64,000 bases of DNA, from positions 1 to 64,000 of the forward strand of contig JAUHWL010000004.1 of the NCBI GenBank assembly GCA_030424545.1, given 5' to 3'. A program made the position numbers and the translations under genes. This document shows, one piece after another, positions 1 to 64,000 of this stretch. The notes under the pieces were generated by a model. That model worked only from the letters and a program-made list of their open reading frames with translations, had not been told where the DNA came from and did not search any database. Position 1 is the stretch's first letter; every line of letters starts with the position of its first letter. Source of the DNA: Bacteroidia bacterium (GTDB lineage Bacteria > Bacteroidota > Bacteroidia > Flavobacteriales > Schleiferiaceae).

Positions 1-1
1 C

Positions 2-214
2 AATTTCACTTACATTGTTATGGGAGATGCTGATGCTACATTCAATACGCAAGTAATGGACATTAACGGTAGAGTATTATTCGCTGAATCGTTTACAAGT
101 TCATCTACTATATCATCTCGCCAAATCTCATTGCAAGGTTTTGCTGCAGGTGTGTATGTGATAAAAGTATCGAGTAACGAATCAAGTACAGTAGAAAGAA
201 TTATTATTCAATAA
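2..214 (+). CDS. C-terminal end of a T9SS-sorted secreted protein (5' partial)
   Basis: The frame is open from base 2, so the gene begins outside the window. The visible ~70 residues have the layout of a type A T9SS sorting domain: a short beta-rich module with the D-x-x-G-R-V turn (DINGRVLF), the G-x-Y-V-I-K-V strand (GVYVIKVSS) and a short basic/hydrophobic end (VERIIIQ). In this family the domain directs export through the type IX system and anchoring at the surface. The passenger domain is not visible, so the protein's role cannot be stated. A strong hairpin follows the stop. Confidence 0.8.
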   Translation, partial: NFTYIVMGDADATFNTQVMDINGRVLFAESFTSSSTISSRQISLQGFAAGVYVIKVSSNESSTVERIIIQ

Positions 215-235
215 GCTTTTTAAAATCTAAAAAAG

Positions 236-264
236 AAAGCCCCACGCTATTAGCGTGGGGCTTT
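236..264. terminator. Bidirectional rho-independent terminator
   Basis: A 13-bp perfect stem (AAAGCCCCACGCT / AGCGTGGGGCTTT) around a 3-base loop, with A-rich and T-rich flanks. It sits between two convergent genes and can serve both. Confidence 0.85.
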
Positions 265-294
265 TATCATTCAAGAATAACCTACTTGCTTATA

Positions 295-918
295 TTATTT
301 GGTAGCAACCAAGTTTATTGTTAAGGCAATGTTATCAGATAAAATCATGTCTTTCATATAATGTACCCAGGCAACATCATATTTCTGACGATCAAAAACC
401 AACTTACCTTTTATGTTTAAGCCACTTTCAGTTACATCAATAGAGGTAATATTAAAAGTTTCTTGGTTTGTTTTTCCACGTACAGTTAAATCACCTGTAG
501 CTTTGTTGCCTTCTACAGAAGTAATCACAAACGTAGAAGTAGGGTAGGTAGCAGATGCAAAGAAGTCTTCGCTTGACAAGTGGTTTTGCAAATCAGCAAT
601 TCTTCCACCATCTACATCTTTGTAAGAAGCAGAATCTGTTGGATAAAAAGTGGTCATGTCAACTGTAAATTCTCCGCCAACAAGTTTGTTGTCTGCCATT
701 TCAACCATTCCACTTTGTAAGTTTACATAACCATCGTGGCCATATATCCCTGCAACTTCACCTCTCCAATTAATTTCTGATGCTTCAACATCAGTTGTGT
801 ACGTAGTGGCTTCTGTAACAACTTCGTCAACTACAACCTCTTCTGGTGTTTCACCTTCGCTACACGCAACAAATAATAAAGTTGACAATGCTAAAATGGT
901 ATTTATTCCTTTTTTCAT
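295..918 (-). CDS. YceI-like lipoprotein
   Basis: 207 aa. Residues 1-20 form a lipoprotein signal ending in a lipobox-like LLFVAC, followed by an acidic E/V/T-rich linker. From about residue 45 the sequence matches the YceI-like lipocalin fold: it opens with INWRGEV, has alternating beta strands, the GGEFTVDMTTF segment, and ATGDLTVRGKTNQ, typical of the family's 'G-LT-RG-T' strand. YceI proteins are periplasmic/outer-membrane proteins that bind isoprenoid-like lipids. The substrate here is unknown. It is monocistronic and convergent with the preceding gene. Confidence 0.8.
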   Translation of the reverse strand: MKKGINTILALSTLLFVACSEGETPEEVVVDEVVTEATTYTTDVEASEINWRGEVAGIYGHDGYVNLQSGMVEMADNKLVGGEFTVDMTTFYPTDSASYKDVDGGRIADLQNHLSSEDFFASATYPTSTFVITSVEGNKATGDLTVRGKTNQETFNITSIDVTESGLNIKGKLVFDRQKYDVAWVHYMKDMILSDNIALTINLVATK

Positions 919-950
919 TTTTGTTTTAAATTAATGTTTAAACTTTCGTG

Positions 951-958
951 CAAATATA
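951..958 (-). promoter_or_regulatory. Possible Bacteroidota -7 promoter element for the YceI gene
   Basis: On the minus strand the octamer TATATTTG matches the Bacteroidota -7 consensus TAnnTTTG and lies ~33 bases before the YceI start codon. No clear TTG -33 box stands at the right spacing, so this is tentative. Confidence 0.35.
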
Positions 959-1061
959 CACTAATAGATGTTATAACATTAAACTGGATATAATGTTTTA
1001 ATTTACCCTAAAAAATCTAAAATATTGATTATAAAAATGTATAGATTACCCCCTAAATTCA

Positions 1062-2246
1062 TTAGTGCGAATGGCCACCGGCATTTCCATCTGATAAAAG
1101 TCCAAATGCGCCCTTTGTTAAGATTTTTTTGCTTTTCGAAACATCAGCAGCGTTTACGATTTCTACAAAACCTTTGTAGGTATTGCCTAAAACAACCTTT
1201 TGCTTCTTAAAGTGATAGCCATGATCATTTTTACTATCTAAAATAAGTACGTAATTTTCATCATCAAGATTTATAATGGCTTCTTCAGGAAGTGCCATAA
1301 TCTCTTTTTCTGAAGTAAAAATTTGTGCCTCAATGTACATGCCCGGAATAAAAATTTCTTCGGTATGTTCATCTTCTACATGCCCGTGAATGCGCACAGT
1401 TCTGCGTGCTTCATCTATTTCTTGATTTATTAAATATACCGTTCCGTAATGTTCTTCATGTATTTTATTCTGCACATGAAATTTTATGGTTTGCCCAATT
1501 CTTACATCTTGCAAATCTTTTTCATAGATATTCAATTCTAAGTGCATATGATCTGTATTGATAATCGTAACGATTGGGCTTTGGGCATTTAAGTAAATTC
1601 CTGTTTCGGCACCTACACTAGTAACATAGCCACTTATTGGCGTTTTTACTTTTATTTCGGTGCTAATGTTTGCTATGGTTAAACTTTCGGGATCAATGTT
1701 CATCATGGCCAATTGCTTTTTTAGTGATTGAAAGGAAGATAGAGCCATATTGTAATCTGCTTCTGCTTTAACGGCATTTTTTTGCGCAGTACTTTTATCG
1801 GCAACCAAATTTCTCTGACGTTCAAATTCACTTTTTAAATGCACTAAATTGCTTTTAACAGCCAAGTACTCTTGTTGCAGTTTTGCATATTCTGGATTTT
1901 CTAGCACCGCTACAGTTTGGCCTTTTACTACTTTTTTCCCGGGTAGTAAATGTATTTTTTTTACAAATCCTCCAAAAAAGGCGCTAACTACAGCTTTGTT
2001 TTCTGGTGCAACTTCAAATACCCCGTTGGTACTTATTGCTTCGTTAATTTTCTTTGTTTCAATGTTGCCAAGAACAAAATCAGAAGCTTCAAATTGAGCT
2101 AATGAAACCTCTACAACTTCGTTTTCCTCAACATGATTATGTTGGTCCGAGGATGATTCGGGTTCTGTATTTGCGCAACTTGTAATCAATAGGGCGACAA
2201 CTAGAAGCGAAAAAAATGTACTTTTTTTAAAGTGAGAATGTTTCAT
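1062..2246 (-). CDS. RND efflux periplasmic adaptor (CusB/CzcB family)
   Basis: 394 aa membrane-fusion protein. It has an N-terminal lipoprotein signal (LLITSCAN) and a His/acid-rich segment near residues 35-45 (DQHNHVEENE) that may contact metal. A barrel-sandwich/lipoyl half (AVVSAFFGGFVKKIHLLPGKKVVKGQ) is followed by a helical hairpin (about 115-175), then the second lipoyl half (VKTPISGYVTSVGAETG) and beta-barrel domains. The C-terminus is His-rich (GGHSH). It follows the pump gene by 3 bases, so it should be co-translated. Together they would form a periplasm-spanning heavy-metal efflux complex; Zn/Co/Cd versus Cu/Ag cannot be decided from sequence. Confidence 0.9.
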   Translation of the reverse strand: MKHSHFKKSTFFSLLVVALLITSCANTEPESSSDQHNHVEENEVVEVSLAQFEASDFVLGNIETKKINEAISTNGVFEVAPENKAVVSAFFGGFVKKIHLLPGKKVVKGQTVAVLENPEYAKLQQEYLAVKSNLVHLKSEFERQRNLVADKSTAQKNAVKAEADYNMALSSFQSLKKQLAMMNIDPESLTIANISTEIKVKTPISGYVTSVGAETGIYLNAQSPIVTIINTDHMHLELNIYEKDLQDVRIGQTIKFHVQNKIHEEHYGTVYLINQEIDEARRTVRIHGHVEDEHTEEIFIPGMYIEAQIFTSEKEIMALPEEAIINLDDENYVLILDSKNDHGYHFKKQKVVLGNTYKGFVEIVNAADVSKSKKILTKGAFGLLSDGNAGGHSH

Positions 2247-2249
2247 TTT

Positions 2250-5200
2250 TTAGTTGGTTAAATAGTTTGCTTCTAGAATAGTAAGATTGTAATTGAGGAG
2301 CGATTCAAAGTAAGTTAATTGAATATTCCTTGCATTTTCTATGAGCAAGGCAAATTCAAGAAAATCTATTTCCCCTTCTCTAAATGCGTTTTTTGCATGA
2401 AATACAATTTCTTTACTCAACGCATTTCCAACGGTATTGTAATAATCTATTTCTTGTTGGTACAGTTTTAAATCTGATAATAAGCCTAAGTACTTGGCAT
2501 TTAAAATGCGCTTATAATTTTCGGCTTCTTTACGCATGATTAAGACCTCTGTTTTTGAGGCATCTATTTTAGATTTGTTTGCACCAAACCATAAGGGTAC
2601 AGAAATGCCCGCCTGAAAACCCGTGTAAACATTTGGGTCTGGGCCCGTATTACTGCCTCTAAAAACGGTTACAGACAAATCGGGGAGGAGGTAGTTTTTT
2701 TCTACAGCCAAGGCTTGCTCAGATATTTTTAAAGACTGTTCGTAATAATTGATTCCTGGGTGATTTGATGTGTCTAGTGAACTCAAAGGAATTGGTGTAA
2801 AATCATCTAAACTGATGACGTAAGAGGTATCGGTTTGCAACCACTGATTTAATTCGATATGCGCTTTTAAACCAGACTCTTGACTTTGTTTAAACCGCAG
2901 AGAAACCTCTCTGTGCTTTGTTTCGGCTGTTAGTTTTTCTAAATAGTTTGTTTCGCCATGTTTAAATCTGTTTTCTGCAGCTATAGAAAATTGCTCATAA
3001 ACACTATCTAAATAGGCATAATTTTTTGACACCAATTTCCAAAACAACACGTTGTAGTAGGCAGTAGAAACTTCTTTGGTTAAGATTCTTTTTTCTATGT
3101 TATACGATTGTGTGGCTAGGCCTACTTTGCTTTTTAGCAATTTTCTTTGTGCCCCATAAATGGTCGGAAATTGCATTTCTTGATTAATGCCCCACACCCG
3201 TAGAGGAATATTATTGGGTGCTATGTTATTCTGATCGAAATTGTAGAATACTTGTGTTTTGTCAATATTCCACCCACTACCAACCAATTGGCTGTTTTGC
3301 TCTATGCGCATAGAACTGGCTTGAAGACTTCGGTTGTTTTTTAGCGCAATTTCTATGGCGTCTTCTAGCGTGATTTTTTTGGGTTTTTCTTGGCCAAAAC
3401 TGCTTAATGGTAGCATAAACACCAACAGCAATGCCAGCGTATTTACACTAAATTTTGGTTTATCTGCGTTTTTGTCTCGATTAAAAATGGCATATAAAAC
3501 GGGCAAAACAACAAGCGTTAAAAAAGTTGCCGAGATTAATCCGCCAATGACAACGGTTGCTAACGGACGCTGAACTTCGGCCCCGGCCGATGTAGAAATG
3601 GCCATAGGTAAAAAGCCGAGAGCTGCCGCTGTTGCCGTTAATAAAACGGGTCTCAATCTTTTTCGTGTACCTGTTTTTATTAGCTCATTAATATTTTGCA
3701 TTCCGCTTTTTTTCAATTCTTTAAACTCCTCTAAAAGTACAATGCCATTGAGCACAGCAATACCAAATAAAGCAATAAAACCTACACCTGCCGAAATGCT
3801 AAATGGCAAGCCGCGCATGTATAAAAGTATCACACCGCCAATGGCCGACATGGGTATGGCGCTATAAATCAGTAACGCATCTCTAACAGAATTAAAGGCG
3901 AAATAGAGCAGAATAAAGATGAGCAATAAGGCAACAGGCACAGCCACTGTAAGGCGTGCACGAGCAGTTTTTAAATTCTCAAACTGGCCACCATATTCTA
4001 CGGTATAGCCAGCGGGTAATTTTACGTTTTGTTCAACCCGATTTTGCACATCCTTTACCACCGATTCTAAATCTCTATTGCGCACATTTACGCCAACTAC
4101 AATTCTGCGTTTGGTATTATCTCTGGAAATTTTAGCCGGACCTTTGGTATAAACAATTTCGGCAAATTCGCTTAGGGGCATTTGGCCACCATTGGGCAAT
4201 TTTACGCTGGCCATTCTTAAGTTTTCTATATCCTGTCGGTGCAATTCATCATAACGTACAACAAGGTCAAATTGCTTTTCTCCTTCAAAAACAGTTCCTG
4301 CTGATGTTCCGGCAAATCCCATGGTAAGCACTTTGTTTAAATCGGCAATGTTTACCCCATACTTGGCTACGCGTTGGCGATTGTATTTTACACTCATTTG
4401 GGGTAATCCGGCTACTTTTTCTACAATGATATCTGCAGCGCCATCAACACCTTCTATGGCGGCTTGTACTTCTAGTGCTTTGTTGTAGAGTACATCTAAA
4501 TCTTCGCCAAAAATTTTAATCGCTAAGTCTGCTCTAACGCCTGTCATTAATTCGTTAAAGCGCATTTCTATGGGTTGCGTAAATTCATAATCAATACCAG
4601 GAATTATACTCAAGGCCTCTTTAAATTTATTGGCCAACTCATCTTTTGTTTTTGCCGATGTCCATTGTTTTTTCGGAATTAGTTTAATAATAACATCACT
4701 TTCTTCCATGCTCATGGGGTCGGTGGGTACCTCGGCTGCGCCAATTCTTGTTACAACTTGTTCTACCTCCGGAAATGTGAGTAATATCTTTTCTATTTCT
4801 GTTGTAATTTCTACTGTTTTGCTTAGCGATGTACCTGTAGGAAGTACGGGCTGAATCACAAAATCACCCTCATCTAACGTGGGTATAAACTCTCCGCCCA
4901 TATTTATAAAAAGTAGGGCGGTGCCTATAAACAAAGCAATTGCCGATGCCAATACAAGTTTTTTCTTTTGCAAAGCCCACGTTAATATGGGTTGGTATTT
5001 GCGGTCTAAAAATTTTATAAGCCGTGTTGATATGGTTCGTTTGTTGGGGTCTGTTGGCTTAATAAAGAGCGAAGCCATTACCGGCACGTAAGTAAAACAC
5101 AAAATCATGGCACCAATTAGGGCAAACACAAAAACGAGGGCCATGGGTTTAAACATTTTTCCTTCAATGTTTGCTAAAGTTAAAATGGGAATAAACACGA

Positions 5201-6584
5201 TGATGATAATCAATTGTCCAAATATGGCAGAATGCATCATTTTAGAGGCACCTTGAAATGTGATTTTATCTCTTAAACCTTGTTGCTCTCCTTTGGGCAA
5301 AGCCATCAAATCATTGCGTTGGTTCGTGATTTTATAGGCGATGTATTCAACAATAATAACGGCACCGTCTATAATAATCCCAAAATCTATAGCCCCCAAA
5401 CTCATGAGGTTGGCATCTACATCAAATAAGTACATTAATGAAAGTGCAAAGAGCAATGTTAGTGGTATAACAGAGGCAACAACCAAACCAGAGCGCCAAT
5501 TGCCAAGCAGGAGAACAACCACAAAAATTACAATTAAACATCCTAGAACAAGGTTTTCGGCTATGGTAAATGTTGTTTTGTCTATTAACTCGCTGCGCTC
5601 CAAAAAGGGATTAATGGTTACTCCTTTGGGCAAGGCCGTTTTTATTTCCGCCACACGATTTTTTACAGCATTTATAACGGCTTTGGTATTTCCGCCTTTA
5701 AGCATCATAACTTGACCCAGCACTTTTTCGCCCTCGCCATTGCCCGTAATTGCACCAAAGCGGTTTGCATGTCCAAATCCTACTTCTGCAACATCTTTTA
5801 TAAAAATCGGAATGCCCGCTCGGTTGGCTACAACGATGCTTTCTATGTCTTCTAATTTGGTTATGAGTCCTTCGCCACGAATAAAATAGCTCTTGTTTGT
5901 TTTTTCAAGATAGGCCCCACCGGCAATGCTGTTGTTGTTTTCTAAAGCCTCAAAAACATCAAACATAGAAAGTTGCATCGCGCGTAGCCGCTCTGGATTA
6001 ACAGCAACCTGATATTCTTTTAAAAAACCGCCCCAGGTATTTACTTCTACTACCCCCGGAATTCCTGAAAGCTGACGCTTTACAATCCAATCTTGAATGG
6101 TTCTGAGGTCTGATATAGAATAATTGTTTTTATATGCCGGATCTACATCTAAAACATATTGATAAATTTCTCCCAACCCCGTAGTAACAGGGCCCATAAA
6201 TGGATTTCCAAATCCGGCAGGTATTTTTTCTTCGGCACTTTTAATTTTCTCGGCAATGAGCTGGCGGGGCAGGTAAGTGCCCATATCATCTTTAAAAACA
6301 ACCGTTACCACTGATAGGCCAAACTTAGATACAGAACGTATTTCTGTAACACCAGGCAAGTTTGCCATTTCTAACTCTACGGGGTAGGTCAAGAATTTTT
6401 CTACATCTTCTGTGGCCAAATTGCGCGATGTGGTAATTACCTGTACTTGGTTGTTGGTAATATCGGGCACCGCACCAATAGAAAGGTTAGCCAAAGAAAA
6501 TATGCCAAAACCAACAATAGCCCCACAAAATAACAAGACAATTAACTTGTTGTTGATGCTGTTTTGGATGATGCGGTCTAGCAT
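2250..6584 (-). CDS. Heavy-metal RND efflux pump fused to a TolC-like outer-membrane channel (CusA/CzcA-TolC)
   Basis: 1444 aa. Residues 1-~1040 are a complete HME-type RND pump with twelve predicted membrane helices. The heavy-metal family motif is in TM4 (DFGIIIDGAVIIVE), and the second half carries the matching repeat. From ~1060 a signal-like hydrophobic stretch (LALLLVFMLPLSSFG) leads into ~390 residues of TolC-like alpha-helical channel repeats (LEDAIEIALKNNRSLQASS). The fusion is a known Bacteroidota arrangement and would place a channel secreted into the periplasm behind an inner-membrane pump in one polypeptide. No stop or frameshift is visible at the junction. It lies between the DUF3817 gene and the adaptor in one operon. 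Confidence 0.92.
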   Translation of the reverse strand: MLDRIIQNSINNKLIVLLFCGAIVGFGIFSLANLSIGAVPDITNNQVQVITTSRNLATEDVEKFLTYPVELEMANLPGVTEIRSVSKFGLSVVTVVFKDDMGTYLPRQLIAEKIKSAEEKIPAGFGNPFMGPVTTGLGEIYQYVLDVDPAYKNNYSISDLRTIQDWIVKRQLSGIPGVVEVNTWGGFLKEYQVAVNPERLRAMQLSMFDVFEALENNNSIAGGAYLEKTNKSYFIRGEGLITKLEDIESIVVANRAGIPIFIKDVAEVGFGHANRFGAITGNGEGEKVLGQVMMLKGGNTKAVINAVKNRVAEIKTALPKGVTINPFLERSELIDKTTFTIAENLVLGCLIVIFVVVLLLGNWRSGLVVASVIPLTLLFALSLMYLFDVDANLMSLGAIDFGIIIDGAVIIVEYIAYKITNQRNDLMALPKGEQQGLRDKITFQGASKMMHSAIFGQLIIIIVFIPILTLANIEGKMFKPMALVFVFALIGAMILCFTYVPVMASLFIKPTDPNKRTISTRLIKFLDRKYQPILTWALQKKKLVLASAIALFIGTALLFINMGGEFIPTLDEGDFVIQPVLPTGTSLSKTVEITTEIEKILLTFPEVEQVVTRIGAAEVPTDPMSMEESDVIIKLIPKKQWTSAKTKDELANKFKEALSIIPGIDYEFTQPIEMRFNELMTGVRADLAIKIFGEDLDVLYNKALEVQAAIEGVDGAADIIVEKVAGLPQMSVKYNRQRVAKYGVNIADLNKVLTMGFAGTSAGTVFEGEKQFDLVVRYDELHRQDIENLRMASVKLPNGGQMPLSEFAEIVYTKGPAKISRDNTKRRIVVGVNVRNRDLESVVKDVQNRVEQNVKLPAGYTVEYGGQFENLKTARARLTVAVPVALLLIFILLYFAFNSVRDALLIYSAIPMSAIGGVILLYMRGLPFSISAGVGFIALFGIAVLNGIVLLEEFKELKKSGMQNINELIKTGTRKRLRPVLLTATAAALGFLPMAISTSAGAEVQRPLATVVIGGLISATFLTLVVLPVLYAIFNRDKNADKPKFSVNTLALLLVFMLPLSSFGQEKPKKITLEDAIEIALKNNRSLQASSMRIEQNSQLVGSGWNIDKTQVFYNFDQNNIAPNNIPLRVWGINQEMQFPTIYGAQRKLLKSKVGLATQSYNIEKRILTKEVSTAYYNVLFWKLVSKNYAYLDSVYEQFSIAAENRFKHGETNYLEKLTAETKHREVSLRFKQSQESGLKAHIELNQWLQTDTSYVISLDDFTPIPLSSLDTSNHPGINYYEQSLKISEQALAVEKNYLLPDLSVTVFRGSNTGPDPNVYTGFQAGISVPLWFGANKSKIDASKTEVLIMRKEAENYKRILNAKYLGLLSDLKLYQQEIDYYNTVGNALSKEIVFHAKNAFREGEIDFLEFALLIENARNIQLTYFESLLNYNLTILEANYLTN

Positions 6585-6635
6585 GCGGGTTTATAATTTA
6601 TTGTTTGGGGATTGTAGAATTGCCTTTAGGTTTTT

Positions 6636-6932
6636 CTACTTGGCCTCCATGGTTTTTAAATATTTAGCCTCTAAATAAAAAGTTCCAAATGGAATTAGTG
6701 ATGCTGCAAAGGCCAGAAGTACAAAGCTAAATTTCCACTTATATTCTATCCAGCAACGCAACCCCATAAAGAGGTAGAGAACAAACAATAAACCGTGAAC
6801 CATACCCACAATGTAGTTGGGTTGGGTAATATCTAACATGTATTTTAAAGGCATTGTGATGGCAAAAAGCAGATAACTTATGCCTTCTAATATGGCGATG
6901 GTACGAAACTGGCGAAGAAGTGTTTTGAACAT
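6636..6932 (-). CDS. DUF3817 small membrane protein
   Basis: 98 aa with three predicted membrane helices (about 13-30, 40-62 and 70-88). The opening R-x-x-A-x-L-E-G-x-S-Y and central G-x-x-H-G-x-L-F patterns are typical of DUF3817. Function unknown. It is the first gene of the metal efflux operon, 51 bases before the pump. Confidence 0.8.
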   Translation of the reverse strand: MFKTLLRQFRTIAILEGISYLLFAITMPLKYMLDITQPNYIVGMVHGLLFVLYLFMGLRCWIEYKWKFSFVLLAFAASLIPFGTFYLEAKYLKTMEAK

Positions 6933-7140
6933 TTTATGTGATTACTTTTCTTGTAAATATGAGGGTTAAACTATTTCTGGCGAATATAAGTTTTTCCCCA
7001 ATCTAAGTTGTTCTTTATTGCCAGTATATTGTTAAAATAGGGCCTAATTCAGAATTAATCTTGATTAAAAAAAAATGGAGAATGCCAATCTTATTTAATT
7101 ACTTCGCCAACAAGAATCCACTTGATTTAAACCGTGAAAA

Positions 7141-7638
7141 GTGGAGGTAAAAAAGTGTACACATTGTGCAGTAAATTTAGATGTATTGAAAACGAAAAAA
7201 CAAATTATTGGTAGGTTTGATGTAGTAGATTTACCAAAAATGGATCTTTTTGGTTTGGATGCAAAAGTGGATACCGGAGCGTTTACCAGTGCTATTCATT
7301 ATCATCATGCAGAAGTTATTGTTAAAGACGGCAAAAAGGTGCTGCACTTTACTTTGTTAGATCCTACTCACCCAGAATACAACGACAAAGATTTTTACTT
7401 CGATACCTTTACGACAAGAGAAATTAAAAACTCTTTTGGGCAAAGTGAAGAACGCTATATTATTGAAACCGACATTACTTTGTTTGGCAAAAATTACGTT
7501 ACAGAGTTTTCTTTAAGCGACAGAGGAAGCTTAAAATTCCCCATACTTTTAGGAAGAAAATTATTGCAAAAAGATTTTGTGGTAGATGTTTCTAAAACCA
7601 ATTTATCTTATAAACAAAAAACAAATCTTACAGAATGA
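7141..7638 (+). CDS. RimB-like putative ATP-dependent zinc protease
   Basis: 165 aa. The aspartic-protease-like motif [11 protein letters not shown] lies near residues 41-51, and the closing G-R-K-L-L motif ([18 protein letters not shown]) near 139-156. Both are hallmarks of the family of small retropepsin-like proteins linked to RimK. The start is GTG; an in-frame TTG at about codon 15 is an alternative, because the first 14 residues, which include a CxxC pair (CTHCA), are unusual for the family. The stop overlaps the next start as ATGA, so it is translationally coupled to RimK. By analogy it may trim or process glutamylated substrates; the substrate is unknown. Confidence 0.78.
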
Positions 7639-8549
7639 GGGTAGCTATACTTTCTAGAAATGCAAATTTATATTCTACAAAAAGGCTGGTAGAAGCATGC
7701 GAAAAACGCGGCCACACTGCCGATGTTATTGATGCACTAAAATGTACGTTGGTGATGGAAAAAAACAATCCGTCTATCATTTACAAAGGGCACGTATTAC
7801 CGCATTATGATGCTGTAATTCCACGTATTGGTGCCTCAGTAACATTTTATGGTTCGGCAGTGGTAAGGCAATTCGAAATGCAAAAAGTGTTCTCTGCGGT
7901 AGAGTCTCAGGCGCTTATTAGATCTAGAGATAAACTGCGCAGTTTGCAAATACTTTCTAGGGCAGGATTAGATCTGCCCAAAACCGTTTTTACCAATTAC
8001 TCTAGAGATACAGATTCTATCTTAAAAGGTGTGGGAGGCGCACCCGTAATCATTAAATTACTAGAGGGAACCCAAGGTCTGGGTGTTGTGCTGGCCGAAA
8101 ACGAAAAAGCCGCGGCATCGGTAATTGAAGCGTTTCACGGACTAAAAGCACGGGTTATTGTGCAAGAATTTGTAAAAGAAGCGGGTGGGGCAGATGTACG
8201 TGTTTTTGTGGTTGATGGCAAAGTGGTGGGCGCTATGAAACGCCAAGCCAAAGAAGGCGAATTTCGTTCTAACCTGCACCGAGGAGGGACATCCTCTATT
8301 ATAAAACTTACACGAAAAGAGCAGGCTGCAGCCATCTTGGCGGTTAAGAAACTAGGCCTTAGTGTGGCTGGTGTAGATTTACTGCAAAGCAAACGCGGCC
8401 CGCTAATTTTAGAGGTAAACTCATCTCCGGGATTAGAAGGAATAGAAAAAGCCACAGGCATTGATATAGCCGAAAAAATTGTTGAATTTTTAGAGGCCAA
8501 TACCAAAGCCCCCAAAAAACGAATTCAGAAAGATAAAATAAACGCCTAG
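7635..8549 (+). CDS. rimK: RimK-type alpha-L-glutamate ligase (ATP-grasp)
   Basis: 304 aa, the usual RimK length. It has an N-terminal pre-ATP-grasp domain ([20 protein letters not shown]), a central R-S-R-D-K-L segment, and ATP-grasp motifs: [20 protein letters not shown] (nucleotide binding), [18 protein letters not shown], and the Mg2+-binding [15 protein letters not shown] near the end. RimK enzymes add glutamate to C-termini, classically of ribosomal protein S6. The genes on either side (RimB-like protease, zinc deacylase-like hydrolase) suggest a peptide-modification pathway. The C-terminus is a Lys-rich tail. Confidence 0.9.
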
Positions 8550-8551
8550 CT

Positions 8552-9493
8552 GTGAAGGAAATCGTAATCGATGGCAAGCGCATTTTGCCAGGAGAAAATG
8601 TGCAAATCAACGCGCTCATTGCACGGTTGCCCACGCGCACACCCATCAATATACCGGTTTTTGTTTCGCGAGCACTGGTAGATGGCCCAACGCTTTTGGT
8701 CATGGCGGGCATGCATGGCGATGAAACCAATGGCATAGAAATCATGCGCAGGTTTATCTCGTCTAAAGCAAATGTACCTACCACCGGAACGGTGATTGCC
8801 ATTCCTGTTTTTAATGTATATGGATTTATAAACAACAGCCGTGCGCTTCCCGATGGCAAAGATTTAAACCGCTCATTTCCCGGGTCTAAAACCGGATCGT
8901 TGGCCTCGCGCATTGCGTTTTTTATGTCGTCACAAATATTGCCACTTATAGATTTCGGATTAGATTTTCATACGGGCGGAGCCAGCAGAAACAACTATCC
9001 GCAAATTAGAGCAGCGTTTGAACTGGAGAAAGAACGAGAATTGGCTGATGTTTTTGGAGCACCTATTTTAATTAAATCGCCTTTTAGAGAAAAATCGTTG
9101 CGCAAAACAGCTGCCAAAGCAGGCAAAGCCATTTTGGTGTTTGAAGGAGGCGAAACTCTACGCCTACGCAAGCAAGTTGTAGATGTGGGCTACAATGGTA
9201 TTTTAAGAGTGATGAAACATTTGGGTATGCGAGACACCGCACCAGAAGAAAACCAACTGCCCATATTTATAAACAACTCGGCATGGTTGCGCGCCAAACA
9301 CGCAGGCATGTTTCACCTAAGTGTGCGCAATGGTACGCGGGTAGAAAAAAAACAAGTTATAGGCTACATCACGGGGCCTTATGGGCAGTTCGAACATAAA
9401 ATACACGCCCCAAATGCCGGGGTAATTATTGGCCTAAACAACTTCCCCGTGGTAAACATGGGCGATGCCTTGGTGCATATTGGTACGGAGTAA
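8552..9493 (+). CDS. Succinylglutamate desuccinylase/aspartoacylase-family zinc hydrolase
   Basis: 313 aa with a GTG start two bases after rimK stops. Zinc ligands of the M14-like fold are visible: M-H-G-D-E (H and E) near residue 56 and D-F-H-T-G-G near 135. The catalytic-glutamate strand is probably VFEGGETLR near 205. A C-terminal lipoyl-like beta domain ends in HAPNAGVIIGLNN, as in the wider AstE/AspA group. The reaction is amide hydrolysis; the actual substrate, perhaps a glutamyl-modified product of RimK, is inferred from position only. Confidence 0.85.
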   Translation: MKEIVIDGKRILPGENVQINALIARLPTRTPINIPVFVSRALVDGPTLLVMAGMHGDETNGIEIMRRFISSKANVPTTGTVIAIPVFNVYGFINNSRALPDGKDLNRSFPGSKTGSLASRIAFFMSSQILPLIDFGLDFHTGGASRNNYPQIRAAFELEKERELADVFGAPILIKSPFREKSLRKTAAKAGKAILVFEGGETLRLRKQVVDVGYNGILRVMKHLGMRDTAPEENQLPIFINNSAWLRAKHAGMFHLSVRNGTRVEKKQVIGYITGPYGQFEHKIHAPNAGVIIGLNNFPVVNMGDALVHIGTE

Positions 9494-9601
9494 TTCAGCA
9501 AAGAAAAAATGACTTCGTTTTTTAATAAGTTCCGATTTTATTGTTGGTAATTTATTCTGAGAATCGAAGGTTTTAGGTTCAAACATTTGTATTATTGGTT
9601 C

Positions 9602-10477
9602 ATGAGCAATCTAACATTTTCTGGGCACGATACCTTTCATTGTCGCCAATTTTGGCTTAAAAAAGCTTTTGATTTTCGTTTAAATGGTAATAGTTTTAAT
9701 GATGATGACGCATCTTTAGAGCTTGGTGTTGGTAAAAACATGGTCACGGCCATCCGATTTTGGTCGAGGTGTTTTCAAATATTAGATGCAGAAGACAAAC
9801 CAAGTGTACTTGCAAATAAGCTTTTTTCATCAAAAGGATGGGATCCTTATTTAGAAGATTACGGCAGTTTATGGCTACTTCATTATTTATTAGTTACAAG
9901 TGGTCAAGCTTCAACATTTAACATAGTTTTTAATGAGTTAATAAAAGAAAGGCCTGAGTTTGTTACTGATATTTATATTGACTTTATAAATAGAAATAAA
10001 GAAGGTGATTTTAATCAAAACACTTTAAAGAAAGATTTTACTGTTTTTTACAGGACTTACTATGCTGATTTTAAGTCGAGTGATATCGAAGAAAGTTTTA
10101 CTGGGATATTAAGTGAATTGAATCTACTAAAGCAAATTCAAAAATCATTTGTGGATAAGGACGGTAAAGTAAAAAGCCGTGAAGTATGGTTAATAGAAAG
10201 ATCCACAAGAAATGAAGTCCCTCTTCAGATTATTTTGTTTGCAATTCTTGACCAACACCCTGATAGTCTATCGATTGATTTCGAAAGACTTTATAGTAGT
10301 TTGAATAGCGTTGGTTCTGTCTTTGCTTTGAGTAAAGAGGGGTTAACAATAATTCTTGAAAGGCTAGCTGAAGAGCTTGAATATGGAATAACCTTTAGTA
10401 ATGAAGCCGGAATACGTGAGCTACAGTTTAAGAATAAATTGATTAAAGAATTGATATTAGAGGATTATTATGGCTAG
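9602..10477 (+). CDS. DUF4007 protein, SspB-like (DNA phosphorothioation)
   Basis: 291 aa. The N-terminus F-S-G-H-D-T-F-H-C-R-Q-F-W-L-K-K-A-F-D-F is the diagnostic start of DUF4007, followed by E-L-G-V-G-K-N-M-V-T-A-I-R-F-W and a segment rich in aromatic residues (YGSLWLLHYLL). DUF4007 proteins are found with DNA phosphorothioation genes; SspB, described as a nicking enzyme, has this domain. I chose the ATG at 9602 because the conserved domain begins there; an in-frame TTG lies 15 bases earlier. It overlaps the ATPase gene by 8 bases. With its two downstream partners it forms an SspBCD-like set. Confidence 0.82.
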   Translation: MSNLTFSGHDTFHCRQFWLKKAFDFRLNGNSFNDDDASLELGVGKNMVTAIRFWSRCFQILDAEDKPSVLANKLFSSKGWDPYLEDYGSLWLLHYLLVTSGQASTFNIVFNELIKERPEFVTDIYIDFINRNKEGDFNQNTLKKDFTVFYRTYYADFKSSDIEESFTGILSELNLLKQIQKSFVDKDGKVKSREVWLIERSTRNEVPLQIILFAILDQHPDSLSIDFERLYSSLNSVGSVFALSKEGLTIILERLAEELEYGITFSNEAGIRELQFKNKLIKELILEDYYG

Positions 10478-13400
10478 TAAGTTTACTACATCTGTTAACA
10501 TTATTCGAGATGCCAACAAACAGTTTGAATACATTGCTACACCAAATGCGGTACGGATAGCGGAACAACTTGGGCATGACTTTAGATCCGGTATTCATTC
10601 CTTCATCTTAATAGGTTCTTACGGTACAGGTAAATCGTCATTTTTAATGGCGTTCGACCAATCATTGAGAGCCAAAGGAACTTTTAAACTTGATTTTGGT
10701 TTTAAACCAAAAAATATAAAATCCATTCAGATAGTTGGGCAGTATCAATCGCTTATTAAATATTTTCATGAGTTACTTGATATTCAAGATGATTTTGATG
10801 GCAACCAAAAAATATTTGATTCTTTATATCGGTTGTCAGAAGAAAATAACCTCTTAGTAATTTACCTTGATGAATTTGGTAAATTTTTAGAATACGCATC
10901 TAAGCATAATCCAGAAAAAGAACTTTATTTTTTACAGCAACTTGCGGAGTTTGTTAATGACCATAATCGAAATATTATTCTAATAAGTACGCTACATCAA
11001 AACTTTGAAGCTTATGGAGCTCATATTGCTGATGATAGCCAAAAAAAAGAATGGCGTAAGGTTAAAGGCCGTTTTAAAGAGTTAACATTTAATGAGCCTG
11101 TAGAACAATTACTATACCTAGCAGCAAAGAAATTAAATGGAAGAGGGAAACTAAGTGAAGACTATCTTGATTTAGCAATCAAAAAACATATTCTTCCGTT
11201 TTCAGCCGAATCTGTAAAACAAATAGAAGGAGATTTAGCACCTCTCGATATAATTTCAGCAGCAGTTCTTACTAAATCATTGCAGCAATATGGTCAAAAC
11301 GAACGTTCTCTATTTACATTTCTTGAAAGCGATTTAAAATCTGAAAATTGGGCCAATGTTCCTTTGATTTACGATTATCTGTTAGCGTCTTTTTATTCGT
11401 TTTTAAATTCGGCTTACAATACTCAATATCGTAATTGGCAAGGAATGCAAGCAGGAATTGAAAGGATTGAAGTTGGAGATATTGCTTCTCGTGCAATTAA
11501 ATTAGATTTATTTAAAACAATAGGGCTTTTACAATTATTTGCTGCTAAGTCAGCTCAAGTGGACAAAGAAATGCTTCAGAGCTATTTTAAGAGTCTTTAT
11601 AGCTATGATGAAATAGAAAATGCTTTACAAGAACTGGAGAAAAAAAGTATTGTTAGATTCACTAAATTCAATAATTCGTATAAAATAATCGAAGGTACTG
11701 ATGTTGATTTTGACCAAGAGCTTATTAAAGCAGAAGAAGCAGTAGACAGATCATTTGATCTTATTTCATCACTTTTAGAACATTTTGATTTTCCGTATAT
11801 ACAAGCTAAAGAAGCGAGTTATAATACAGGTACGCCAAGAATTTTTGGATTTAAAATTTCTGAAAACCCTATTAATGATATTAAACCTGAAGGAGCAATA
11901 GACGGGTATATTAATCTTGTTTTTAATGAAGAGAAAGATTGTATAAACATCATAAAAAAAGTTTCATGTAAACAGGAAGAAGCTATTTTGTATGGTTTTT
12001 TTACAAATGCCAAAGCTATTCAAGAACACATCTATGAAATCTTAAAAACAAAAAAAGTTTTAAGTGATAATAGAGAAGATCATGTTGCAAAGCAAGAATT
12101 TGAAAAGATTCTTGCTTCACATGAAAAATTATTGAGTCATGAAGTTTTAGGTTCATTATATACAAATAAAGTCAGTTGGATTTTTAATGGAAAAGAAATA
12201 CAAGGTATTTCTAATCAACAAAAATTGAATGTTGCTCTATCACAAATTTGTAGAAAAGTTTATTGTAAAACACCAAAATTCAATAATGAATTATTGAATA
12301 AGCATAAGATTTCTACATCAATACATACAGCTAGAAAAAACTATTTTCAACGGTTAACTGAATTTTGGGATAAACGAGATTGTGGTTTTGAAAAAGAAAA
12401 GTTTCCTCCCGAAAAGACTATTTATAAGTCTTTATTGGTAGATAATGAAATGCATAAAAACATTGAAGGAACTTGGGAATTAAAAGAGCCTTGTGCGAAA
12501 AATGGTTTTGATGAGATTTGGAGAATTTCGAAATTTTTTCTTGATTCATCCAGAGAGGAAAAACGCAGTATATCCGAACTTTATGACTTACTCAGTGAAA
12601 AGCCTTATAAATTAAAACAAGGATTAATAGACTTTTGGGTTCCAACTTTTTTGTTTATCAACAGAGGTGATTTTGCATTATATGAAAATGGTAAGTTCAT
12701 ACCTTATTTGAATGATACAATATTGTACATGCTTACAAGGCAAGTTGATAGTTTTCAAATTAAGGCGTTTGAAATTTCAGGGCTTCGATTAAAAGTATTT
12801 AACAAGTATCGTGAGTTTTTAGAGCAAGGAAAGAAGAGTATGTTGAGTAAAGATGGCTTCATACAGAGCGTGAGACCATTTCTTGTGTTTTATAAAAATT
12901 TAAACGAGTATGCTAAAAACACAAGCCGCTTATCTTCAGAAGCAACGGAATTACGTAAGGCCATAGTTGATGCACAAGATCCAGAAAAGACATTTTTCGA
13001 GACAATTCCAAGGGCATTAAAAATGGACATTCAATCATTTGAATCTTCTGACGAACAATTGGCAGCCTTTGCCTCAAAACTGAATGAGGCGATTGACGAA
13101 ATAAAAAATGCTTATGCAGAATTACTTAACCGTTTTGAGAGATTCATAACATCCGAAATCTTTAATAAAAAATTGAACTTTGAAGAATATAAAAATGCTC
13201 TTGCTAAGCGGTATAAAGAAGTAAAAGAGCATCGGTTATTGCCAAGGCAAAAAGTGTTTCTTGCTCGCCTGAACTCGCCATTAGATGACCGGGATAGTTG
13301 GTTAGCTTCAATTGGCCAAAGTTTAATTGGAAAGCCTTTGGATAGAATTACAGATCAGGAAGAAGAGATTCTGAAAGATAGGATGATTCATATGATCCAA

Positions 13401-13634
13401 GAGTTGGATAATTTACAAGCAATACACAAAGTAAAAGCAGAAGAAGGTGAGCAAATCTTTAAATTAGATCTCACAAGCGAAGGAGGAACGAAAAGTACCA
13501 ACGTGCGCATTAGCAAAGAAAAGATGGACGAAGTTGACAAATCGTCTGATGCTATTGAAAAATTGCTGGGCAAAAACAAACAAATAAGATTGGCTGTTCT
13601 AAGTAAATTAATAAATAAAGAATTGAATAAATGA
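10470..13634 (+). CDS. Large P-loop ATPase, SspC-like
   Basis: 1054 aa. Walker A G-S-Y-G-T-G-K-S-S lies at residues 49-57 and Walker B LLVIYLDEF at ~128-136. The N-terminal ~250 residues look like an AAA/STAND ATPase; the remaining ~800 are mostly helical with no enzyme motif I recognise, and residues ~820-960 are probably coiled coil (many E/K/A/L). It overlaps the genes before and after it (8 and 4 bases). By position and partners it corresponds to the ATPase of SspBCD-type single-strand phosphorothioation, where ATP hydrolysis is thought to drive DNA handling. It also resembles BREX-type large ATPases in general shape. Confidence 0.78.
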   Translation: MASKFTTSVNIIRDANKQFEYIATPNAVRIAEQLGHDFRSGIHSFILIGSYGTGKSSFLMAFDQSLRAKGTFKLDFGFKPKNIKSIQIVGQYQSLIKYFHELLDIQDDFDGNQKIFDSLYRLSEENNLLVIYLDEFGKFLEYASKHNPEKELYFLQQLAEFVNDHNRNIILISTLHQNFEAYGAHIADDSQKKEWRKVKGRFKELTFNEPVEQLLYLAAKKLNGRGKLSEDYLDLAIKKHILPFSAESVKQIEGDLAPLDIISAAVLTKSLQQYGQNERSLFTFLESDLKSENWANVPLIYDYLLASFYSFLNSAYNTQYRNWQGMQAGIERIEVGDIASRAIKLDLFKTIGLLQLFAAKSAQVDKEMLQSYFKSLYSYDEIENALQELEKKSIVRFTKFNNSYKIIEGTDVDFDQELIKAEEAVDRSFDLISSLLEHFDFPYIQAKEASYNTGTPRIFGFKISENPINDIKPEGAIDGYINLVFNEEKDCINIIKKVSCKQEEAILYGFFTNAKAIQEHIYEILKTKKVLSDNREDHVAKQEFEKILASHEKLLSHEVLGSLYTNKVSWIFNGKEIQGISNQQKLNVALSQICRKVYCKTPKFNNELLNKHKISTSIHTARKNYFQRLTEFWDKRDCGFEKEKFPPEKTIYKSLLVDNEMHKNIEGTWELKEPCAKNGFDEIWRISKFFLDSSREEKRSISELYDLLSEKPYKLKQGLIDFWVPTFLFINRGDFALYENGKFIPYLNDTILYMLTRQVDSFQIKAFEISGLRLKVFNKYREFLEQGKKSMLSKDGFIQSVRPFLVFYKNLNEYAKNTSRLSSEATELRKAIVDAQDPEKTFFETIPRALKMDIQSFESSDEQLAAFASKLNEAIDEIKNAYAELLNRFERFITSEIFNKKLNFEEYKNALAKRYKEVKEHRLLPRQKVFLARLNSPLDDRDSWLASIGQSLIGKPLDRITDQEEEILKDRMIHMIQELDNLQAIHKVKAEEGEQIFKLDLTSEGGTKSTNVRISKEKMDEVDKSSDAIEKLLGKNKQIRLAVLSKLINKELNK

Positions 13635-14770
13635 GTGAATTAAAGCACCTTATCGGTATATCTGGCGGAAAGGATAGTGCAGCACTTGCTATCTACCTGA
13701 ACAATCTATACCCACAGCTTGACCTTATTTATTATTTCTGTGATACAGGTAAAGAATTGGACGAGACCTATCAGCTTATCGAGAACATTGAGATTTATTT
13801 GGGTAAAAAGATTACACACTTAAAGCCCGAAGACGCTAAGAAGGCTGATGAAAATCCTTTTGATTATTACTACAAAGCTTATCGTGGATATTTACCTTCA
13901 TCGGTTGCGCGTTGGTGTACCAAGCAAATGAAGCTAGATCCGTTCGAGAATTTTGTTGGAAACGATTCTGTTGTTAGTTATGTTGGTATTCGTGGAGATG
14001 AAGATCGAGAAGGATATATTTCTAAAAAGTCTAACATTCAATCCATATTTCCATTTAGAAGAAATATGTGGGCGGAGGATGTTGTTAGAAAGTTGCTAGC
14101 AAATAGTAATAGAAGTAACTTATTAGAAATTTATGCGAATCAAGTTTCTGGCAAAGAGCTTGATAGAATTGTTAGTATTATAAATCAAGATTTAGTTCTG
14201 GAAGATCGTAATCCACAACAAAATAGAAGAGCTTTTCTTGACAAGCAAAACCTATTATTAGACAAAGGAACCGCGCTTTATAACCATGTCACTTTCGATT
14301 GGCTAAAATCGACAGACTACCCACTAGCCAAAGAAACCGACTTCCCACTTCTGGACAATGAAGACAATTTAAACCGTGCGGACATTTTTAAATTATTAGA
14401 AGACTCAGGAGTAGGAGTACCGGAATATTATAAGAAACTTGAATACGAAGTTGATGGTGAAAAAGGTGAATACGCTAGAAGCCGCTCCGGTTGTTATTTC
14501 TGTTTCTTCCAACAAAAAATAGAATGGGTTTGGCTATATGAGCAGCACCCGGACTTATTTGTGCAAGCTCAGAAATACGAGAAAATTGATGAGGGCTTTA
14601 CTTGGAACCAAGAAGAATCTCTTGAAGATTTAATACAACGAGAACGTATTGCCCAAATTAAAAGAGAACATTTAAAAAGAGCCAATCGACAAAAATCGAA
14701 AGGCTCAAGTTATTTAATTGATATTTTAGACGATACTGAGGGAGAAAGCTGTATTAGTTGTTTTGTGTAA
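13631..14770 (+). CDS. PAPS-reductase-like PP-loop protein, SspD/DndC-like sulfur-transfer enzyme
   Basis: 379 aa. The PP-loop S-G-G-K-D-S is at residues 11-16, followed by LIYYFCDTGKE, typical of the ATP pyrophosphatase/PAPS-reductase fold. C96 (RWCTKQMK), C288-x-x-C291 (GCYFCFF) and a C-terminal C374-x-x-C377 could hold an iron-sulfur cluster, as in DndC. In phosphorothioation systems this protein activates backbone phosphate and receives sulfur from a cysteine desulfurase. No desulfurase is encoded nearby, so a housekeeping IscS/SufS would have to supply it. It overlaps the ATPase gene by ATGA and ends 6 bases from the end of the convergent operon. Confidence 0.85.
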   Translation: MSELKHLIGISGGKDSAALAIYLNNLYPQLDLIYYFCDTGKELDETYQLIENIEIYLGKKITHLKPEDAKKADENPFDYYYKAYRGYLPSSVARWCTKQMKLDPFENFVGNDSVVSYVGIRGDEDREGYISKKSNIQSIFPFRRNMWAEDVVRKLLANSNRSNLLEIYANQVSGKELDRIVSIINQDLVLEDRNPQQNRRAFLDKQNLLLDKGTALYNHVTFDWLKSTDYPLAKETDFPLLDNEDNLNRADIFKLLEDSGVGVPEYYKKLEYEVDGEKGEYARSRSGCYFCFFQQKIEWVWLYEQHPDLFVQAQKYEKIDEGFTWNQEESLEDLIQRERIAQIKREHLKRANRQKSKGSSYLIDILDDTEGESCISCFV

Positions 14771-14776
14771 TTTAAT

Positions 14777-16036
14777 TTAAGGTAGAATTGGTAATTGGTT
14801 AATTAATTCTTGGACATTGGTTTCGTCAACATTCAATTTTGATGAATATTGAGTTTTTAATTTAGTCAATTCTGATGTGTTAATTACATCTCTACCATAC
14901 ATGAATAAAAACAATAACTTAGTCAAAACACTTGAGCCCATTAACATAACTTTTTCTTGAGGACTCCATAATACTGAGGTCCAAGGCTTTTGATTCAAAT
15001 TAAGATTCATTCTGTTTAATCTTCTAAAGATAAATTTGAAATCCTTTTTTTCTCTTTTTCTAATTTCAATTGATGCTTGAACAAAAGGCAATAACCCCAC
15101 CGGTCTAAATAGTAAATTACCTCCAGTTTCTTTATTACGATATTTATTTGCTTTTTGCGACTGTTCTAATAATGCATAGTCTTATACATCTTTCATCATT
15201 ATTTTGAAGTCCTCCCAAAATTTAATACAAAAGTCTTTGAATTTGTTTATTTCATCTTCTTTTGGGCGAAATTTTAAATAATTTTCAAGTGAAAGTTTGT
15301 CTCTTTCAGATTTTGGATTCGTATTATTTTCGTTTCTAAATAGTTTGAGTAGCTCTCGGTTACACTGATAAAGCGTAATTATAGATGTTATTGATTCTTT
15401 ATCATTATCCGGAATGGCTTTATTTTGTGATTTAGTTAAGCGTTTCCCTTTAAACAAATCAAACTCTTCGATTAAATGTCTTGTAACAATTGCTACTGAA
15501 TCATCTTCATCTAGTGCAATAATATCGTCCATTGTTACAGGTTTGGCATATCTATTTAATGTAGAAAATAACCTTCTTGATTGCCTCATTCCTTCTTCAT
15601 CATTTTTATGCCCAATAAAAATTGCAGTTATTTCTTCATTTGCAAGTGCATCATTATCTGCCAATGCAGCCTTAATGCCTTCGACTCTATGTTGCCCATC
15701 TAAAGGAAAAATTTTATGATTCCCAGGAAATTCTAAAATCCCAATTTGGTTCGTTGTGAAATCATCATAATCAAATTTTATTTGCCTCCAATCAGGATAA
15801 TCATTGTAAACAGCGAGAATTAGGGCATTAAAAAATCTTTCGGGTTGGTTTATTATATATTCTTTAATACTTAAATAATTAGAAGTGATACTTCTTTGGA
15901 TCAAATCTTTTAAATTTTCACTTTTATGAAGTTCATCATCAATTCTTGACACAAAATCATTTACTTCTTTAAAAGTTAACCGTGCTATATAAAATGTTCG
16001 ATTTCCTATATGAGCTCTAATTGCTGGTATTTTCAT
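14777..16036 (-). pseudogene. DndB-like DGQHR-domain gene split by an in-frame TAA
   Basis: The first part (16036-15182, 284 aa) has the family motif D-G-Q-H-R at residues 113-117 and FIGHKNDEEGMRQSRRLFSTLNRYAKPV, typical of DndB/DGQHR proteins. It ends at TAA 15184-15182. The same frame then stays open for 134 codons to a stop at 14777. That tail reads KETGGNLLFRPVG, which matches the usual late motif of this family, and then a helical end. So one ~419-codon gene carries a single nonsense codon. DndB is a DNA-binding regulator of phosphorothioation genes. Expression as two pieces (GTG at 15100), readthrough, or a dead gene are all possible. The start overlaps the upstream stop as TAATG. Confidence 0.8.
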
Positions 16037-16563
16037 TAGCCAAATGCTTTAATTGCTTCACTTACAGTTTTATTGGGTATTTTGTCATTCATTGGAAAAA
16101 GAAGAGCATTGATAATATCGGCCTCAATTTGAATAATATCTTCGTTTGATTGTAAAGGATAATAAGCTAGTCTTATAACTTTACCCCATGTTCTAAGCAT
16201 TCGATAAATTTTTGGCCTCTCTTTATTTGTGTTGTAATGATTAAAATATTCTCTAACTCTTTTTCGTAAATTTTGTGATGGTGTGTATTGGGCTCTTCCT
16301 ATATAAAAAGGAAATGCTGAGATTGAAGGTATTATAGAACAAGGTAGATAGAACAAATACAGTCCTCCTACATCATTAGGAATACTGTCTATCTCATCAC
16401 TAATCCCAGTTGCTTGGTTATTCAAGTATTTAATAGAATTCCAATTTGAAAAATCCAAGTTAATATTCGGATGGTTGAAATTCAATCGCTGTTCTTCTGA
16501 AAGTACATATGTTAATTTCTTCATATGTAATTGCGCCCCTAAGTCAAATGCATTTCCATCCAT
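16036..16563 (-). CDS. GIY-YIG-like nuclease domain protein
   Basis: 175 aa. It contains a GIY-like G-L-Y at residues 67-69, Y-I-G at 87-89, then a basic helix (NLRKRVREYF) with R100/R103, and an acidic residue E147 in IQIEADIINALL: the order expected of a GIY-YIG active site (GIY, YIG, Arg, Glu). It also ends with a conserved-looking N-D-K-I-P-N-K motif. An internal ATG at codon 14 (16524) is an alternative start. It lies in the convergent operon next to the phosphorothioation genes and could be its DNA-cleaving component; that is inference. Confidence 0.68.
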   Translation of the reverse strand: MDGNAFDLGAQLHMKKLTYVLSEEQRLNFNHPNINLDFSNWNSIKYLNNQATGISDEIDSIPNDVGGLYLFYLPCSIIPSISAFPFYIGRAQYTPSQNLRKRVREYFNHYNTNKERPKIYRMLRTWGKVIRLAYYPLQSNEDIIQIEADIINALLFPMNDKIPNKTVSEAIKAFG

Positions 16564-16575
16564 CTTTTAAAAATA

Positions 16576-17088
16576 TTAATTACCTATAAAATCCAAAAAA
16601 GCAGTCAGCTGTAAAAAGTAATTTGGGTTGTCATCCAGCTTTTCGGTTATCAACGTGAGGCCTCCGTTTGTATAAGATTCCATGGTTTCAATCAATGCTT
16701 TTACAGCATCAGATATCTCAATTTCCCCCTTGTCTAAGGCAATAAAGTCAATATCTGTATTAGCAACACAAGCCATAAACATATAGGCCTGAAGCTTACT
16801 AAAATCTTTTCTATCTAGTCGGTTTCCTTTATTACCCCAATACATAATATGATGACTGAAATCTATTTTTTTTTGGCCCTCTCCAATAGGAGATAATTCA
16901 TTTTTATAGAGGCCGAGAAAAAAGGCATACATATATAATTCATAAGCATTAGCGAAATGTTTACCCAAGTATGTTTTAGATTTTTCAGCACCTCCTCCAT
17001 ATTGCGAAAATTGTTGAAAGAGGTTTTCTTTAAACTTTACATTGTATTTAGGAATTTTAGTTTTCCATATATCAAAAAGACTTTCCAT
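16576..17088 (-). CDS. Unrecognised defence-operon protein
   Basis: 170 aa with no family I recognise. It is predicted mostly helical, with aromatic-rich blocks (YELYMYAFFLGLYKNEL; FSKLQAYMFMACVAN) and no signal peptide or clear membrane helix. It starts two bases after the SMC-like ATPase ends and stops 12 bases before the GIY-YIG gene, so it belongs to the same transcript. It might be a partner of the ATPase, like the small subunits in Dnd-type clusters. Confidence 0.6.
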   Translation of the reverse strand: MESLFDIWKTKIPKYNVKFKENLFQQFSQYGGGAEKSKTYLGKHFANAYELYMYAFFLGLYKNELSPIGEGQKKIDFSHHIMYWGNKGNRLDRKDFSKLQAYMFMACVANTDIDFIALDKGEIEISDAVKALIETMESYTNGGLTLITEKLDDNPNYFLQLTAFLDFIGN

Positions 17089-17090
17089 AA

Positions 17091-19238
17091 CTAAAGTGCA
17101 ATTACATTGGAGTTTAACGTACGAAGATTATTAGCGTCAAATGGGCGTTCTAACTTTACCCAAAGAGCTTTTTGCCGTTTTACATTTTTAAATTCAGGTT
17201 TGATAAAGAGGTTTTCAGTTTGTTCATCTTTCCCAATAAAATCTTTTAATAATAAAATTATTTGATTACTTGTACTAGATATAATATTCAAAAATTCTTT
17301 TGTTTTACTAGACCCAAAAGAAGATGTGGGCGCGTCAAATATTAACGGGAAGCCTTCTTGTCTATTTTCTTCTGCTAAATTGGAAATTGCAAATAATACT
17401 GAAATATGCATAGAGGTAGCAAGTGACTGATTAGGGTTGTAAAACCTTCTGTCACCTTCATATAATTCAACATCAATCTTTATTTTACTATCTGATATTT
17501 TATGTTTAACAAAAACAATATTTCCAGTAAAAGCTCCTTTGTTAACTTTTTTAAAGTAGCTATTTGCCTTTGTTTGAAGTAGTTTTAAAAACTCATCAAA
17601 TTTGATTTCTTTAGTTTGTTCAAAAATTAATTCAATATCTCTAATAATATCTCTACTTTTAATTAGAAATGAATTTGCCGACTCTAAATCTATAGCATCT
17701 TTTCTCTTTTCCAATTCTTCAATTTCTTTTGTAAGGACATCAATTTTTACTTGGTAGGAATCCATTCTTTTATTTACACCAATCCTATCTTCTTGCCAAC
17801 CATTATAGTTTTTTAATACTTGACCAAGTCTTTCCTCTGAATCAATAGAGTTAGCTAAAATTTTACTTCTTTCCTCCTTTTCAGTATCAATTTTATGCTG
17901 CAAATCTTCAACAGTAATTTTTCTTTTTTGATTGTATTCAAACAAGTCTTTTATTTTTTGTTCAATTCCTTTTAAATCCTTCAATTTATCATTATGTAGG
18001 TTAAGTTGTGTAACTAACCCTGATATATAATCATTCTTGAAGCATTGTTCCACATCTTCAACTTTTACTGGATTTTGAGATTCTAAATAAGCTTTTAAAC
18101 GTTTCTTCATAAACTCGTATTGATGGGACCCTTTTGGAGCTGGTGTATCACATACTTTACAGTGTTCATCTTTAATGAGCTCTTCCATAACCTCTTTATT
18201 GGGTACATTTAAATTAAGAGGTAAGGAATCGTTTAATAGATTAATGATATTTTCTCTAGCTCCTTGTTTTCTGCCTTCTTCAATATCGTGTTCTCTCTGA
18301 AGTGATCTTCGTTTATTATTTAGTTCTGTAACTTTATGCTTGTACTTTTCAAAAACAGGTTCAAAACTTGCTAGTATCCAGGAATCATCAAAAAGGTAAG
18401 TGGTATATCTTTCATGAATACTTGATAATTGTGTAGCTATATCGTTTTGAATCTTCTTAATACGATTATTTACAGTTAAAAGTGCTTCTGCATTATCTAC
18501 AAACATTCCTGCATTTTGTATTTCTCCGTCTAGCTTATTTAGTTGAACGTTTGCAGATTCATATAATTTACTGAAATTAGTAAGATGCTGTTTTTTCTCT
18601 TTTAGCTCTTTTTGAATTCGATTGTATTTATTTTGATTGCTTGTGTTTCTTTTTGATGCTGTGGCAACAGCTTCTTCTGCTAAAACATGAAGGGATTTGC
18701 TTCTAACAGCATATTTCTCATATGATCTTGATTCTGAAAATAGGTTTACTAGATTGATTAGTGCATCAGCATTATCAAATACATTTAATTCAGATTCACC
18801 TTTAAATAATGAATATTTTCTAATTTCATTAGGAAATACTTGTTTTAATAGGCGTTCGGCATCAACTTGTTCACGTTCCCCTTTTTTATTTTCTTCAATT
18901 CCTTCGAAATAAGAAATAGAAGTAGAGCATTCAAATTCATCATCTTTAGTAACTGTGAACGATCGAGCTAAATATCGTTTTTCTTCATATTGTTCTACTT
19001 CCATAGCAACTCTCACTACAAAAGTTTCACCCACTGCAACTTCATCAAGTTTTTTGGCCGAAGCAATTAATTCAAGGTTATAATTACCTCCTTTAAAAAG
19101 CCAATCTAATGCCTCAAAAAACTTTGTTTTTCCTTCCCCATTTTCTCCTAGAATTATATTTAACCCGTTTGCAAACTCGAATTGATTGATATCATAGTAA
19201 CACATATAGTTTTCAATCGTAACTTTTTTAATAATCAT
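17091..19238 (-). CDS. SMC/RecF-like ATPase, DndD-like
   Basis: 715 aa. It opens with IIKKVTIENYMCYYD, typical of RecF/SbcC/DndD. Walker A G-E-N-G-E-G-K-T lies at 31-38, a long coiled-coil middle (about 190-590) carries a zinc-hook-like C360-x-x-C363, and near the end come SLATSMHISV (signature-like) and Walker B F-P-L-I-F-D-A-P-T-S-S-F-G with its D-loop. Such proteins clamp or translocate DNA. Its start overlaps the stop of the 77-aa gene by ATGA. A role as the DNA-engaging motor of the restriction arm fits, but DndD homologues also act in modification. Confidence 0.8.
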   Translation of the reverse strand: MIIKKVTIENYMCYYDINQFEFANGLNIILGENGEGKTKFFEALDWLFKGGNYNLELIASAKKLDEVAVGETFVVRVAMEVEQYEEKRYLARSFTVTKDDEFECSTSISYFEGIEENKKGEREQVDAERLLKQVFPNEIRKYSLFKGESELNVFDNADALINLVNLFSESRSYEKYAVRSKSLHVLAEEAVATASKRNTSNQNKYNRIQKELKEKKQHLTNFSKLYESANVQLNKLDGEIQNAGMFVDNAEALLTVNNRIKKIQNDIATQLSSIHERYTTYLFDDSWILASFEPVFEKYKHKVTELNNKRRSLQREHDIEEGRKQGARENIINLLNDSLPLNLNVPNKEVMEELIKDEHCKVCDTPAPKGSHQYEFMKKRLKAYLESQNPVKVEDVEQCFKNDYISGLVTQLNLHNDKLKDLKGIEQKIKDLFEYNQKRKITVEDLQHKIDTEKEERSKILANSIDSEERLGQVLKNYNGWQEDRIGVNKRMDSYQVKIDVLTKEIEELEKRKDAIDLESANSFLIKSRDIIRDIELIFEQTKEIKFDEFLKLLQTKANSYFKKVNKGAFTGNIVFVKHKISDSKIKIDVELYEGDRRFYNPNQSLATSMHISVLFAISNLAEENRQEGFPLIFDAPTSSFGSSKTKEFLNIISSTSNQIILLLKDFIGKDEQTENLFIKPEFKNVKRQKALWVKLERPFDANNLRTLNSNVIAL

Positions 19239-19468
19239 CTTACAATTGTGTTTAAGTATTGAGTTAACATTTCGTATAGTCTTCCATCGCTAATAGCAGA
19301 AGAGTTTTCTAGTTCATCAACTAGCAATGCTATAGATTTTATAATTGGTTTTTCAGAATTCAAAGCATCTAAATGTCTCATGTTTTGTTCTTCACTACTC
19401 AAATCATATTTATCCTTCAAAAGATTATGATTTAAGAAACTCTGTAGAATTTCGTCTTTTCTAGCCAT
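19235..19468 (-). CDS. Small protein coupled to the SMC-like ATPase
   Basis: 77 aa, probably all-helical, with no recognised family and no cysteines. It overlaps the helicase gene by 8 bases at its start and the ATPase gene by ATGA at its end. The tight coupling and predicted soluble helical nature suggest an adaptor or accessory subunit. Confidence 0.6.
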   Translation of the reverse strand: MARKDEILQSFLNHNLLKDKYDLSSEEQNMRHLDALNSEKPIIKSIALLVDELENSSAISDGRLYEMLTQYLNTIVR

Positions 19469-21698
19469 TAATATTGTTTTCAGTTAGTCTATCGTTAATA
19501 TCAAAAAGGTTAAGGTTGTAATATTCTAGGATGCTTTCAAGAGCTTCAAAAGTGTCCATTTTGTTTAGTGCTAAAAAAGAAAAATCAACTACACGTTCTA
19601 ACTCCTTTTTTACCATGGTTTTTTCCATATTGAAAAGTTCGGACCAAGTATCTATTCTTGGGATAACAACTAAGTCGTGAATTACTGCTAATGATTTTTC
19701 TTTGTGTGTACGAAGTACTCTGCCCCGTCTCTGAATAAATTGACGTGGATTTCCAGTGCTAGCACAAAAAATAGCTAGTTCAGAACGCGGTACATCTACA
19801 CCTTCATCAAGACATTTCATAGAAGTTAATACATGAAGTCTACCATTTTCAAAGTCTTCAAGAATTGTGTCCCTATTAGATACACTTGAAGTATATTGTT
19901 TAACTAATATTGAAAAGTCTATATCTGATACAGCACGAGTATATTCATGAATTAATTTCGCATCTTCTTCTTCATCTTCAGTGTGTTCGTCTGATATGGC
20001 ATAATCAGGATCCTTACCTTCAGGTACATATATAAGTGAGAAGTGCAAGTTCCCTCGTTCAATAAATTCTTCTTTTAGAATTTGTTTAAATACCGGAAGT
20101 TTATTTTTTGCCTTATGGATAATCCTTTTTCTAATAAGCAGAAGCATTTCTACCTCTGGCTCATTTTTATAAGTTCCGGTGTTTGAATCAAAATATCGCA
20201 TCAATCGTCTCGAAATCTCAGCATATTCTGCAAGTTCTTCTGGGTCTAACTCTACTAAATGAGGATAGTATTTATATTGACATAAAACCTCGTTTTCGAG
20301 AGCCAACTCCATAGAATACTCAATAACATAAGGTGGTTGGTCATTAAAAAATTCTTGGATTAGTTTATTTCCTTCCTCATCATACTTACGTCTTATAGTA
20401 GCTGACAGTCCAATGCGTTTTTTTAAATGGATTGTTTTGAGAGTATTAGCGACCTTTCCAGCTCCTAAGTTATGAGCCTCATCAGCAATAAAGAGTGTTT
20501 TCGAATCTAGCTTTTTGAAATAATCTTGAAACTTTTTTCGATGGAAGGATGCATATGTAATAATGATAATATACGATGTGTTAACATACCTTTTAGCGGT
20601 ATTGAAGAAGGATATTTTATTGTCCCATTTCTCTTTGGAACTTACAGTTACAATGTTCTTAAAATTGAATTTATAACACTCTTTTTGCCATTGTTTTACT
20701 AGAGCAATAGTAGGTACGACAATTACAGCTTTATAGCTATCAGTCTCTTTATATTCGTTTAGAAGGCAGTTGAGTGATGTTAGAGTTTTGCCAGTCCCAG
20801 TTGCCATCGAAAATATACCTTGATAATTATTTTCTTTCCATTTGTTAAAGGCATCTATTTGATATTTCCTTGGGCCTTCAGGGTATGGAAACCGAGGGGA
20901 TTGAATTGTTTTTTCAAGTTTTTTTTCAATTGTATTTATTACAGTTTTTAATTTCCTATTTGTATTCTTACTAGATTTTAATATTGTTAATTCTTTTTCA
21001 TCACTCAACAAATCATGTAAGTCTTTATTTCCAAAGTATTCCCGAATAGCTATTTCTACATCCCTAGCTTGTATATATTCAACTTTATCGCTTTTTCCTG
21101 AAAATAACTCTTCAAAGTATTCTTCTTGAGATTCAATCATTTTGCTGGAACGACTGTTTTCCCATTTTAAAAAGGCACTTAACTCCTCATTATTTTCTAA
21201 CATGCCATATGCCGTAAAATTGCAAGAAGCTTTAAAGCCAACTTTGGTTTCTGTATCATAGAAGACACCACTTTTGTAATGTGATATTCCTTTTTTTCTT
21301 TTAGGTTTTACGAGTACAATTTCTATTCTTTTATTGGCAATAAGCCATGCCATGCATTCAAAAAAGTGTGTGCCGTAATCGTCAAGTAGATATTTTAGGT
21401 TTTTAATGTCAGAAATATTAATTAACCCATCTTTATCAGATGATTCTTCGGCCATCAGCAAAACACCCTGATCTTGTTTTGACAAGATATTGTTTGCAAC
21501 GACTCTCATCTTTCCGCCATTTGCAATAAACTGAGCAAAACCAATGGAGAGAACATTAATTGCCGAAAAACTAAAATATCCAAGAAGTAAATCGAATCGA
21601 TTTGAATTAGCTAGTGCACTTAAATAAAATTCGAGAGGTTCGCGATCGCTATCAGAACGATATTCGCGGTTGTACGGCCAATCTATATTTTGAAGCAT
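19461..21698 (-). CDS. PLD-like nuclease fused to a superfamily 2 DEAD/DEAH helicase
   Basis: 745 aa. Residues ~1-200 resemble a phospholipase D-type nuclease: a H140-x-K142 motif (ISHYKSGVF) and then CNFTAYGMLENNEE, the usual S/C-x-N...N-E-E pattern. From ~270 there is an SF2 helicase: motif I ATGTGKT (~299-305), DEAH (406-409), SAT (432-434), a DEGVDVP motif V and QFIQRRGR motif VI (~654-661). The combination is typical of restriction and defence helicases. It is the first gene of the minus-strand operon, whose promoter should lie in 21699-21947. A single HxK motif suggests that the nuclease would need to dimerise. Confidence 0.82.
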   Translation of the reverse strand: MLQNIDWPYNREYRSDSDREPLEFYLSALANSNRFDLLLGYFSFSAINVLSIGFAQFIANGGKMRVVANNILSKQDQGVLLMAEESSDKDGLINISDIKNLKYLLDDYGTHFFECMAWLIANKRIEIVLVKPKRKKGISHYKSGVFYDTETKVGFKASCNFTAYGMLENNEELSAFLKWENSRSSKMIESQEEYFEELFSGKSDKVEYIQARDVEIAIREYFGNKDLHDLLSDEKELTILKSSKNTNRKLKTVINTIEKKLEKTIQSPRFPYPEGPRKYQIDAFNKWKENNYQGIFSMATGTGKTLTSLNCLLNEYKETDSYKAVIVVPTIALVKQWQKECYKFNFKNIVTVSSKEKWDNKISFFNTAKRYVNTSYIIIITYASFHRKKFQDYFKKLDSKTLFIADEAHNLGAGKVANTLKTIHLKKRIGLSATIRRKYDEEGNKLIQEFFNDQPPYVIEYSMELALENEVLCQYKYYPHLVELDPEELAEYAEISRRLMRYFDSNTGTYKNEPEVEMLLLIRKRIIHKAKNKLPVFKQILKEEFIERGNLHFSLIYVPEGKDPDYAISDEHTEDEEEDAKLIHEYTRAVSDIDFSILVKQYTSSVSNRDTILEDFENGRLHVLTSMKCLDEGVDVPRSELAIFCASTGNPRQFIQRRGRVLRTHKEKSLAVIHDLVVIPRIDTWSELFNMEKTMVKKELERVVDFSFLALNKMDTFEALESILEYYNLNLFDINDRLTENNING

Positions 21699-21947
21699 TA
21701 TATACTAGGTAGATTAGGTGTTATTATTAATCGTCATTTGGTGTCGTGAATATAAAATATCTTATAAAAGATGCCATTTAATTAACATTTTTTAATTAAC
21801 AAATGGAAACCAATGTTATATTGAAAAACTTCAGTAACCACCCCCCAAAAAAAACCCCATCAACCCATAGAGCAAACAAACTAATTCAGTATAATTGAGG
21901 GCTAATCAATACATGTCTACTTGGTAAGCACTAAACATCATCAGTCA

Positions 21948-24900
21948 ATGAAAAAAGAAATCATACTCGTTTTAATGTTTTTGTTGGGGATGGTTAGCAC
22001 ATCGTTCAGTCAGTGTACGCCACAGCCTATTCCGTATTACCAAAGTTTTAATAATTGGCCGCTTAATTGCTGGAGTTTGGCCGGTGCTTCTGGTTCTTTT
22101 ACAGGCAATTCTTTTGGCTATGCTGAATTATACAATTACTTTTCGGGATCAGCTACAATGATTACAGAAAAAATTGTATTGGGTAGTCGCGCTTATGTAG
22201 AATTTAATTGGCAACACGGAGAGGATACTGTTAACAATCCATATGAATTCATCAAGTTGTCTATGAAACGGGTTTCGGATGTGGGATATACCGAAATATG
22301 GAAATTAGAAGGAAACGACTTTACAGCGTTTACCCAAAACAATTCATTTATATACCCCTATTTTGTAAATCAAGTTATTGTGCTAGATTCTAGCTATATA
22401 GGTGATACCGTTCGTTTTAGATTTGAAGTTTACAAAGGATCTTACACAGATCAGATATATATAGATGATTTTAAAGTACAGCCTTTTTGCGGATCGGTTT
22501 TACAAGCACCATTTGTAGAGAATTTTGACGGACCAACTTGGGTTGCAGATGACACAAATTTTTATGCTGCATACTCTAGCTTAGACAGTTGTTGGATAAA
22601 CACACCGCATAGAAAAACGGGAGTGTATTCGTGGAGAGTACGCCATGATTCTACTTCAAGTGTGGGAACTGGTCCTTTAACAGATTATTCTACCACGGGT
22701 AGCTATGTGTATGCAGAGGGTACTGGAGGCAGTTCTAATAAGTTCGCTACGCTTTATTCGCCCTATATAGATGTATCAACATTAAAGCAACCCGAAATTT
22801 CGTACTACGTACACAGCTTTGGAAACAATATTGGCAAGCTATATGTGTACGCTTGGCAGAATAACCAATGGGTTTTGGGCGATACGTTGTTCGGACAAAA
22901 GCAAACAAGCTCTTCCGATGCGTGGTTGAAGAGAACATTTTACATAGATTCTACCGGAATTACGCGCCTAATGTTTAAGGCCGATAAAAAAACAGCGGGT
23001 GGTTTTGCAGCTGATTTAGCTCTTGATGAGATTGCAGTAAATGAAGGGCCTCAATGCCAACGGCCAAAGCAAGTTACTTTACGTAATGTTTCTGATGTAT
23101 GGGCTACCATAGAATGGGATGCTACCAATGCAAGTAAATATTACATAGAATATGGAGCAAAAGGGTTTTTACCTGGAAACGGTACTTTAGATTCTGCAAC
23201 GGCAAATCAATTTACCATATGGGGCTTACAAAGTTTTACCGAATATGATGTTTACGTTTGGGGAGATTGTGCGGCACAAGGCATAAGTCCGCAAAGAAAA
23301 ATTGAATTTAAAACAACGTATTGCCCATTAAATACGCTTAATTATTTAGAAGATTTTAATCAATTTGTAGGTACAAATCTTGCTTGTTGGGAATTGCCAA
23401 GTGCATTGGTAAAATCTCAGACACCACAAAATGGTACTCCCAGAATGCAAATAGAAACCGATCACTATTATAGCATCGGTTCCAGAATAAATATTAAATC
23501 TCCAGTAGTAAGATTAAATAAACCTAGCCAATTGCGTTTTAAATGGGATCACGATCCAATATTTAATAAATATGATGATCATTTAACCATTTTAGTTGGC
23601 GTTTATGGCACTAATGTTTGGGATACCATTTTCTTTAAGGATAGCACAGACTTTGATTGCAATTGTAGCGGAAACAGCACTGCGGTGCCTTTTATGGTAG
23701 AAGATACCGCAAGCATCCCGCTAAGTTATGTTGGTAAAACAGTTCAGTTTAGGTTAGTAGCCTATGTTGGTGGAGACCGAGATACGTATATAGATGATTT
23801 TATTGTAGAGTCATCTAGCCCAAATAATTGCATAAAACCAACCGATATAAAAATTAGCAATATTAAACACGATGGTGCCCTTGTAGAATTTATTGGAGCT
23901 AATACCGGGGTGGCTAGGCAAGTAGTGTATACTTTAGATAAAAGTGTAGTATTAGGCACCATAGCTACATCTACCGCCAACACATTACAATTAAGTGGCC
24001 TTTCGCCAAATACAACCTATTATGTAAAGTATAGAGAAATATGTAGTGCTGGCGATACCTTGTCTTGGTCTAGCCAGTTTGTAGAATTTAAAACATATTG
24101 TTTACCTGTTGCAGTTCCTTACCTAGAGAATTTTGCCATTTGGCCAGAGCAATGTTTTTCTTTTCAGCAAGAATCTGCTTCTAATTTAAAATGGACGCAC
24201 TACAACGGTAATGCCGCCAAATTAAACATGGCCAATACACCTCGGGCCAAAGCTTGGTTGGTTACGGGGTTGGTAGACCTTAATACAGATGCGGTATTGT
24301 CTTATGCACGATCTAGCCATGCTCATCCTTACCCAGATTCATTACTGATTTTATGTAAAGCCTATCATCAAGAAAAATGGGATACGCTGCAGATAAAAAC
24401 GCAATCTACACTTGTTACTAACGATGGGGGCGGAAGAAACAACCCTGGAAGTTATGAGTATGACACCATAGCGTTATGGTCTAAATATGTGCATGATACG
24501 GTGCAATTTGCTTTTGTTGGGGTTTCGGCCAAAGGCTCAGATTTGTTTATAGATAATATTAAAATAGCCTGTTCGCCACAAAATCCAAAAATCAACGTTA
24601 GCACTTCTTTAACAACAACTCTTACCGATGCCGTAGTTACGTTTAATGCAGGCAAAACCATTTATGGTTCTACATTTCAGTGGGATTTTGGCAACGGTCA
24701 AACGGCAAATGGAGTGGTTGCTAGCAAGTCGTTTACAGCCAATGGGTTTTATCTGGCAGATTTAACGGTTTATAGCAGTTGCGGCAGCATGAGCGACACA
24801 ACCTTTGGATTTTATGTAAATGGAATAGGATTGGAAGAAGCAACCAACCAGCAGCAAGTGCTCGTATATCCTAACCCCACCAAAGGTAAGTTTAACGTAG

Positions 24901-25103
24901 ATATAGGTTCGCAAAATGGCAATCTCGTAAGGTTAACATTGCTAAATGCTGTTGGTCAAATTGTGTTAAACCAAGAAATACATATTGACAGTGAAAACTT
25001 TATCTATGAGATTGATTTATCTAACAACCCTCAGGGCATGTATATGCTGCAAATACAAATGCCCAATGAAAGAGTAATCTCTAAAAAGGTGATACGGTAT
25101 TAA
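21948..25103 (+). CDS. Large secreted multidomain protein with T9SS sorting domain
   Basis: 1051 aa from the ATG at 21948, which directly precedes a signal peptide (MKKEIILVLMFLLGMVSTSFSQ); an earlier in-frame codon adds nine unlikely residues. It holds several repeated beta-sandwich modules, each opening with a cysteine-containing 'C-PYxExF-W--CW' pattern (YYQSFNNWPLNCW, APFVENFDG, NYLEDFNQF, PYLENFAIWPEQCF). These are MAM/jelly-roll-like and end in 'Y-DDF/I'. Fibronectin III-like segments (SDVWATIEWDATNASKYYIEY; GLSPNTTYYVKYREI) come between them, then a PKD-like domain (FQWDFGNGQTANG) and a C-terminal type A sorting domain (VLVYPNPTKGKFNVDI). Probably a surface adhesin or matrix protein. 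The ligand is unknown. Confidence 0.88.
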   Translation: MKKEIILVLMFLLGMVSTSFSQCTPQPIPYYQSFNNWPLNCWSLAGASGSFTGNSFGYAELYNYFSGSATMITEKIVLGSRAYVEFNWQHGEDTVNNPYEFIKLSMKRVSDVGYTEIWKLEGNDFTAFTQNNSFIYPYFVNQVIVLDSSYIGDTVRFRFEVYKGSYTDQIYIDDFKVQPFCGSVLQAPFVENFDGPTWVADDTNFYAAYSSLDSCWINTPHRKTGVYSWRVRHDSTSSVGTGPLTDYSTTGSYVYAEGTGGSSNKFATLYSPYIDVSTLKQPEISYYVHSFGNNIGKLYVYAWQNNQWVLGDTLFGQKQTSSSDAWLKRTFYIDSTGITRLMFKADKKTAGGFAADLALDEIAVNEGPQCQRPKQVTLRNVSDVWATIEWDATNASKYYIEYGAKGFLPGNGTLDSATANQFTIWGLQSFTEYDVYVWGDCAAQGISPQRKIEFKTTYCPLNTLNYLEDFNQFVGTNLACWELPSALVKSQTPQNGTPRMQIETDHYYSIGSRINIKSPVVRLNKPSQLRFKWDHDPIFNKYDDHLTILVGVYGTNVWDTIFFKDSTDFDCNCSGNSTAVPFMVEDTASIPLSYVGKTVQFRLVAYVGGDRDTYIDDFIVESSSPNNCIKPTDIKISNIKHDGALVEFIGANTGVARQVVYTLDKSVVLGTIATSTANTLQLSGLSPNTTYYVKYREICSAGDTLSWSSQFVEFKTYCLPVAVPYLENFAIWPEQCFSFQQESASNLKWTHYNGNAAKLNMANTPRAKAWLVTGLVDLNTDAVLSYARSSHAHPYPDSLLILCKAYHQEKWDTLQIKTQSTLVTNDGGGRNNPGSYEYDTIALWSKYVHDTVQFAFVGVSAKGSDLFIDNIKIACSPQNPKINVSTSLTTTLTDAVVTFNAGKTIYGSTFQWDFGNGQTANGVVASKSFTANGFYLADLTVYSSCGSMSDTTFGFYVNGIGLEEATNQQQVLVYPNPTKGKFNVDIGSQNGNLVRLTLLNAVGQIVLNQEIHIDSENFIYEIDLSNNPQGMYMLQIQMPNERVISKKVIRY

Positions 25104-25126
25104 ACGGTTTCAATGAAAATCCGTTT
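25102..25126 (+). terminator. Hairpin right after the T9SS protein gene
   Basis: AAACGG / CCGTTT arms with a possible inner TTTC/GAAA pairing, followed by T-rich DNA. A second, stronger hairpin follows. Confidence 0.5.
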
Positions 25127-25149
25127 TTAGTTTATGGCATTTTAATAAT

Positions 25150-25190
25150 GAGGTCGTCTAAAAATTAACCTCCAGACGGCCTCTTTATTT
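25150..25190. terminator. Terminator between convergent genes
   Basis: GAGGTCGTCT (25150-25159) pairs with AGACGGCCTC (25174-25183) with one G-T wobble, followed by TTTATTTT. It lies between the T9SS gene and the convergent lipoprotein gene. Confidence 0.75.
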
Positions 25191-25221
25191 TGCAATTTTA
25201 AAGGAAGTGTAGCATAAAATG

Positions 25222-26127
25222 CTATTTCGCTTCGCTATCTGCTTTTACTTGACGTAGCCATTTTTCCCAACCCACTTGCTGTTGGTCTTGATTGGCGGAA
25301 AACGGCCCGAAAACAAATTGCACGGTTGATGTGCCATCTTCGTTTGTCATCACCAATAATTTCTCTACAGATTTTTGTCCGTTAATGTTATAATCTATTT
25401 GCAAATACAAATTACCAAACATCGTCATCACGTAACCGTTGGCTTTTTCGCCCACCAGTTCATAGTGTAAATCAGCTTTCGATTGATTCGTCCACGGAGC
25501 ATTAAAGAAAGCCTCTTGATTAAAACGCTTTGCCAAGCTTTGACCATAGCTAGATTTTGTAAAGGCTGACCAAATTTTTTCTTTGGGGGCGTTTATTTTT
25601 TCGGTTAGAAAAACAAACGGAGTTTCGCCAATTGTAGCAACTTCTTTGTTGGTTAAAAAAGAAACTTCGTTGAACCAAGAAGTGCCGTTGCCGCCATTTA
25701 AATAGCGAAAACCAACAACAGTATCGGCATCTACAATTACTGCCTGAATTACCACAACCAATTCTTCTTGCTGTGTGTGTGGCGAAAAATAGCGCGCCAG
25801 TTTAGGCAAGGTAATGTCCAAGGGTTTTGCCGTTGGGTATTCGGCTGGATCAAAATACATCAGCGAAATGCCATGTCTGGCTTCGGTTTCGTTGGGCATG
25901 CGGCCGTTTACTACAGGAACTCTATCAAGCTCAGCTACATTAACAGGCGGAAAGTTTCCTAGGTTATCGGGACAATACCAGCCACCATATGGATGCACAC
26001 TGGCATTTTTAGTCGGTTCTTCTTGAATTTCTTCGGTTTGTGTTTCGGGCTTATTTTGCTGTGCACAAGCCGTAAATAAACCAAACGTAACAGTGAGCAG
26101 CGATAACATGAATTTTTGTTTGAACAT
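25222..26127 (-). CDS. Lipoprotein of unknown function
   Basis: 301 aa with a lipoprotein signal peptide (lipobox GLFTACAQQ) and an acidic, Q/E-rich linker. Residues 40-60 carry a W-Y-C-P-D-N-L-G-N-F-P-P-V-N motif. The middle (INAPKEKIWSAFTKSSYGQSLAKRF) is reminiscent of a START/SRPBCC-like domain, though I cannot confirm it. The protein is rich in predicted beta strand and has only two cysteines after export. No operon partners: it is flanked by a terminator and by the unassigned stretch before the island. Confidence 0.65.
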   Translation of the reverse strand: MFKQKFMLSLLTVTFGLFTACAQQNKPETQTEEIQEEPTKNASVHPYGGWYCPDNLGNFPPVNVAELDRVPVVNGRMPNETEARHGISLMYFDPAEYPTAKPLDITLPKLARYFSPHTQQEELVVVIQAVIVDADTVVGFRYLNGGNGTSWFNEVSFLTNKEVATIGETPFVFLTEKINAPKEKIWSAFTKSSYGQSLAKRFNQEAFFNAPWTNQSKADLHYELVGEKANGYVMTMFGNLYLQIDYNINGQKSVEKLLVMTNEDGTSTVQFVFGPFSANQDQQQVGWEKWLRQVKADSEAK

Positions 26128-26367
26128 GATATTGTTTTTTAAAGTTGGAGCAAATCTGCGCTATGTTGAACACACCGGACGTTACCAAAGGTAAATTAAT
26201 GTAAATGGGGTGTAAAGCTTTTAAAACGTGTACGTTATTTTTTGTGGATGAAGATTTATAGGCCTTTGCAAAATCACCTACGCTCACCAAAACCGGAAGT
26301 TACGTTCGCTGTTTTTTAAAGGCGCGAGAAAAGTATACTTTCGGCACATCTACAAAACCCAAATACA

Positions 26368-26631
26368 TTGGCTTCAGATAAAGAATTAGCGAAAATTTTA
26401 AAGCACTGCGACAATACGCCAGAACATTTATTTACGCTAGAGCAGTCTGTGCAAATAGAGCTGAAGCAATATTGCCAAGAACTAATTAAATACGGAGGCA
26501 CGGCACACCACTTGCCAGGCGGCAAAATTTTTACAGACAACACCTTGCTAAAACCAGCTAAAAACTTGGTTAAGTTTTTAAAACGCAAAAAGGAAGAGGA
26601 GAAGGCTACGGAATCGGGAGCGGAGAGTTAG
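26368..26631 (+). CDS. Doubtful short ORF, possibly a gene remnant
   Basis: 87 aa only if a TTG start is accepted. The frame is open back to a TAA at 26317-26319 without any ATG. The content is plausible for a helical protein (ASDKELAKILKHCDNTPEHLFTLEQSV) with a Lys-rich end (KFLKRKKEEEKA). It may be the end of a decayed gene just outside the island; no family recognised. Bases 26128-26367 before it show nothing else certain apart from the upstream region of the lipoprotein gene. Confidence 0.3.
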   Translation: MASDKELAKILKHCDNTPEHLFTLEQSVQIELKQYCQELIKYGGTAHHLPGGKIFTDNTLLKPAKNLVKFLKRKKEEEKATESGAES

Positions 26632-26668
26632 TTTTTTGTTTAAGATTGGTTTTAAGAATAGAAGTGAT

Positions 26669-26684
26669 TTACTTCCCAATACAA
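26669..26684. repeat. Left attachment site: displaced mnmE 3' end
   Basis: Read on the minus strand this copy encodes TGT-ATT-GGG-AAG-TAA, i.e. C-I-G-K-stop, the universal MnmE C-terminus, with a synonymous GGG instead of the GGA found at the right end. This fits the original chromosomal gene end left behind after insertion, while the element supplied the replacement end at 52135. Confidence 0.82.
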
Positions 26685-26731
26685 TATCTAATGCGCTACT
26701 GACTATCAGTTAGTTAGCTGTTGACAGGTGC

Positions 26732-26745
26732 AGATTAGCAACAAA
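26732..26745. repeat. Left-end copy of a 14-bp terminal direct repeat (candidate integrase arm site)
   Basis: AGATTAGCAACAAA is found here and at 52056-52069 in the same orientation, about 50 bases inside the left att core. It includes the TAGCAAC unit repeated several times at the right end. Confidence 0.55.
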
Positions 26746-26806
26746 ATCTATTGGTTTATAGCTAAATAAGGGCTAAAGAAAGGAAAAACAAAGGGTGTGG
26801 GCATAA

Positions 26807-26836
26807 AAAAACCGCTCTACAAAGAAAGCGGTTTTT
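26807..26836 (-). terminator. Terminator after the DUF6266 gene
   Basis: 10-bp perfect inverted repeat AAAAACCGCT / AGCGGTTTTT with a 10-base loop; on the minus strand the T-run trails the stem. It is 19 bases past the DUF6266 stop codon. Confidence 0.8.
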
Positions 26837-26855
26837 CAAGAAAACGTCAATCGCT

Positions 26856-27497
26856 TTACGCAACTGTTACAGAGCCTAAATAAGAGCTGTTAGCGACTTT
26901 AGAGCCATCTTCTGAGATAAACCCTAAGAACACTTCAACATCTTCACCAGTGTATTCAGAAGGCACGGAAATGGTCTCAGTTCCGGCTGATCTTGCTGGT
27001 CCAGCTGTGGTGAATACTGCTTCTTGGCGTGTGGTGTTCAATAGAACAATCAGAGCTTTGTCTGTTGCCTGTGCGCTACCACTTCCTGAATTGTCGTCCC
27101 AGGTGATTTGAACATCTCCAGCACTTGGAGAAGAAGCTGCTCCATTAGCTGCACCTGAGAGATTTCCACGGGTAACCAATGCATTTGCATAGTCAACCAT
27201 GAAGTTTGGATAAGCTCCCGTGATTGCGTTGTTCAGGTTGTATGACATGGCCGCATTGAACTGCGTCATCTTGTTAGCATACAACTTGAAGCCTACTCTC
27301 AGGAAGTCAGTCATTGGTTGCAAGAACCTTAGAACTGTAGAGAATTTGGAACGTTGGTCAACCTGACCTTCTGTTCTCGGGTTGGTTACGTTGGCAGGCT
27401 TGATTCTCATATAGTCAATGCCCTTCCAAGTTCCACCTACGACATTTCCGACCTTGCCGGAGAAGCCGCCTAATACACCTTGTGAAATTTTTCCCAT
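26856..27497 (-). CDS. DUF6266 family protein
   Basis: 213 aa. The N-terminus MGKISQGVLGGFSGKVGNVV, then the WKGIDYMRIKP segment and Q-x-x-Q/R-x-K-F (VDQRSKFSTVLRFL), are typical of DUF6266, a family common in Bacteroidota chromosomes and elements. A Gly/Ser-rich hinge (about 115-125) leads to an Ig-like beta C-terminal domain (VQITWDDNSGSGSAQATDKALIVL). Function unknown; a phage- or surface-structure role has not been shown. It is the outermost gene on the left of the island and has its own terminator. Confidence 0.75.
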   Translation of the reverse strand: MGKISQGVLGGFSGKVGNVVGGTWKGIDYMRIKPANVTNPRTEGQVDQRSKFSTVLRFLQPMTDFLRVGFKLYANKMTQFNAAMSYNLNNAITGAYPNFMVDYANALVTRGNLSGAANGAASSPSAGDVQITWDDNSGSGSAQATDKALIVLLNTTRQEAVFTTAGPARSAGTETISVPSEYTGEDVEVFLGFISEDGSKVANSSYLGSVTVA

Positions 27498-27675
27498 TGC
27501 TTTTTAAATTTTACGGGGTTAAACAAATGCTTGGACTTGGCACGGACTAAACACGGCTTTATCCTATCGCATCTAAAATACTCCAAGAAGTATGCAAGGT
27601 TGTTGGCTTGGGTGCTGTTGCATTAGAACACTTCTTTTTGCTTGTCAGGTAGTTACAAGTTGGCAGGGTAGGTAT

Positions 27676-28110
27676 TTATCCTGCACCTGTGTCACGAAGT
27701 AGCTGGCAGAAAATTGACCTTCTTGCTGTATCTACCATCTTTAATGAGACCTTGATTTTTTCTTCATGGATTTCTAAAAGTCTGAGTGCGTTGATTGCCA
27801 TTTCAAATGCCTGGGCTTTGGCACTTGCTTTCGCTTCTGACTCTGCTAGGTGCTTTCTCAGCTCGTGAATAGATATGAAAGGAATTACAGATCCACGGAG
27901 AAAGAACTGGAAGGATTTGGAACGCCACAAACCGAAGCATAGCCAGTATAAAAATTCCCTGTCTGCTTCATTTTCAACAATACAAACAAAACAATTCGGG
28001 CAAGGTGTATTGAGTGGTTTACCACTATTCAATCCTTTATTCAGGATAAAGAAGTGGGGTTTGGTGTAGGTGGTTTCTAGTCTGTGTGTTTTTAAGCGAA
28101 ACGATTTCAT
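27676..28110 (-). CDS. Element-encoded protein, possibly DUF6943
   Basis: 144 aa from the ATG at 28110 (MKSFRLKTHRLETTYTKPHF). The open frame continues far upstream, but that part is low-complexity and overlaps poly-purine DNA, so I exclude it. It shows F-F-I-L-N-K-G-L-N-S-G-K-P-L and C-P-N-C-F-V (a CxxC), then E-F-L-Y-W-L-C-F-G-L-W, followed by a helical tail. The pattern matches my memory of DUF6943, a family seen on Bacteroidota elements, but I cannot verify it. The 28111-28370 stretch upstream appears non-coding. Confidence 0.6.
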   Translation of the reverse strand: MKSFRLKTHRLETTYTKPHFFILNKGLNSGKPLNTPCPNCFVCIVENEADREFLYWLCFGLWRSKSFQFFLRGSVIPFISIHELRKHLAESEAKASAKAQAFEMAINALRLLEIHEEKIKVSLKMVDTARRSIFCQLLRDTGAG

Positions 28111-28370
28111 ATAGCAAGCCATTAGAATTATGCTCGCTGCGCTTCGCACAGACATTTTCAAAAGAGAAAAGAAAAAAGGGAAAAAAAGAAAAGAGAAAGC
28201 TCTTGAAAAGGTGGGTGTGGCACGGTTGACAAGGTTTTTGGGAAAAATACTACCCGTAGGGTGGAGATTTTTATCAAAACCCGTAGGGCTTGACCTTGGC
28301 AATCCGGTTGTGCGGTGGGCATGTGCGAACCCACCTAACTTTGCTGCTCTCTTTATTTTGATTGTCTGAT

Positions 28371-28589
28371 TTACCCACAACATGAACTTTTACCACCTTC
28401 TTGGATTGGTGGGCAAGCTACTGTACCATAAGAGCAATAAACGCAACAATCACCTTGTATGGGTTTAAGTACTTCTTTACAGTTTTCGCATTCATAGAAA
28501 TACTGACATGCATCTGTTGGCATGGTTTCTTCTTTTTGATGTCCACACTTAGGACAAGTAATTGTTGATTTAAGAACTACTTCACTCAT
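28371..28589 (-). CDS. GDCCVxC-domain small cysteine-rich protein
   Basis: 72 aa with eleven cysteines. It has the diagnostic block G-D-C-C-V-Y-C-S-Y-G-T-V-A-C-P-P-I-Q at ~46-63, a CxxC pair near the start (CPKCGH), CENCKE, and a terminal SSCCG. In this family the second residue of the CC pair can be selenocysteine; here both are cysteine. It lies last in the mercury operon and starts in an ATGA overlap with merTP. Probably a cytosolic thiol chaperone that receives Hg2+ from the transporter; that is inferred from context. Confidence 0.85.
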   Translation of the reverse strand: MSEVVLKSTITCPKCGHQKEETMPTDACQYFYECENCKEVLKPIQGDCCVYCSYGTVACPPIQEGGKSSCCG

Positions 28590-29194
28590 TTTGATTTGTT
28601 TACTGATTCTACTTTGTAACCTGTTTTGTCAACAGCCGATTTTACTTTCTCAATGTCTGTTTTAGATTCATCAAAAGTTACCACTGCATTCGCTTTTTCA
28701 TAAGAAACCTCTAAACCAGAAATGCCAGGTAGTTTTCCAATTTCAAGTTTCACATGTTCTTCACATCCCGTGCAGGTCATTCCAGTAATTTTGATTTCGT
28801 AGGTTGATTCGAGATTGACATTATCTGATACTGATAGTTTGGTTTCAGGGTAAAAGGCATCCGAGTAATAAGGGAATGCAAGCATGATCGCTGCAAATAC
28901 CGTCACTATACCAAGGAATTTCTTTGAATGCCAAAAAGAAGGTTTGTCCTCATCACAATTACAAGCAATTTCTTCCTCAGTTCTTGGTCTCAATTTCTGA
29001 TACCATGCAAAAGCTAAAACGACTACAGTTATTCCAATCAACCAAGGTCGAAAAGGTTCTAACCAAGAAAATGTTGCGGCTACTCCGCTTGATCCTGCAA
29101 GTAGTGCCAACACTGGGGTAATGCAACAAAGTGATGCACTAATAGCGGTCAGTACACTTGTCATTACTAATGAGCTTGATTTCTTATTCGTCAT
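28586..29194 (-). CDS. merTP: Mercuric transporter MerT fused to MerP-like domain (MerTP)
   Basis: 202 aa. The MerT part has a first helix ending in the C-C-I-T-P-V-L-A-L-L motif (~22-31), a cytosolic C-N-C-D-E loop (~88), and three hydrophobic segments in all. A C-terminal HMA domain (about 130-200) carries the I-T-G-M-T-C-T-G-C-E-E-H metal site. The chain would carry Hg2+ from periplasm to cytosol. The MerT-MerP fusion is typical of Bacteroidota. It overlaps both arsR-type and GDCCVxC genes by ATGA. No merA reductase or merB lies in the window, so uptake without local detoxification is a puzzle. Confidence 0.88.
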   Translation of the reverse strand: MTNKKSSSLVMTSVLTAISASLCCITPVLALLAGSSGVAATFSWLEPFRPWLIGITVVVLAFAWYQKLRPRTEEEIACNCDEDKPSFWHSKKFLGIVTVFAAIMLAFPYYSDAFYPETKLSVSDNVNLESTYEIKITGMTCTGCEEHVKLEIGKLPGISGLEVSYEKANAVVTFDESKTDIEKVKSAVDKTGYKVESVNKSK

Positions 29195-29559
29195 ATTGTT
29201 GATTCTTTTTCTGGTGTTAATAACCCTAATATTGGATTCAGTATGAGGTCGTTTGATTCGGAAATAGAGTAGAATATTGTTTGTCCTACTTTGTTTGTTT
29301 CAACCAGTCCCGCATCTTTTAGCTTTCTCAAATGCTGAGAAATGGCAGGAACTGTCATGCCCAGAATATCACTTAGATCACATGGACACATTTTGGATTC
29401 CTTGTCCAATAGAAACAGAATTTTTAGTCGTACCTCATTGCCAGCAAGGTTAAGTGCCCTTGCTATTCGGTTTACTGCATCACCTACTTTTTCAATGTCT
29501 TGCTTACACTGCTTGATCTGTTTTTCATCAGCATAAACTCTAATACATGTTTTGGTCAT
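29191..29559 (-). CDS. ArsR/SmtB-family metalloregulator of the mer genes
   Basis: 122 aa with a winged helix. ALNLAGNEVRLKILFLL leads to the ELCVC-equivalent K-M-C-P-C-D-L-S-D-I-L-G (a C-x-C metal site in the alpha-3 region), then the recognition helix MTVPAISQHLRKLKDAGLV and wing VGQTIFYSI. C4 and C17 near the N-terminus may add ligands. A repressor released by thiophilic metal is expected. It is the first gene of the operon, next to two palindromic operators. Confidence 0.88.
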   Translation of the reverse strand: MTKTCIRVYADEKQIKQCKQDIEKVGDAVNRIARALNLAGNEVRLKILFLLDKESKMCPCDLSDILGMTVPAISQHLRKLKDAGLVETNKVGQTIFYSISESNDLILNPILGLLTPEKESTI

Positions 29560-29568
29560 AATGAATCG

Positions 29569-29590
29569 TATTTAAGTGATTACTTAAATA
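29569..29590. promoter_or_regulatory. ArsR-type operator 1
   Basis: Perfect inverted repeat TATTTAAGT-GATT-ACTTAAATA (9-bp arms, 4-base spacer) starting 10 bases upstream of the regulator's start codon. Size and location fit an ArsR/SmtB dimer site. Confidence 0.75.
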
Positions 29591-29618
29591 AACGCAAAGA
29601 AAAGAAATTTAGTTTAAT

Positions 29619-29638
29619 GTTTAAGCAAATACTTAAAT
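29619..29638. promoter_or_regulatory. ArsR-type operator 2
   Basis: A near-palindrome with the same half sites and same 4-base spacer (GTTTAAGC-AAAT-ACTTAAAT), 50 bases centre-to-centre from operator 1. Two sites suggest cooperative autorepression. Confidence 0.65.
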
Positions 29639-29640
29639 AC

Positions 29641-30585
29641 AAGAGTCATTGACATGCTTAAATGTAATTGCTGTGTGAACGCAGGTAAACTAAGGCGTAG
29701 CCATTTATGCGAGCCGCCTGCGAGTGGAGCAAGGGTGGTGGCTGCAAAAGCCCGAAGAATGAGGGCGGCAGACAGCTACCGTTTACGGCAGGGCTGGCGT
29801 GATTTTTTGCATCAGGGTCGGGAAAGGCAAGGGTAGCGATTGAACGGAACGGAACGATTTGTTGGGTGGAATGGAGCAATTACTGGCTGTTATTAGGGTT
29901 GGAGTATTTGACATTTTAATCAATTCACCAAATACTAATTGAAGGCATAACAGACGGATTGCGAAATGGAACTGTGTCGGCTCGTTGAGTGAAATGAATG
30001 AGCTACTCTTGTGAGCGGTGCTGAAAGTGGCTGAGTTGAAGGAATGAGGAACGAATGACTGAAACGAAGCGACTGAAAGCACATTGGGGAAAGCAAAAAA
30101 CATGACAGCCCGATCAGCCCGCAGCGACCCGCAGGCGAGCAAAAACAATAAGCAGCGGCAGACCCCCAATAAAAAATATTGTGAGTGTAGCGAACACCTT
30201 AGAAGGGGTTTGGGGGGATGAAATAGCTGCAAGTGAGGATTGAGAGTAGTGTGTGAAGCAAAACAAGTGAACGGCAGGTGGTGAGCACCTACTGGAGCAC
30301 AAACCACCTGGTAAGTGAACGGTATATGCAAGGGCGACCGAAGGGAGTACATTTTACCCTTGCAGATATGTTTTTGCGGAACAAAACGGAACGATTGACG
30401 AACACCGCTTTACCTGCGTTGGGGTGTGCGTTGGGAAAAGCAAGTGTATGACTGAATGGATTGGAGTGCAACGGAAAGGAATGAAGGAGTGCTCTTGCTG
30501 TGTGGTGCAGGAAGTGGGTGAATGTAAAGAGTGAGGTACGAACGAATGCAATGAACCTACTGGAAGCACATGGGTGAGGGTGGGG
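29641..30585. other. Repeat-rich region with no credible gene
   Basis: About 945 bases between the mer and copper operons. Open frames here have no codon-like character. It contains many GGAACGA/GAATGA/GGAATGA words, two diverged direct copies (about 29991-30090 and 30481-30575, sharing gagtg/ctcttg...gaggaacgaatg-like and gaaagcacat motifs), and a perfect 12-bp inverted repeat (29678-29689 and 30409-30420). It is richer in G than the flanks. I do not recognise it; it could be a structured RNA, an origin-like region, or decayed DNA. Confidence 0.5.
29678..30420. repeat. 12-bp inverted repeat bounding a 743-bp segment
   Basis: AACGCAGGTAAA at 29678-29689 and its exact complement TTTACCTGCGTT at 30409-30420. 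No transposase lies between them. It may be chance or the edges of a small non-autonomous unit. Confidence 0.4.
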
Positions 30586-31383
30586 TTATTTCGCTAATCT
30601 TAAAATCCTTGTTGCTCCTCTAAATACAATAATGAAAACAACAGAACCAATAACTAAGTCAGGTATTTTACTTTCAAAATAGTAGACTAAGCCTCCAGCC
30701 AAAATTACACCTAAATTGATGATAATATCATTGGAAGTAAAAATTGCAGAAGCTTGCATGTGTGCTTCTTTGCTCTTCGCCTTTTGAATCAGGTAAAGTG
30801 AAACGGAATTTGCCAAAAGAGCTAAAAAGGATATGATAATCATGTTTTGAAAAATCGGTATGCCATCAGATCCTACAAAACGTCTAATGACTTCCAATAA
30901 ACCAAATAGAGCTAATGACATTTGAAAGTACCCACTTAGTTTAGCTACTTTCTTTTTACGAATTAATGTTTGACCTACTGCCAGTAAGCTTAATGCATAC
31001 ACTAACGAATCTGCTAGCATATCCAAAGAATCTGCCACCAACCCCATAGATTTAGAAATCAAGCCGAATAGCATTTCAAGAACAAAAAAGACAAAATTGA
31101 TGATAAGAACAGCCCAAAGGATTTTTCGTTGGTTGCTTGGGTCTGATTCTACATCAATTACTACCTGTGATTGTGTGTTTGATATTAGTTTTGAACCTAA
31201 TTTTAGTTCTGCTAATATCCTTTCAATTTCCGTAGTATTGCCAATGTGAAATATGGTTAGTTTCCTTTGAGGTATCTCAAATTCAAGTTGTTTGATTTCG
31301 TTTATTCCATCCAATTTCATCCGAATCATTTGTTCCTCAGAAGGGCAATCCATTTGTGATATTTTGAATACAGATTTTTCCAT
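30586..31383 (-). CDS. Cation diffusion facilitator-like transporter with N-terminal HMA-like domain
   Basis: 265 aa from the ATG at 31383; a GTG nine codons earlier overlaps the upstream stop as GTGA. Residues 1-65 form a ferredoxin-like domain with M-D-C-P-S-E-E-Q in place of the usual CxxC. From ~80 come six membrane helices with CDF-like acidic sites in TM2 (V-A-D-S-L-D-M-L-A-D-S) and TM5 (S-N-D-I-I-I-N). It should export a divalent or soft metal from the cytosol by proton antiport. The long cytosolic C-terminal domain of classical CDFs is missing, as in the short Bacteroidota group. Last gene of the copper operon. Confidence 0.78.
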   Translation of the reverse strand: MEKSVFKISQMDCPSEEQMIRMKLDGINEIKQLEFEIPQRKLTIFHIGNTTEIERILAELKLGSKLISNTQSQVVIDVESDPSNQRKILWAVLIINFVFFVLEMLFGLISKSMGLVADSLDMLADSLVYALSLLAVGQTLIRKKKVAKLSGYFQMSLALFGLLEVIRRFVGSDGIPIFQNMIIISFLALLANSVSLYLIQKAKSKEAHMQASAIFTSNDIIINLGVILAGGLVYYFESKIPDLVIGSVVFIIVFRGATRILRLAK

Positions 31384-31406
31384 TATAAAAAACAAAGGTT
31401 TTTTTT

Positions 31407-31868
31407 TCACCTATCAATATCAACTAATATTGAATCAAAGTAACTAACCAAAAGAGTTTTTTTTAGCGAATCCAGTTTGGCTTCTGAATGAAGAAATAGG
31501 TAGGATGGCATTGGCATTTTATCGTTATCAATTTGACTTAGAATTGATTTTAGTTTTGTCCGTTTCATTCGATTTGATAGAAGACCAAATTCTGATAGGT
31601 TTAATTCAGATTTTCCTTCTGAAATATGATTCTGTAAAAGAAAGCCTATAGGTTGAACATTACTGTACCATGGGTATTTGGTTTGGTTGCTATGACAATC
31701 ATAACAGGATGCTCGGATAATATTTCCAATGACAACTGGAGACTCGTAATGCTCAATAAAATCAGCATTGGTAACTGGTTCTATTTCATTGCGTTGGACG
31801 GGGACAAATTGAATCCCCACCAACACAATAAAAACTACCCATAGAGATAATTTAAGCCGTTTTTTCAT
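31407..31868 (-). CDS. Haem-binding domain (PF14376-like) membrane-anchored protein
   Basis: 153 aa. An N-terminal signal anchor (LKLSLWVVFIVLVGIQFVPV) precedes a single haem c-type motif C-Y-D-C-H-S-N (CxxCH) followed by QTKYPWYSNVQPIGF, diagnostic of this family. The start at 31868 overlaps the DUF3347 stop as ATGA. Probably periplasmic; an electron-transfer or copper-redox role in the operon is inference. Confidence 0.82.
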   Translation of the reverse strand: MKKRLKLSLWVVFIVLVGIQFVPVQRNEIEPVTNADFIEHYESPVVIGNIIRASCYDCHSNQTKYPWYSNVQPIGFLLQNHISEGKSELNLSEFGLLSNRMKRTKLKSILSQIDNDKMPMPSYLFLHSEAKLDSLKKTLLVSYFDSILVDIDR

Positions 31869-32482
31869 TTCATTGAAATGGTTTCTTTCACCGAACCACA
31901 AGTCAGCATTTTGCTGCCAAACAATGGGTTTTTGATCTCTTGAGAATCACTCAGCCAACTACCCCCTTTTCCCTTGTCGTACATCGGGCAATACTGTTGA
32001 TAAAGTGTTCTGTCCGTTCCTGTGATTGCAAGCAAGTCCATGAAATCTTTTGCCATGCCTTCAAAATGCTCACGTTGATGAGCTATTTCGCTTTTTGCAA
32101 TGTGTTCACCATGTTCTTTTACTACTTCCAATATTTCCTTAATCTCGGACTGCTTGGATGCTTCAAAAGTGTTAAGGTCTATACTTGAAGACGTTTCTGC
32201 AAGTTTTTGACCTGCGCTGGCAGCCGCTCTTGAATCGTCTTGAACCAGGGCATTTTTAATTACCAGGTATTGATCGATTAATTGAGAAATGGACTTATTT
32301 TCACTCGTTTCCACAACTGAACCATCTGACATTTCATCCTCTGCTTTATGATTCATGGCACTATGATCATGGACACCATTTCCATTTTCATGATCGGTAG
32401 ATTTTTTATTGGCACATGCAATTAATGAAAATGAGATACTTGCTAATAAAGCGAGTGTTAAGATTGAATTTGATTTTTTCAT
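31865..32482 (-). CDS. DUF3347 lipoprotein
   Basis: 205 aa. A lipoprotein signal (SFSLIACANKK), a His/Asp/Met-rich linker (DHENGNGVHDHSAMNHKAEDEM) suited to copper or silver, then a four-helix DUF3347 domain with the end motif Y-C-P-M-Y-D-K-G-K-G-G-S-W-L-S and NPLFGSKMLTCG. The same domain closes the neighbouring CusB protein, so this looks like a free copy that may hand metal to the pump. Confidence 0.82.
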   Translation of the reverse strand: MKKSNSILTLALLASISFSLIACANKKSTDHENGNGVHDHSAMNHKAEDEMSDGSVVETSENKSISQLIDQYLVIKNALVQDDSRAAASAGQKLAETSSSIDLNTFEASKQSEIKEILEVVKEHGEHIAKSEIAHQREHFEGMAKDFMDLLAITGTDRTLYQQYCPMYDKGKGGSWLSDSQEIKNPLFGSKMLTCGSVKETISMK

Positions 32483-32493
32483 TGTATTAAAAT

Positions 32494-32625
32494 TTAGAAG
32501 TTAAACATTTGAATTAGTGATAAGCCAAGAACGATGAAGGATATGATACCCCATATTATTCTGGAAGCCCATTTTTTAAATTTTGAGGGAGGTGCATTGT
32601 CTCCAGTTTTGCAACACTCTTTCAT
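32494..32625 (-). CDS. 43-aa single-helix membrane peptide between cusB and the DUF3347 gene
   Basis: It begins with ATG at 32625, overlapping the cusB TGA as ATGA, and reads M-K-E-C-C-K-T-G-D, a basic stretch (SKFKKWASR) and one membrane helix (IIWGIISFIVLGLSLIQMF), ending TAA at 32494. The twin cysteine before the helix suggests a cytosolic metal-binding site. It lies 11 bases before the next gene. Its exact fit in a densely coupled operon is the main support. Family unknown. Confidence 0.7.
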   Translation of the reverse strand: MKECCKTGDNAPPSKFKKWASRIIWGIISFIVLGLSLIQMFNF

Positions 32626-34400
32626 TTTATTGTTTTGGTGTTTTCGCCACAAGAAAGCATTGACTCTCCGAAATAAGGATTTTGAATTTCTTTATCCAGA
32701 CTCAACCAATCTGCTCCTTTGTTAGAGTCTGCCATTGGACAATGCTGAACATAAATAGCAGTGGATATTGGATCAAAAGATTCTGCTGTTGCTATCATTG
32801 AATTGGATATGCTGATGAACTTTTCTCGAATGGCTTTGATGTCACCAAGATGCTCGATGTGCTGTAAAGCTGCTTTCAAAACAGTTGACTGCTGCATCCA
32901 TTGCGAGTGTGCATCTGCCTTAAAAAGGTTCATATCAACTTTACCTAAGGCGCTGTACAAAGCTGCGCCAGATGCTTTAGCTTCTTCAAAATCATCACTA
33001 GCCAACGCAACTTTCAATTTGAAGTAATTGTCAAAAATTGGTTGTAACGATTTTTTTGCATCTTCTGAGATTGTGGTTCTTTTGGATGAAACAGGCATTG
33101 TTTCCATATTTGAATTGGTATTTCCTCCATGGTTGTGACCAGCCATGGCTACACCTCCTTCCGGGTTCATCATACTTGGTTTGCCTGCTAATTGTGCTGC
33201 TGCATCAATACTGAAGGTACCATTGATTGCAATTTCTTCACCAGGCTGCAAGCCATCTTCAATCACATAACTTTCACCTAATTCTGGACCCAAAGTAACT
33301 TCTCGCATGATGAAACTTACACCTTGAGCTGACATTTGCATCACATAAACTACAGAGCGTTTGCCCGTCCACATTACAGCAGTTTTAGGGACAGTTAAGG
33401 ATGTATAATTGGTATTGGTTTTTGCTTCTATCGTTCCAGTTGTGAACATTTCTGGTTTGAGCATTAAACCTTTGTTTGTTGCTTCAAGTCTTGCTTTTGC
33501 CACTCTGGTCTTTGGATCGATAACAGGATCGATGTAGCTAATTTTTCCTTTAAATGTTTTACCAGGTATTGATTGCACTGTGTATATCACCGCATCACCT
33601 TTGTTTATCCAAGTCATATCTGTCTCATACACATCAAAAAGCACCCATACTTTAGATAAGTCCGCTATTTCATATAAGGCTTCCCCTTGTTTGATATAGT
33701 CACCCAGATTGACCATTTTTTTAGTTACATATCCTGAAACATTGGCGAGAATTGGAAACTGTTCTATGGTCTTATTTGATTTGACTATCTGATCAATCTG
33801 TTTGTCTGAGAGTTTCCAGTTTTTCAATTTTTCTTTGGCAGCATTAAACAATGCAGGCTGTGTTTCTTTTATTTTTTTGGCTTCAAACAGTTCTTCTTGT
33901 GCGGTGACTAAATCAGGAGAATAGATGTAAGCTATGATCTGACCTTCTTTAACAAAGTCCCCTGTAAAGTTGATGGTTAGTTGTTCAACCCTACCTGGTA
34001 TGTGAGAAGATTGCGTGTAAAGCAACCGTTCATCGGCCTGTACTTTTCCTGTTAATCGCAAAGCCTTATTAGTGTTGCCCTTTCCAACTTTCATGGTTTG
34101 TATTTGTGCGAGCTGCATGGCTGTTGGAGACATACTTACCGCCATTGGGTCAACTTCATTGGTTTCGCTTTCCAGCGGAATTAAATCCATTCCGCAAATA
34201 GGACAATCACCCGGTTCATTTTTTCTAATCTGAGGGTGCATGGAGCAAGTCCAAATTGTCTCTTTTGCCTCACTAGCGTTGTGGATGTGTTCATTCTCGG
34301 AAGTCTTATCAGTGCCACCGAATATTAACCATCCCAATATCAGACCAATAGCTAGTGTGCTAATGGCGATAATGACTGTTGATCTATTTATATTTTTCAT
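32622..34400 (-). CDS. cusB: CusB-like adaptor with heavy-metal-binding and DUF3347 domains
   Basis: 592 aa. One N-terminal membrane anchor (~9-28), then a His/acid stretch and a heavy-metal-binding domain (WTCSMHPQIRKNEPGDCPICGMDLIP, ~49-74) with the M-H-P and C-P-x-C-G-M motif. Membrane-fusion barrel, lipoyl and helical hairpin parts occupy ~90-400 (VEQLTINFTGDFVKEGQ; ANVSGYVTKKMVNLGDY). A His/Met/Asn-rich linker (GGVAMAGHNHGGNTNSNM) follows, then a C-terminal DUF3347 domain (~450-592, CPMADSNKGADWLS). It links CusA to CusC and delivers Cu+/Ag+ in the periplasm. It stops in an overlap with the 43-aa gene. Confidence 0.9.
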   Translation of the reverse strand: MKNINRSTVIIAISTLAIGLILGWLIFGGTDKTSENEHIHNASEAKETIWTCSMHPQIRKNEPGDCPICGMDLIPLESETNEVDPMAVSMSPTAMQLAQIQTMKVGKGNTNKALRLTGKVQADERLLYTQSSHIPGRVEQLTINFTGDFVKEGQIIAYIYSPDLVTAQEELFEAKKIKETQPALFNAAKEKLKNWKLSDKQIDQIVKSNKTIEQFPILANVSGYVTKKMVNLGDYIKQGEALYEIADLSKVWVLFDVYETDMTWINKGDAVIYTVQSIPGKTFKGKISYIDPVIDPKTRVAKARLEATNKGLMLKPEMFTTGTIEAKTNTNYTSLTVPKTAVMWTGKRSVVYVMQMSAQGVSFIMREVTLGPELGESYVIEDGLQPGEEIAINGTFSIDAAAQLAGKPSMMNPEGGVAMAGHNHGGNTNSNMETMPVSSKRTTISEDAKKSLQPIFDNYFKLKVALASDDFEEAKASGAALYSALGKVDMNLFKADAHSQWMQQSTVLKAALQHIEHLGDIKAIREKFISISNSMIATAESFDPISTAIYVQHCPMADSNKGADWLSLDKEIQNPYFGESMLSCGENTKTIK

Positions 34401-34401
34401 C

Positions 34402-36459
34402 TTATTTCTTGATTTGACGTTTTAATAATTGTGCATTCAATGCGACTATTACAGTGCTGAGGCTCATCAGTACCGCACCAATAGCAGGGCTAAGGATAAT
34501 ACCAATGCTTGCTAAGGCACCTGCCGCCAATGGAACTGCAAGAATGTTGTATCCGGCTGCCCACCATAGGTTTTGCATCATTTTTTTATATGTAGCTGAG
34601 CCAAAAAGAATAAGGTTTGCAATGTCTTTTGGATTGCTGTTGACCAAAACAATATCAGCTGTTTCTGCAGCAACATCAGTCCCGGAACCTACAGCGATTC
34701 CAACATTGGCCTGAGCCAAAGCAGGAGCATCATTAACTCCATCACCAGTCATAGCAACAAATTCTCCATTCTGTTGAAGTTCTTTGATGATGCGTTGTTT
34801 ATCTTCTGGCAAGACTTCAGCAAAGTAATCATCCAGAGAAAGTTGCTCGCTCACTGCTTTTGCAACTTGTTGATTGTCGCCAGTAGCCATATAAACTTTT
34901 ATACCCCTTTCTTTTAAAGTATTGATGGCAGATAAAGATTCTGGTCGTACTTCATCTGCAAGAGCGATATAGCCAGCTAGAGCGTTATCAATCAATACAA
35001 ATACTACGGTCTCATCGTCAGTTTTAAAAGCATCAGTAGGGGCGTCAGTTCCCTGTTCTTTGAGCATTCCGGGGCTTACAATTTTGATTTCCTCTCCGTT
35101 TAGCTTTGCACTGATTCCTTTCCCTGTAATATTTTGGAAGTTTTCAGGTTCTTGTAATGATAAATCTTTCGATTTTGCTTTGCGGACGATACCTGCTGCT
35201 ATGGGATGTTCAGAACTGTTTTCGATAGAGGCTGCTATTTGTAACAAATCATCATCTGACAAGTGATTAGAGACACTTTTGAAACGTGTTACCCCGAACT
35301 CACCTTTGGTCAAGGTGCCTGTCTTGTCAAAAATGATGGCTGTAATGTTTCGAGCGTTTTCAAAGGCGGTTCTATTACGAATCAGCAATCCGTTTTTGGC
35401 AGATACAGCCGTGGAAATAGCTACAACCAGCGGAACAGCCAAACCCAATGCGTGAGGACAGGAAATGATCATCACCGTAACCATGCGTTCCAGGGCGTAT
35501 TCAAAATCTTTTCCTATACTTAACCATACTACAAGTGTGGTAATACCTGCTCCTAAAGCGATGTAGAATAACCATGCAGCGGCTTTATCTGCCAGATTTT
35601 GAGTTTTAGATTTGGTTGCCTGAGCTTCCTTCACCATACCTATAACCTTTGACAGGTATGAGTCTTCTCCTATGTGCCTAACTTTGATTTTAAGTGTGCC
35701 ATTATCATTGACCGAACCACCAATAACCTGATCATTTTTATGTTTGGTTACAGGTTTTGATTCCCCTGTAAGCATGGACTCATTTACATGACTTTCACCT
35801 TCCAATACGATACCATCGGCAGGGATTTTTTCGCCTGGTCTTACCAGTATGGTGTCATTGCCTTTTAAATTATCAATAGACACATCCTCATGTTCCCCAT
35901 CTTCCTTGATTCTGCGAGCGGTTGAAGGCATCATTTTAGCCAGTTCCTGCAAGGCATTGGAAGCACCCATAACGGATTTCATTTCTATCCAGTGGCCTAA
36001 CAGCATGATGACAATTAAGCTGGCCAATTCCCAAAAGAATATTTTTCCATCCAGGCCAAAAACGACTGCCGAGCTGTAGAAATAGGCGACTGATATAGCT
36101 AAAGCAATCAGCGTCATCATTCCCGGAGCTTTCTTTTTTATTTCTTCAGCCAATCCTTTCAAAAACGGCCAGCCTCCATAAAAGAAGATGACAGATGAAA
36201 GGATAAACTGAACATATCTGTCTCCGTTGAAACGAAGTTGATAACCCAATAACTCTTGAATCATTGGTGCTAGCACAATGATGGGTAGTGTGATGATCAA
36301 AGAAATCCAAAATCGTTTTTTGAAATCCTCAATCATGTGTTCATGATGTCCATGATGGTCACCATGTGACTGATGTTGACCAGAGTGGTGGTCATGATTG
36401 TGATGATCATGGCCATGACTATGATTTTCGTGCGTATGATTATGATGTTGATGTTCCAT
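34402..36459 (-). CDS. copB: CopB-type copper/silver-exporting P1B-ATPase
   Basis: 685 aa. The first ~45 residues are extremely His-rich (a metal-sensing tail), with no HMA domain. It has eight predicted membrane helices, the intramembrane C-P-H motif ([13 protein letters not shown]), which marks CopB-type pumps, the phosphorylation site D-K-T-G-T-L-T, the S-E-H-P nucleotide-binding motif, and the hinge [10 protein letters not shown]. It couples ATP hydrolysis to export of Cu or Ag from the cytosol. Its reading frame begins 2 bases after the cusC stop and ends one base before the cusB start. Confidence 0.93.
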
Positions 36460-36461
36460 GA

Positions 36462-37694
36462 TTATTTCGTTTTAGCTGTGATATAATCGAGTTCTGCTAT
36501 TGCTATGTTGTAATCAGACAAGGCAGTAGCTTTCATTTTTTGATACTTTAGAATTTGTTGTTGCATTCTGAGGACCTCTTCAAAGTCCTTTCCTGAATTG
36601 CCATAAGCGGTAAAAAGTAGATTCAAAGACTGCTGAGATGTCATGATCTGTTCTTCATAAAGTATGATTTGGTCGAGTTGCTTTTGAATTTCGAACCAAA
36701 TCATTTCGTACGTGCTTGTAAGTCTGTTTACCGCATCTTCTTTTTGTAGCGCATAAGATTCCTGCATCAGTTGGGCTTCCTTCCGAGCTGCTTTGTATTT
36801 TCCTCTGAAAATAGGGAGGCTCATAGTCACCATCGGCATCAATACGTCCTGACCATTATCAGGAACATACATATCTGTTCGTTGGCCTACAATGACATAA
36901 TCTAAGCCTACACCGATTTTAGGCATACCTTGTTTGGTTGCGGCTAATTCCTGAGCTTCACTTGCCTTTATTTTTAAGTCCAACTCATCGAGTAATGGAT
37001 TGGAAGTCAATAGAGAATCCCTGCGATAGGTTACAGGCAAGTTTTCTACATACAAGGAATCCTGAACGATAATTGTATCGGCTTCCTGTCGATTCAGTAG
37101 TTTGTTGAAACGGGTTTCAAGTGGCTTTTTCTTTTGCTCCAAAATGGACAAATTGGTCGCTGCATCTTTGAGCATTATATCTACCCTTAATACATCGACC
37201 ATTGCACCCTTTCCGTTCTGGAACTTTACTGATGCAATGTCCTTGTATGACGATAGAATACTGATGTTTTCATTTTCAATCTCCACCAGTCTTTTCAACT
37301 CATAAAGAGGGTAATATGCAGCAGCTACCTGATAAAGTAATTTGTTTCGAGCATCTAAAAACTCCTGATACTTCGCTTCTGCCATTAGTGTAGCAACATC
37401 TTCCTGAGCCTTTAGTGTACCAAACCATGGGAACATTTGTGTCAAAGAAAAACGTGCCCTTTGAGGGCCTACACGAGTTTCTACTGGAGATATAAAATAG
37501 CCAAAAGACAAATTTGGATCTGGTAAGCTGCTCACTTGTGCAACCCGTTCCATCGCTGCTTCAAAAGACTTGTATTTAGCCTGTAATCCCGGATTGTTTT
37601 CAGCAGCAATTTTGAAATATTCATCTAGAGATTGGGCATTTGCCAAAATGGAAAACCCCAAAGTGATGACTGTAATTATAATGTACTTTTTCAT
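36462..37694 (-). CDS. cusC: CusC-like outer-membrane channel (TolC family)
   Basis: 410 aa with a signal peptide ([18 protein letters not shown]) and the repeated TolC helical hairpins ([53 protein letters not shown]). No lipobox is visible. Its start overlaps the cusA stop as ATGA. It would complete the Cus tripartite complex. Length and layout are complete. Confidence 0.88.
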
Positions 37695-40600
37695 GATTGT
37701 GCTTTTAGGATTTTACGTTCTTCTCTCCAGCAATAGAGAACAGGAACAATGAAATAGGTAATTGCCGCAAACAACATCCCCCCGAAGGCTGGAATTGCCA
37801 TTGGAATCATGATGTCAGATCCCCGACCTGTAGAAGTGAGAATAGGTAGTAAGGCGATAATGGTAGTAGCGGAGGTCATCACTGCGGGTTTTATTCTGCG
37901 CTTACCTGCTTCTAATGTAGCTTCTCTTATTCCCTTGATATTGTCAGTTTTGTTTCGTTCAAAACTCTGATCTAAATAAGTCGCCATCAAAACACCATCA
38001 TCGGTTGCAATACCAAAAAGTGCTATAAAACCTACCCATACTGCTACGCTTAAATTGACGGTATGCATTTGAAATAGCTCTCGAATATTGGTGCCGAATA
38101 ATGAAAAATCTACAAACCAATCCTGACCATATAGCCAGAGCATAATAAACCCTCCGCTAAATGCCATAGCAATACCTGTAAATACCATGAGCGAAGTAGA
38201 AACAGATTTGAATTGGAAGTAAAGAATGAGGAATACAATACCTAGCACCAGCGGAACGATAATGGATAGCCGTTTCTCTGCACGAACCTGATTTTCATAA
38301 CTACCGGAGAATTTGTAGCTCACTCCAGAGGGTACGTTCAGTTCACCTGAGTCAATTTTGCCTTGGATCGTCTTTTGAGCATCATTAACTACTGTGACCT
38401 CAGAGAACCCATCTCTCTTGTCAAAAAGGACATAGCCTACAAGAAAGGTTTCTTCGCTTTTTATAGCTTGTGGCCCTCTTATGTATTCAAAATCTACTAT
38501 TTGAGATAAAGGAATTTGTGCACCAGTTGGTGTAGGCATCAGTATTTTCCCCAATGCTTCAGGGTCGTCCCTTAATTCTCTTGGATAGCGCACTCTTACA
38601 GGAAAGCGTTCACGTCCTTCTACGGTAGAGGTTATTTTCATACCACCAATAGCAGTCTCAATCGTCTGCTGCACATCTTCTATATTCAGACCATATCGTG
38701 AAATTTCATCCCTGTTAATGTTGAGATGGATGTACGGTTTACCTACAATTCTATCTGCAAAAACGGCTTCTGCCTTAACCGATGGAACTTCTTTCAGGAT
38801 ATTTTCTAATTGTAAACCGAAGTTCTCGATGGTTTTTAGGTCAGGGCCATACACCTTTATGCCCATTGGTGCTCTCATCCCTGTTTGGAGCATGACCAAT
38901 CGGGTTTCTATAGGTTGAAGTTTAGGTGCAGAAGTAACCCCTGGTAATTTGGTTACATTGACTATTTCATTCCAAATGTCATCGGGAGATTTGATGTGGT
39001 CTCTCCAGTTGCGGTAATACTCCCCATTTTCATCAGCAATTAATTCATTCGCCTCTATTCCTCGCTCCAAACCTTCTGCGTTGGTTAGAGTATCACCGGA
39101 TACGGTAATAAATCTATTGTCTGTATCTACCTTGAATCTCTGTCTGTGCCCTTTTTTATTGAGAATGTATTCGGATTTGTAATTGATAATATTCTCATAC
39201 ATGGATATAGGTGCAGGATCTAGTGCAGATTCTACCCGTCCCAGTTTGCCTACAGTCAATTCAACTTCCGGAATATTTGTGAGTAACATATCCAATTGAC
39301 CAACCACTTTGCGATTGTATTCTACCCCGGAGTGAGGCATAGATGTAGGCATCAACAAAAAGCTACCTTCATCAAGGGAAGGCATGAATTCTTTACCAAT
39401 ACCCGGAAAGGTATGTACCATTGCTGACCACCCTTTAGTTTGATTGATATTCCATCCTACCTTTTCAAAGCCTTTTGAAAAAAAACCAAAAACGCTATTG
39501 AAACCAAGCCAGATAGTCGCCCCTAGAAAAATCAGAATTGTCGGTATGATCAGGAACTTGATCTTGTTGTTCAAACACCAATTGAGTATTTGTTTGTACT
39601 GATATTCTAATAAGGTGAAACCACCCAGAATACAACCCACAAGTAAGGATACAAAAATGAAGTTGATGAATAGAGACTGAGAAGCCCCTAAAGGCAGCCA
39701 GTATTTAGCCAAAAGCCATACTACGCCAATTAGTACAACAATTAACTCCGCATAGCCCAGTAAGAATTTCCAGATTCCTGAAAGTTCTTTACTCTTAATC
39801 CTTTCCAAGTTTTTGATAATACCTATAGCACCGAAAAGAATGAGCAGTACACCAGCCCAAATCTGCCCTAAAATGAGGCTAACAATTCCAAGTAATGCTA
39901 AACCATAATGGCCATACTTTTTTAAAAACTTGTTCTTGATGTTGAAGCCAAAAAACCAATGAGCGAGGGTTGGCAGAATCAGCAAGGAAACGATCAAAGC
40001 AGCTAAAAGTGCAAATGACTTTGTGAATGCCAATGGGCCAAACAGCTTACCTTCGGCTGCCTGCATGGTAAATACAGGGATAAAACTGACAATTGTGGTA
40101 GAGACTGCCGTTAATATCGCAGTGGCCACTTCTGAAGATCCGTTGTAAATGGTATCAATTAGTTTTTGACCCGGTGGGGCTTCATCAATATGCTTGATGA
40201 TATTTTCAGAAAGAATAATCCCTAAGTCCACCATCGTTCCGATAGCAATGGCTATTCCTGATAGCGCTACAATATTAGCATCCACACCAAAGTATCGCAT
40301 GGCAATAAATACCATGAGTACGGCAATAGGAAGAAGGCTGGAAATGAGGAATGAAGCTCTTAGGTTGTAAACCATCACAATTACCACCAAAATAGTGATG
40401 AGGATTTCTAGAGATAAGGCTTCTTCCAGTGTGCCTAAGGTCTCGTAAATCAATTCTGAGCGATCATAGAACGGAACAATTGTTAACTGACTTTCTCTAC
40501 CATCAGCTAATGTTTTCTTAGGAAGACCAGGCGCAATTTCATTGATTTTATCTTTTACATTATTAATTACTTGTAAAGGGTTTGCTCCATATCTGGCCAC

Positions 40601-41515
40601 CACTACACCACCCACTACTTCTGCACCATCCTTATCTAGGATACCCCGCCTTGTTGCAGGGCCGAGTGTTACAACTCCTATATCCTTTATTCTAATCGGT
40701 ACGTTATCTTGTACCGCAACTACGGCCTTCTCTATATCTTGTACTTTTTTGACATAACCTAAACCTCTTACTAAGTATTCAGCTTGGTTTATTTCAATGG
40801 TCTTTGCACCAACATCCTTATTGGATTTTTGTACTGCCTGCATGACTTTATGCAAGGGGATGTTGTAGGCTTTCAAAGCGTCAGGATTTACATCAATTTG
40901 GTATTCCTGAATAAAACCGCCAATGGAAGCAACTTCTGAAACGCCTTCTGTTGCATTTAAACCATACTTCACATAGAAGTCCTGAACTGTGCGGATTTCG
41001 TGCAAATCCCAACCGCCAGTTGGATTTCCGTTTTTGTCCCTTCCTTCCAGGGTGTACCAATAGACTTGACCCAAGGCGGTTGCATCCGGCCCCAAAGCTG
41101 GTTGGACACCCTCGGGTAATAGCCCCGATGGCAGGGAATTGAGTTTTTCAAGTATTCTTGAACGAGACCAATAGAATTCTACATCTTCTGAGAAGATGAT
41201 ATAGATACTGGAAAATCCGAAAATAGATGAACTCCTGATTGATTTAACACCAGGTATTCCTAATAAATAGGTAGTCAATGGATAGGAGATTTGATCCTCT
41301 ATATCCTGAGGTGAACGGCCTGACCACTGGGTGAAAACGATTTGTTGGTTTTCGCCAATGTCCGGTATGGCATCCACAGGGACAGGGTCAGAAGGCAATG
41401 CACCAACTTTCCACCCGAATGGTGCGGTTACAATTCCCCAGGCTACAAAACCTGTGAGAACGAGAATAGTGACTAACTTATTCTCTAAGAAATATTTAAT
41501 GATTTTATTAAGCAT
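37691..41515 (-). CDS. cusA: CusA-like copper/silver RND efflux pump
   Basis: 1274 aa, longer than the ~1040 of E. coli CusA. The extra length comes from an insertion around residues 520-650 with several extra membrane helices (GLALLGIVSLILGQIWAGVLLILFGAIGIIKN...), a feature of this Bacteroidota group, and a second loop near 790-850. HME motifs are intact: IAIAIGTMVDLGIILSENI in TM4, and the late TM10-11 VGFIALFGIATDDGVLMATYL. It exports Cu+/Ag+ from periplasm and cytosol through CusBC. First gene of the CusA-CusC-CopB-CusB run. A gap of 104 bases separates it from the upstream cysteine-rich protein gene. Confidence 0.92.
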   Translation of the reverse strand: MLNKIIKYFLENKLVTILVLTGFVAWGIVTAPFGWKVGALPSDPVPVDAIPDIGENQQIVFTQWSGRSPQDIEDQISYPLTTYLLGIPGVKSIRSSSIFGFSSIYIIFSEDVEFYWSRSRILEKLNSLPSGLLPEGVQPALGPDATALGQVYWYTLEGRDKNGNPTGGWDLHEIRTVQDFYVKYGLNATEGVSEVASIGGFIQEYQIDVNPDALKAYNIPLHKVMQAVQKSNKDVGAKTIEINQAEYLVRGLGYVKKVQDIEKAVVAVQDNVPIRIKDIGVVTLGPATRRGILDKDGAEVVGGVVVARYGANPLQVINNVKDKINEIAPGLPKKTLADGRESQLTIVPFYDRSELIYETLGTLEEALSLEILITILVVIVMVYNLRASFLISSLLPIAVLMVFIAMRYFGVDANIVALSGIAIAIGTMVDLGIILSENIIKHIDEAPPGQKLIDTIYNGSSEVATAILTAVSTTIVSFIPVFTMQAAEGKLFGPLAFTKSFALLAALIVSLLILPTLAHWFFGFNIKNKFLKKYGHYGLALLGIVSLILGQIWAGVLLILFGAIGIIKNLERIKSKELSGIWKFLLGYAELIVVLIGVVWLLAKYWLPLGASQSLFINFIFVSLLVGCILGGFTLLEYQYKQILNWCLNNKIKFLIIPTILIFLGATIWLGFNSVFGFFSKGFEKVGWNINQTKGWSAMVHTFPGIGKEFMPSLDEGSFLLMPTSMPHSGVEYNRKVVGQLDMLLTNIPEVELTVGKLGRVESALDPAPISMYENIINYKSEYILNKKGHRQRFKVDTDNRFITVSGDTLTNAEGLERGIEANELIADENGEYYRNWRDHIKSPDDIWNEIVNVTKLPGVTSAPKLQPIETRLVMLQTGMRAPMGIKVYGPDLKTIENFGLQLENILKEVPSVKAEAVFADRIVGKPYIHLNINRDEISRYGLNIEDVQQTIETAIGGMKITSTVEGRERFPVRVRYPRELRDDPEALGKILMPTPTGAQIPLSQIVDFEYIRGPQAIKSEETFLVGYVLFDKRDGFSEVTVVNDAQKTIQGKIDSGELNVPSGVSYKFSGSYENQVRAEKRLSIIVPLVLGIVFLILYFQFKSVSTSLMVFTGIAMAFSGGFIMLWLYGQDWFVDFSLFGTNIRELFQMHTVNLSVAVWVGFIALFGIATDDGVLMATYLDQSFERNKTDNIKGIREATLEAGKRRIKPAVMTSATTIIALLPILTSTGRGSDIMIPMAIPAFGGMLFAAITYFIVPVLYCWREERKILKAQS

Positions 41516-41619
41516 AATACATTTGAGTTTGATTGAACAGAAATAGATTGTTCAATGGCAATAAATGCCACTATGCTCCAGAGTCACAGGACAAGGAACA
41601 TCAAAATGTAGTATATGGC

Positions 41620-42039
41620 TTAAATCAAAAACGTTTGAAAAAGGACTTGAATGTCCCTGTCAGGAATGGGGGGAGAATAATAGGTGTTATGAATAAGAGA
41701 TTGATCAGCGAATAAAACAGGCTGAACAAACGAATGGATGAATGCAACTAAGAAAACAGGGTGAACTTCAATAGATGTGATTTGTACATCTGCATTTTCA
41801 TCCAACTGCAATAACTGATGTTGATTTTCGCAGCAAGGTTTCTGCTTTATTTGTTTCTCTTTGGATGGAATGGATTCGCACTCTCTATCCATGTCGGGCA
41901 TACCACAATCAGGATTATGAAGCCCGATTGAAAAAGAGGTCTCCACCGCCTCACCACCACAAAAATGGGTGTTCATTGAAAATCCCACGCTGGAAACCAA
42001 CATGAGCAAAGCGAGCGATATGGAAATTATTCTTTTCAC
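41620..42039 (-). CDS. HYC_CC_PP family small periplasmic protein
   Basis: 139 aa with a signal peptide (ISISLALLMLVSSVGFSM), then N-T-H-F-C-G-G, N-P-D-C-G-M-P, K-P-C-C-E-N-Q-H and later Y-Y-S-P-P-I-P-D-R-D: the H-x-C / CC / PP signature. Cysteines and histidines are placed to bind copper. Common beside copper genes in Bacteroidota; function unknown. It may share the CusA transcript. Confidence 0.78.
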   Translation of the reverse strand: MKRIISISLALLMLVSSVGFSMNTHFCGGEAVETSFSIGLHNPDCGMPDMDRECESIPSKEKQIKQKPCCENQHQLLQLDENADVQITSIEVHPVFLVAFIHSFVQPVLFADQSLIHNTYYSPPIPDRDIQVLFQTFLI

Positions 42040-42095
42040 CTAAAACAAATTTACGAATTTTGAATGGGCTTGTTTTATAGAATTTTGATTTTTCT

Positions 42096-42833
42096 TTATA
42101 AGATTTGGTATTGAAAGAGCATAATCAGTGACATGCCAACCATAGAAAGGTCTTCAACAATGGTTACTGTGCTCATGGGTAGGTTGAAAACGTCCCCTAA
42201 ACAAGCACATTTAATCTTCTTCTTATCCATGTTGCTTTTTATTACTCCAATACTACTAATGCCTAAAATTAACGCTGTACTGATATTGGTGGCTACAGGT
42301 GCAATATTGGTTAGGTATAATAAACCTAAAACTAACTCGACAAAGGGGTACGCATAACCCCAAGATTTCCATTTTTCTGCGATAATATCATACATGCTAT
42401 AAGAGTTAGCAAACCCTTGAAGATTCAATAATTTGAAAAACGAAAAAACAGTAAAGAAGCCAGCCATAAAATGGCGCATCCATAACATGAATGAAAATGA
42501 CGAGAATGGAAATTGACTCAATGCGCTTACTACAGCGATAAAACTTACAATGAGTAGCAATGGTTTATAGGTATGGACACTCTTTTCAGGAAGTGCCAAC
42601 TCTATATTTTGTGATTTCTCTTCAATTTCTTTAATGGTATAATTCCCGGCTTTATTAATGATTGACTGAAGTGATTCTATTTCTATCTCGTTTGTAAATG
42701 ATATTTTAGCTTGAGGAAAGTCAAGTTGGATGTTAGTTTCTGAAATTGCTTCTGACCCATCGAATTGCTTTTTGACACTCGCAACGCATCCTCCGCAAGT
42801 CATTCCTTCAATTTTGTATGTTTTTGTTATCAT
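42096..42833 (-). CDS. HMA domain fused to a MauE/DoxX-like membrane protein
   Basis: 245 aa. Residues 1-75 form an HMA domain with the site G-M-T-C-G-G-C. From ~88 there are four membrane helices of MauE type (FMAGFFTVFSFFKLLNLQGFANSYSMYD; YPFVELVLGLLYL), closing with K-C-A-C-L-G-D-V-F-N-L-P, the redox CxC motif of this family. It may move reducing equivalents or metal across the membrane. It lies upstream of the HYC_CC_PP gene, 56 bases apart. Confidence 0.82.
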   Translation of the reverse strand: MITKTYKIEGMTCGGCVASVKKQFDGSEAISETNIQLDFPQAKISFTNEIEIESLQSIINKAGNYTIKEIEEKSQNIELALPEKSVHTYKPLLLIVSFIAVVSALSQFPFSSFSFMLWMRHFMAGFFTVFSFFKLLNLQGFANSYSMYDIIAEKWKSWGYAYPFVELVLGLLYLTNIAPVATNISTALILGISSIGVIKSNMDKKKIKCACLGDVFNLPMSTVTIVEDLSMVGMSLIMLFQYQIL

Positions 42834-42918
42834 AGCTCAATTCTTGATTTTTACAGATACAAAATTGGCTATAGGGCAGCACTAAAGCTTTATATAATTT
42901 TGACTTTGATTTGTGAAA

Positions 42919-43497
42919 TTAGGATTGAAGATTATCCAGCGATTTTCTGTTTGGTCTTTCCTGAGACTTAAATTGGGTGGGTGTCATCCCAGTTTCCTTC
43001 TTAAATTGTGCGGAAAGATAAGAGACGCTACTATAATTCATTTCGAGGGAAATTTGAGAGAGGGAAATTTGATCGTAGAATAAAAGTTCTTTCACCTTTT
43101 CGATTTTTTGCCTGGCTATATATTTTTCAATGGTAATGCCTTCAATCGAAGAGAATAGACGACTAAGGTAAGCATATTCATGGTGCAGCTTGTCCGAGAT
43201 AAGTTTTGAGAAATTTACAGCAACTGGCTCATTTGAGTAATGAATCTGTTCAATTATCACGGTTTTTATTTTTGATATAAGCGCTGACTTTCCCGGTTCT
43301 AGCAATTCAAAACCTACGGCTTGAAGACGTTCTTCTAATAATGTACGTTGAGCCTTTGTCATTTCTTCCGCCATTTCCAATTGACCTAAAGCGATATTAT
43401 TGAAAGGAATGGAAAGGTCTTGTAATATGGACTTCACCGACATGATACAGCGAGGGCAGACCATGTTTTTGATATATAAAGTTGTTGAGTTGCTCAT
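42919..43497 (-). CDS. AraC-type regulator with an N-terminal metal-binding-like domain
   Basis: 192 aa from the ATG at 43497, which overlaps the Argonaute TGA as ATGA; a GTG three codons earlier is possible. Residues 1-70 look like a ferredoxin-fold metal domain with Y-I-K-N-M-V-C14-P-R-C17-I. Residues ~85-185 are an AraC helix-turn-helix pair (ISLEMNYSSVSYLSAQFKKETGMTPTQFKSQ). The CxxC suggests Cu+, Ag+ or Hg2+ sensing to control the downstream copper genes; this is inference. The effector domain is unlike the sugar-binding cupin of classical AraC. Confidence 0.8.
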   Translation of the reverse strand: MSNSTTLYIKNMVCPRCIMSVKSILQDLSIPFNNIALGQLEMAEEMTKAQRTLLEERLQAVGFELLEPGKSALISKIKTVIIEQIHYSNEPVAVNFSKLISDKLHHEYAYLSRLFSSIEGITIEKYIARQKIEKVKELLFYDQISLSQISLEMNYSSVSYLSAQFKKETGMTPTQFKSQERPNRKSLDNLQS

Positions 43498-45554
43498 AAA
43501 AACCACAAATTGTTCTTGCCGTAAGGCGGTATTTCTTCACCTACGAAATGAGGGGCGATTTGAGCCACCATTTCGGGGTATTTGATTGTTACTGGTAAGT
43601 TCTGTTGCCTGATTGATTTCCAATACATTCTACTGAACTGATACACCTGATCTATCAACTCTCTGACGACTCGTATTTCTTGGAGCAATTCAGGTTGGGT
43701 GCATTTCAATTTGAGCTTGATAGGAAAAGGGAAGCCATCTGCTTTGCTGTAATTCACTCCGTTGTATCGAGTGTTGTTGAATAGTAAATATTTCGCTTCA
43801 CCTATCTTGATGAATGTGCCGCTTGGCGGCATCAATTCATTCCAAGAGTTGTCGAAGGCAACTATGTCTTCTGATTCGGTTTTGTTGATAGCAATTATGA
43901 ATACCGGAATCGAAAGATTCAGGTTTTCCAATGCTTCCTGAATGGGTTCCAGTTCCTTCTCGCTCATGGTCTTGTAGAAGTGAATAATGAGCCTGTCAGG
44001 GTCTTCATTCACTGTGGCGTATTCCTTTATGGAACTGGCTATTGAACCCGCCAAAACATCCAATTCATCTTTTAGGAAATATTCAAAGCGATTGAACTTT
44101 CCATTGTTGCCGAAACTGAATGCACTACCGATATATTGTACACCTTCATCGACATGCTTGAAAGCTCCTACACCAACTACTAATTCGTTTTTATGGGGGG
44201 TGTTCAAACGCCAGGGAATACCATCTAATTTGGCCAACATTGCAACTGCAATGTTTGGCAAGCTGTACACCCATCCTTCACCTTGCTCACGCATTTTGTT
44301 GGAATCAATTACCTGAGAAGTAATGTTGCGTTTCAACAAGACTTCTTTGAGTTGGTAATAGATTTCTCGTTTCTCCTTGTCGTACTCGAATTTGCCGTAT
44401 GGAGTAACATAAACAGCTATGTACTTTACTTCCGGGTTTATGACTCGGTTTGATAGTTCTCTTTCGATTTCAGGAATAGGGTTTTCCTTGTCCTTAAAAA
44501 CAATGCTGAATCCCTTCTCTGTATGGAACAGTAATCTGGCATAGTCATACATTCCCTTGAACCATTTGTAGCCTTTCCTGAAATACTCTTCAATCTTCAC
44601 GGCCATGTCCTTATCATCTTCATGCAGGATAAAGAACAAATGGATGTTTGAGTAGGGGCTTGGTTTGAATGGCTTATGGTCTCTCAGTGCGAACTTGGGA
44701 ACTTCACTTGCATTGTTGCCACCAAAGAGTAATTGATTGCTCTCAGGTGTAGTGGTGTCAATACGAGTTATCGGAACATCCATAAAGCCTCCACTGTGCA
44801 AAGGGATTAGCTCTCTGAATTTAGGAGTATCGATAAACTTTTTATAAAATGCCTGAATATGTGTGAGGTACTTTGGATAACGATTGTCTCGGGGCGGGGC
44901 TTCCGCAGAAATGCCCAACGCACCTTCCAAGTCTTTGTTCAGTACCGGAAAGCAATTGTCATAGTCCGGTTCTTCTTCATTTTGAATCCAATCCCATCTT
45001 TTGATTTGATTGGCATTGATAACCCAATTGAAGCATGTAGGACTTACTTGATGGATTAGTTCCGCTGCACTTTGCTTAGAGACTTTTGACTGACCATCAT
45101 AGGATAGCAGTATTTCAGGAAACTTGCTAACGGTATTCAGTTGGACTTTGAGCGAGAAACGCTCATATATCCACCATTGAGAGGTTTCATTTTTTCGAGA
45201 CTTTAACCATACCTGGTTCTCCTTCACAAAGCCAACCTTTACTATTTGTTTTTGAATGGAGCGGAAATAGAAATTGATTTGGCGGTTGTAGTATCTCCTT
45301 ATCAGGTCGGGATTCTCGGTCTTAAAATCTATCTGCAAAGGCTGGAAGCCTTCAGTCTCGCCTGTGAATGTGGTATAAAGCTCGTTGGTGCTATTTCTAA
45401 CAACATTGGGAAACAAACTCTCTGCTTCATTTGGAAATAGCGTGAAGTGTAGCTTTTGGCTTTTTCCGTTGTCCTGATCTGAAAAGTAAAAAGTGATTGG
45501 AGCTTTCGGCCAATCGAATGTCAGAATATTAAAGAATAGTGAGTTTTTTCCCAT
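43494..45554 (-). CDS. Prokaryotic Argonaute (Piwi-domain protein), probably catalytically inactive
   Basis: 686 aa. The C-terminal third is MID-PIWI-like: YYQLKEVLLKRNITSQVIDSN (MID 5'-end pocket area, ~399-419), LPNIAVAMLAKLDGIPWRL (432-450), VVGVGAF (459-465), RLIIHFYKTMSEKE (521-534) and LPVTIKYPEMVAQIAPHF (653-670). The DEDX nuclease tetrad looks lost: the first Asp position after VVGV is G463, and the usual H-x-D-G is HFYK. N-terminal N/PAZ-like regions are too diverged to delimit. Five bases after an XRE regulator and in ATGA overlap with the metal-type AraC gene. Likely guide-directed binding in element or defence biology; guide type unknown. Confidence 0.82.
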   Translation of the reverse strand: MGKNSLFFNILTFDWPKAPITFYFSDQDNGKSQKLHFTLFPNEAESLFPNVVRNSTNELYTTFTGETEGFQPLQIDFKTENPDLIRRYYNRQINFYFRSIQKQIVKVGFVKENQVWLKSRKNETSQWWIYERFSLKVQLNTVSKFPEILLSYDGQSKVSKQSAAELIHQVSPTCFNWVINANQIKRWDWIQNEEEPDYDNCFPVLNKDLEGALGISAEAPPRDNRYPKYLTHIQAFYKKFIDTPKFRELIPLHSGGFMDVPITRIDTTTPESNQLLFGGNNASEVPKFALRDHKPFKPSPYSNIHLFFILHEDDKDMAVKIEEYFRKGYKWFKGMYDYARLLFHTEKGFSIVFKDKENPIPEIERELSNRVINPEVKYIAVYVTPYGKFEYDKEKREIYYQLKEVLLKRNITSQVIDSNKMREQGEGWVYSLPNIAVAMLAKLDGIPWRLNTPHKNELVVGVGAFKHVDEGVQYIGSAFSFGNNGKFNRFEYFLKDELDVLAGSIASSIKEYATVNEDPDRLIIHFYKTMSEKELEPIQEALENLNLSIPVFIIAINKTESEDIVAFDNSWNELMPPSGTFIKIGEAKYLLFNNTRYNGVNYSKADGFPFPIKLKLKCTQPELLQEIRVVRELIDQVYQFSRMYWKSIRQQNLPVTIKYPEMVAQIAPHFVGEEIPPYGKNNLWFL

Positions 45555-45559
45555 AGCGT

Positions 45560-45853
45560 TTATTTTCCTTTATTCTTTTTGAGTGTTGTCGCAGCATTTT
45601 GTAATGCCTCCAAGGCTACTTCCTCACTGCTAACAATGTCTAATATTTGATCAGAAAGCCACAGTGAAAGGAGTTGGTTAACATCAAAATCCAATAGTTC
45701 TGCAAGTTGAACAACATGCTCACGCTTTGCCCTTCTGTCTCCACGCTCAATCTTGCTAAACATAGGGGTGTCTATTTCCAAACTTGCTGCAAGTTGTCTT
45801 TGTAATAATCCTCTTTTTTCACGTAGCTGTTTGATTTGCTCACCAAAATGCAT
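45560..45853 (-). CDS. XRE-family helix-turn-helix regulator
   Basis: 97 aa. Residues 4-60 form a canonical Cro/CI-type HTH (FGEQIKQLREKRGLLQRQLAASLEIDTPMFSKIERGDRRAKREHVVQLAELL). The C-terminal helix ends in a Lys-rich tail. It is immediately upstream of the Argonaute gene, with five bases between, so both are probably on one transcript, and it may autoregulate it. 45854-45975 is a short AT-rich spacer that would hold the promoter. Confidence 0.85.
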   Translation of the reverse strand: MHFGEQIKQLREKRGLLQRQLAASLEIDTPMFSKIERGDRRAKREHVVQLAELLDFDVNQLLSLWLSDQILDIVSSEEVALEALQNAATTLKKNKGK

Positions 45854-45975
45854 GACCTTTCAATTTATGACTTGTCAATATTTGACTAATATAAGAAAAT
45901 AAAGGGATAATAAAGGCAAAGATTTGGAAGTGAGTTACTTCAGGGTTTTAAGGAAACCGAGGAAGCCAAGGACGG

Positions 45976-47724
45976 TCAGTCCTTAGCATCCTTAAAATCC
46001 TGAACTTCCTGACTATTCAGGTTTATGTAGTGGTCTTGCTTCTCTCTGTGTATTAGGCCACTTTTACCAAACTCAGTGATATAACCTTCTGCTGTCTTAT
46101 CAGGAATATTCATTTGCTTGGCTACTTCCAGGTACTTCTGCCTGTTGAACTCTTGGGGCAGGGCATCTAAGAACTTTTGTTTCCTATTCTTACGAGGGCT
46201 TGGTTTCACATCTTCCGGCAATTCAGTAAACACTTTGGCTGAATGCTTGACTAACACCCTAACCATAGCAAGTGCAGTTTGAAAGTCTCGTTCTTCACAA
46301 ATGATTTGAGTACTTGTATCGCCTGTTTCCAATATCCGCAAAGCGGAAAGAATCATGCTGATACGAAAGGCAATCAATCCTAATCTGCGAATGGTTGCCA
46401 TGTAGTCAATGCCCTGCAAGGTCATGTAATGGTCTTGCACCTGGGCAAAGAACCCATTGAACTGTGCTTGCTGGTCTGCCGTAAGGCAGAACTGCATTTC
46501 AGGACTTGCCTTCAATACTTTAAAGAGTTCGTAGAACTCAGCTCCTAAAGTGTCAAAATACTCATCCAAGCCCTGAGAAGTGGTGTCTGCAAAGACATCT
46601 TTCCAAGTTGGACGTACATTCATAAAGTAGAAAATGAATCGGCTGAATAAGCCGTTTTCAGCATTAGGAATGAGAGCCGAAACTTGTTTTGGCGTTCCTG
46701 AAAGCACTGCCGAAAGGCAGGGGTTTTCAATATCCACATACTCACGGTCAGTTCTTCGATAGTAACTGATTGTTTCATGGTGGAATGCTTTCCTGAATCC
46801 ATCAGAATAGTTGCCATAATCGGATTTGAAGGCATGAGCTAATGTGTCGCCTTCTGTCTCGAAAATCAATCCTTTGCCATCACTATCACCCAAAAGCTGA
46901 TAGGCTCCAGTAGAGCTATTGTTGGCCGGAATGAACAGCATCTTTTCAGGTGGCTTGCCGGGTTTTTCAACTCCTTCTTCTTTGCCTTTCTTGGTATTGT
47001 AATCAGCCATTTCCAATTCATGCTGTTGCTTTAGCAACTTGGCTTGTTCTCTCAGCTCCTTATGGATAGGGTTGACCAATTGGCGGCAATGTACCAAGCG
47101 GCCTTTACCTGCGGAGGCTTGGGCTGTAATAAACAGAAACATATTGGAATAGACTTTTCTACCATCATAGATTCCGAATAGTTTGGGCAAACATGCACTG
47201 ATTGAAACCAAAGAGCCTAAGAGCAACAGATCCTTTTCTTCATTGGATGTGGCAACACTTACCACCTTTTGAAGAAAGTCAGGAAGTTCAGGAAATAAAG
47301 AATCTGGAAGATTCGGCATTTCCTGTTTGGTAGGTTGGCTGGTTGTCTTTGGCTTGGAAATTTGAACTCCAGCTTGCTTTGCATGGTAGAAAAAGGTTTT
47401 CAGGGAAACGCCCTGACCTTTTGCTTTGAGGCAGTTGTCAAACTGCCGATCACATTCGGAAGCTGAATAATCAGGATAGAAGCGACTGATTCTATGGAAG
47501 TAGTCACGGCCTGATTCTCCAAATTCATCAGCAAAGGCAAAGCCGATATTCCGCCAATCGCTGTAAGCGGTGGTAATATCTATCTGGTTCGCTTCAATTT
47601 GCTGAATGATAGTTTCTACTTCTGATTCGTTGCTGTTGCTCAATGGTTGAGCTTGCTCTGTATTTATCGATTGTTGGGCAGGATTCTCCATCCATTCCAA
47701 CGGATTAAACGTTTTCTTTTCCAT
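45976..47724 (-). CDS. DUF3987 primase-helicase-like protein
   Basis: 582 aa. An N-terminal PriCT-2-like helical domain (about 40-115: DWRNIGFAFADEFGESGRDYFHRISRFYPDYS), then the DUF3987 ATPase-like core: SASAGKGRLV-type P-loop region (TAQASAGKGRLVHCRQLV), the NSSTGAYQLLGDSDGKGLIFETEGD motif, and FSRFIFYFMNVRP. It ends with a winged-helix-like region (DKTAEGYITEFGKSGLI). Such proteins serve replication of integrative elements in Bacteroidota. It follows the BT4734-like gene by three bases. Confidence 0.85.
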   Translation of the reverse strand: MEKKTFNPLEWMENPAQQSINTEQAQPLSNSNESEVETIIQQIEANQIDITTAYSDWRNIGFAFADEFGESGRDYFHRISRFYPDYSASECDRQFDNCLKAKGQGVSLKTFFYHAKQAGVQISKPKTTSQPTKQEMPNLPDSLFPELPDFLQKVVSVATSNEEKDLLLLGSLVSISACLPKLFGIYDGRKVYSNMFLFITAQASAGKGRLVHCRQLVNPIHKELREQAKLLKQQHELEMADYNTKKGKEEGVEKPGKPPEKMLFIPANNSSTGAYQLLGDSDGKGLIFETEGDTLAHAFKSDYGNYSDGFRKAFHHETISYYRRTDREYVDIENPCLSAVLSGTPKQVSALIPNAENGLFSRFIFYFMNVRPTWKDVFADTTSQGLDEYFDTLGAEFYELFKVLKASPEMQFCLTADQQAQFNGFFAQVQDHYMTLQGIDYMATIRRLGLIAFRISMILSALRILETGDTSTQIICEERDFQTALAMVRVLVKHSAKVFTELPEDVKPSPRKNRKQKFLDALPQEFNRQKYLEVAKQMNIPDKTAEGYITEFGKSGLIHREKQDHYINLNSQEVQDFKDAKD

Positions 47725-47727
47725 AAC

Positions 47728-48648
47728 CTACAGGTATTTGGGATTAATGAATGCTTGCGGGTCGTGAGGCAGGAAACATGCTCTGGAAATGTCTTTGCCT
47801 GACTGATCTACTTCCAGCTTGTAAGTGTGCTGAATGTAGTTTGCTACCGCTTTAAAATAGTCCTGGTGTTTTGCCTTTGTAAGCTCTATTGGAATTACCC
47901 ATTTCAACCCATCACCTGAAGGAGATACAAACAGTAGCTCCGTTTCAAAGTACTGGTCTTTGAGTAATTCCGCTTTCAATCCAGATAGGTCGCTTACATG
48001 GTCAAAATCAATTGTAAGAAGCCCTGAATGCTTTCTAAGGTGTTTATCATTTCGTTGTGAGAAAGTGCCTGAGAAGGTCACGTAATCGAAATTGAACGCC
48101 TTGTACTTACGGGCTTCCTTGACATCCTGAATGCTGCGAAGTGTACTTGTACACGTAGCAAATGAATCTCCCTTGATAATCGAATAGGCTTCTACCAAAT
48201 CAATATCTCTTGTTGGATTGATATTGGTAACTGGCTTGGTGTAGAAGCTGAAAAGCGGAGCTTTTAGCTTCACATGCACAGGAGCAACCACTTGTGGTTG
48301 TGACTCTTCCTGAGTGTAAAAGCCATTTTTATGACCTATGCGCAAATGCAATTCTTCATTCAGCTTTTCATTGAGTTCCTGACCCGATAAGCCAAAATGC
48401 AATGAGGCGAAATCAAAGACATTGCCTTGTGCAATGGCTTCTTCTGTGTCGGTGTGCGTAGCACATCCGTCAACTACCTTCACAATCAATGTGGGCTTGT
48501 CCGCATTGAAAGGGTTCTTGGTGGGTTTACAGTCCCTTCCCGAAAGGGAAAGGACTGTTTCACCTTGATAGTATTGGCGCAACACATAGGCATAGATATT
48601 CAGGCCGTAGTGCGTCTTGTGTAAAATGGCTTCTCTACTTATTTCCAT
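47728..48648 (-). CDS. BT4734/BF3469-like primase-associated protein
   Basis: 306 aa from ATG 48648 (MEISREAILHKTHYGLNIYAYVLRQYY); the longer reading frame to 48726 overlaps the HTH gene and is unlikely. The first half resembles a CHC2-type domain (GRDCKPTKNPFNADKPTLIVKVVDG). The second half is the BT4734-type region with L-T-I-D-F-D-H-V and the L-L-F-V-S-P-S-G-D-G-L-K-W-V-I-P motif, an archaeo-eukaryotic primase-like core. It pairs with DUF3987 in the element's replication module. Confidence 0.85.
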   Translation of the reverse strand: MEISREAILHKTHYGLNIYAYVLRQYYQGETVLSLSGRDCKPTKNPFNADKPTLIVKVVDGCATHTDTEEAIAQGNVFDFASLHFGLSGQELNEKLNEELHLRIGHKNGFYTQEESQPQVVAPVHVKLKAPLFSFYTKPVTNINPTRDIDLVEAYSIIKGDSFATCTSTLRSIQDVKEARKYKAFNFDYVTFSGTFSQRNDKHLRKHSGLLTIDFDHVSDLSGLKAELLKDQYFETELLFVSPSGDGLKWVIPIELTKAKHQDYFKAVANYIQHTYKLEVDQSGKDISRACFLPHDPQAFINPKYL

Positions 48649-48931
48649 GACCTGTGGATTTTGAAGGTTGGTAATTGGCTTCCAACATCTTTTCAATGTC
48701 AGAGAGCTTGTAGAAGAATTTGCCATTTACACGGCTGTATGGTAGTGTTCCATTGTCCCGAAGGGTCTGCAAGGTTCGCTTGCTGATATGGAGCGACTGC
48801 ATTACATCTTGTCCATCAATCCACGATTCATTGAATCTCTCCAGTCGTGTCTTTTGGTATTGCTGCAAGTATGCCTTTATGGTCTTAATCTCCTGAGAGA
48901 GCTTCAGGATTAAATCAATAATCTCTGTCAT
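48635..48931 (-). CDS. Helix-turn-helix element protein 1
   Basis: 98 aa. A short coiled coil (IIDLILKLSQEIKTIKAYLQQYQKT) and then a MerR/excisionase-type winged helix: DGQDVMQSLHISKRTLQTLRDNGTLPYSRVNGKFFYKLSDIEKML. Typical of the paired HTH proteins upstream of BT4734-like genes in Bacteroidota elements. It overlaps the following gene by 14 bases and the preceding one by ATGA. Confidence 0.85.
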   Translation of the reverse strand: MTEIIDLILKLSQEIKTIKAYLQQYQKTRLERFNESWIDGQDVMQSLHISKRTLQTLRDNGTLPYSRVNGKFFYKLSDIEKMLEANYQPSKSTGHGNK

Positions 48932-49227
48932 AGCTTCACTCTCCCTTTTTTGATTAAGTAATCGGCAGCTCGCTGATCGATTTCATCCTGCGTGGAATTG
49001 CGGTTGCGAAGCAACCACTGGTCTAATTCAGCACGGTTGAAATAGAGCTTTTTCCCGTTGGGTTTGTAGTATGGAATACTACCCGCACTCGTCAACTTAT
49101 ACAGGTGCGATTGCGACAATTCAAGGTACTGACATGCTTCATTGAAGTTCAGTACGTTTTTGAGAATCAGGTTTTGATCTAAAACATGCTTCTCGATAAT
49201 TTTGAGACGTTCTAATATTTCGTCCAT
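48928..49227 (-). CDS. Helix-turn-helix element protein 2
   Basis: 99 aa from the ATG at 49227 (MDEILERLKIIEKHVL), the usual start in this family; an in-frame upstream ATG would add 16 residues. The winged helix LNFNEACQYLELSQSHLYKLTSAGSIPYYKPNGKKLYFNRAELDQWL is a DNA-binding domain of excisionase type. It lies at the head of the replication operon. Confidence 0.85.
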   Translation of the reverse strand: MDEILERLKIIEKHVLDQNLILKNVLNFNEACQYLELSQSHLYKLTSAGSIPYYKPNGKKLYFNRAELDQWLLRNRNSTQDEIDQRAADYLIKKGRVKL

Positions 49228-49425
49228 TTTCTTAATTATTAGAGAATTAGAAATGGACATCTGGCCAAATGTCATCCTTGATTATCAAGGACTTGACAAA
49301 GTTCCGTAGAAGGGTTTGGTAGCCTTAGAAATGGAAATTTCATTCCTTGTAAGTGGTTGATTTACAAGGGTTATTGAAAAAGAGTGGAAATTTGAATTGG
49401 TAAATTGACGGCAAATTACCGCAAT

Positions 49426-50451
49426 TCAACAATTGGGTAATTGGGTAAGCCAGAACTGAGTATCTACATAATCCGCTACAGCATCAGGGTCATTCCGATA
49501 AGTTCTGAATTGCTTGTCAATATCAGTAGCGTAGCGGTGATCTAAGAACTTGCGAATAGCTACATCCTTGATTTCCTTGTTTCCCGGAAACTGCCTTTTG
49601 TTGAAGTAGCCTTTATTGATTAAGTGGAGGTAGATGCATGCCAGTTCGTTCTTGGCTCCATGCTTATTTGTGAAGTTGTAGTCAGCATCAATGTAACCGT
49701 ACTCATGCAGCTTGCTCTCAAAACTGCCAAAGCGATTAGGGTTTTTGATAATGGTACTGAAAGTCAAAATGCCTTTCTTTTCAGGGCGAACATCATTTGA
49801 TATGGGCTGAAATGTGGAGGTTTCAACCGAATCAGGTTTGATAGGTGCAGCTTTGGCCAGTGGTTTTTTGGTTGCTTCAACGATTACACTTGGTTGAGGT
49901 GCTGTTTGCTCAAAGTAGGTGTAATAGATTTCTTCTTCGGTTAGCGGATCTTGCTTTAGCAAACTTGGGTAGGCTTCCTGAATCTCCAAGTACAACCTAA
50001 CCAATTCATGTTTTAGGTAATGAATGATAAAGGATTCATCAGCCAAGACTTTGTCCTGGCTGGATAATCCTGTCTTGGGTTGGTATTGCTCTTCTTGGTA
50101 CTGGCGTTCAATTAATACCTGAGCAAGCTCTTTGAGTTTTTGTGGTAATGTTCTGGTCAAAGCCCAATGAACATGGTATTTCTTTTCGTTATCGTTGACA
50201 GCTTCTTCAACTGCTTTGTGGAGGTTGTTGAGAAAGCGGATTGCTTCATGGTCAATGAGTGAGGTGTAGTATTTCCGCTTGTTGGATAGGGGATTGAGAA
50301 AAGAAAGTTCAAAGCTCGGTTGTACTTGATAATAGGTCTTTTCAAGGTCGTTTAAATCCTGTTTAAACTTCATTTCAGAAACATTGCTAATCATCCAAGG
50401 CCGAAGGTCGAGGAATAGAATGCGGTTGTATATGTCTAATTCGGTGCTCAT
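49426..50451 (-). CDS. RteC-like regulator
   Basis: 341 aa. The opening and middle show RteC features (KYHVHWALTRTLPQKLKELAQVLIERQYQ; DESFIIHYLKHELVRLYLEIQEAYP). The C-terminal third is a winged-helix-like domain (YIDADYNFTNKHGAKNELACIYLHLINKGYF... HRYATDIDKQFRTY). RteC is known from CTnDOT as a regulator of excision. Its start overlaps the integrase stop by ATGA. Confidence 0.82.
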   Translation of the reverse strand: MSTELDIYNRILFLDLRPWMISNVSEMKFKQDLNDLEKTYYQVQPSFELSFLNPLSNKRKYYTSLIDHEAIRFLNNLHKAVEEAVNDNEKKYHVHWALTRTLPQKLKELAQVLIERQYQEEQYQPKTGLSSQDKVLADESFIIHYLKHELVRLYLEIQEAYPSLLKQDPLTEEEIYYTYFEQTAPQPSVIVEATKKPLAKAAPIKPDSVETSTFQPISNDVRPEKKGILTFSTIIKNPNRFGSFESKLHEYGYIDADYNFTNKHGAKNELACIYLHLINKGYFNKRQFPGNKEIKDVAIRKFLDHRYATDIDKQFRTYRNDPDAVADYVDTQFWLTQLPNC

Positions 50452-51542
50452 AAATCCAACTTGATTTTGTTAGCTGCTTCTTTCTTCTTGTCGTCAATGA
50501 TCTTGGCATAGACCTGAGTGGTTTTCAACTCCCTGTGGCCAAGCAATTTTGAGACCGTGTATATGTCAGTTCCTGCGGTAAGCTGTAAGGTGGCATAGGT
50601 GTGACGGGCGCAATGGAAGGTTATCGTCTTGGTAATACCAGCTCTCATTACCCATTGTTGTAATTTGAGATTATGCCAGGCAGAGTATTTCAATCCCTTA
50701 AACACTCGCTCGTCTTTGTCTTGGCGTTCGCCAAGCAAACCGAAGGCTTGCTCTGAGATAGGCAGTGTTTCCGCTCCTTTGGTTTTCTTCTGTCTGAAAC
50801 GAATGTAGTAGCCCATATCATTTGAGTGTTGCACTTCGGACCATAGAAGCTTATTTATATCTGACCAACGAAGGCCAGTAAGGCATGAGAAAATGAAAGC
50901 GGTTTTTAGCTGAGGTATTTCACATTCAGCTTTAACAACTGCTTGCAGCTCTTCCAGTGTTAAAAACTCTCTTTCCGGTTCTCCTTGCTTGAATGCTTCA
51001 ACTCCTTCTGCTGGATTGTGTGGAATGATACCATCCTTCACCGCTTGCTTTAGTGCAGCTCTTAGTTTGTTGAAATAGGAGTACTTGGAGTTTTGAGAAA
51101 GTTTCTGGATTCCATGTCCGGTGGCTTTCTTGTCAAGGTATTCTTTGAAGTCCTGGACAAACTCACGATTCACGAACTCAAAGGAAATATCCTGTGGTAT
51201 AAATGCCTTCATGTGCTTGATCATACTATCCCAATTTCCGTAGTTGCCCGGACTGTCTTTGCGTTTATTGGCAAGCAATTCAAGGTAGGCGGTGAAACTA
51301 CCTTTCAGCTTCTCATTGTCACGGAATCCATAAACACCGTTTTGGATTTCGATTTGTCGCTGTGCTCTTATGGTCTCAGCCAGTTGGAGCGTTTTCTTGT
51401 TGACTTCCTTTTGCTCTTTGGTTTTGGCGTTAGGGTCGAGGTAGAGTTTTAGGTACTCCGTTTTGCGTTTCCCTTGGTGATAGTAGTCCAGGTATAAACT
51501 GGTCTGGCCACCTTGATTGCGTTTTCTTAGTGTAACCTTCAT
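50448..51542 (-). CDS. int: Tyrosine site-specific integrase
   Basis: 364 aa. An N-terminal arm-binding domain ([29 protein letters not shown]), SAM-like core-binding domain (about 105-190), and catalytic domain with the first Arg in [13 protein letters not shown] (H-x-x-R), [11 protein letters not shown] with the nucleophile Tyr. All pentad positions look intact. It is placed ~590 bases from the right attachment site and is expected to integrate the island into mnmE. It overlaps the neighbours on both sides by ATGA. Confidence 0.92.
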
Positions 51543-51892
51543 GCTTGAAACAGTTTTTCGATTTCAGTTCTCTTGATAATGGTACGTCTCCCGATTTTGG
51601 CAGCATTGATAGTACCGCTCTTTATCTGGCGGTAAAGGGTCATTCTACTTGCTCCAAGTAGTTCACAGGTTTCGGATATGCTGAGAAAATCCTTGTCCTG
51701 TAGCTTTTGCTGATTGTGTTGGGATTTCTGAGAAGCAACTGAGGGAATTTCCTGAACCTTCTTTTCTCTCTGCCTTTTCTTGTAGGCTCGTTTGGCACAT
51801 AGATCACCACAAAATTGGGTCACTGTGGTCTTGGCAATGAACTCATTGCCGCAGTGCTGACAGATTTTAGGAACTCGAATGTTGCTGCTCAT
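51539..51892 (-). CDS. Zinc-ribbon/HTH excisionase-like protein
   Basis: 117 aa. An N-terminal zinc-ribbon-like motif (C-Q-H-C-G ... F-C-G-D-L-C) with basic tail KKRQREKKV, then a C-terminal excisionase-like winged helix ([46 protein letters not shown]). It precedes int in an ATGA overlap and is the outermost gene of the island. Probably a recombination directionality factor or a regulator. Confidence 0.82.
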
Positions 51893-51990
51893 GACGTTTC
51901 TTTAAAAGGGGAGAAAATGTATCAGTACGTATCTGATTGTATCAGTTTGTATCTGTATGTAACATAATCTCTCCGGTGCTCTGTAAATCT

Positions 51991-52069
51991 GTTGCTAACA
52001 ACAAAAATTGTTTCTATAGCAACAAATTAGAAACGAAATATACGAAAATAAGGGAAGATTAGCAACAAA
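51991..52069. repeat. Cluster of TAGCAAC-type sites near the right att (candidate integrase arm sites)
   Basis: GTTGCTAA at 51991-51998 (inverted), TAGCAACAAA at 52017-52026, and AGATTAGCAACAAA at 52056-52069. The last also occurs near the left end (26732-26745). Multiple spaced copies near both att cores are typical of arm-type sites. The remaining sequence 51893-52134 has no gene. Confidence 0.55.
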
Positions 52070-52134
52070 TAAAAGAAGTAAAAACCGCTTAAAATGCACT
52101 AAAAGAAGGGTTTAGCTAAGTAAAAGAAAAGTAA

Positions 52135-52150
52135 TTACTTTCCAATACAA
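52135..52150. repeat. Right attachment site at the mnmE 3' end
   Basis: TTACTTTCCAATACAA: encodes the last codons of mnmE (C-I-G-K-stop) on the minus strand and matches the left copy at 15 of 16 bases; the mismatch is silent (GGA versus GGG). Confidence 0.82.
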
Positions 52151-53514
52151 AACTTCCCAAAAATTGTCCCTAAAATATCACGATCTGGTTCAATAGCTCC
52201 TGTAATATTACCCAAATGGCGAAGTGCTTCACGTACATCTTCGGCAAGTAAATCGGTGGTTAGGCCAATCTCAATGCCGTCTTGTACTTGGTTAATTGCT
52301 GCAAGCGCAAGGTTTAAACTTTCGTAATGGCGACTATTAGTAACAATAATTTGGTTGTTGCTTAATGCTTTGGTGTCGGCAAGGGTAAGCAGTGCATCTT
52401 GCAATGCATCTAACCCTAAACCTTCTTTGGCCGAAATGGCAATGGGCGAAATGTTGGTGTTTGTAAATGCAACAGGTGCCTTTGCGCGGTCGGTTTTATT
52501 GGCTAGCACCAATACCGATTTGTTTCCCGCTTTTTCCATCACCATGTTTACGTGTGTTTCTAAATCGCTTTCTGGATTGGCAGCATCGTATAAATAAAGT
52601 ACTATATGGGCCTGCTCAATTTTTTCAAAAGCGCGTTTAATACCAATGTTTTCCACAGTATCGGTGGTTTCGCGCAATCCAGCCGTATCTATAAACCGAA
52701 AAGAAAGTCCGCCCAAATGAATTTCATCTTCAACGGTATCGCGGGTGGTGCCGGCAATTTCGCTTACAATGGCACGCTCCTCGTTAAGCAAAGCATTTAA
52801 TAAGGTGCTTTTACCGGCATTTGGTGCGCCAACAATGGCAACAGGAATTCCATTTTTTATTACGTTACCAACTTTAAAACTCTGAATAAGTCGAGTAAGC
52901 ACTTTGTCGATTTTTGTGAGCAGTTGCACCAGATGATCGCGGTTGGCAAACTCTACATCCTCTTCGCTAAAATCTAGCTCCAATTCTATCAAGCTCGCAA
53001 AGTTGATGAGCTCTTCGCGCAATTGCGCAATTTCTTTACTAAAACCACCGCGCATTTGCTGTAGGGCAACTTTATGTGCGGCATCGTTTTCTGCAGCTAT
53101 CAAATCGGCAACCGCTTCGGCTTGACTTAGGTCCATTTTACCGTTCATAAAAGCGCGCATGGTAAACTCGCCTGGGTCGGCCATGCGTGCGCCTTTTTCA
53201 ATAAGCAATTGTAATAATTTGTTTTGTATTAGCACAGATCCGTGGCACGAAATCTCTACAGATTCCTCGCCTGTAAAACTTTTGGCATCTTTAAATAGTG
53301 TAACCAGCACTTCGTCTAGCAACAAGCCATCTTTTTTTATGGTTCCAAAATGTACCGTATGGCTGGCTTTGTCTATTAGTTTTTTGGTTTTGTTAGTTGA
53401 GTTAAAAACTCCATCAACCAAGGCAATACTCCCTTTACCTGAAAGGCGAATAACAGCAATAGCGCCCATGCCGGAAGGGGTAGCAAGCGCACAAATAATA
53501 TCGTTTCTAAGCAT
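52135..53514 (-). CDS. mnmE: tRNA uridine-5-carboxymethylaminomethyl modification GTPase MnmE
   Basis: 459 aa from the ATG at 53514 (MLRNDIICALATPSGMGAIAVIRLSG). N-terminal folate-binding domain, helical domain, and inserted G domain with G1 G-A-P-N-A-G-K-S (229-236), G2/G3 TTRD and DTAGLRET, NKTD; the C-terminal C-I-G-K is the functional cysteine motif. With MnmG it modifies wobble uridine in tRNAs. Its last bases are the island's att site, and the coding end remains intact after insertion. Confidence 0.95.
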   Translation of the reverse strand: MLRNDIICALATPSGMGAIAVIRLSGKGSIALVDGVFNSTNKTKKLIDKASHTVHFGTIKKDGLLLDEVLVTLFKDAKSFTGEESVEISCHGSVLIQNKLLQLLIEKGARMADPGEFTMRAFMNGKMDLSQAEAVADLIAAENDAAHKVALQQMRGGFSKEIAQLREELINFASLIELELDFSEEDVEFANRDHLVQLLTKIDKVLTRLIQSFKVGNVIKNGIPVAIVGAPNAGKSTLLNALLNEERAIVSEIAGTTRDTVEDEIHLGGLSFRFIDTAGLRETTDTVENIGIKRAFEKIEQAHIVLYLYDAANPESDLETHVNMVMEKAGNKSVLVLANKTDRAKAPVAFTNTNISPIAISAKEGLGLDALQDALLTLADTKALSNNQIIVTNSRHYESLNLALAAINQVQDGIEIGLTTDLLAEDVREALRHLGNITGAIEPDRDILGTIFGKFCIGK

Positions 53515-53764
53515 GGCGCAAAAGTAAGACGTAAAGCCCCTCCAACCTCCCCAAAGCAAAGGCTTTTGTTATGTGGTAAAATGAGATTTTTAAGTTGTGA
53601 TTGAATAAGTGAATTTCTGGCATTGCGTGAAAAATTTGTACGTGCCGGAAAGTTGTCCTTAACTGGTAATTGATAGGCGATGACTGAGTTTTATTATTTA
53701 AGTGTACAATCTAAAATTTAACATCTCTTGTCTGGGTTCTTTTTACATCAAAATTTCCCGCCAA

Positions 53765-53796
53765 TCTCCCTCTCCTTTAAGCAGAGGGACAGGTTG
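53765..53796. repeat. Palindromic intergenic repeat, copy 1
   Basis: CCCTCT...AGAGGG stem around CCTTTAAGC. Copy 2 is at 53893. Such CCCTCTCCTTTAAGG-type palindromes are commonly dispersed in Bacteroidota chromosomes. Confidence 0.6.
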
Positions 53797-53892
53797 AAAA
53801 TGCAGACCGAAGCGTCAGCAGGAGAGGTCAACACAAGCCTAGTAAACACAACTTTTACATTTTTATTTTTTTCCACAACCAGAGCACGCCTG

Positions 53893-53927
53893 TCTCCCTC
53901 TACTTTAAGGAGAGGGCCGGGGAAAGG
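53893..53927. repeat. Palindromic intergenic repeat, copy 2
   Basis: CCCTCTACTTTAAGGAGAGGG forms a hairpin and is followed by CCGGGGAAAGG. It is a diverged copy of the element at 53765. Confidence 0.6.
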
Positions 53928-54106
53928 TCAATACTAACAGAGCGCCCGTTTAAAAACAAAGTCCATAGCATTAGCAATTTAGGTCAACACAACCAGAGCG
54001 AACACAGCTATCATTTCCAAGTCTATAATAAATCCAAATTTTCTCCTTCATCATTTAACTTTTCGGCTATTTTTGCGGCGTTAAAAACAAAGACTAAAAT
54101 CTCATC

Positions 54107-54976
54107 ATGAGCGTACTTGTAAATAAAGATTCTAAAATAATTGTTCAAGGTTTTACTGGTAAAGAAGGTACTTTCCATGCCGAACAAATGATAGCTTATA
54201 ACACAAACGTAGTAGGTGGTGTTACACCTGGTAAAGGAGGACAAACGCATTTAGATAGACCCGTTTTTAATACCGTTGCTGATGCCGTTAAGGAAACCGG
54301 TGCCGATGTATCTATCATATTTGTACCTCCAGCATTTGCTGCAGATAGCATAATGGAAGCCGCTGCTGGTGGGATAAAAGTAATCGTAACCATTACAGAA
54401 GGTATACCTGTTAAAGATATGGTTGTGGTTAAAGAGTATATTAAAGATTTTGATTGTACGCTAATCGGACCAAACTGCCCAGGTGTAATTACCGCAGACG
54501 AAGCCAAAGTGGGAATTATGCCCGGTTTTGTCTTTAAAAAGGGTAAAGTAGGTATTGTTTCTAAATCTGGTACATTAACATACGAAGCAGCAGACCAAGT
54601 AGTAAAAGCCGGTTTAGGCATTACAACCGCTATTGGTATTGGTGGCGACCCCATTATTGGTACAACAACCAAAGAAGCCGTAGAATTATTGATGAACGAT
54701 CCTGAAACAAAAGGTATTGTAATGATTGGCGAGATTGGTGGAAACCTAGAAGCTGTTGCTGCAAAATGGATTAAAGAAAACGGTACTAAACCTGTTGTTG
54801 GATTTATTGCTGGTGAAACCGCTCCTGTGGGTAGAACCATGGGCCATGCAGGTGCAATTGTTGGCGGGGCAGAAGATACTGCAGCAGCTAAAAAAGCAAT
54901 TATGCGCGAGTGCGGAATTCACGTTGTAGATTCTCCAGCACACATTGGTTCTAAAATGGCCGAAGTATTGGCATAA
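54107..54976 (+). CDS. sucD: Succinyl-CoA ligase alpha subunit
   Basis: 289 aa, full length. CoA-binding N-terminal domain ([31 protein letters not shown]), I-G-P-N-C-P-G-V-I near 123, and the active-site histidine in [10 protein letters not shown] (~246). It catalyses the substrate-level phosphorylation step of the TCA cycle with SucC, which is not adjacent. Followed by a strong terminator. Confidence 0.96.
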
Positions 54977-54991
54977 AAAACATTTTTTTTT

Positions 54992-55030
54992 CATGGAAAA
55001 GGCCAGCCGAAGTGTTGGCCTTTTTTCATG
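54992..55030 (+). terminator. Rho-independent terminator after sucD
   Basis: Hairpin CATGGAAAAGGCCA / TGGCCTTTTTTCATG with a 10-base loop and T-run, 16 bases past the sucD stop. Confidence 0.85.
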
Positions 55031-55130
55031 AAAAACTATTTTTAAATAAAACAATATCCATAGGAATTTTTCTCAATTTTACGCGGATTTAGATTTTATC
55101 GTATCAATTAAAAATTGCTATTTTCAACCC

Positions 55131-55682
55131 ATGCTGTTTATCCCTAAAGAGATTAAAGAAAAGATTGCCAAGATTGAAAATGAAAATTTGCAATTGCAGG
55201 CAGAAAATGACAGCTTAAAACAACAATTAAGCGCGCCCGTTGCGCAAAAGAAAAAAAGCGTTGCACCAGGTATTCTGTTAGGATTATTACTCTTGGCGCT
55301 TTGCTACATTGCATTTTTACATTGGCAGGGCAGAAATAATTCTACACAAAACAATACTGCAGAAACGGAAGAATCTGTGTTGATTAAAGATGGTGAAATT
55401 GTAAAATGGGATGGCCTAGCCGATAAAGAAATTGTATACCGAGTGCAGTTGGGTGCGTACCAAAATTTTAACATAGAGCGTTATACGCAGAATTTAGAAG
55501 GATTGCAACAAGATTCTATTGATGGTTTTAGACGCGTAAGTTTAGGGGCGTTTAGCCGTTTATCAGATGCTCAAGAGTTTTTAAAAAGTATGTTGAGAAT
55601 GGGCCTACAAAATGTGTATATCGTGGCCTATAAGAACAATGAACCCATCGGACTTATTCAAGCAAAAAGAGAAGAACAATAA
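55131..55682 (+). CDS. Membrane-anchored SPOR-domain protein
   Basis: 183 aa. Coiled coil at ~4-36 (KEIKEKIAKIENENLQLQAENDSLKQQL), one membrane helix at ~43-63, then a C-terminal SPOR-like domain (YRVQLGAYQNFNIERYTQNLEGLQQDSIDGFRRVSLGAFSRLSDAQEFL). SPOR domains bind denuded peptidoglycan at septa. The cytoplasmic N-terminal coiled coil may interact with another protein. It lies 10 bases before fabG. Confidence 0.82.
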   Translation: MLFIPKEIKEKIAKIENENLQLQAENDSLKQQLSAPVAQKKKSVAPGILLGLLLLALCYIAFLHWQGRNNSTQNNTAETEESVLIKDGEIVKWDGLADKEIVYRVQLGAYQNFNIERYTQNLEGLQQDSIDGFRRVSLGAFSRLSDAQEFLKSMLRMGLQNVYIVAYKNNEPIGLIQAKREEQ

Positions 55683-55692
55683 AATTGTAAAC

Positions 55693-56439
55693 ATGAAATT
55701 ACTGGAAGGAAAAACAGCTATAATTACAGGTGCCTCTAAAGGAATTGGTAGAGGAATTGCAGAAAACTTTGCCAAGCAAGGCGCAAATGTGGCGTTTACG
55801 TATTTATCGTCTGTAGAAAAAGGACAACAATTGGAAAATGAACTTGCACAATTTGGCACCAAAATAAAAGGGTACAGAAGTGATGCTTCTATCATGCAAT
55901 CTGCCGAGGAGTTGATTGCAAATGTGTTAGAAGATTTTGGTCAAATAGATGTTGTGGTTAACAATGCCGGAATTACAAAAGATAATTTGTTAATGCGCAT
56001 GAGCGAAGATGATTTTAACGCGGTTGTGCAAATAAATTTAAACTCGGTTTTTAACATGACCAAAGCCGTACAGCGCACATTTTTAAAACAACGCAAAGGC
56101 TCAATCATCAATATTAGCTCAGTTGTTGGGGTTAAAGGTAATGCGGGACAAGCCAACTATGCTGCAAGTAAAGCGGGTGCTATTGGTTTTACAAAATCTG
56201 TGGCGTTAGAACTTGGTTCGCGTAACATTCGTTGCAATGCCATTGCACCAGGATTTATAGAAACCGAAATGACGGCCGTATTAGATGAAAACACCGTACA
56301 AGGTTGGCGAGATGCTATTCCGTTAAAACGAGGAGGAACTCCGGATGATGTGGCCAATGCATGTGTGTTTTTAGCCAGCGATATGAGCGCATATATTACG
56401 GGCCAAGTGTTAAATGTAGATGGCGGAATGTTGACTTAA
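55693..56439 (+). CDS. fabG: 3-oxoacyl-[acyl-carrier-protein] reductase
   Basis: 248 aa from ATG 55693 (MKLLEGKTAIITGASKGIG). SDR fold: nucleotide motif T-G-A-S-K-G-I-G-R-G, N-N-A-G, catalytic Ser in SSVV, Y-x-x-x-K (YAASK), and the P-G-F-I-E-T-E-M motif. NADPH-dependent reductase of fatty-acid synthesis. A longer frame upstream overlaps the SPOR gene and is rejected. Confidence 0.92.
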   Translation: MKLLEGKTAIITGASKGIGRGIAENFAKQGANVAFTYLSSVEKGQQLENELAQFGTKIKGYRSDASIMQSAEELIANVLEDFGQIDVVVNNAGITKDNLLMRMSEDDFNAVVQINLNSVFNMTKAVQRTFLKQRKGSIINISSVVGVKGNAGQANYAASKAGAIGFTKSVALELGSRNIRCNAIAPGFIETEMTAVLDENTVQGWRDAIPLKRGGTPDDVANACVFLASDMSAYITGQVLNVDGGMLT

Positions 56440-56448
56440 TTAGAAAAA

Positions 56449-58485
56449 TTGAATTCATTTTTTTACGTAGGAATCTTAAGCTTAATAGCCGGAACTTTAG
56501 TCTCCGGCTTCCTTTATTATAAAAAAGGCCAAACTTTTGGAGCAACTATACAGAAGGTATTGTTTGTGCTTAGAGCCGTAGGTTTTGGTGCTTTGCTCTT
56601 TGTTTTATTAGCACCGTTTTTAAGCTATAAAACCAAAGTAGTAAACAAACCTATTGTTGCGGTACTTATAGATAACAGTACGTCAATGGTTTCTGGCAAA
56701 GATTCTAGTGCGGTTAAACAAGTGCTTTCAGAACAAATTAAAATTCAACTGCAAAATTTAGAGAATGCCGAACCTCAGTTTTACTATTTTGATGAAAAAG
56801 TAAACGAAGACAATCTTGATTTTAAAGGAAAGGCCACCGACTTGGGTTTTGCCCTTTCTGAAGTAGCGCAGAAAATTGATAAAAACAGACTTTCGGCCAT
56901 TGTTGTGGCCTCTGATGGTATTGTAAATAGGGGAGGAAACCCCTTATACCAAATAGAAAAAAGCTTTTTACCAGTTTACACCATTGCATTTGGCGATAGC
57001 ACACGTCAGGTAGATTTTAAACTGTTGAACACAAAATCTCCCGAGTTTGTTTTTCGGGGGGATGAAATTTTTATCGAAACCACATTTTCTTCAGAAAACA
57101 TTTTAGACGCCAATGCAGTGGTTACATTAAAACAAGGCAACAAAACCATCGCAACAAACAACATCAAAGTACAATCGATAAATTTTGCGAAAAACATGCG
57201 CTTTAGAATAAATACCAAAGAAGTGGGTTTATTTACGTATCGTATAGAAGTTGAGCCAACAATGGGCGAAAAAAACACAACGAACAATGTGGTTGAGTTC
57301 GTTGTAGAAGTGCTTGAAAATAGAAAAAAAATAGCCATTCTTTATACTTCGCCAACTCCAGATGTTGCGGCAATTCATGAATCTTTAAAATCGGTTGATG
57401 CGTATCAAACAGCTGTTGTAGATGCAAACAAAAACATTGTGCTTGATGCAAAAACCGAATTGGCTATTGTCTTTATTCAACCATTTGCATCGCAAAATGT
57501 GTTAAAAAATGCCCTTACTAAATACAAAGGACCTTTATGGGTAATAATAGACCCGAAGGCGGATGGTAGCGTAGTGCAAGAAACTTTTCAATGGATTTCT
57601 AAAATAGGATTGCCTGATGCAGTCATGGCAAAGCCACAACTCAACGAAGATTTTGGATTGTTTAGGTTGACAAAAGAAGCCAGGAATCAATTAAATAGAA
57701 ATCAAGAATTAGCTGTTTTTACGGGCGATATAAGGTTTAATGGCGTCTTTGAAACGCTGCTACAACTGGGTAATAAAAAACCACTGGCTAGCTATGGTAC
57801 CATAGAAAATAAACGTGTTGTTGTTTTTAATTTTTCAGGAATTTGGTCCTGGCGAGTACGTGTTTTTAAAGAAAACAACACTCACATTCTTGTTGATGAA
57901 TGGTTGCAAACTACAGCACAGTATCTTACCGCAAACGGCAGTGGCAACAGGTTAAAACTTGCTTATGATAAAAGATTGTCAAGAGGTAGAAATCAGAATA
58001 TTAAAGCAATTGTTTATGATGCGAGTTTTGTGCCAAGCACTATGGCACAGGTAAATGTGGTTATAAAAGATGAAACGGATAAAGAGTTTGAATACGCCTT
58101 ACAATGGGAAAACGAGCGTTATGTAACCAATATCTCCGGGTTAGTTCCGGGTAAATACAGTTTTACGGCCAGCGCAAAATTGGGCGAAGAAACGCTGAGA
58201 GAAACAGGAACTTTTTTTGTTGAAAACCAAACCCTAGAGAGTTTGAATACCCGAGCAAACTACCTTCTTCTTTCTCAAATGTCCGAAGCATCTGGTGGTA
58301 CGTTTTTTACCCAACAAAACTTTAATGATTTGGTTACCGAATTAAATAGCAACAATAAAATTATGCCAATAGAATCTACCAAAACAACCTCGATTGCTTT
58401 GATAGATTTAAAATGGTTGTTCTTTTTGATTGTGCTAATTTTCTCAGTTGAGTGGTTGCTCAGACGCTACTTCGGGAGTATTTAA
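56449..58485 (+). CDS. VWA-domain membrane protein of unknown function
   Basis: 678 aa with a TTG start. Two N-terminal membrane helices (about 4-24 and 36-62), a von Willebrand A-like domain with MIDAS D-N-S-T-S-M (~75-80) and VVASDGIVNRGG (~143), CARDB-like beta segments (VVTLKQGNKTIATNNIKV...YRIEVEP), a glutamine-amidotransferase-like middle (IVFIQPFASQN), and a C-terminal membrane helix (IALIDLKWLFFLIVLIFSVEWLLRRYF). This layout is typical of the large BatA/BatB-associated membrane proteins of Bacteroidota. Metal-dependent binding is inferred from the MIDAS. Confidence 0.78.
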   Translation: MNSFFYVGILSLIAGTLVSGFLYYKKGQTFGATIQKVLFVLRAVGFGALLFVLLAPFLSYKTKVVNKPIVAVLIDNSTSMVSGKDSSAVKQVLSEQIKIQLQNLENAEPQFYYFDEKVNEDNLDFKGKATDLGFALSEVAQKIDKNRLSAIVVASDGIVNRGGNPLYQIEKSFLPVYTIAFGDSTRQVDFKLLNTKSPEFVFRGDEIFIETTFSSENILDANAVVTLKQGNKTIATNNIKVQSINFAKNMRFRINTKEVGLFTYRIEVEPTMGEKNTTNNVVEFVVEVLENRKKIAILYTSPTPDVAAIHESLKSVDAYQTAVVDANKNIVLDAKTELAIVFIQPFASQNVLKNALTKYKGPLWVIIDPKADGSVVQETFQWISKIGLPDAVMAKPQLNEDFGLFRLTKEARNQLNRNQELAVFTGDIRFNGVFETLLQLGNKKPLASYGTIENKRVVVFNFSGIWSWRVRVFKENNTHILVDEWLQTTAQYLTANGSGNRLKLAYDKRLSRGRNQNIKAIVYDASFVPSTMAQVNVVIKDETDKEFEYALQWENERYVTNISGLVPGKYSFTASAKLGEETLRETGTFFVENQTLESLNTRANYLLLSQMSEASGGTFFTQQNFNDLVTELNSNNKIMPIESTKTTSIALIDLKWLFFLIVLIFSVEWLLRRYFGSI

Positions 58486-58528
58486 TCTTTGTTTTTCTTA
58501 TCAATTAGAAAAACCACTCAGTGCATTT

Positions 58529-58804
58529 TTATTCCTGATGGGGAATGTGATGTTCTTTTACCGTAATAAGATAAATAGGTATGGCCAATACCCCTTGAAA
58601 AATCAAGAAGATCATCCACAAAAAACTATTATCTTTTTTCTTATACGCAGAAAGTAGGCACATTATCCAAGGTATAAACAGTAGCGCTGAACCAATACTC
58701 ATTTTGATAAAGCTTAGTTCTACTTGAAAAAATGCACCCCACAGAATAAAAAGCAAACCTGCCACGTAAAAAATAGCGGCTATACTTTTTTTTTGTTTGT
58801 TCAT
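58529..58804 (-). CDS. Small three-helix membrane protein
   Basis: 91 aa with three hydrophobic segments (~9-26, 36-52, 60-80), a basic N-terminus and a His/Glu end (KEHHIPHQE). No family recognised. Separated by 17 bases from the PLP-enzyme gene upstream, so co-transcribed. Convergent with the VWA gene. Confidence 0.6.
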   Translation of the reverse strand: MNKQKKSIAAIFYVAGLLFILWGAFFQVELSFIKMSIGSALLFIPWIMCLLSAYKKKDNSFLWMIFLIFQGVLAIPIYLITVKEHHIPHQE

Positions 58805-58821
58805 GGTATTAAGGGTTTAGT

Positions 58822-60015
58822 TTACAAAACGCTCTCTATACACTTTTTCATGTTCACAAATGTGCGCTCAATATCTTGATCTAGCCCAATACTAAAGCGT
58901 ACAATTCCAGGGCTTAAACCCATTTCTTCTTGTTCGTCTTCTGGTATTTCTGAAGATGTAGATGTGCCCGGAGCAGAAAATAATGTTTTGTAAAAACCTA
59001 AACTTACGGCCAAATAGCCAAGATTACTGTTTTGCATTAGTTCCATCAACGCATTTGCTTTTTCAATGGTGCCAACATCAAGGGTTAGCATTCCGCCAAA
59101 ACCAAAACCTTTATTCATTTGGCTTTTCATCAATTCGTGTTGCGGATGGCTCTCTAGTCCGGCATATTTTACTTTTAAACCCATCTCTTGAAATTTCTGG
59201 GCTAGATACGTAGCATTACGGCTATGTCTTTCCATCCTTACAGGTAGGCTGTGTAAATTTTTAAGCATGCTGGCGCTACGTGCACCATCCAATACTGGCC
59301 CAAACAACATGCTGGTTCCGCTATTTACATCCATCATGCCCATAATTAATTCATGAGAACCGCAGGTTACACCACCTACAGCATCGCTTGTACCATTTAT
59401 AAATTTAGTAAGGCTATGTACAACTACATCGGCACCTAATTTTATGGGGCTAAATAAAAGGGGAGTAAACGTATTGTCAACAACCAAAACCAAGTTGTGT
59501 TTTTTTGCAATTTTAGAAACGGCCTTTATATCGGTTATTTCTAAAAGCGGATTACTCATTGTTTCGCAATACAAAACTTTTGTTTTAGGCGTAATGGCAG
59601 CTTCAATAGCATCTAGCTGGGTAACATTTACAAAGCTGGTGTTGATGGAAAACCTTGGCAAAACATTTTTCATCAACGCGTATGTTCCGCCATAGATGGT
59701 GCGGCTACTTACAATGTGGTCTCCGGCACTACACAAATGCATTAGCAATGTAGATATGCTGCCCATACCAGAACCTGCGCAATGTGCGGCCTCTGTGCCT
59801 TCCATGCCGGCTAAGGCATCGCTTAAATATTTGTTGTTAGGGTTGGTGTGTCTTGCGTATAAATAGCAACCTTCTTTTGCGGTTTCAAACAATTCTTCCA
59901 TAGCATTGGCCTGTAAAAAGGTATAGGTGCTGCTATCTTCTATGGATGGGTTGACGCCACCAAATTCTCCAAAAAATTGTAAATCTTGTATGCTATCTGC
60001 GGGATTAAAAGCCAT
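58822..60015 (-). CDS. Methionine gamma-lyase/cystathionine lyase-family PLP enzyme
   Basis: 397 aa, a complete trans-sulfuration enzyme. The YLYARHTNPN motif (Y53, R55) at the phosphate-binding site, GSGMGSISTLL, D180-N-T-F-T for the cofactor pyridine, and the PLP lysine in H-S-L-T-K204. Near the end G-T-S-T-S-S-E-I-P-E and R-F-S-I-G-L-D. The family can act on methionine, cystathionine or homoserine derivatives. The loop around 100-125 (IVSSRTIYGGTYALM) is consistent with gamma-elimination, but I would not decide the substrate from sequence. Confidence 0.85.
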   Translation of the reverse strand: MAFNPADSIQDLQFFGEFGGVNPSIEDSSTYTFLQANAMEELFETAKEGCYLYARHTNPNNKYLSDALAGMEGTEAAHCAGSGMGSISTLLMHLCSAGDHIVSSRTIYGGTYALMKNVLPRFSINTSFVNVTQLDAIEAAITPKTKVLYCETMSNPLLEITDIKAVSKIAKKHNLVLVVDNTFTPLLFSPIKLGADVVVHSLTKFINGTSDAVGGVTCGSHELIMGMMDVNSGTSMLFGPVLDGARSASMLKNLHSLPVRMERHSRNATYLAQKFQEMGLKVKYAGLESHPQHELMKSQMNKGFGFGGMLTLDVGTIEKANALMELMQNSNLGYLAVSLGFYKTLFSAPGTSTSSEIPEDEQEEMGLSPGIVRFSIGLDQDIERTFVNMKKCIESVL

Positions 60016-60028
60016 TTTTTTAATTCGT

Positions 60029-60622
60029 TTAAAGGTTGTCTATATATTTTTCTAACTCTTGCGTAAATTCTGTCATAGGCATGCCAACCACGTTTGTGTA
60101 GCTGCCGTTAAATTTAGTAATGCCAATAAGGCCTATCCATTCTTGTATACCGTAGGCACCTGCTTTATCTAGGGGATTGCCGTGCTCCAAATAGTAACTT
60201 ATTTCTTGGTTTTTTAATTTTTTGAAATGTACCGATGTTTTTACCCAGAAACTATGTTGTTTATCAGTTGTGGTAAAAGTTACGCCACTATATACGTGGT
60301 GTTTTTTACCAGACAATTGCAACAACATGGTTTTGGCTTCATCTAGGTTATGCGGTTTGCCAAAGCGTTTGTTTTTTTGCCATACTTCTGTATCGGATGT
60401 AATTAAAATTTGATTTGGCTTTAAGGAGTTACGCAATGCATTTGCCTTTAATTCAGAAACGTACATTGCAGTTTCAAACCCGTTTAAGTTTGCGGGGGCA
60501 AATTCATCTATTTCTGCTGAAACGGTGCTGAATATTAAGCCAAGCTGGGTAAGCAATTGTTTTCTTCTTGGAGATGCAGATCCTAAAATAAGTTCAATAT
60601 CTTTTACTTTATTAAGGAGCAT
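60029..60622 (-). CDS. maf: Maf-family nucleotide pyrophosphatase
   Basis: 197 aa. The motif G-S-A-S-P-R-R-K-Q-L-L at ~14-24, S-E-L-K-A-N-A near 53, the catalytic Asp in I-T-S-D-T-E (~74-79), and the D-K-A-G-A-Y-G-I-Q motif near the end (~151-159). Maf enzymes hydrolyse non-canonical or modified nucleoside triphosphates (dTTP/UTP-type). It is 13 bases upstream of the PLP-enzyme gene, in the same direction. Confidence 0.92.
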   Translation of the reverse strand: MLLNKVKDIELILGSASPRRKQLLTQLGLIFSTVSAEIDEFAPANLNGFETAMYVSELKANALRNSLKPNQILITSDTEVWQKNKRFGKPHNLDEAKTMLLQLSGKKHHVYSGVTFTTTDKQHSFWVKTSVHFKKLKNQEISYYLEHGNPLDKAGAYGIQEWIGLIGITKFNGSYTNVVGMPMTEFTQELEKYIDNL

Positions 60623-60657
60623 ACGCTATAATTGTTTAAAACTGATTCAGAAAAAAA

Positions 60658-62136
60658 CTAAAGATTAGATATTGTTGGGATTTTTATTTCTTTCATAGAA
60701 TCATCATCCTCATTGTAATCCGAAGCTTTTAATGTTCTATACCCAAAGAGTGCTTTTTCTTTAATCATGTTGTCTACATAATTGGGTAAACACTCTTCCC
60801 ATCCATCAATACCGCAGCGTATTTTTTGCAATACAGATCGGCTAAATATTTGCAACACATCAGCATCATAATTTCTAATGTTAATTAAGCGGCCGTTGTA
60901 AACCAAATAATCAAAAAACGGGCGAATTCGCGGATGAATTTTAATGTTATCTAGCGTTCTAACATCTTCGCTATTTGAAGGTTTGTATGGGTAAACATAA
61001 ATTTTAATGTCTTTGGCGAAAAGTCTTCCAAATGCTTCGAGTGCGCCACCTGTTAGATTTCTATAATACTTTTCGTTAAAGACCTCTACCAAATTCGGTA
61101 CGCCCATTATTAGGGCCATACGTTTTTTAGAATAACGTGCAAAATAATCTACCAGTTTAAAGTATTCTTGGTAGTTGGAAATCAACACGGTTTGCCCTAA
61201 AGAACATAGAATTTCTGCTCGGTCTAAGAAATCCTGCTCGTCTAATCTACCATCGGCAAGAAGGTTGTTTAAGGTAATTTCAAAGAGTACAACCAGCTTG
61301 TCTTTATCAACCCGTTTTTCTTGGGTAAACATATCATAACCTTTCTTCATCATGTCTATGTTTACCTTGGTTACAGGTCTAAAACTACCACGAAGGGCAA
61401 GAATGTTTTTTCTGTAAAGAATTTCGGCAGGCAGTAAGTTATTTCCTTCAGGGCCAAATATTACGGCTTCTGTAAACCTATGTTTTATTAACTGCAAACT
61501 CATTAATCTGTTGTCCACATGTTCAAAATCAGGCCCCAAGAAATTAATCATATCAATTTCAATAGCATCAACAGAGATATTGTCATACAAAGAAACAAGT
61601 AGTTTTTTTGGTTCTTTATAAAGATGAAAAGCTCCATGAATTAAATTAACGCCCATGGCACCAATGGTTTCATGTTGGTAACGCGCTTCATTTTCATGCA
61701 TGCGTATGTGTAATATAATCTCGTTGGGCATTTTATCTGGCGATGTTTGGAACCGAATCCCCATCCATCCATGGCCTTTAAAACTCTTAGAAAAATTAAT
61801 GGTTGCTACCGTATTAGAAAAAGCGAAAAACTTTTTATCAGGATGTTTTTTTCTATCTAAACGCTCTGTTATCAGGCCATATTCATGCGATAGCATTTTG
61901 CGCAACCTGTTTTCTGTAACGTATCTATTATCATCTTCTTTGCCATAAATAGCATCAGAAAAATCTTTGTCGTATGCACTCATCGCCTTCGCAATGGTAC
62001 CAGAAGCTCCGCCAGATCTAAAAAAATGTCTTACAGTTTCTTGGCCTGCACCAATTTCTGCAAAGGTTCCGTAAATGGCACTATCTAAATTTATTTGAAG
62101 CGCTTTTTGCGCAGCGTTTAATATGAAACTATCCAT
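60658..62136 (-). CDS. Conserved Bacteroidota protein of unknown function
   Basis: 492 aa with no signal peptide or membrane helix. The blocks E-I-G-A-G-Q-E-T-V-R-H-F-F-R (~27-40), GHGWMGIRFQ, and FGPEGNNLLPAEILYRKNILALRGSFRPVT are strongly patterned and suggest a globular enzyme. The sequence TDR-like end shows RCGIDGWEECLPNYVDNMIKEK. I recall no validated function for this protein type; annotations as a transferase in databases should be treated with caution. It is in the same direction as maf, 35 bases upstream. Confidence 0.7.
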   Translation of the reverse strand: MDSFILNAAQKALQINLDSAIYGTFAEIGAGQETVRHFFRSGGASGTIAKAMSAYDKDFSDAIYGKEDDNRYVTENRLRKMLSHEYGLITERLDRKKHPDKKFFAFSNTVATINFSKSFKGHGWMGIRFQTSPDKMPNEIILHIRMHENEARYQHETIGAMGVNLIHGAFHLYKEPKKLLVSLYDNISVDAIEIDMINFLGPDFEHVDNRLMSLQLIKHRFTEAVIFGPEGNNLLPAEILYRKNILALRGSFRPVTKVNIDMMKKGYDMFTQEKRVDKDKLVVLFEITLNNLLADGRLDEQDFLDRAEILCSLGQTVLISNYQEYFKLVDYFARYSKKRMALIMGVPNLVEVFNEKYYRNLTGGALEAFGRLFAKDIKIYVYPYKPSNSEDVRTLDNIKIHPRIRPFFDYLVYNGRLINIRNYDADVLQIFSRSVLQKIRCGIDGWEECLPNYVDNMIKEKALFGYRTLKASDYNEDDDSMKEIKIPTISNL

Positions 62137-62171
62137 CTGTTAATGGCTTAAATATTTAATAAATCTATAAA

Positions 62172-63416
62172 TTACTCATACCTTAATGCATCTATAGGGT
62201 TTTGGCGAGAGGCTTTAACGGCAGGATAAAGTCCAGCAAAAATCCCTACAAAAATGCAAATAATTAGAGCGGTAATAATCCAAGTATAGGGGATGAAAAA
62301 AGTACCTCCAACCATGGCGGCTACGCTGTTACCTATTATCAACCCCAGAATTACACCAATAACTCCACCAAGTTGACAGATTAAAATTGCTTCGGTTAAA
62401 AACTGCCCCATTATGGTGTTTGCTTTTGCGCCTATGGCTTTTCTTGTTCCTATTTCTCGTGTACGTTCTGTAACAGATACTAACATAATATTCATTAACG
62501 CGATGGCAGCGCTAAAAAGTGCAATCATCCCGATTAAAAATGCACCCATTGTTACAAACTTTAAATTTTCTAAAAGCGATTGCGCCAAACTATCGCTTCG
62601 CTCTATTCTAAAGTTGTTTTCTTCTTTCGGATTCAGTTTGCGTACACTGCGCATCATGGCTATGGTTTCTCCTTCACTTGCATCTAAATCTGCACGGTTT
62701 GGCGACATTACGTTTATAGCATAAGAGGGGTTGGCAGTAGAAAGAGATTTTCTCCCATACGCCAATGGAACAAATACAACACGGTCTCCAGAAAATATGC
62801 CGCTACTTCCTTTAGATGATAAAACGCCAATTACCAAGAGTCGCTTGCCTTTGTAAGAAATGAGTTTGCCGAGTGGTTTTTCGCCATCGAATACTTTCTC
62901 AACAATGTCTTGGCCAATAATAGCAACAGGTCTTCCTTCGTTTACTTCTACTTCGGTAAAGTTTCTGCCTTCGCCAATTTCGTAGCCTGCAGTAGTAAAG
63001 TAGGGGGCATCAACCGACCAAATTTGAACGTTTGGATCTGATTTAGCTCTTTTATTTTTTATCTCGGCCGTACCCGTAACGATGTAAGAAACCGAAACAA
63101 TAGATTTTTGATATTGAAAACGCTCTTTAAAACGCAGCGCTTCTTTGTAGGTAATTTTTGGGAATGCTTTCGGTTTTTTTCCGCCAAAGTGAATTGAAAA
63201 GCCAGAATTGCTGCTTTTAATGGTAAACGTGTTTGCACCTAAACTAGAAAAATTACCCTCTAAAGATTGTTTAATTGCATCAGTTGCTGATAATATTCCT
63301 ACCAAGGCCATGATGCCAAAACTGATGATTAACGCAGTTAGCCACGTTCTAAGCTTTTGGGCTTTTACAGAGGCGATAGCTAGTTTAATGTTCTCAAGAA
63401 AGAGATCGCGTTTCAT
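62172..63416 (-). CDS. MacB/FtsX-type ABC transporter permease
   Basis: 414 aa. One N-terminal membrane helix (TALIISFGIMALVGILSA), a periplasmic MacB-like core domain (about 45-270: ANTFTIKSSNSGFSIHFGG ... YEIGEGRNFTEVEVNEGRPVAIIGQDIVEKVF), then three C-terminal helices of FtsX type with the R-T-R-E-I-G-T-R-K-A-I-G-A motif and NPIDALRYE at the end. The partner ATPase is not in the window. It probably exports a lipoprotein, peptide or drug. Confidence 0.88.
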   Translation of the reverse strand: MKRDLFLENIKLAIASVKAQKLRTWLTALIISFGIMALVGILSATDAIKQSLEGNFSSLGANTFTIKSSNSGFSIHFGGKKPKAFPKITYKEALRFKERFQYQKSIVSVSYIVTGTAEIKNKRAKSDPNVQIWSVDAPYFTTAGYEIGEGRNFTEVEVNEGRPVAIIGQDIVEKVFDGEKPLGKLISYKGKRLLVIGVLSSKGSSGIFSGDRVVFVPLAYGRKSLSTANPSYAINVMSPNRADLDASEGETIAMMRSVRKLNPKEENNFRIERSDSLAQSLLENLKFVTMGAFLIGMIALFSAAIALMNIMLVSVTERTREIGTRKAIGAKANTIMGQFLTEAILICQLGGVIGVILGLIIGNSVAAMVGGTFFIPYTWIITALIICIFVGIFAGLYPAVKASRQNPIDALRYE

Positions 63417-63553
63417 GTGTTCTGTTGTGGTTTCAAATTTACCATATTTACATCGGATACAAAGCTTAAAATCATCATTATTTCTTCAAAACAAAAGATT
63501 TTTGAACAGGTTTGAAGAAGCGATTAATCTCTGCCAAAGAATACATTTGCAGT

Positions 63554-63697
63554 ATGGCAAAAGATGAAAGAAGCATCCCGTTTCCAATACCTCCGCAAGG
63601 TTCTCTCGGATTGTTAGCCCTTGGTGCTGTGGGAATTAAGGCGTGGCGCGAGAAAAGGAATAGTTCTCAAAAAGAAAAGGAAAGCCCCAAAAAATGA
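63554..63697 (+). CDS. 47-aa small protein coupled to the phosphodiesterase gene
   Basis: ATG at 63554 gives [35 protein letters not shown] and a Lys/Glu-rich tail. One short hydrophobic stretch (~18-29) may be a membrane anchor. Its TGA overlaps the next ATG (ATGA), supporting a real gene. Family unknown. Confidence 0.6.
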
Positions 63698-64000
63698 CTG
63701 GTAAAAAAAGCAAAGTTTTATTGGTTGGTTGGGATGCTGCCGATTGGCAGATTATCAATCCGCTATTAGAACAAGGTAAAATGCCCGCACTGGCAAGGTT
63801 ACTTAACAAGGGCGCTTGGGGGAACTTGGTAACTTTAGATCCGCCCATTTCGCCCATGTTGTGGACGAGCATTGCTACAGGAAAAAGACCTTATAAACAC
63901 GGTATTTCTGGTTTTACAGAAATAGCTCCAAATAAAAAAACAGTGAGACCCGTGCGCGTTACGAGCCGGAAATGTAAAGCTGTTTGGAATATTTTAAACG
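63694..64000 (+). CDS. Type I phosphodiesterase/nucleotide pyrophosphatase-family protein (3' partial)
   Basis: The first ~102 residues are visible. [10 protein letters not shown] lies near the start (metal-binding Asp), G-K-M-P-A-L-A-R-L and [11 protein letters not shown], with the nucleophile Thr/Ser region, and the H-G-I-S-G-F motif: all typical of the alkaline-phosphatase superfamily phosphodiesterases. The gene runs off the window end, so substrate and any C-terminal domains are unseen. Confidence 0.85.

Follow-up and report, generated by a model that had tools for sequence, protein, structure and literature searches.

A predicted Ssp-type phosphorothioation writer convergent with a PbeABCD-like operon and a separable GIY-YIG-DGQHR cassette in a Schleiferiaceae genome

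Single-strand phosphorothioation (PT) at CpsCA is the mark of characterised SspBCD systems. In SspABCD-SspFGH, as presented in part of Wang et al. (2021; PMC8092258), an SspBCD writer is accompanied by a separate effector operon. PbeABCD was first described with a different writer, DndCDEA (Xiong et al. 2019; PMC6459918); in the relevant passages of that paper it consists of a PLD-ResIII-helicase (PbeA), the 66-aa PbeB, an AAA ATPase of pfam13476 (PbeC), and the 152-aa PbeD. Passages of a later analysis (Rakesh, Aravind, and Krishnan 2024; PMC10853773) treat PbeD as a DndE cognate, PbeC as a CxC ABC ATPase, and PbeA as an HKD-SF2 protein, and describe coupling of such CxC ABC-ATPase-DndE systems to DndD-type writers or methylases; its passages containing "ssp" make no mention of coupling to SspBCD.

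The locus considered here resembles both arrangements. It lies in a window of 64,000 nt (the whole stretch of DNA analysed, positions 1 to 64,000 of contig JAUHWL010000004.1, assembly GCA_030424545.1), from a Bacteroidia bacterium of the Schleiferiaceae. An earlier note, made from the letters and a list of open reading frames (ORFs), had described nine genes in two convergent operons; the ORF list and the sequence bear out their existence, order, and layout (Table 1), with the ATG of sspB at 9602, where it had been placed. We read the locus, with a probability of about 0.77, as a composite phosphorothioate-based defence island made up of SspBCD, PbeABCD, and a separable GIY-DGQHR arm. The gene identities, the folds, the recurrent linkage, and the swapping of modules are observed.

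Table 1. Genes of the two convergent operons, with positions in the window
Feature	Positions	Strand	Details
sspB, DUF4007 DNA-recognition subunit of PT writer	9602..10477	+	291 aa; PF13182 3.1e-65; PADLOC SspB 301 bits
sspC, large ORC/BrxC-like P-loop ATPase	10470..13634	+	1054 aa; PADLOC SspC PDLC02776 1225 bits, nearly full length
sspD, PAPS-reductase-like sulfurtransferase	13631..14770	+	379 aa; PF01507 1.1e-9; PADLOC SspD PDLC02782 310 bits
DGQHR gene (DndB superfamily)	14777..16036	-	~420 codons; in-frame TAA at 15182-15184
GIY-YIG nuclease, first gene of cassette	16036..16563	-	175 aa; conserved active site, structural matches
pbeD-like DndE-fold protein	16576..17088	-	170 aa; AF2 model pLDDT 86.8, DndE match
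pbeC-like ABC ATPase, coiled coil + CxxC	17091..19238	-	715 aa; AAA_23 PF13476 7.6e-8
pbeB-like small protein	19235..19468	-	77 aa; position + size
pbeA, HKD (PLD) nuclease fused to SF2 helicase	19461..21698	-	745 aa; PADLOC PbeA PDLC02706 1056 bits

The writer genes had been named sspB, sspC, and sspD, and these names hold, given strong matches to the PADLOC families (and to Pfam for SspB and SspD). The three are adjacent and in order, and SspD carries an SGGKDS loop and Cys pairs. On this sequence evidence, the writer beside the Pbe-like operon is a predicted Ssp-type phosphorothioation writer. A cysteine desulfurase gene is absent at the window's locus itself, and class-V aminotransferase-family (desulfurase-type) genes are encoded elsewhere in the same genome; one candidate (contig C6, 111567-112661) has 36% identity to the locus-linked gene of Hyunsoonleella flava (see below), with a SAC-S segment common to both. 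The idea that a Dnd-type writer elsewhere might be the real partner of Pbe was rejected, as the one DndC model searched found no match in the genome. It is very improbable that the locus is instead a relative of BREX type 4, which has BrxC, BrxP, and DUF4007 in common with Ssp. Homology between BREX and Ssp is described in part of PMC12839542, and PADLOC BrxC does match SspC at 225 bits and BrxP matches SspD at 33 bits, but the Ssp models score far higher on these proteins (1225 and 310 bits), and PglZ and BrxL went unmatched in the nine genes and in ten ORFs scanned around them (with no positive control for either model). As for the surroundings, promoter-like sites (51 found, 54.4 expected) and terminator-like sites (six found, 5.6 expected) were about as many as chance predicts and so carry no information. 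Thirteen of 21 genomes, this one included, have the AstE-like neighbour gene; among 12 fetched stretches of 3-4 kb, the RimK neighbour appeared only in that from the window's own genome and the T9SS gene in none.

The earlier note had proposed that the six-gene partner operon might be a new restriction arm and had also raised exact orthology to SspFGH. We rejected SspFGH as the partner: with PADLOC models that recognised a control locus (Rhizobium K1/93: SspF 786, SspG 722, SspH 2429 bits), there was no SspF, SspG, or SspH match at E up to 0.1 (for PbeA, among the best 25 of 26 families), which sets the window's effector operon apart from the part of the SspABCD-SspFGH account considered here (PMC8092258). 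Thus, the arm is indeed not SspFGH, but it is not wholly unmatched either: four of the six genes correspond in order to PbeABCD, with similar sizes, and we call them pbeABCD-like. Effector gene order and domains are alike in the window and in the passages of Xiong et al. (2019; PMC6459918), whereas the writer there is DndCDEA and here SspBCD; the window's locus further differs in its convergent layout and two extra effector-side genes. The same four genes make up the CxC ABC-ATPase-DndE systems with HKD-SF2 in the sections of PMC10853773 cited above, and the fold of the window's PbeD agrees, although the writer beside them here is SspBCD.

Model searches (Pfam, PADLOC, and NCBIfam) upheld the earlier assignments of a PLD-SF2 fusion, an SMC/DndD-like ATPase, and a DGQHR protein. 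The PbeA match spans profile positions 1-722 of 722 in PADLOC; against TIGR04095 it scores 404 bits, under the 600-bit cut-off. H140, K142, S158, N160, and E171, which we take to be the HKD site, are invariant together with the helicase motifs in eight aligned sequences (window included), as are C360 and C363 (CxxC) of the PbeC-like ABC protein; the latter matches PADLOC LmuB (78 bits) better than PbeC (48 bits). For the 77-aa protein there was no family model match (Pfam, PADLOC, NCBIfam). Relatives occupy the same position in seven other loci (L028, L036, L087, L088, L090, L092, L096), four relatives of the protein have no NCBIfam match, and we name it pbeB-like by position and size only. 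The 170-aa protein, previously listed as unknown, can now be assigned a DndE fold: the predicted structure aligns with DndE (4lrv) at Z 8.3 and rmsd 2.7 over 103 residues of 106, followed by a second DndE at Z 7.5 and the next entry at Z 2.2. It should be noted that Foldseek alone placed DndE 20th, at E 4.7, and that the second-look aligner placed it first. A PDB sequence search with profiles of this protein, the DGQHR protein, and the GIY protein returned nothing credible.

That the two operons co-occur elsewhere, the lack of which would have counted against the earlier note's reading, is evident from 395 Bacteroidota genomes (own included; at most two PbeA candidates scored per genome). A solid SspC match is present in 22, leaving out three of 25 genomes (G025, G098, G159) with matches of E 2e-4 to 2e-5 over short stretches. 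PbeA matches above 280 bits occur in ten, nine of them nearly full length and one (G270) in the helicase part only; matches below 280 bits were left out, those listed covering the profile partly and mostly in the helicase. Both genes are found in seven genomes, so that seven of the ten PbeA matches have SspC nearby, always on one contig and within 9 kb (Fisher one-sided p = 6.5e-8, or 8.2e-7 without the window's genome, relatedness being ignored in both). In a wider genome scan, we retained the best 80 of 168 PbeA loci and set aside ten (L157-L166) with PbeA scores <100 bits. Ssp-type writer genes stand beside PbeA, in the window's type of pairing, in 28 of the remaining 70, a fraction that overstates the general frequency because the scan profile held Ssp-linked PbeA proteins and only the best 80 of 168 were taken. 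The Ssp-linked PbeA proteins fall in three separate PbeA lineages (comparison without L082-L086 and without proteins <430 aa, which drops L146). Across 13 Bacteroidota loci, distances between SspC proteins are correlated with those between their PbeA partners (rho 0.68, a value reached in 1 of 2000 permutations), but no clear correlation is seen across the 14 loci of the other type (rho 0.20, reached in 264 of 2000). With PbeA as the query, a protein search gave matches in 120 plasmid records, and in 21 of these the match covered 80% or more of PbeA.

These loci bear on the possibility that two independent defence systems simply share one island, with SspBCD an orphan (or served by another partner) and Pbe acting alone or with methylation. 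No writer was seen in 25 of the 70 PbeA loci, and cut contigs cannot account for all of these because 12 of the 25 had at least 19 kb in view. In the data reported in part of Xiong et al. (2019; PMC6459918), 165 of 553 PbeAC pairs have no modification gene nearby and 155 have a methyltransferase, and a passage of Rakesh et al. (2024; PMC10853773) expresses doubt that Pbe takes the place of the restriction module DndFGH. Nevertheless, we consider independence unlikely. The Ssp-Pbe linkage is repeated in the three PbeA lineages. Of the 28 Ssp-linked loci, 20 have a desulfurase-type gene upstream of pbeA and in the same orientation (19 within 220 bp, 16 within 25 bp), a link between the Pbe operon and sulfur chemistry. 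In H. flava (L087) all nine genes and a desulfurase-type gene form one co-directional block, and Alloprevotella tannerae (L099) also has a single co-directional Ssp-Pbe block. Moreover, haloarchaeal PbeABCD required PT to act, according to the same part of PMC6459918. Judged from gene content and neighbourhood, Pbe with SspBCD joins known modules in a new pairing that recurs and of which we found no description in the literature.

The remaining two genes form a cassette of their own. The GIY-YIG assignment is weak in sequence (Pfam E = 0.051, under the family cut-off). Support for it comes from the conservation of the active site and from the structures that a model of low confidence (pLDDT 59.6) matches. 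Y69, Y87, G89, R90, R102, E147, and N159 are invariant in seven aligned sequences (window included), the catalytic Tyr, Tyr, Arg, Glu, and Asn being present. Among the 13 best structural rows, all short of Z 8, eight are titled GIY-YIG (UvrC, Z up to 6.2; R.Eco29kI) and one is another restriction enzyme; four are what we take to be GIY-YIG enzymes (T4 EndoII at Z 7.5, I-TevI, and Hpy188I twice). The DGQHR protein matches TIGR03187 (8.1e-29) and PF14072 (7.8e-30), so the identity given in the earlier note stands, although the extent does not: the ORF at 14777-15100 is the C-terminal remainder of an interrupted gene, whose N-terminal part is at 15182-16036 (284 aa). Uninterrupted relatives have 417 and 415 aa, and the genome search showed one TAA inside the window gene. 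Because of this in-frame stop, the GIY-DGQHR arm may be broken, and is probably impaired, in its own genome.

GIY and DGQHR genes are adjacent in 13 of 13 opened loci, 12 of which have PT-writer genes. The opened loci exclude the plasmid DGQHR matches H7-H15 (<60% coverage) and a short viral record (H37), and two of the five plasmid records with at least 80% DGQHR query coverage (Rhizobium K15/93 and B21/90) fall outside the 13. Among the 395 genomes, GIY was found in four and DGQHR in the same four, adjacent in all, plus one weak match (G374, 58 bits), where a DGQHR-type gene adjoins DndC and DndD; that genome is outside the cassette count because the match is weak and there is no GIY match. 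The cassette occurs alongside Pbe, SspFGH, and Dnd arms: it adjoins SspFGH in Rhizobium K1/93, and in G283 it is enclosed in a dnd operon, with dndD on one side and a DndE-domain gene on the other. On a viral contig (L202) the pair is beside a D12 methyltransferase, with no PT writer in 16 kb. We found no description of the cassette as a conserved unit in the literature and regard it as new.

Most likely, we infer, the pair is a split, PT-sensing nuclease working like SspE or DndI. In the parts of PMC9646914 and PMC11662687 that describe them, these PT-linked proteins combine, as does the cassette, a ParB-like DGQ(Q/H)R domain with a nuclease; however, they do so in a single polypeptide (DUF262 and, at the C-terminus, an HNH domain, DUF1524), whereas the cassette uses two (DGQHR and GIY-YIG), and GmrSD (DUF262 with DUF1524) has no Pfam match at E up to 0.1 in the nine proteins. 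DndB has in common with the cassette the DGQHR superfamily and a PT link, and it is possible, if somewhat doubtful, that the DGQHR protein controls writer expression as DndB does, with the GIY protein serving at the system's edge as an accessory or suicide nuclease. DndB regulates transcription in Streptomyces (in a section of the review PMC12707154) and, from the title of PMC4507180, PT modification in Salmonella, and stand-alone GIY-YIG (URI) nucleases at dnd edges are proposed as backup suicide effectors in a passage of PMC10853773. Against regulation, annotated dndB coexists with the cassette in Rhizobium NXC14 and Salmonella SARB27, the cassette profile scores cassette DGQHR proteins at 219-286 bits versus 42 for those two DndB proteins, and the pairing with GIY was strict in the opened loci. 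Against the DndB equivalog (TIGR03233, cut-off 328 bits), the truncated window protein reaches 72 bits and the full-length H. flava relative 71. Returning to the split nuclease, we tentatively suggest, with a little less than even confidence, that GIY-DGQHR is transferable between Ssp and Dnd writers and that Pbe reads both types of mark; if the cassette does plug into either writer, two restriction arms off one backbone mark would follow.

In the scheme that we favour, SspBCD, supplied by a desulfurase encoded elsewhere, would put PT marks on host DNA. PbeC (ATPase) and the DndE-fold PbeD probably scan DNA, PbeA (helicase with HKD nuclease) would attack or stall unmarked DNA, and PbeB is probably regulatory. 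The DGQHR protein would be a sensor with NTPase activity, akin to DndB, SspE, and DndI, with GIY-YIG as the nuclease. What we infer for this locus is the PT mark and its motif, that Pbe depends on a mark of the Ssp type, and all of the biochemical activities named here.

Of 2,678 sspBCD loci counted in the portion of Wang et al. (2021; PMC8092258) drawn on here, 2,211 lack sspFGH or sspE, and more restriction partners were proposed. For some of these orphans, PbeABCD is a strong candidate as the partner (it is present in seven of the 22 genomes with solid SspC here). Previously studied with the Dnd mark, it is found here in a pairing that allows writer exchange under one effector, and one may ask whether it is the PT bond, the sequence motif, or the proteins of the writer that Pbe reads. 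The GIY-DGQHR cassette offers a second, separable candidate nuclease.

The earlier note had read this locus as an Ssp-like phosphorothioate (PT) writer with a six-gene partner operon, perhaps a new restriction arm. Its nine open reading frames are all present where it placed them, with sspB starting at ATG 9602. The three forward genes, sspB, sspC, and sspD, have strong family matches and converge on six reverse genes, leaving a 6 bp gap between the end of sspD (14770) and that of the DGQHR gene (14777). SspBCD are the sole PT writer genes at the locus, and no DndC match was found in the whole genome. GC content is 0.30–0.35 over 10.5–21 kb versus 0.34–0.43 elsewhere in the first 30 kb of the window, consistent with an acquired island. 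DUF6266 and DUF6943 genes lie downstream from the island, and a 1444-aa ORF elsewhere in the window fuses RND transporter (ACR_tran) and outer-membrane efflux (OEP) domains (see the table).

PbeA of the window matches the PADLOC PbeA profile over its entire length (1056 bits). In 8 of 8 aligned sequences, PbeA retains the helicase motifs and H140, K142, S158, N160, and E171, which we take to be an HKD-type site. The 77-aa gene occupies the place of PbeB. A CxxC is invariant in all eight aligned sequences of the 715-aa ABC ATPase, for which LmuB ranks above PbeC in PADLOC. A model of the 170-aa protein, built from 15 sequences (pLDDT 86.8), has DndE (4lrv) as its top structural match (Z 8.3, rmsd 2.7, 103 residues of 106) and a second DndE at Z 7.5, the other entries shown being at or below Z 2.2. 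The published pbeABCD operon has the same order and domains, with small proteins of 66 aa (PbeB) and 152 aa (PbeD) instead of 77 and 170 aa (Xiong et al. 2019, PMC6459918); the writer described there is Dnd, whereas here it is SspBCD. In a later reading, PbeD is cognate to DndE, and PbeC belongs to the CxC ABC ATPases (Rakesh et al. 2024, PMC10853773). Given this reinterpretation, the shared order and domains, and the DndE fold, four of the six partner genes are known by kind.

The other two genes form what we call the cassette (adjacent GIY-YIG and DGQHR genes). Active-site columns of the GIY-YIG protein are conserved in seven sequences. Its model is weak (pLDDT 59.6), with all structural matches below Z 8: among the 13 best rows, eight are titled GIY-YIG (UvrC at Z up to 6.2, R.Eco29kI), four more are presumably GIY-YIG enzymes (T4 EndoII, Z 7.5; I-TevI, Z 5.2; Hpy188I twice, Z 4.8), and the last is a 5hmC-specific restriction enzyme. 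In our set of 395 Bacteroidota genomes (G numbers; own genome included), GIY occurs in four, and DGQHR in those four plus one weak match. We opened 13 cassette-type DGQHR loci (the window, L036, L037, L087, L095, L099, L104, L183, L186–L189, and L202). In all 13, the gene just before DGQHR matches GIY (a 90-aa fragment in L202), and PT writer genes are present in 12: Ssp-type in nine (the window, L036, L037, L087, L095, L099, and L104 by profile; L186 and L187 by annotation) and Dnd in three (L183 by profile; L188 and L189 by annotation). Searches with GIY or DGQHR only also recovered nine of the 13 (G000, G265, G122, G283, L186–L189, and L202), eight of which hold PT genes. The cassette is flanked in G283 by dndD and a gene that joins a DndE domain to a HerA-like ATPase, and adjoins SspFGH in Rhizobium K1/93 and Dnd genes in Rhizobium NXC14 and Salmonella SARB27. 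In the dnd operon that holds the pair in L183, this fusion protein is 510 aa long, and its DndE domain is N-terminal. At L202, an IMG/VR viral contig with a terminase gene, no PT writer was found in 16 kb; the GIY fragment and DGQHR lie beside a D12-class DNA adenine methyltransferase, so the pair may also operate alongside methylation. That the cassette DGQHR is DndB itself can be ruled out, because NXC14 and SARB27 have a separate annotated dndB and because cassette DGQHR proteins score 219–286 bits against the cassette profile versus 42 for DndB.

The DGQHR gene of the window is interrupted by a single in-frame TAA (15182–15184), downstream from which the frame (14777–15100) is otherwise open and conserved; all six aligned relatives are uninterrupted. 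The DGQHR motif precedes the TAA and conserved C-terminal columns follow it. The stop may reflect recent loss or a sequencing error.

In SspE and DndI, an N-terminal DUF262 domain senses PT and hydrolyzes NTP via a DGQQR motif, thereby controlling a C-terminal nickase, and their ParB-like superfamily includes DndB (PMC9646914, PMC11662687). GmrSD exists in single-protein and two-protein forms (PMC4619093). Based on this sensor-nickase design and the one- or two-protein forms of GmrSD, DGQHR and GIY-YIG may, by analogy, constitute a split PT-sensing nuclease. In haloarchaea, pbeA, B, C, and D all contributed to virus resistance (pbeA partly), a virus with PT modification escaped Pbe, and in the absence of PT the PbeABCD module gave no protection and caused no toxicity (PMC6459918); Pbe would act on an Ssp mark by the same logic.

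In the accessible portions of the open-licence literature, we found no description of the cassette (PT systems, DGQHR, GIY-YIG) or of the Ssp-Pbe pairing (Pbe, Ssp, BrxP, CxC ABC ATPases), and an earlier mention of either is possible. The nuclease association as such is already known, given that GIY-YIG nucleases occur at the edges of dnd systems (Rakesh et al. 2024, PMC10853773). Pbe and BREX were predicted in Oceanotoga (PMC11326445), in a paper whose available text mentions neither SspABCD nor SspBCD.

SspBCD also has another recurrent neighbor, an SF2 helicase with a GHKL-type ATPase (HATPase_c_3), joined in three of four loci by a stand-alone PLD-like protein (weak Pfam scores or annotation). 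It looks like a further effector arm, for which no printed description was traced. In another Bacteroidota genome (L034), a 750-aa protein whose N-terminal domain is of the GmrSD family comes after SspBCD, and a helicase lies two genes on, forming an SspE-like arm.

Positions of features in the window and in individual loci (L numbers).
Feature	Locus	Positions
RND transporter-OEP fusion	window	2250-6584
DUF6266 and DUF6943 genes	window	26856-28383
SF2 helicase/GHKL neighbor	L029	2596-7108
SF2 helicase/GHKL neighbor	L031	15346-19762
SF2 helicase/GHKL neighbor	L030	2836-6311
SF2 helicase/GHKL neighbor	L186	10229-14653
SspBCD and GmrSD-domain protein	L034	12805-18373
DndE-HerA protein	L183	7723-9255
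GIY fragment, DGQHR	L202	6818-9269

A solid SspC match occurs in 22 of the 395 genomes, and a PbeA match above 280 bits in 10 (up to two candidates were scored in each genome), nine nearly full length and one (G270) covering the helicase part only. Both occur together in seven, always on one contig and within 9 kb (Fisher's exact p = 6.5e-8, or 8.2e-7 without own genome; relatedness ignored). We also scanned a species-genome collection (84,980 species per its description) with a PbeA profile. Among the best 80 of 168 loci, 70 are PbeA by our own profile, with Ssp-type writer genes in 28, DndC in 17, and neither in 25 (12 of these with at least 19 kb in view), a split that does not represent unbiased frequencies because the scan favors relatives of the window locus. 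Within these best 80, Ssp-linked PbeA occurs in Bacteroidota (Hyunsoonleella, Chryseobacterium, Alloprevotella, Prevotella, and other MAGs) and beyond, in Bacillota and one MAG each of Acholeplasmatales, Fusobacteriaceae, and Methanobrevibacter. Outside the Bacteroidota group, 14 of 16 such loci, again from the best 80, have a longer BrxP/SspD-like sulfurtransferase (in L106, BrxP 259 bits and SspD 51 bits); the other two (L114, L122) lie on short contigs. Among Ssp-Pbe loci, a second large class (L106, L108, L112, L115, L128, and others; Bacillota and a Methanobrevibacter MAG) contains BrxP/SspD-long, SspB, SspC, a desulfurase-type gene, and PbeA/PbeC.

Of the 28 Ssp-linked loci among the best 80 of 168, 20 have a same-strand desulfurase-type gene upstream of pbeA, no more than 25 bp away in 16; PF00266 was confirmed for two such genes. 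It adjoins pbeA in G296, G218, G265, and G324, and is absent from the window locus, with family members elsewhere in the genome. In H. flava (L087), sspB, C, D, GIY, DGQHR, desulfurase, and pbeA, B, C, D all run in one direction. The window's nine-gene layout recurs in G265; between these two, likeness is 58% for PbeA yet 34% for SspC, which suggests that writer and effector are exchanged also between relatives. Across 13 Bacteroidota loci, SspC and PbeA distances are correlated (rho 0.68), and 14 loci of the other type show no clear correlation (rho 0.20). In a quick tree built from 79 PbeA proteins, one-third of whose inner branches are weakly supported, Ssp-linked proteins occupy three places. 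The Ssp/Dnd label changes at least three times among 54 labeled rows, and the Ssp label at least five times if writer-less rows are scored as different. Thus, the Pbe effector type has been coupled repeatedly to different writers.
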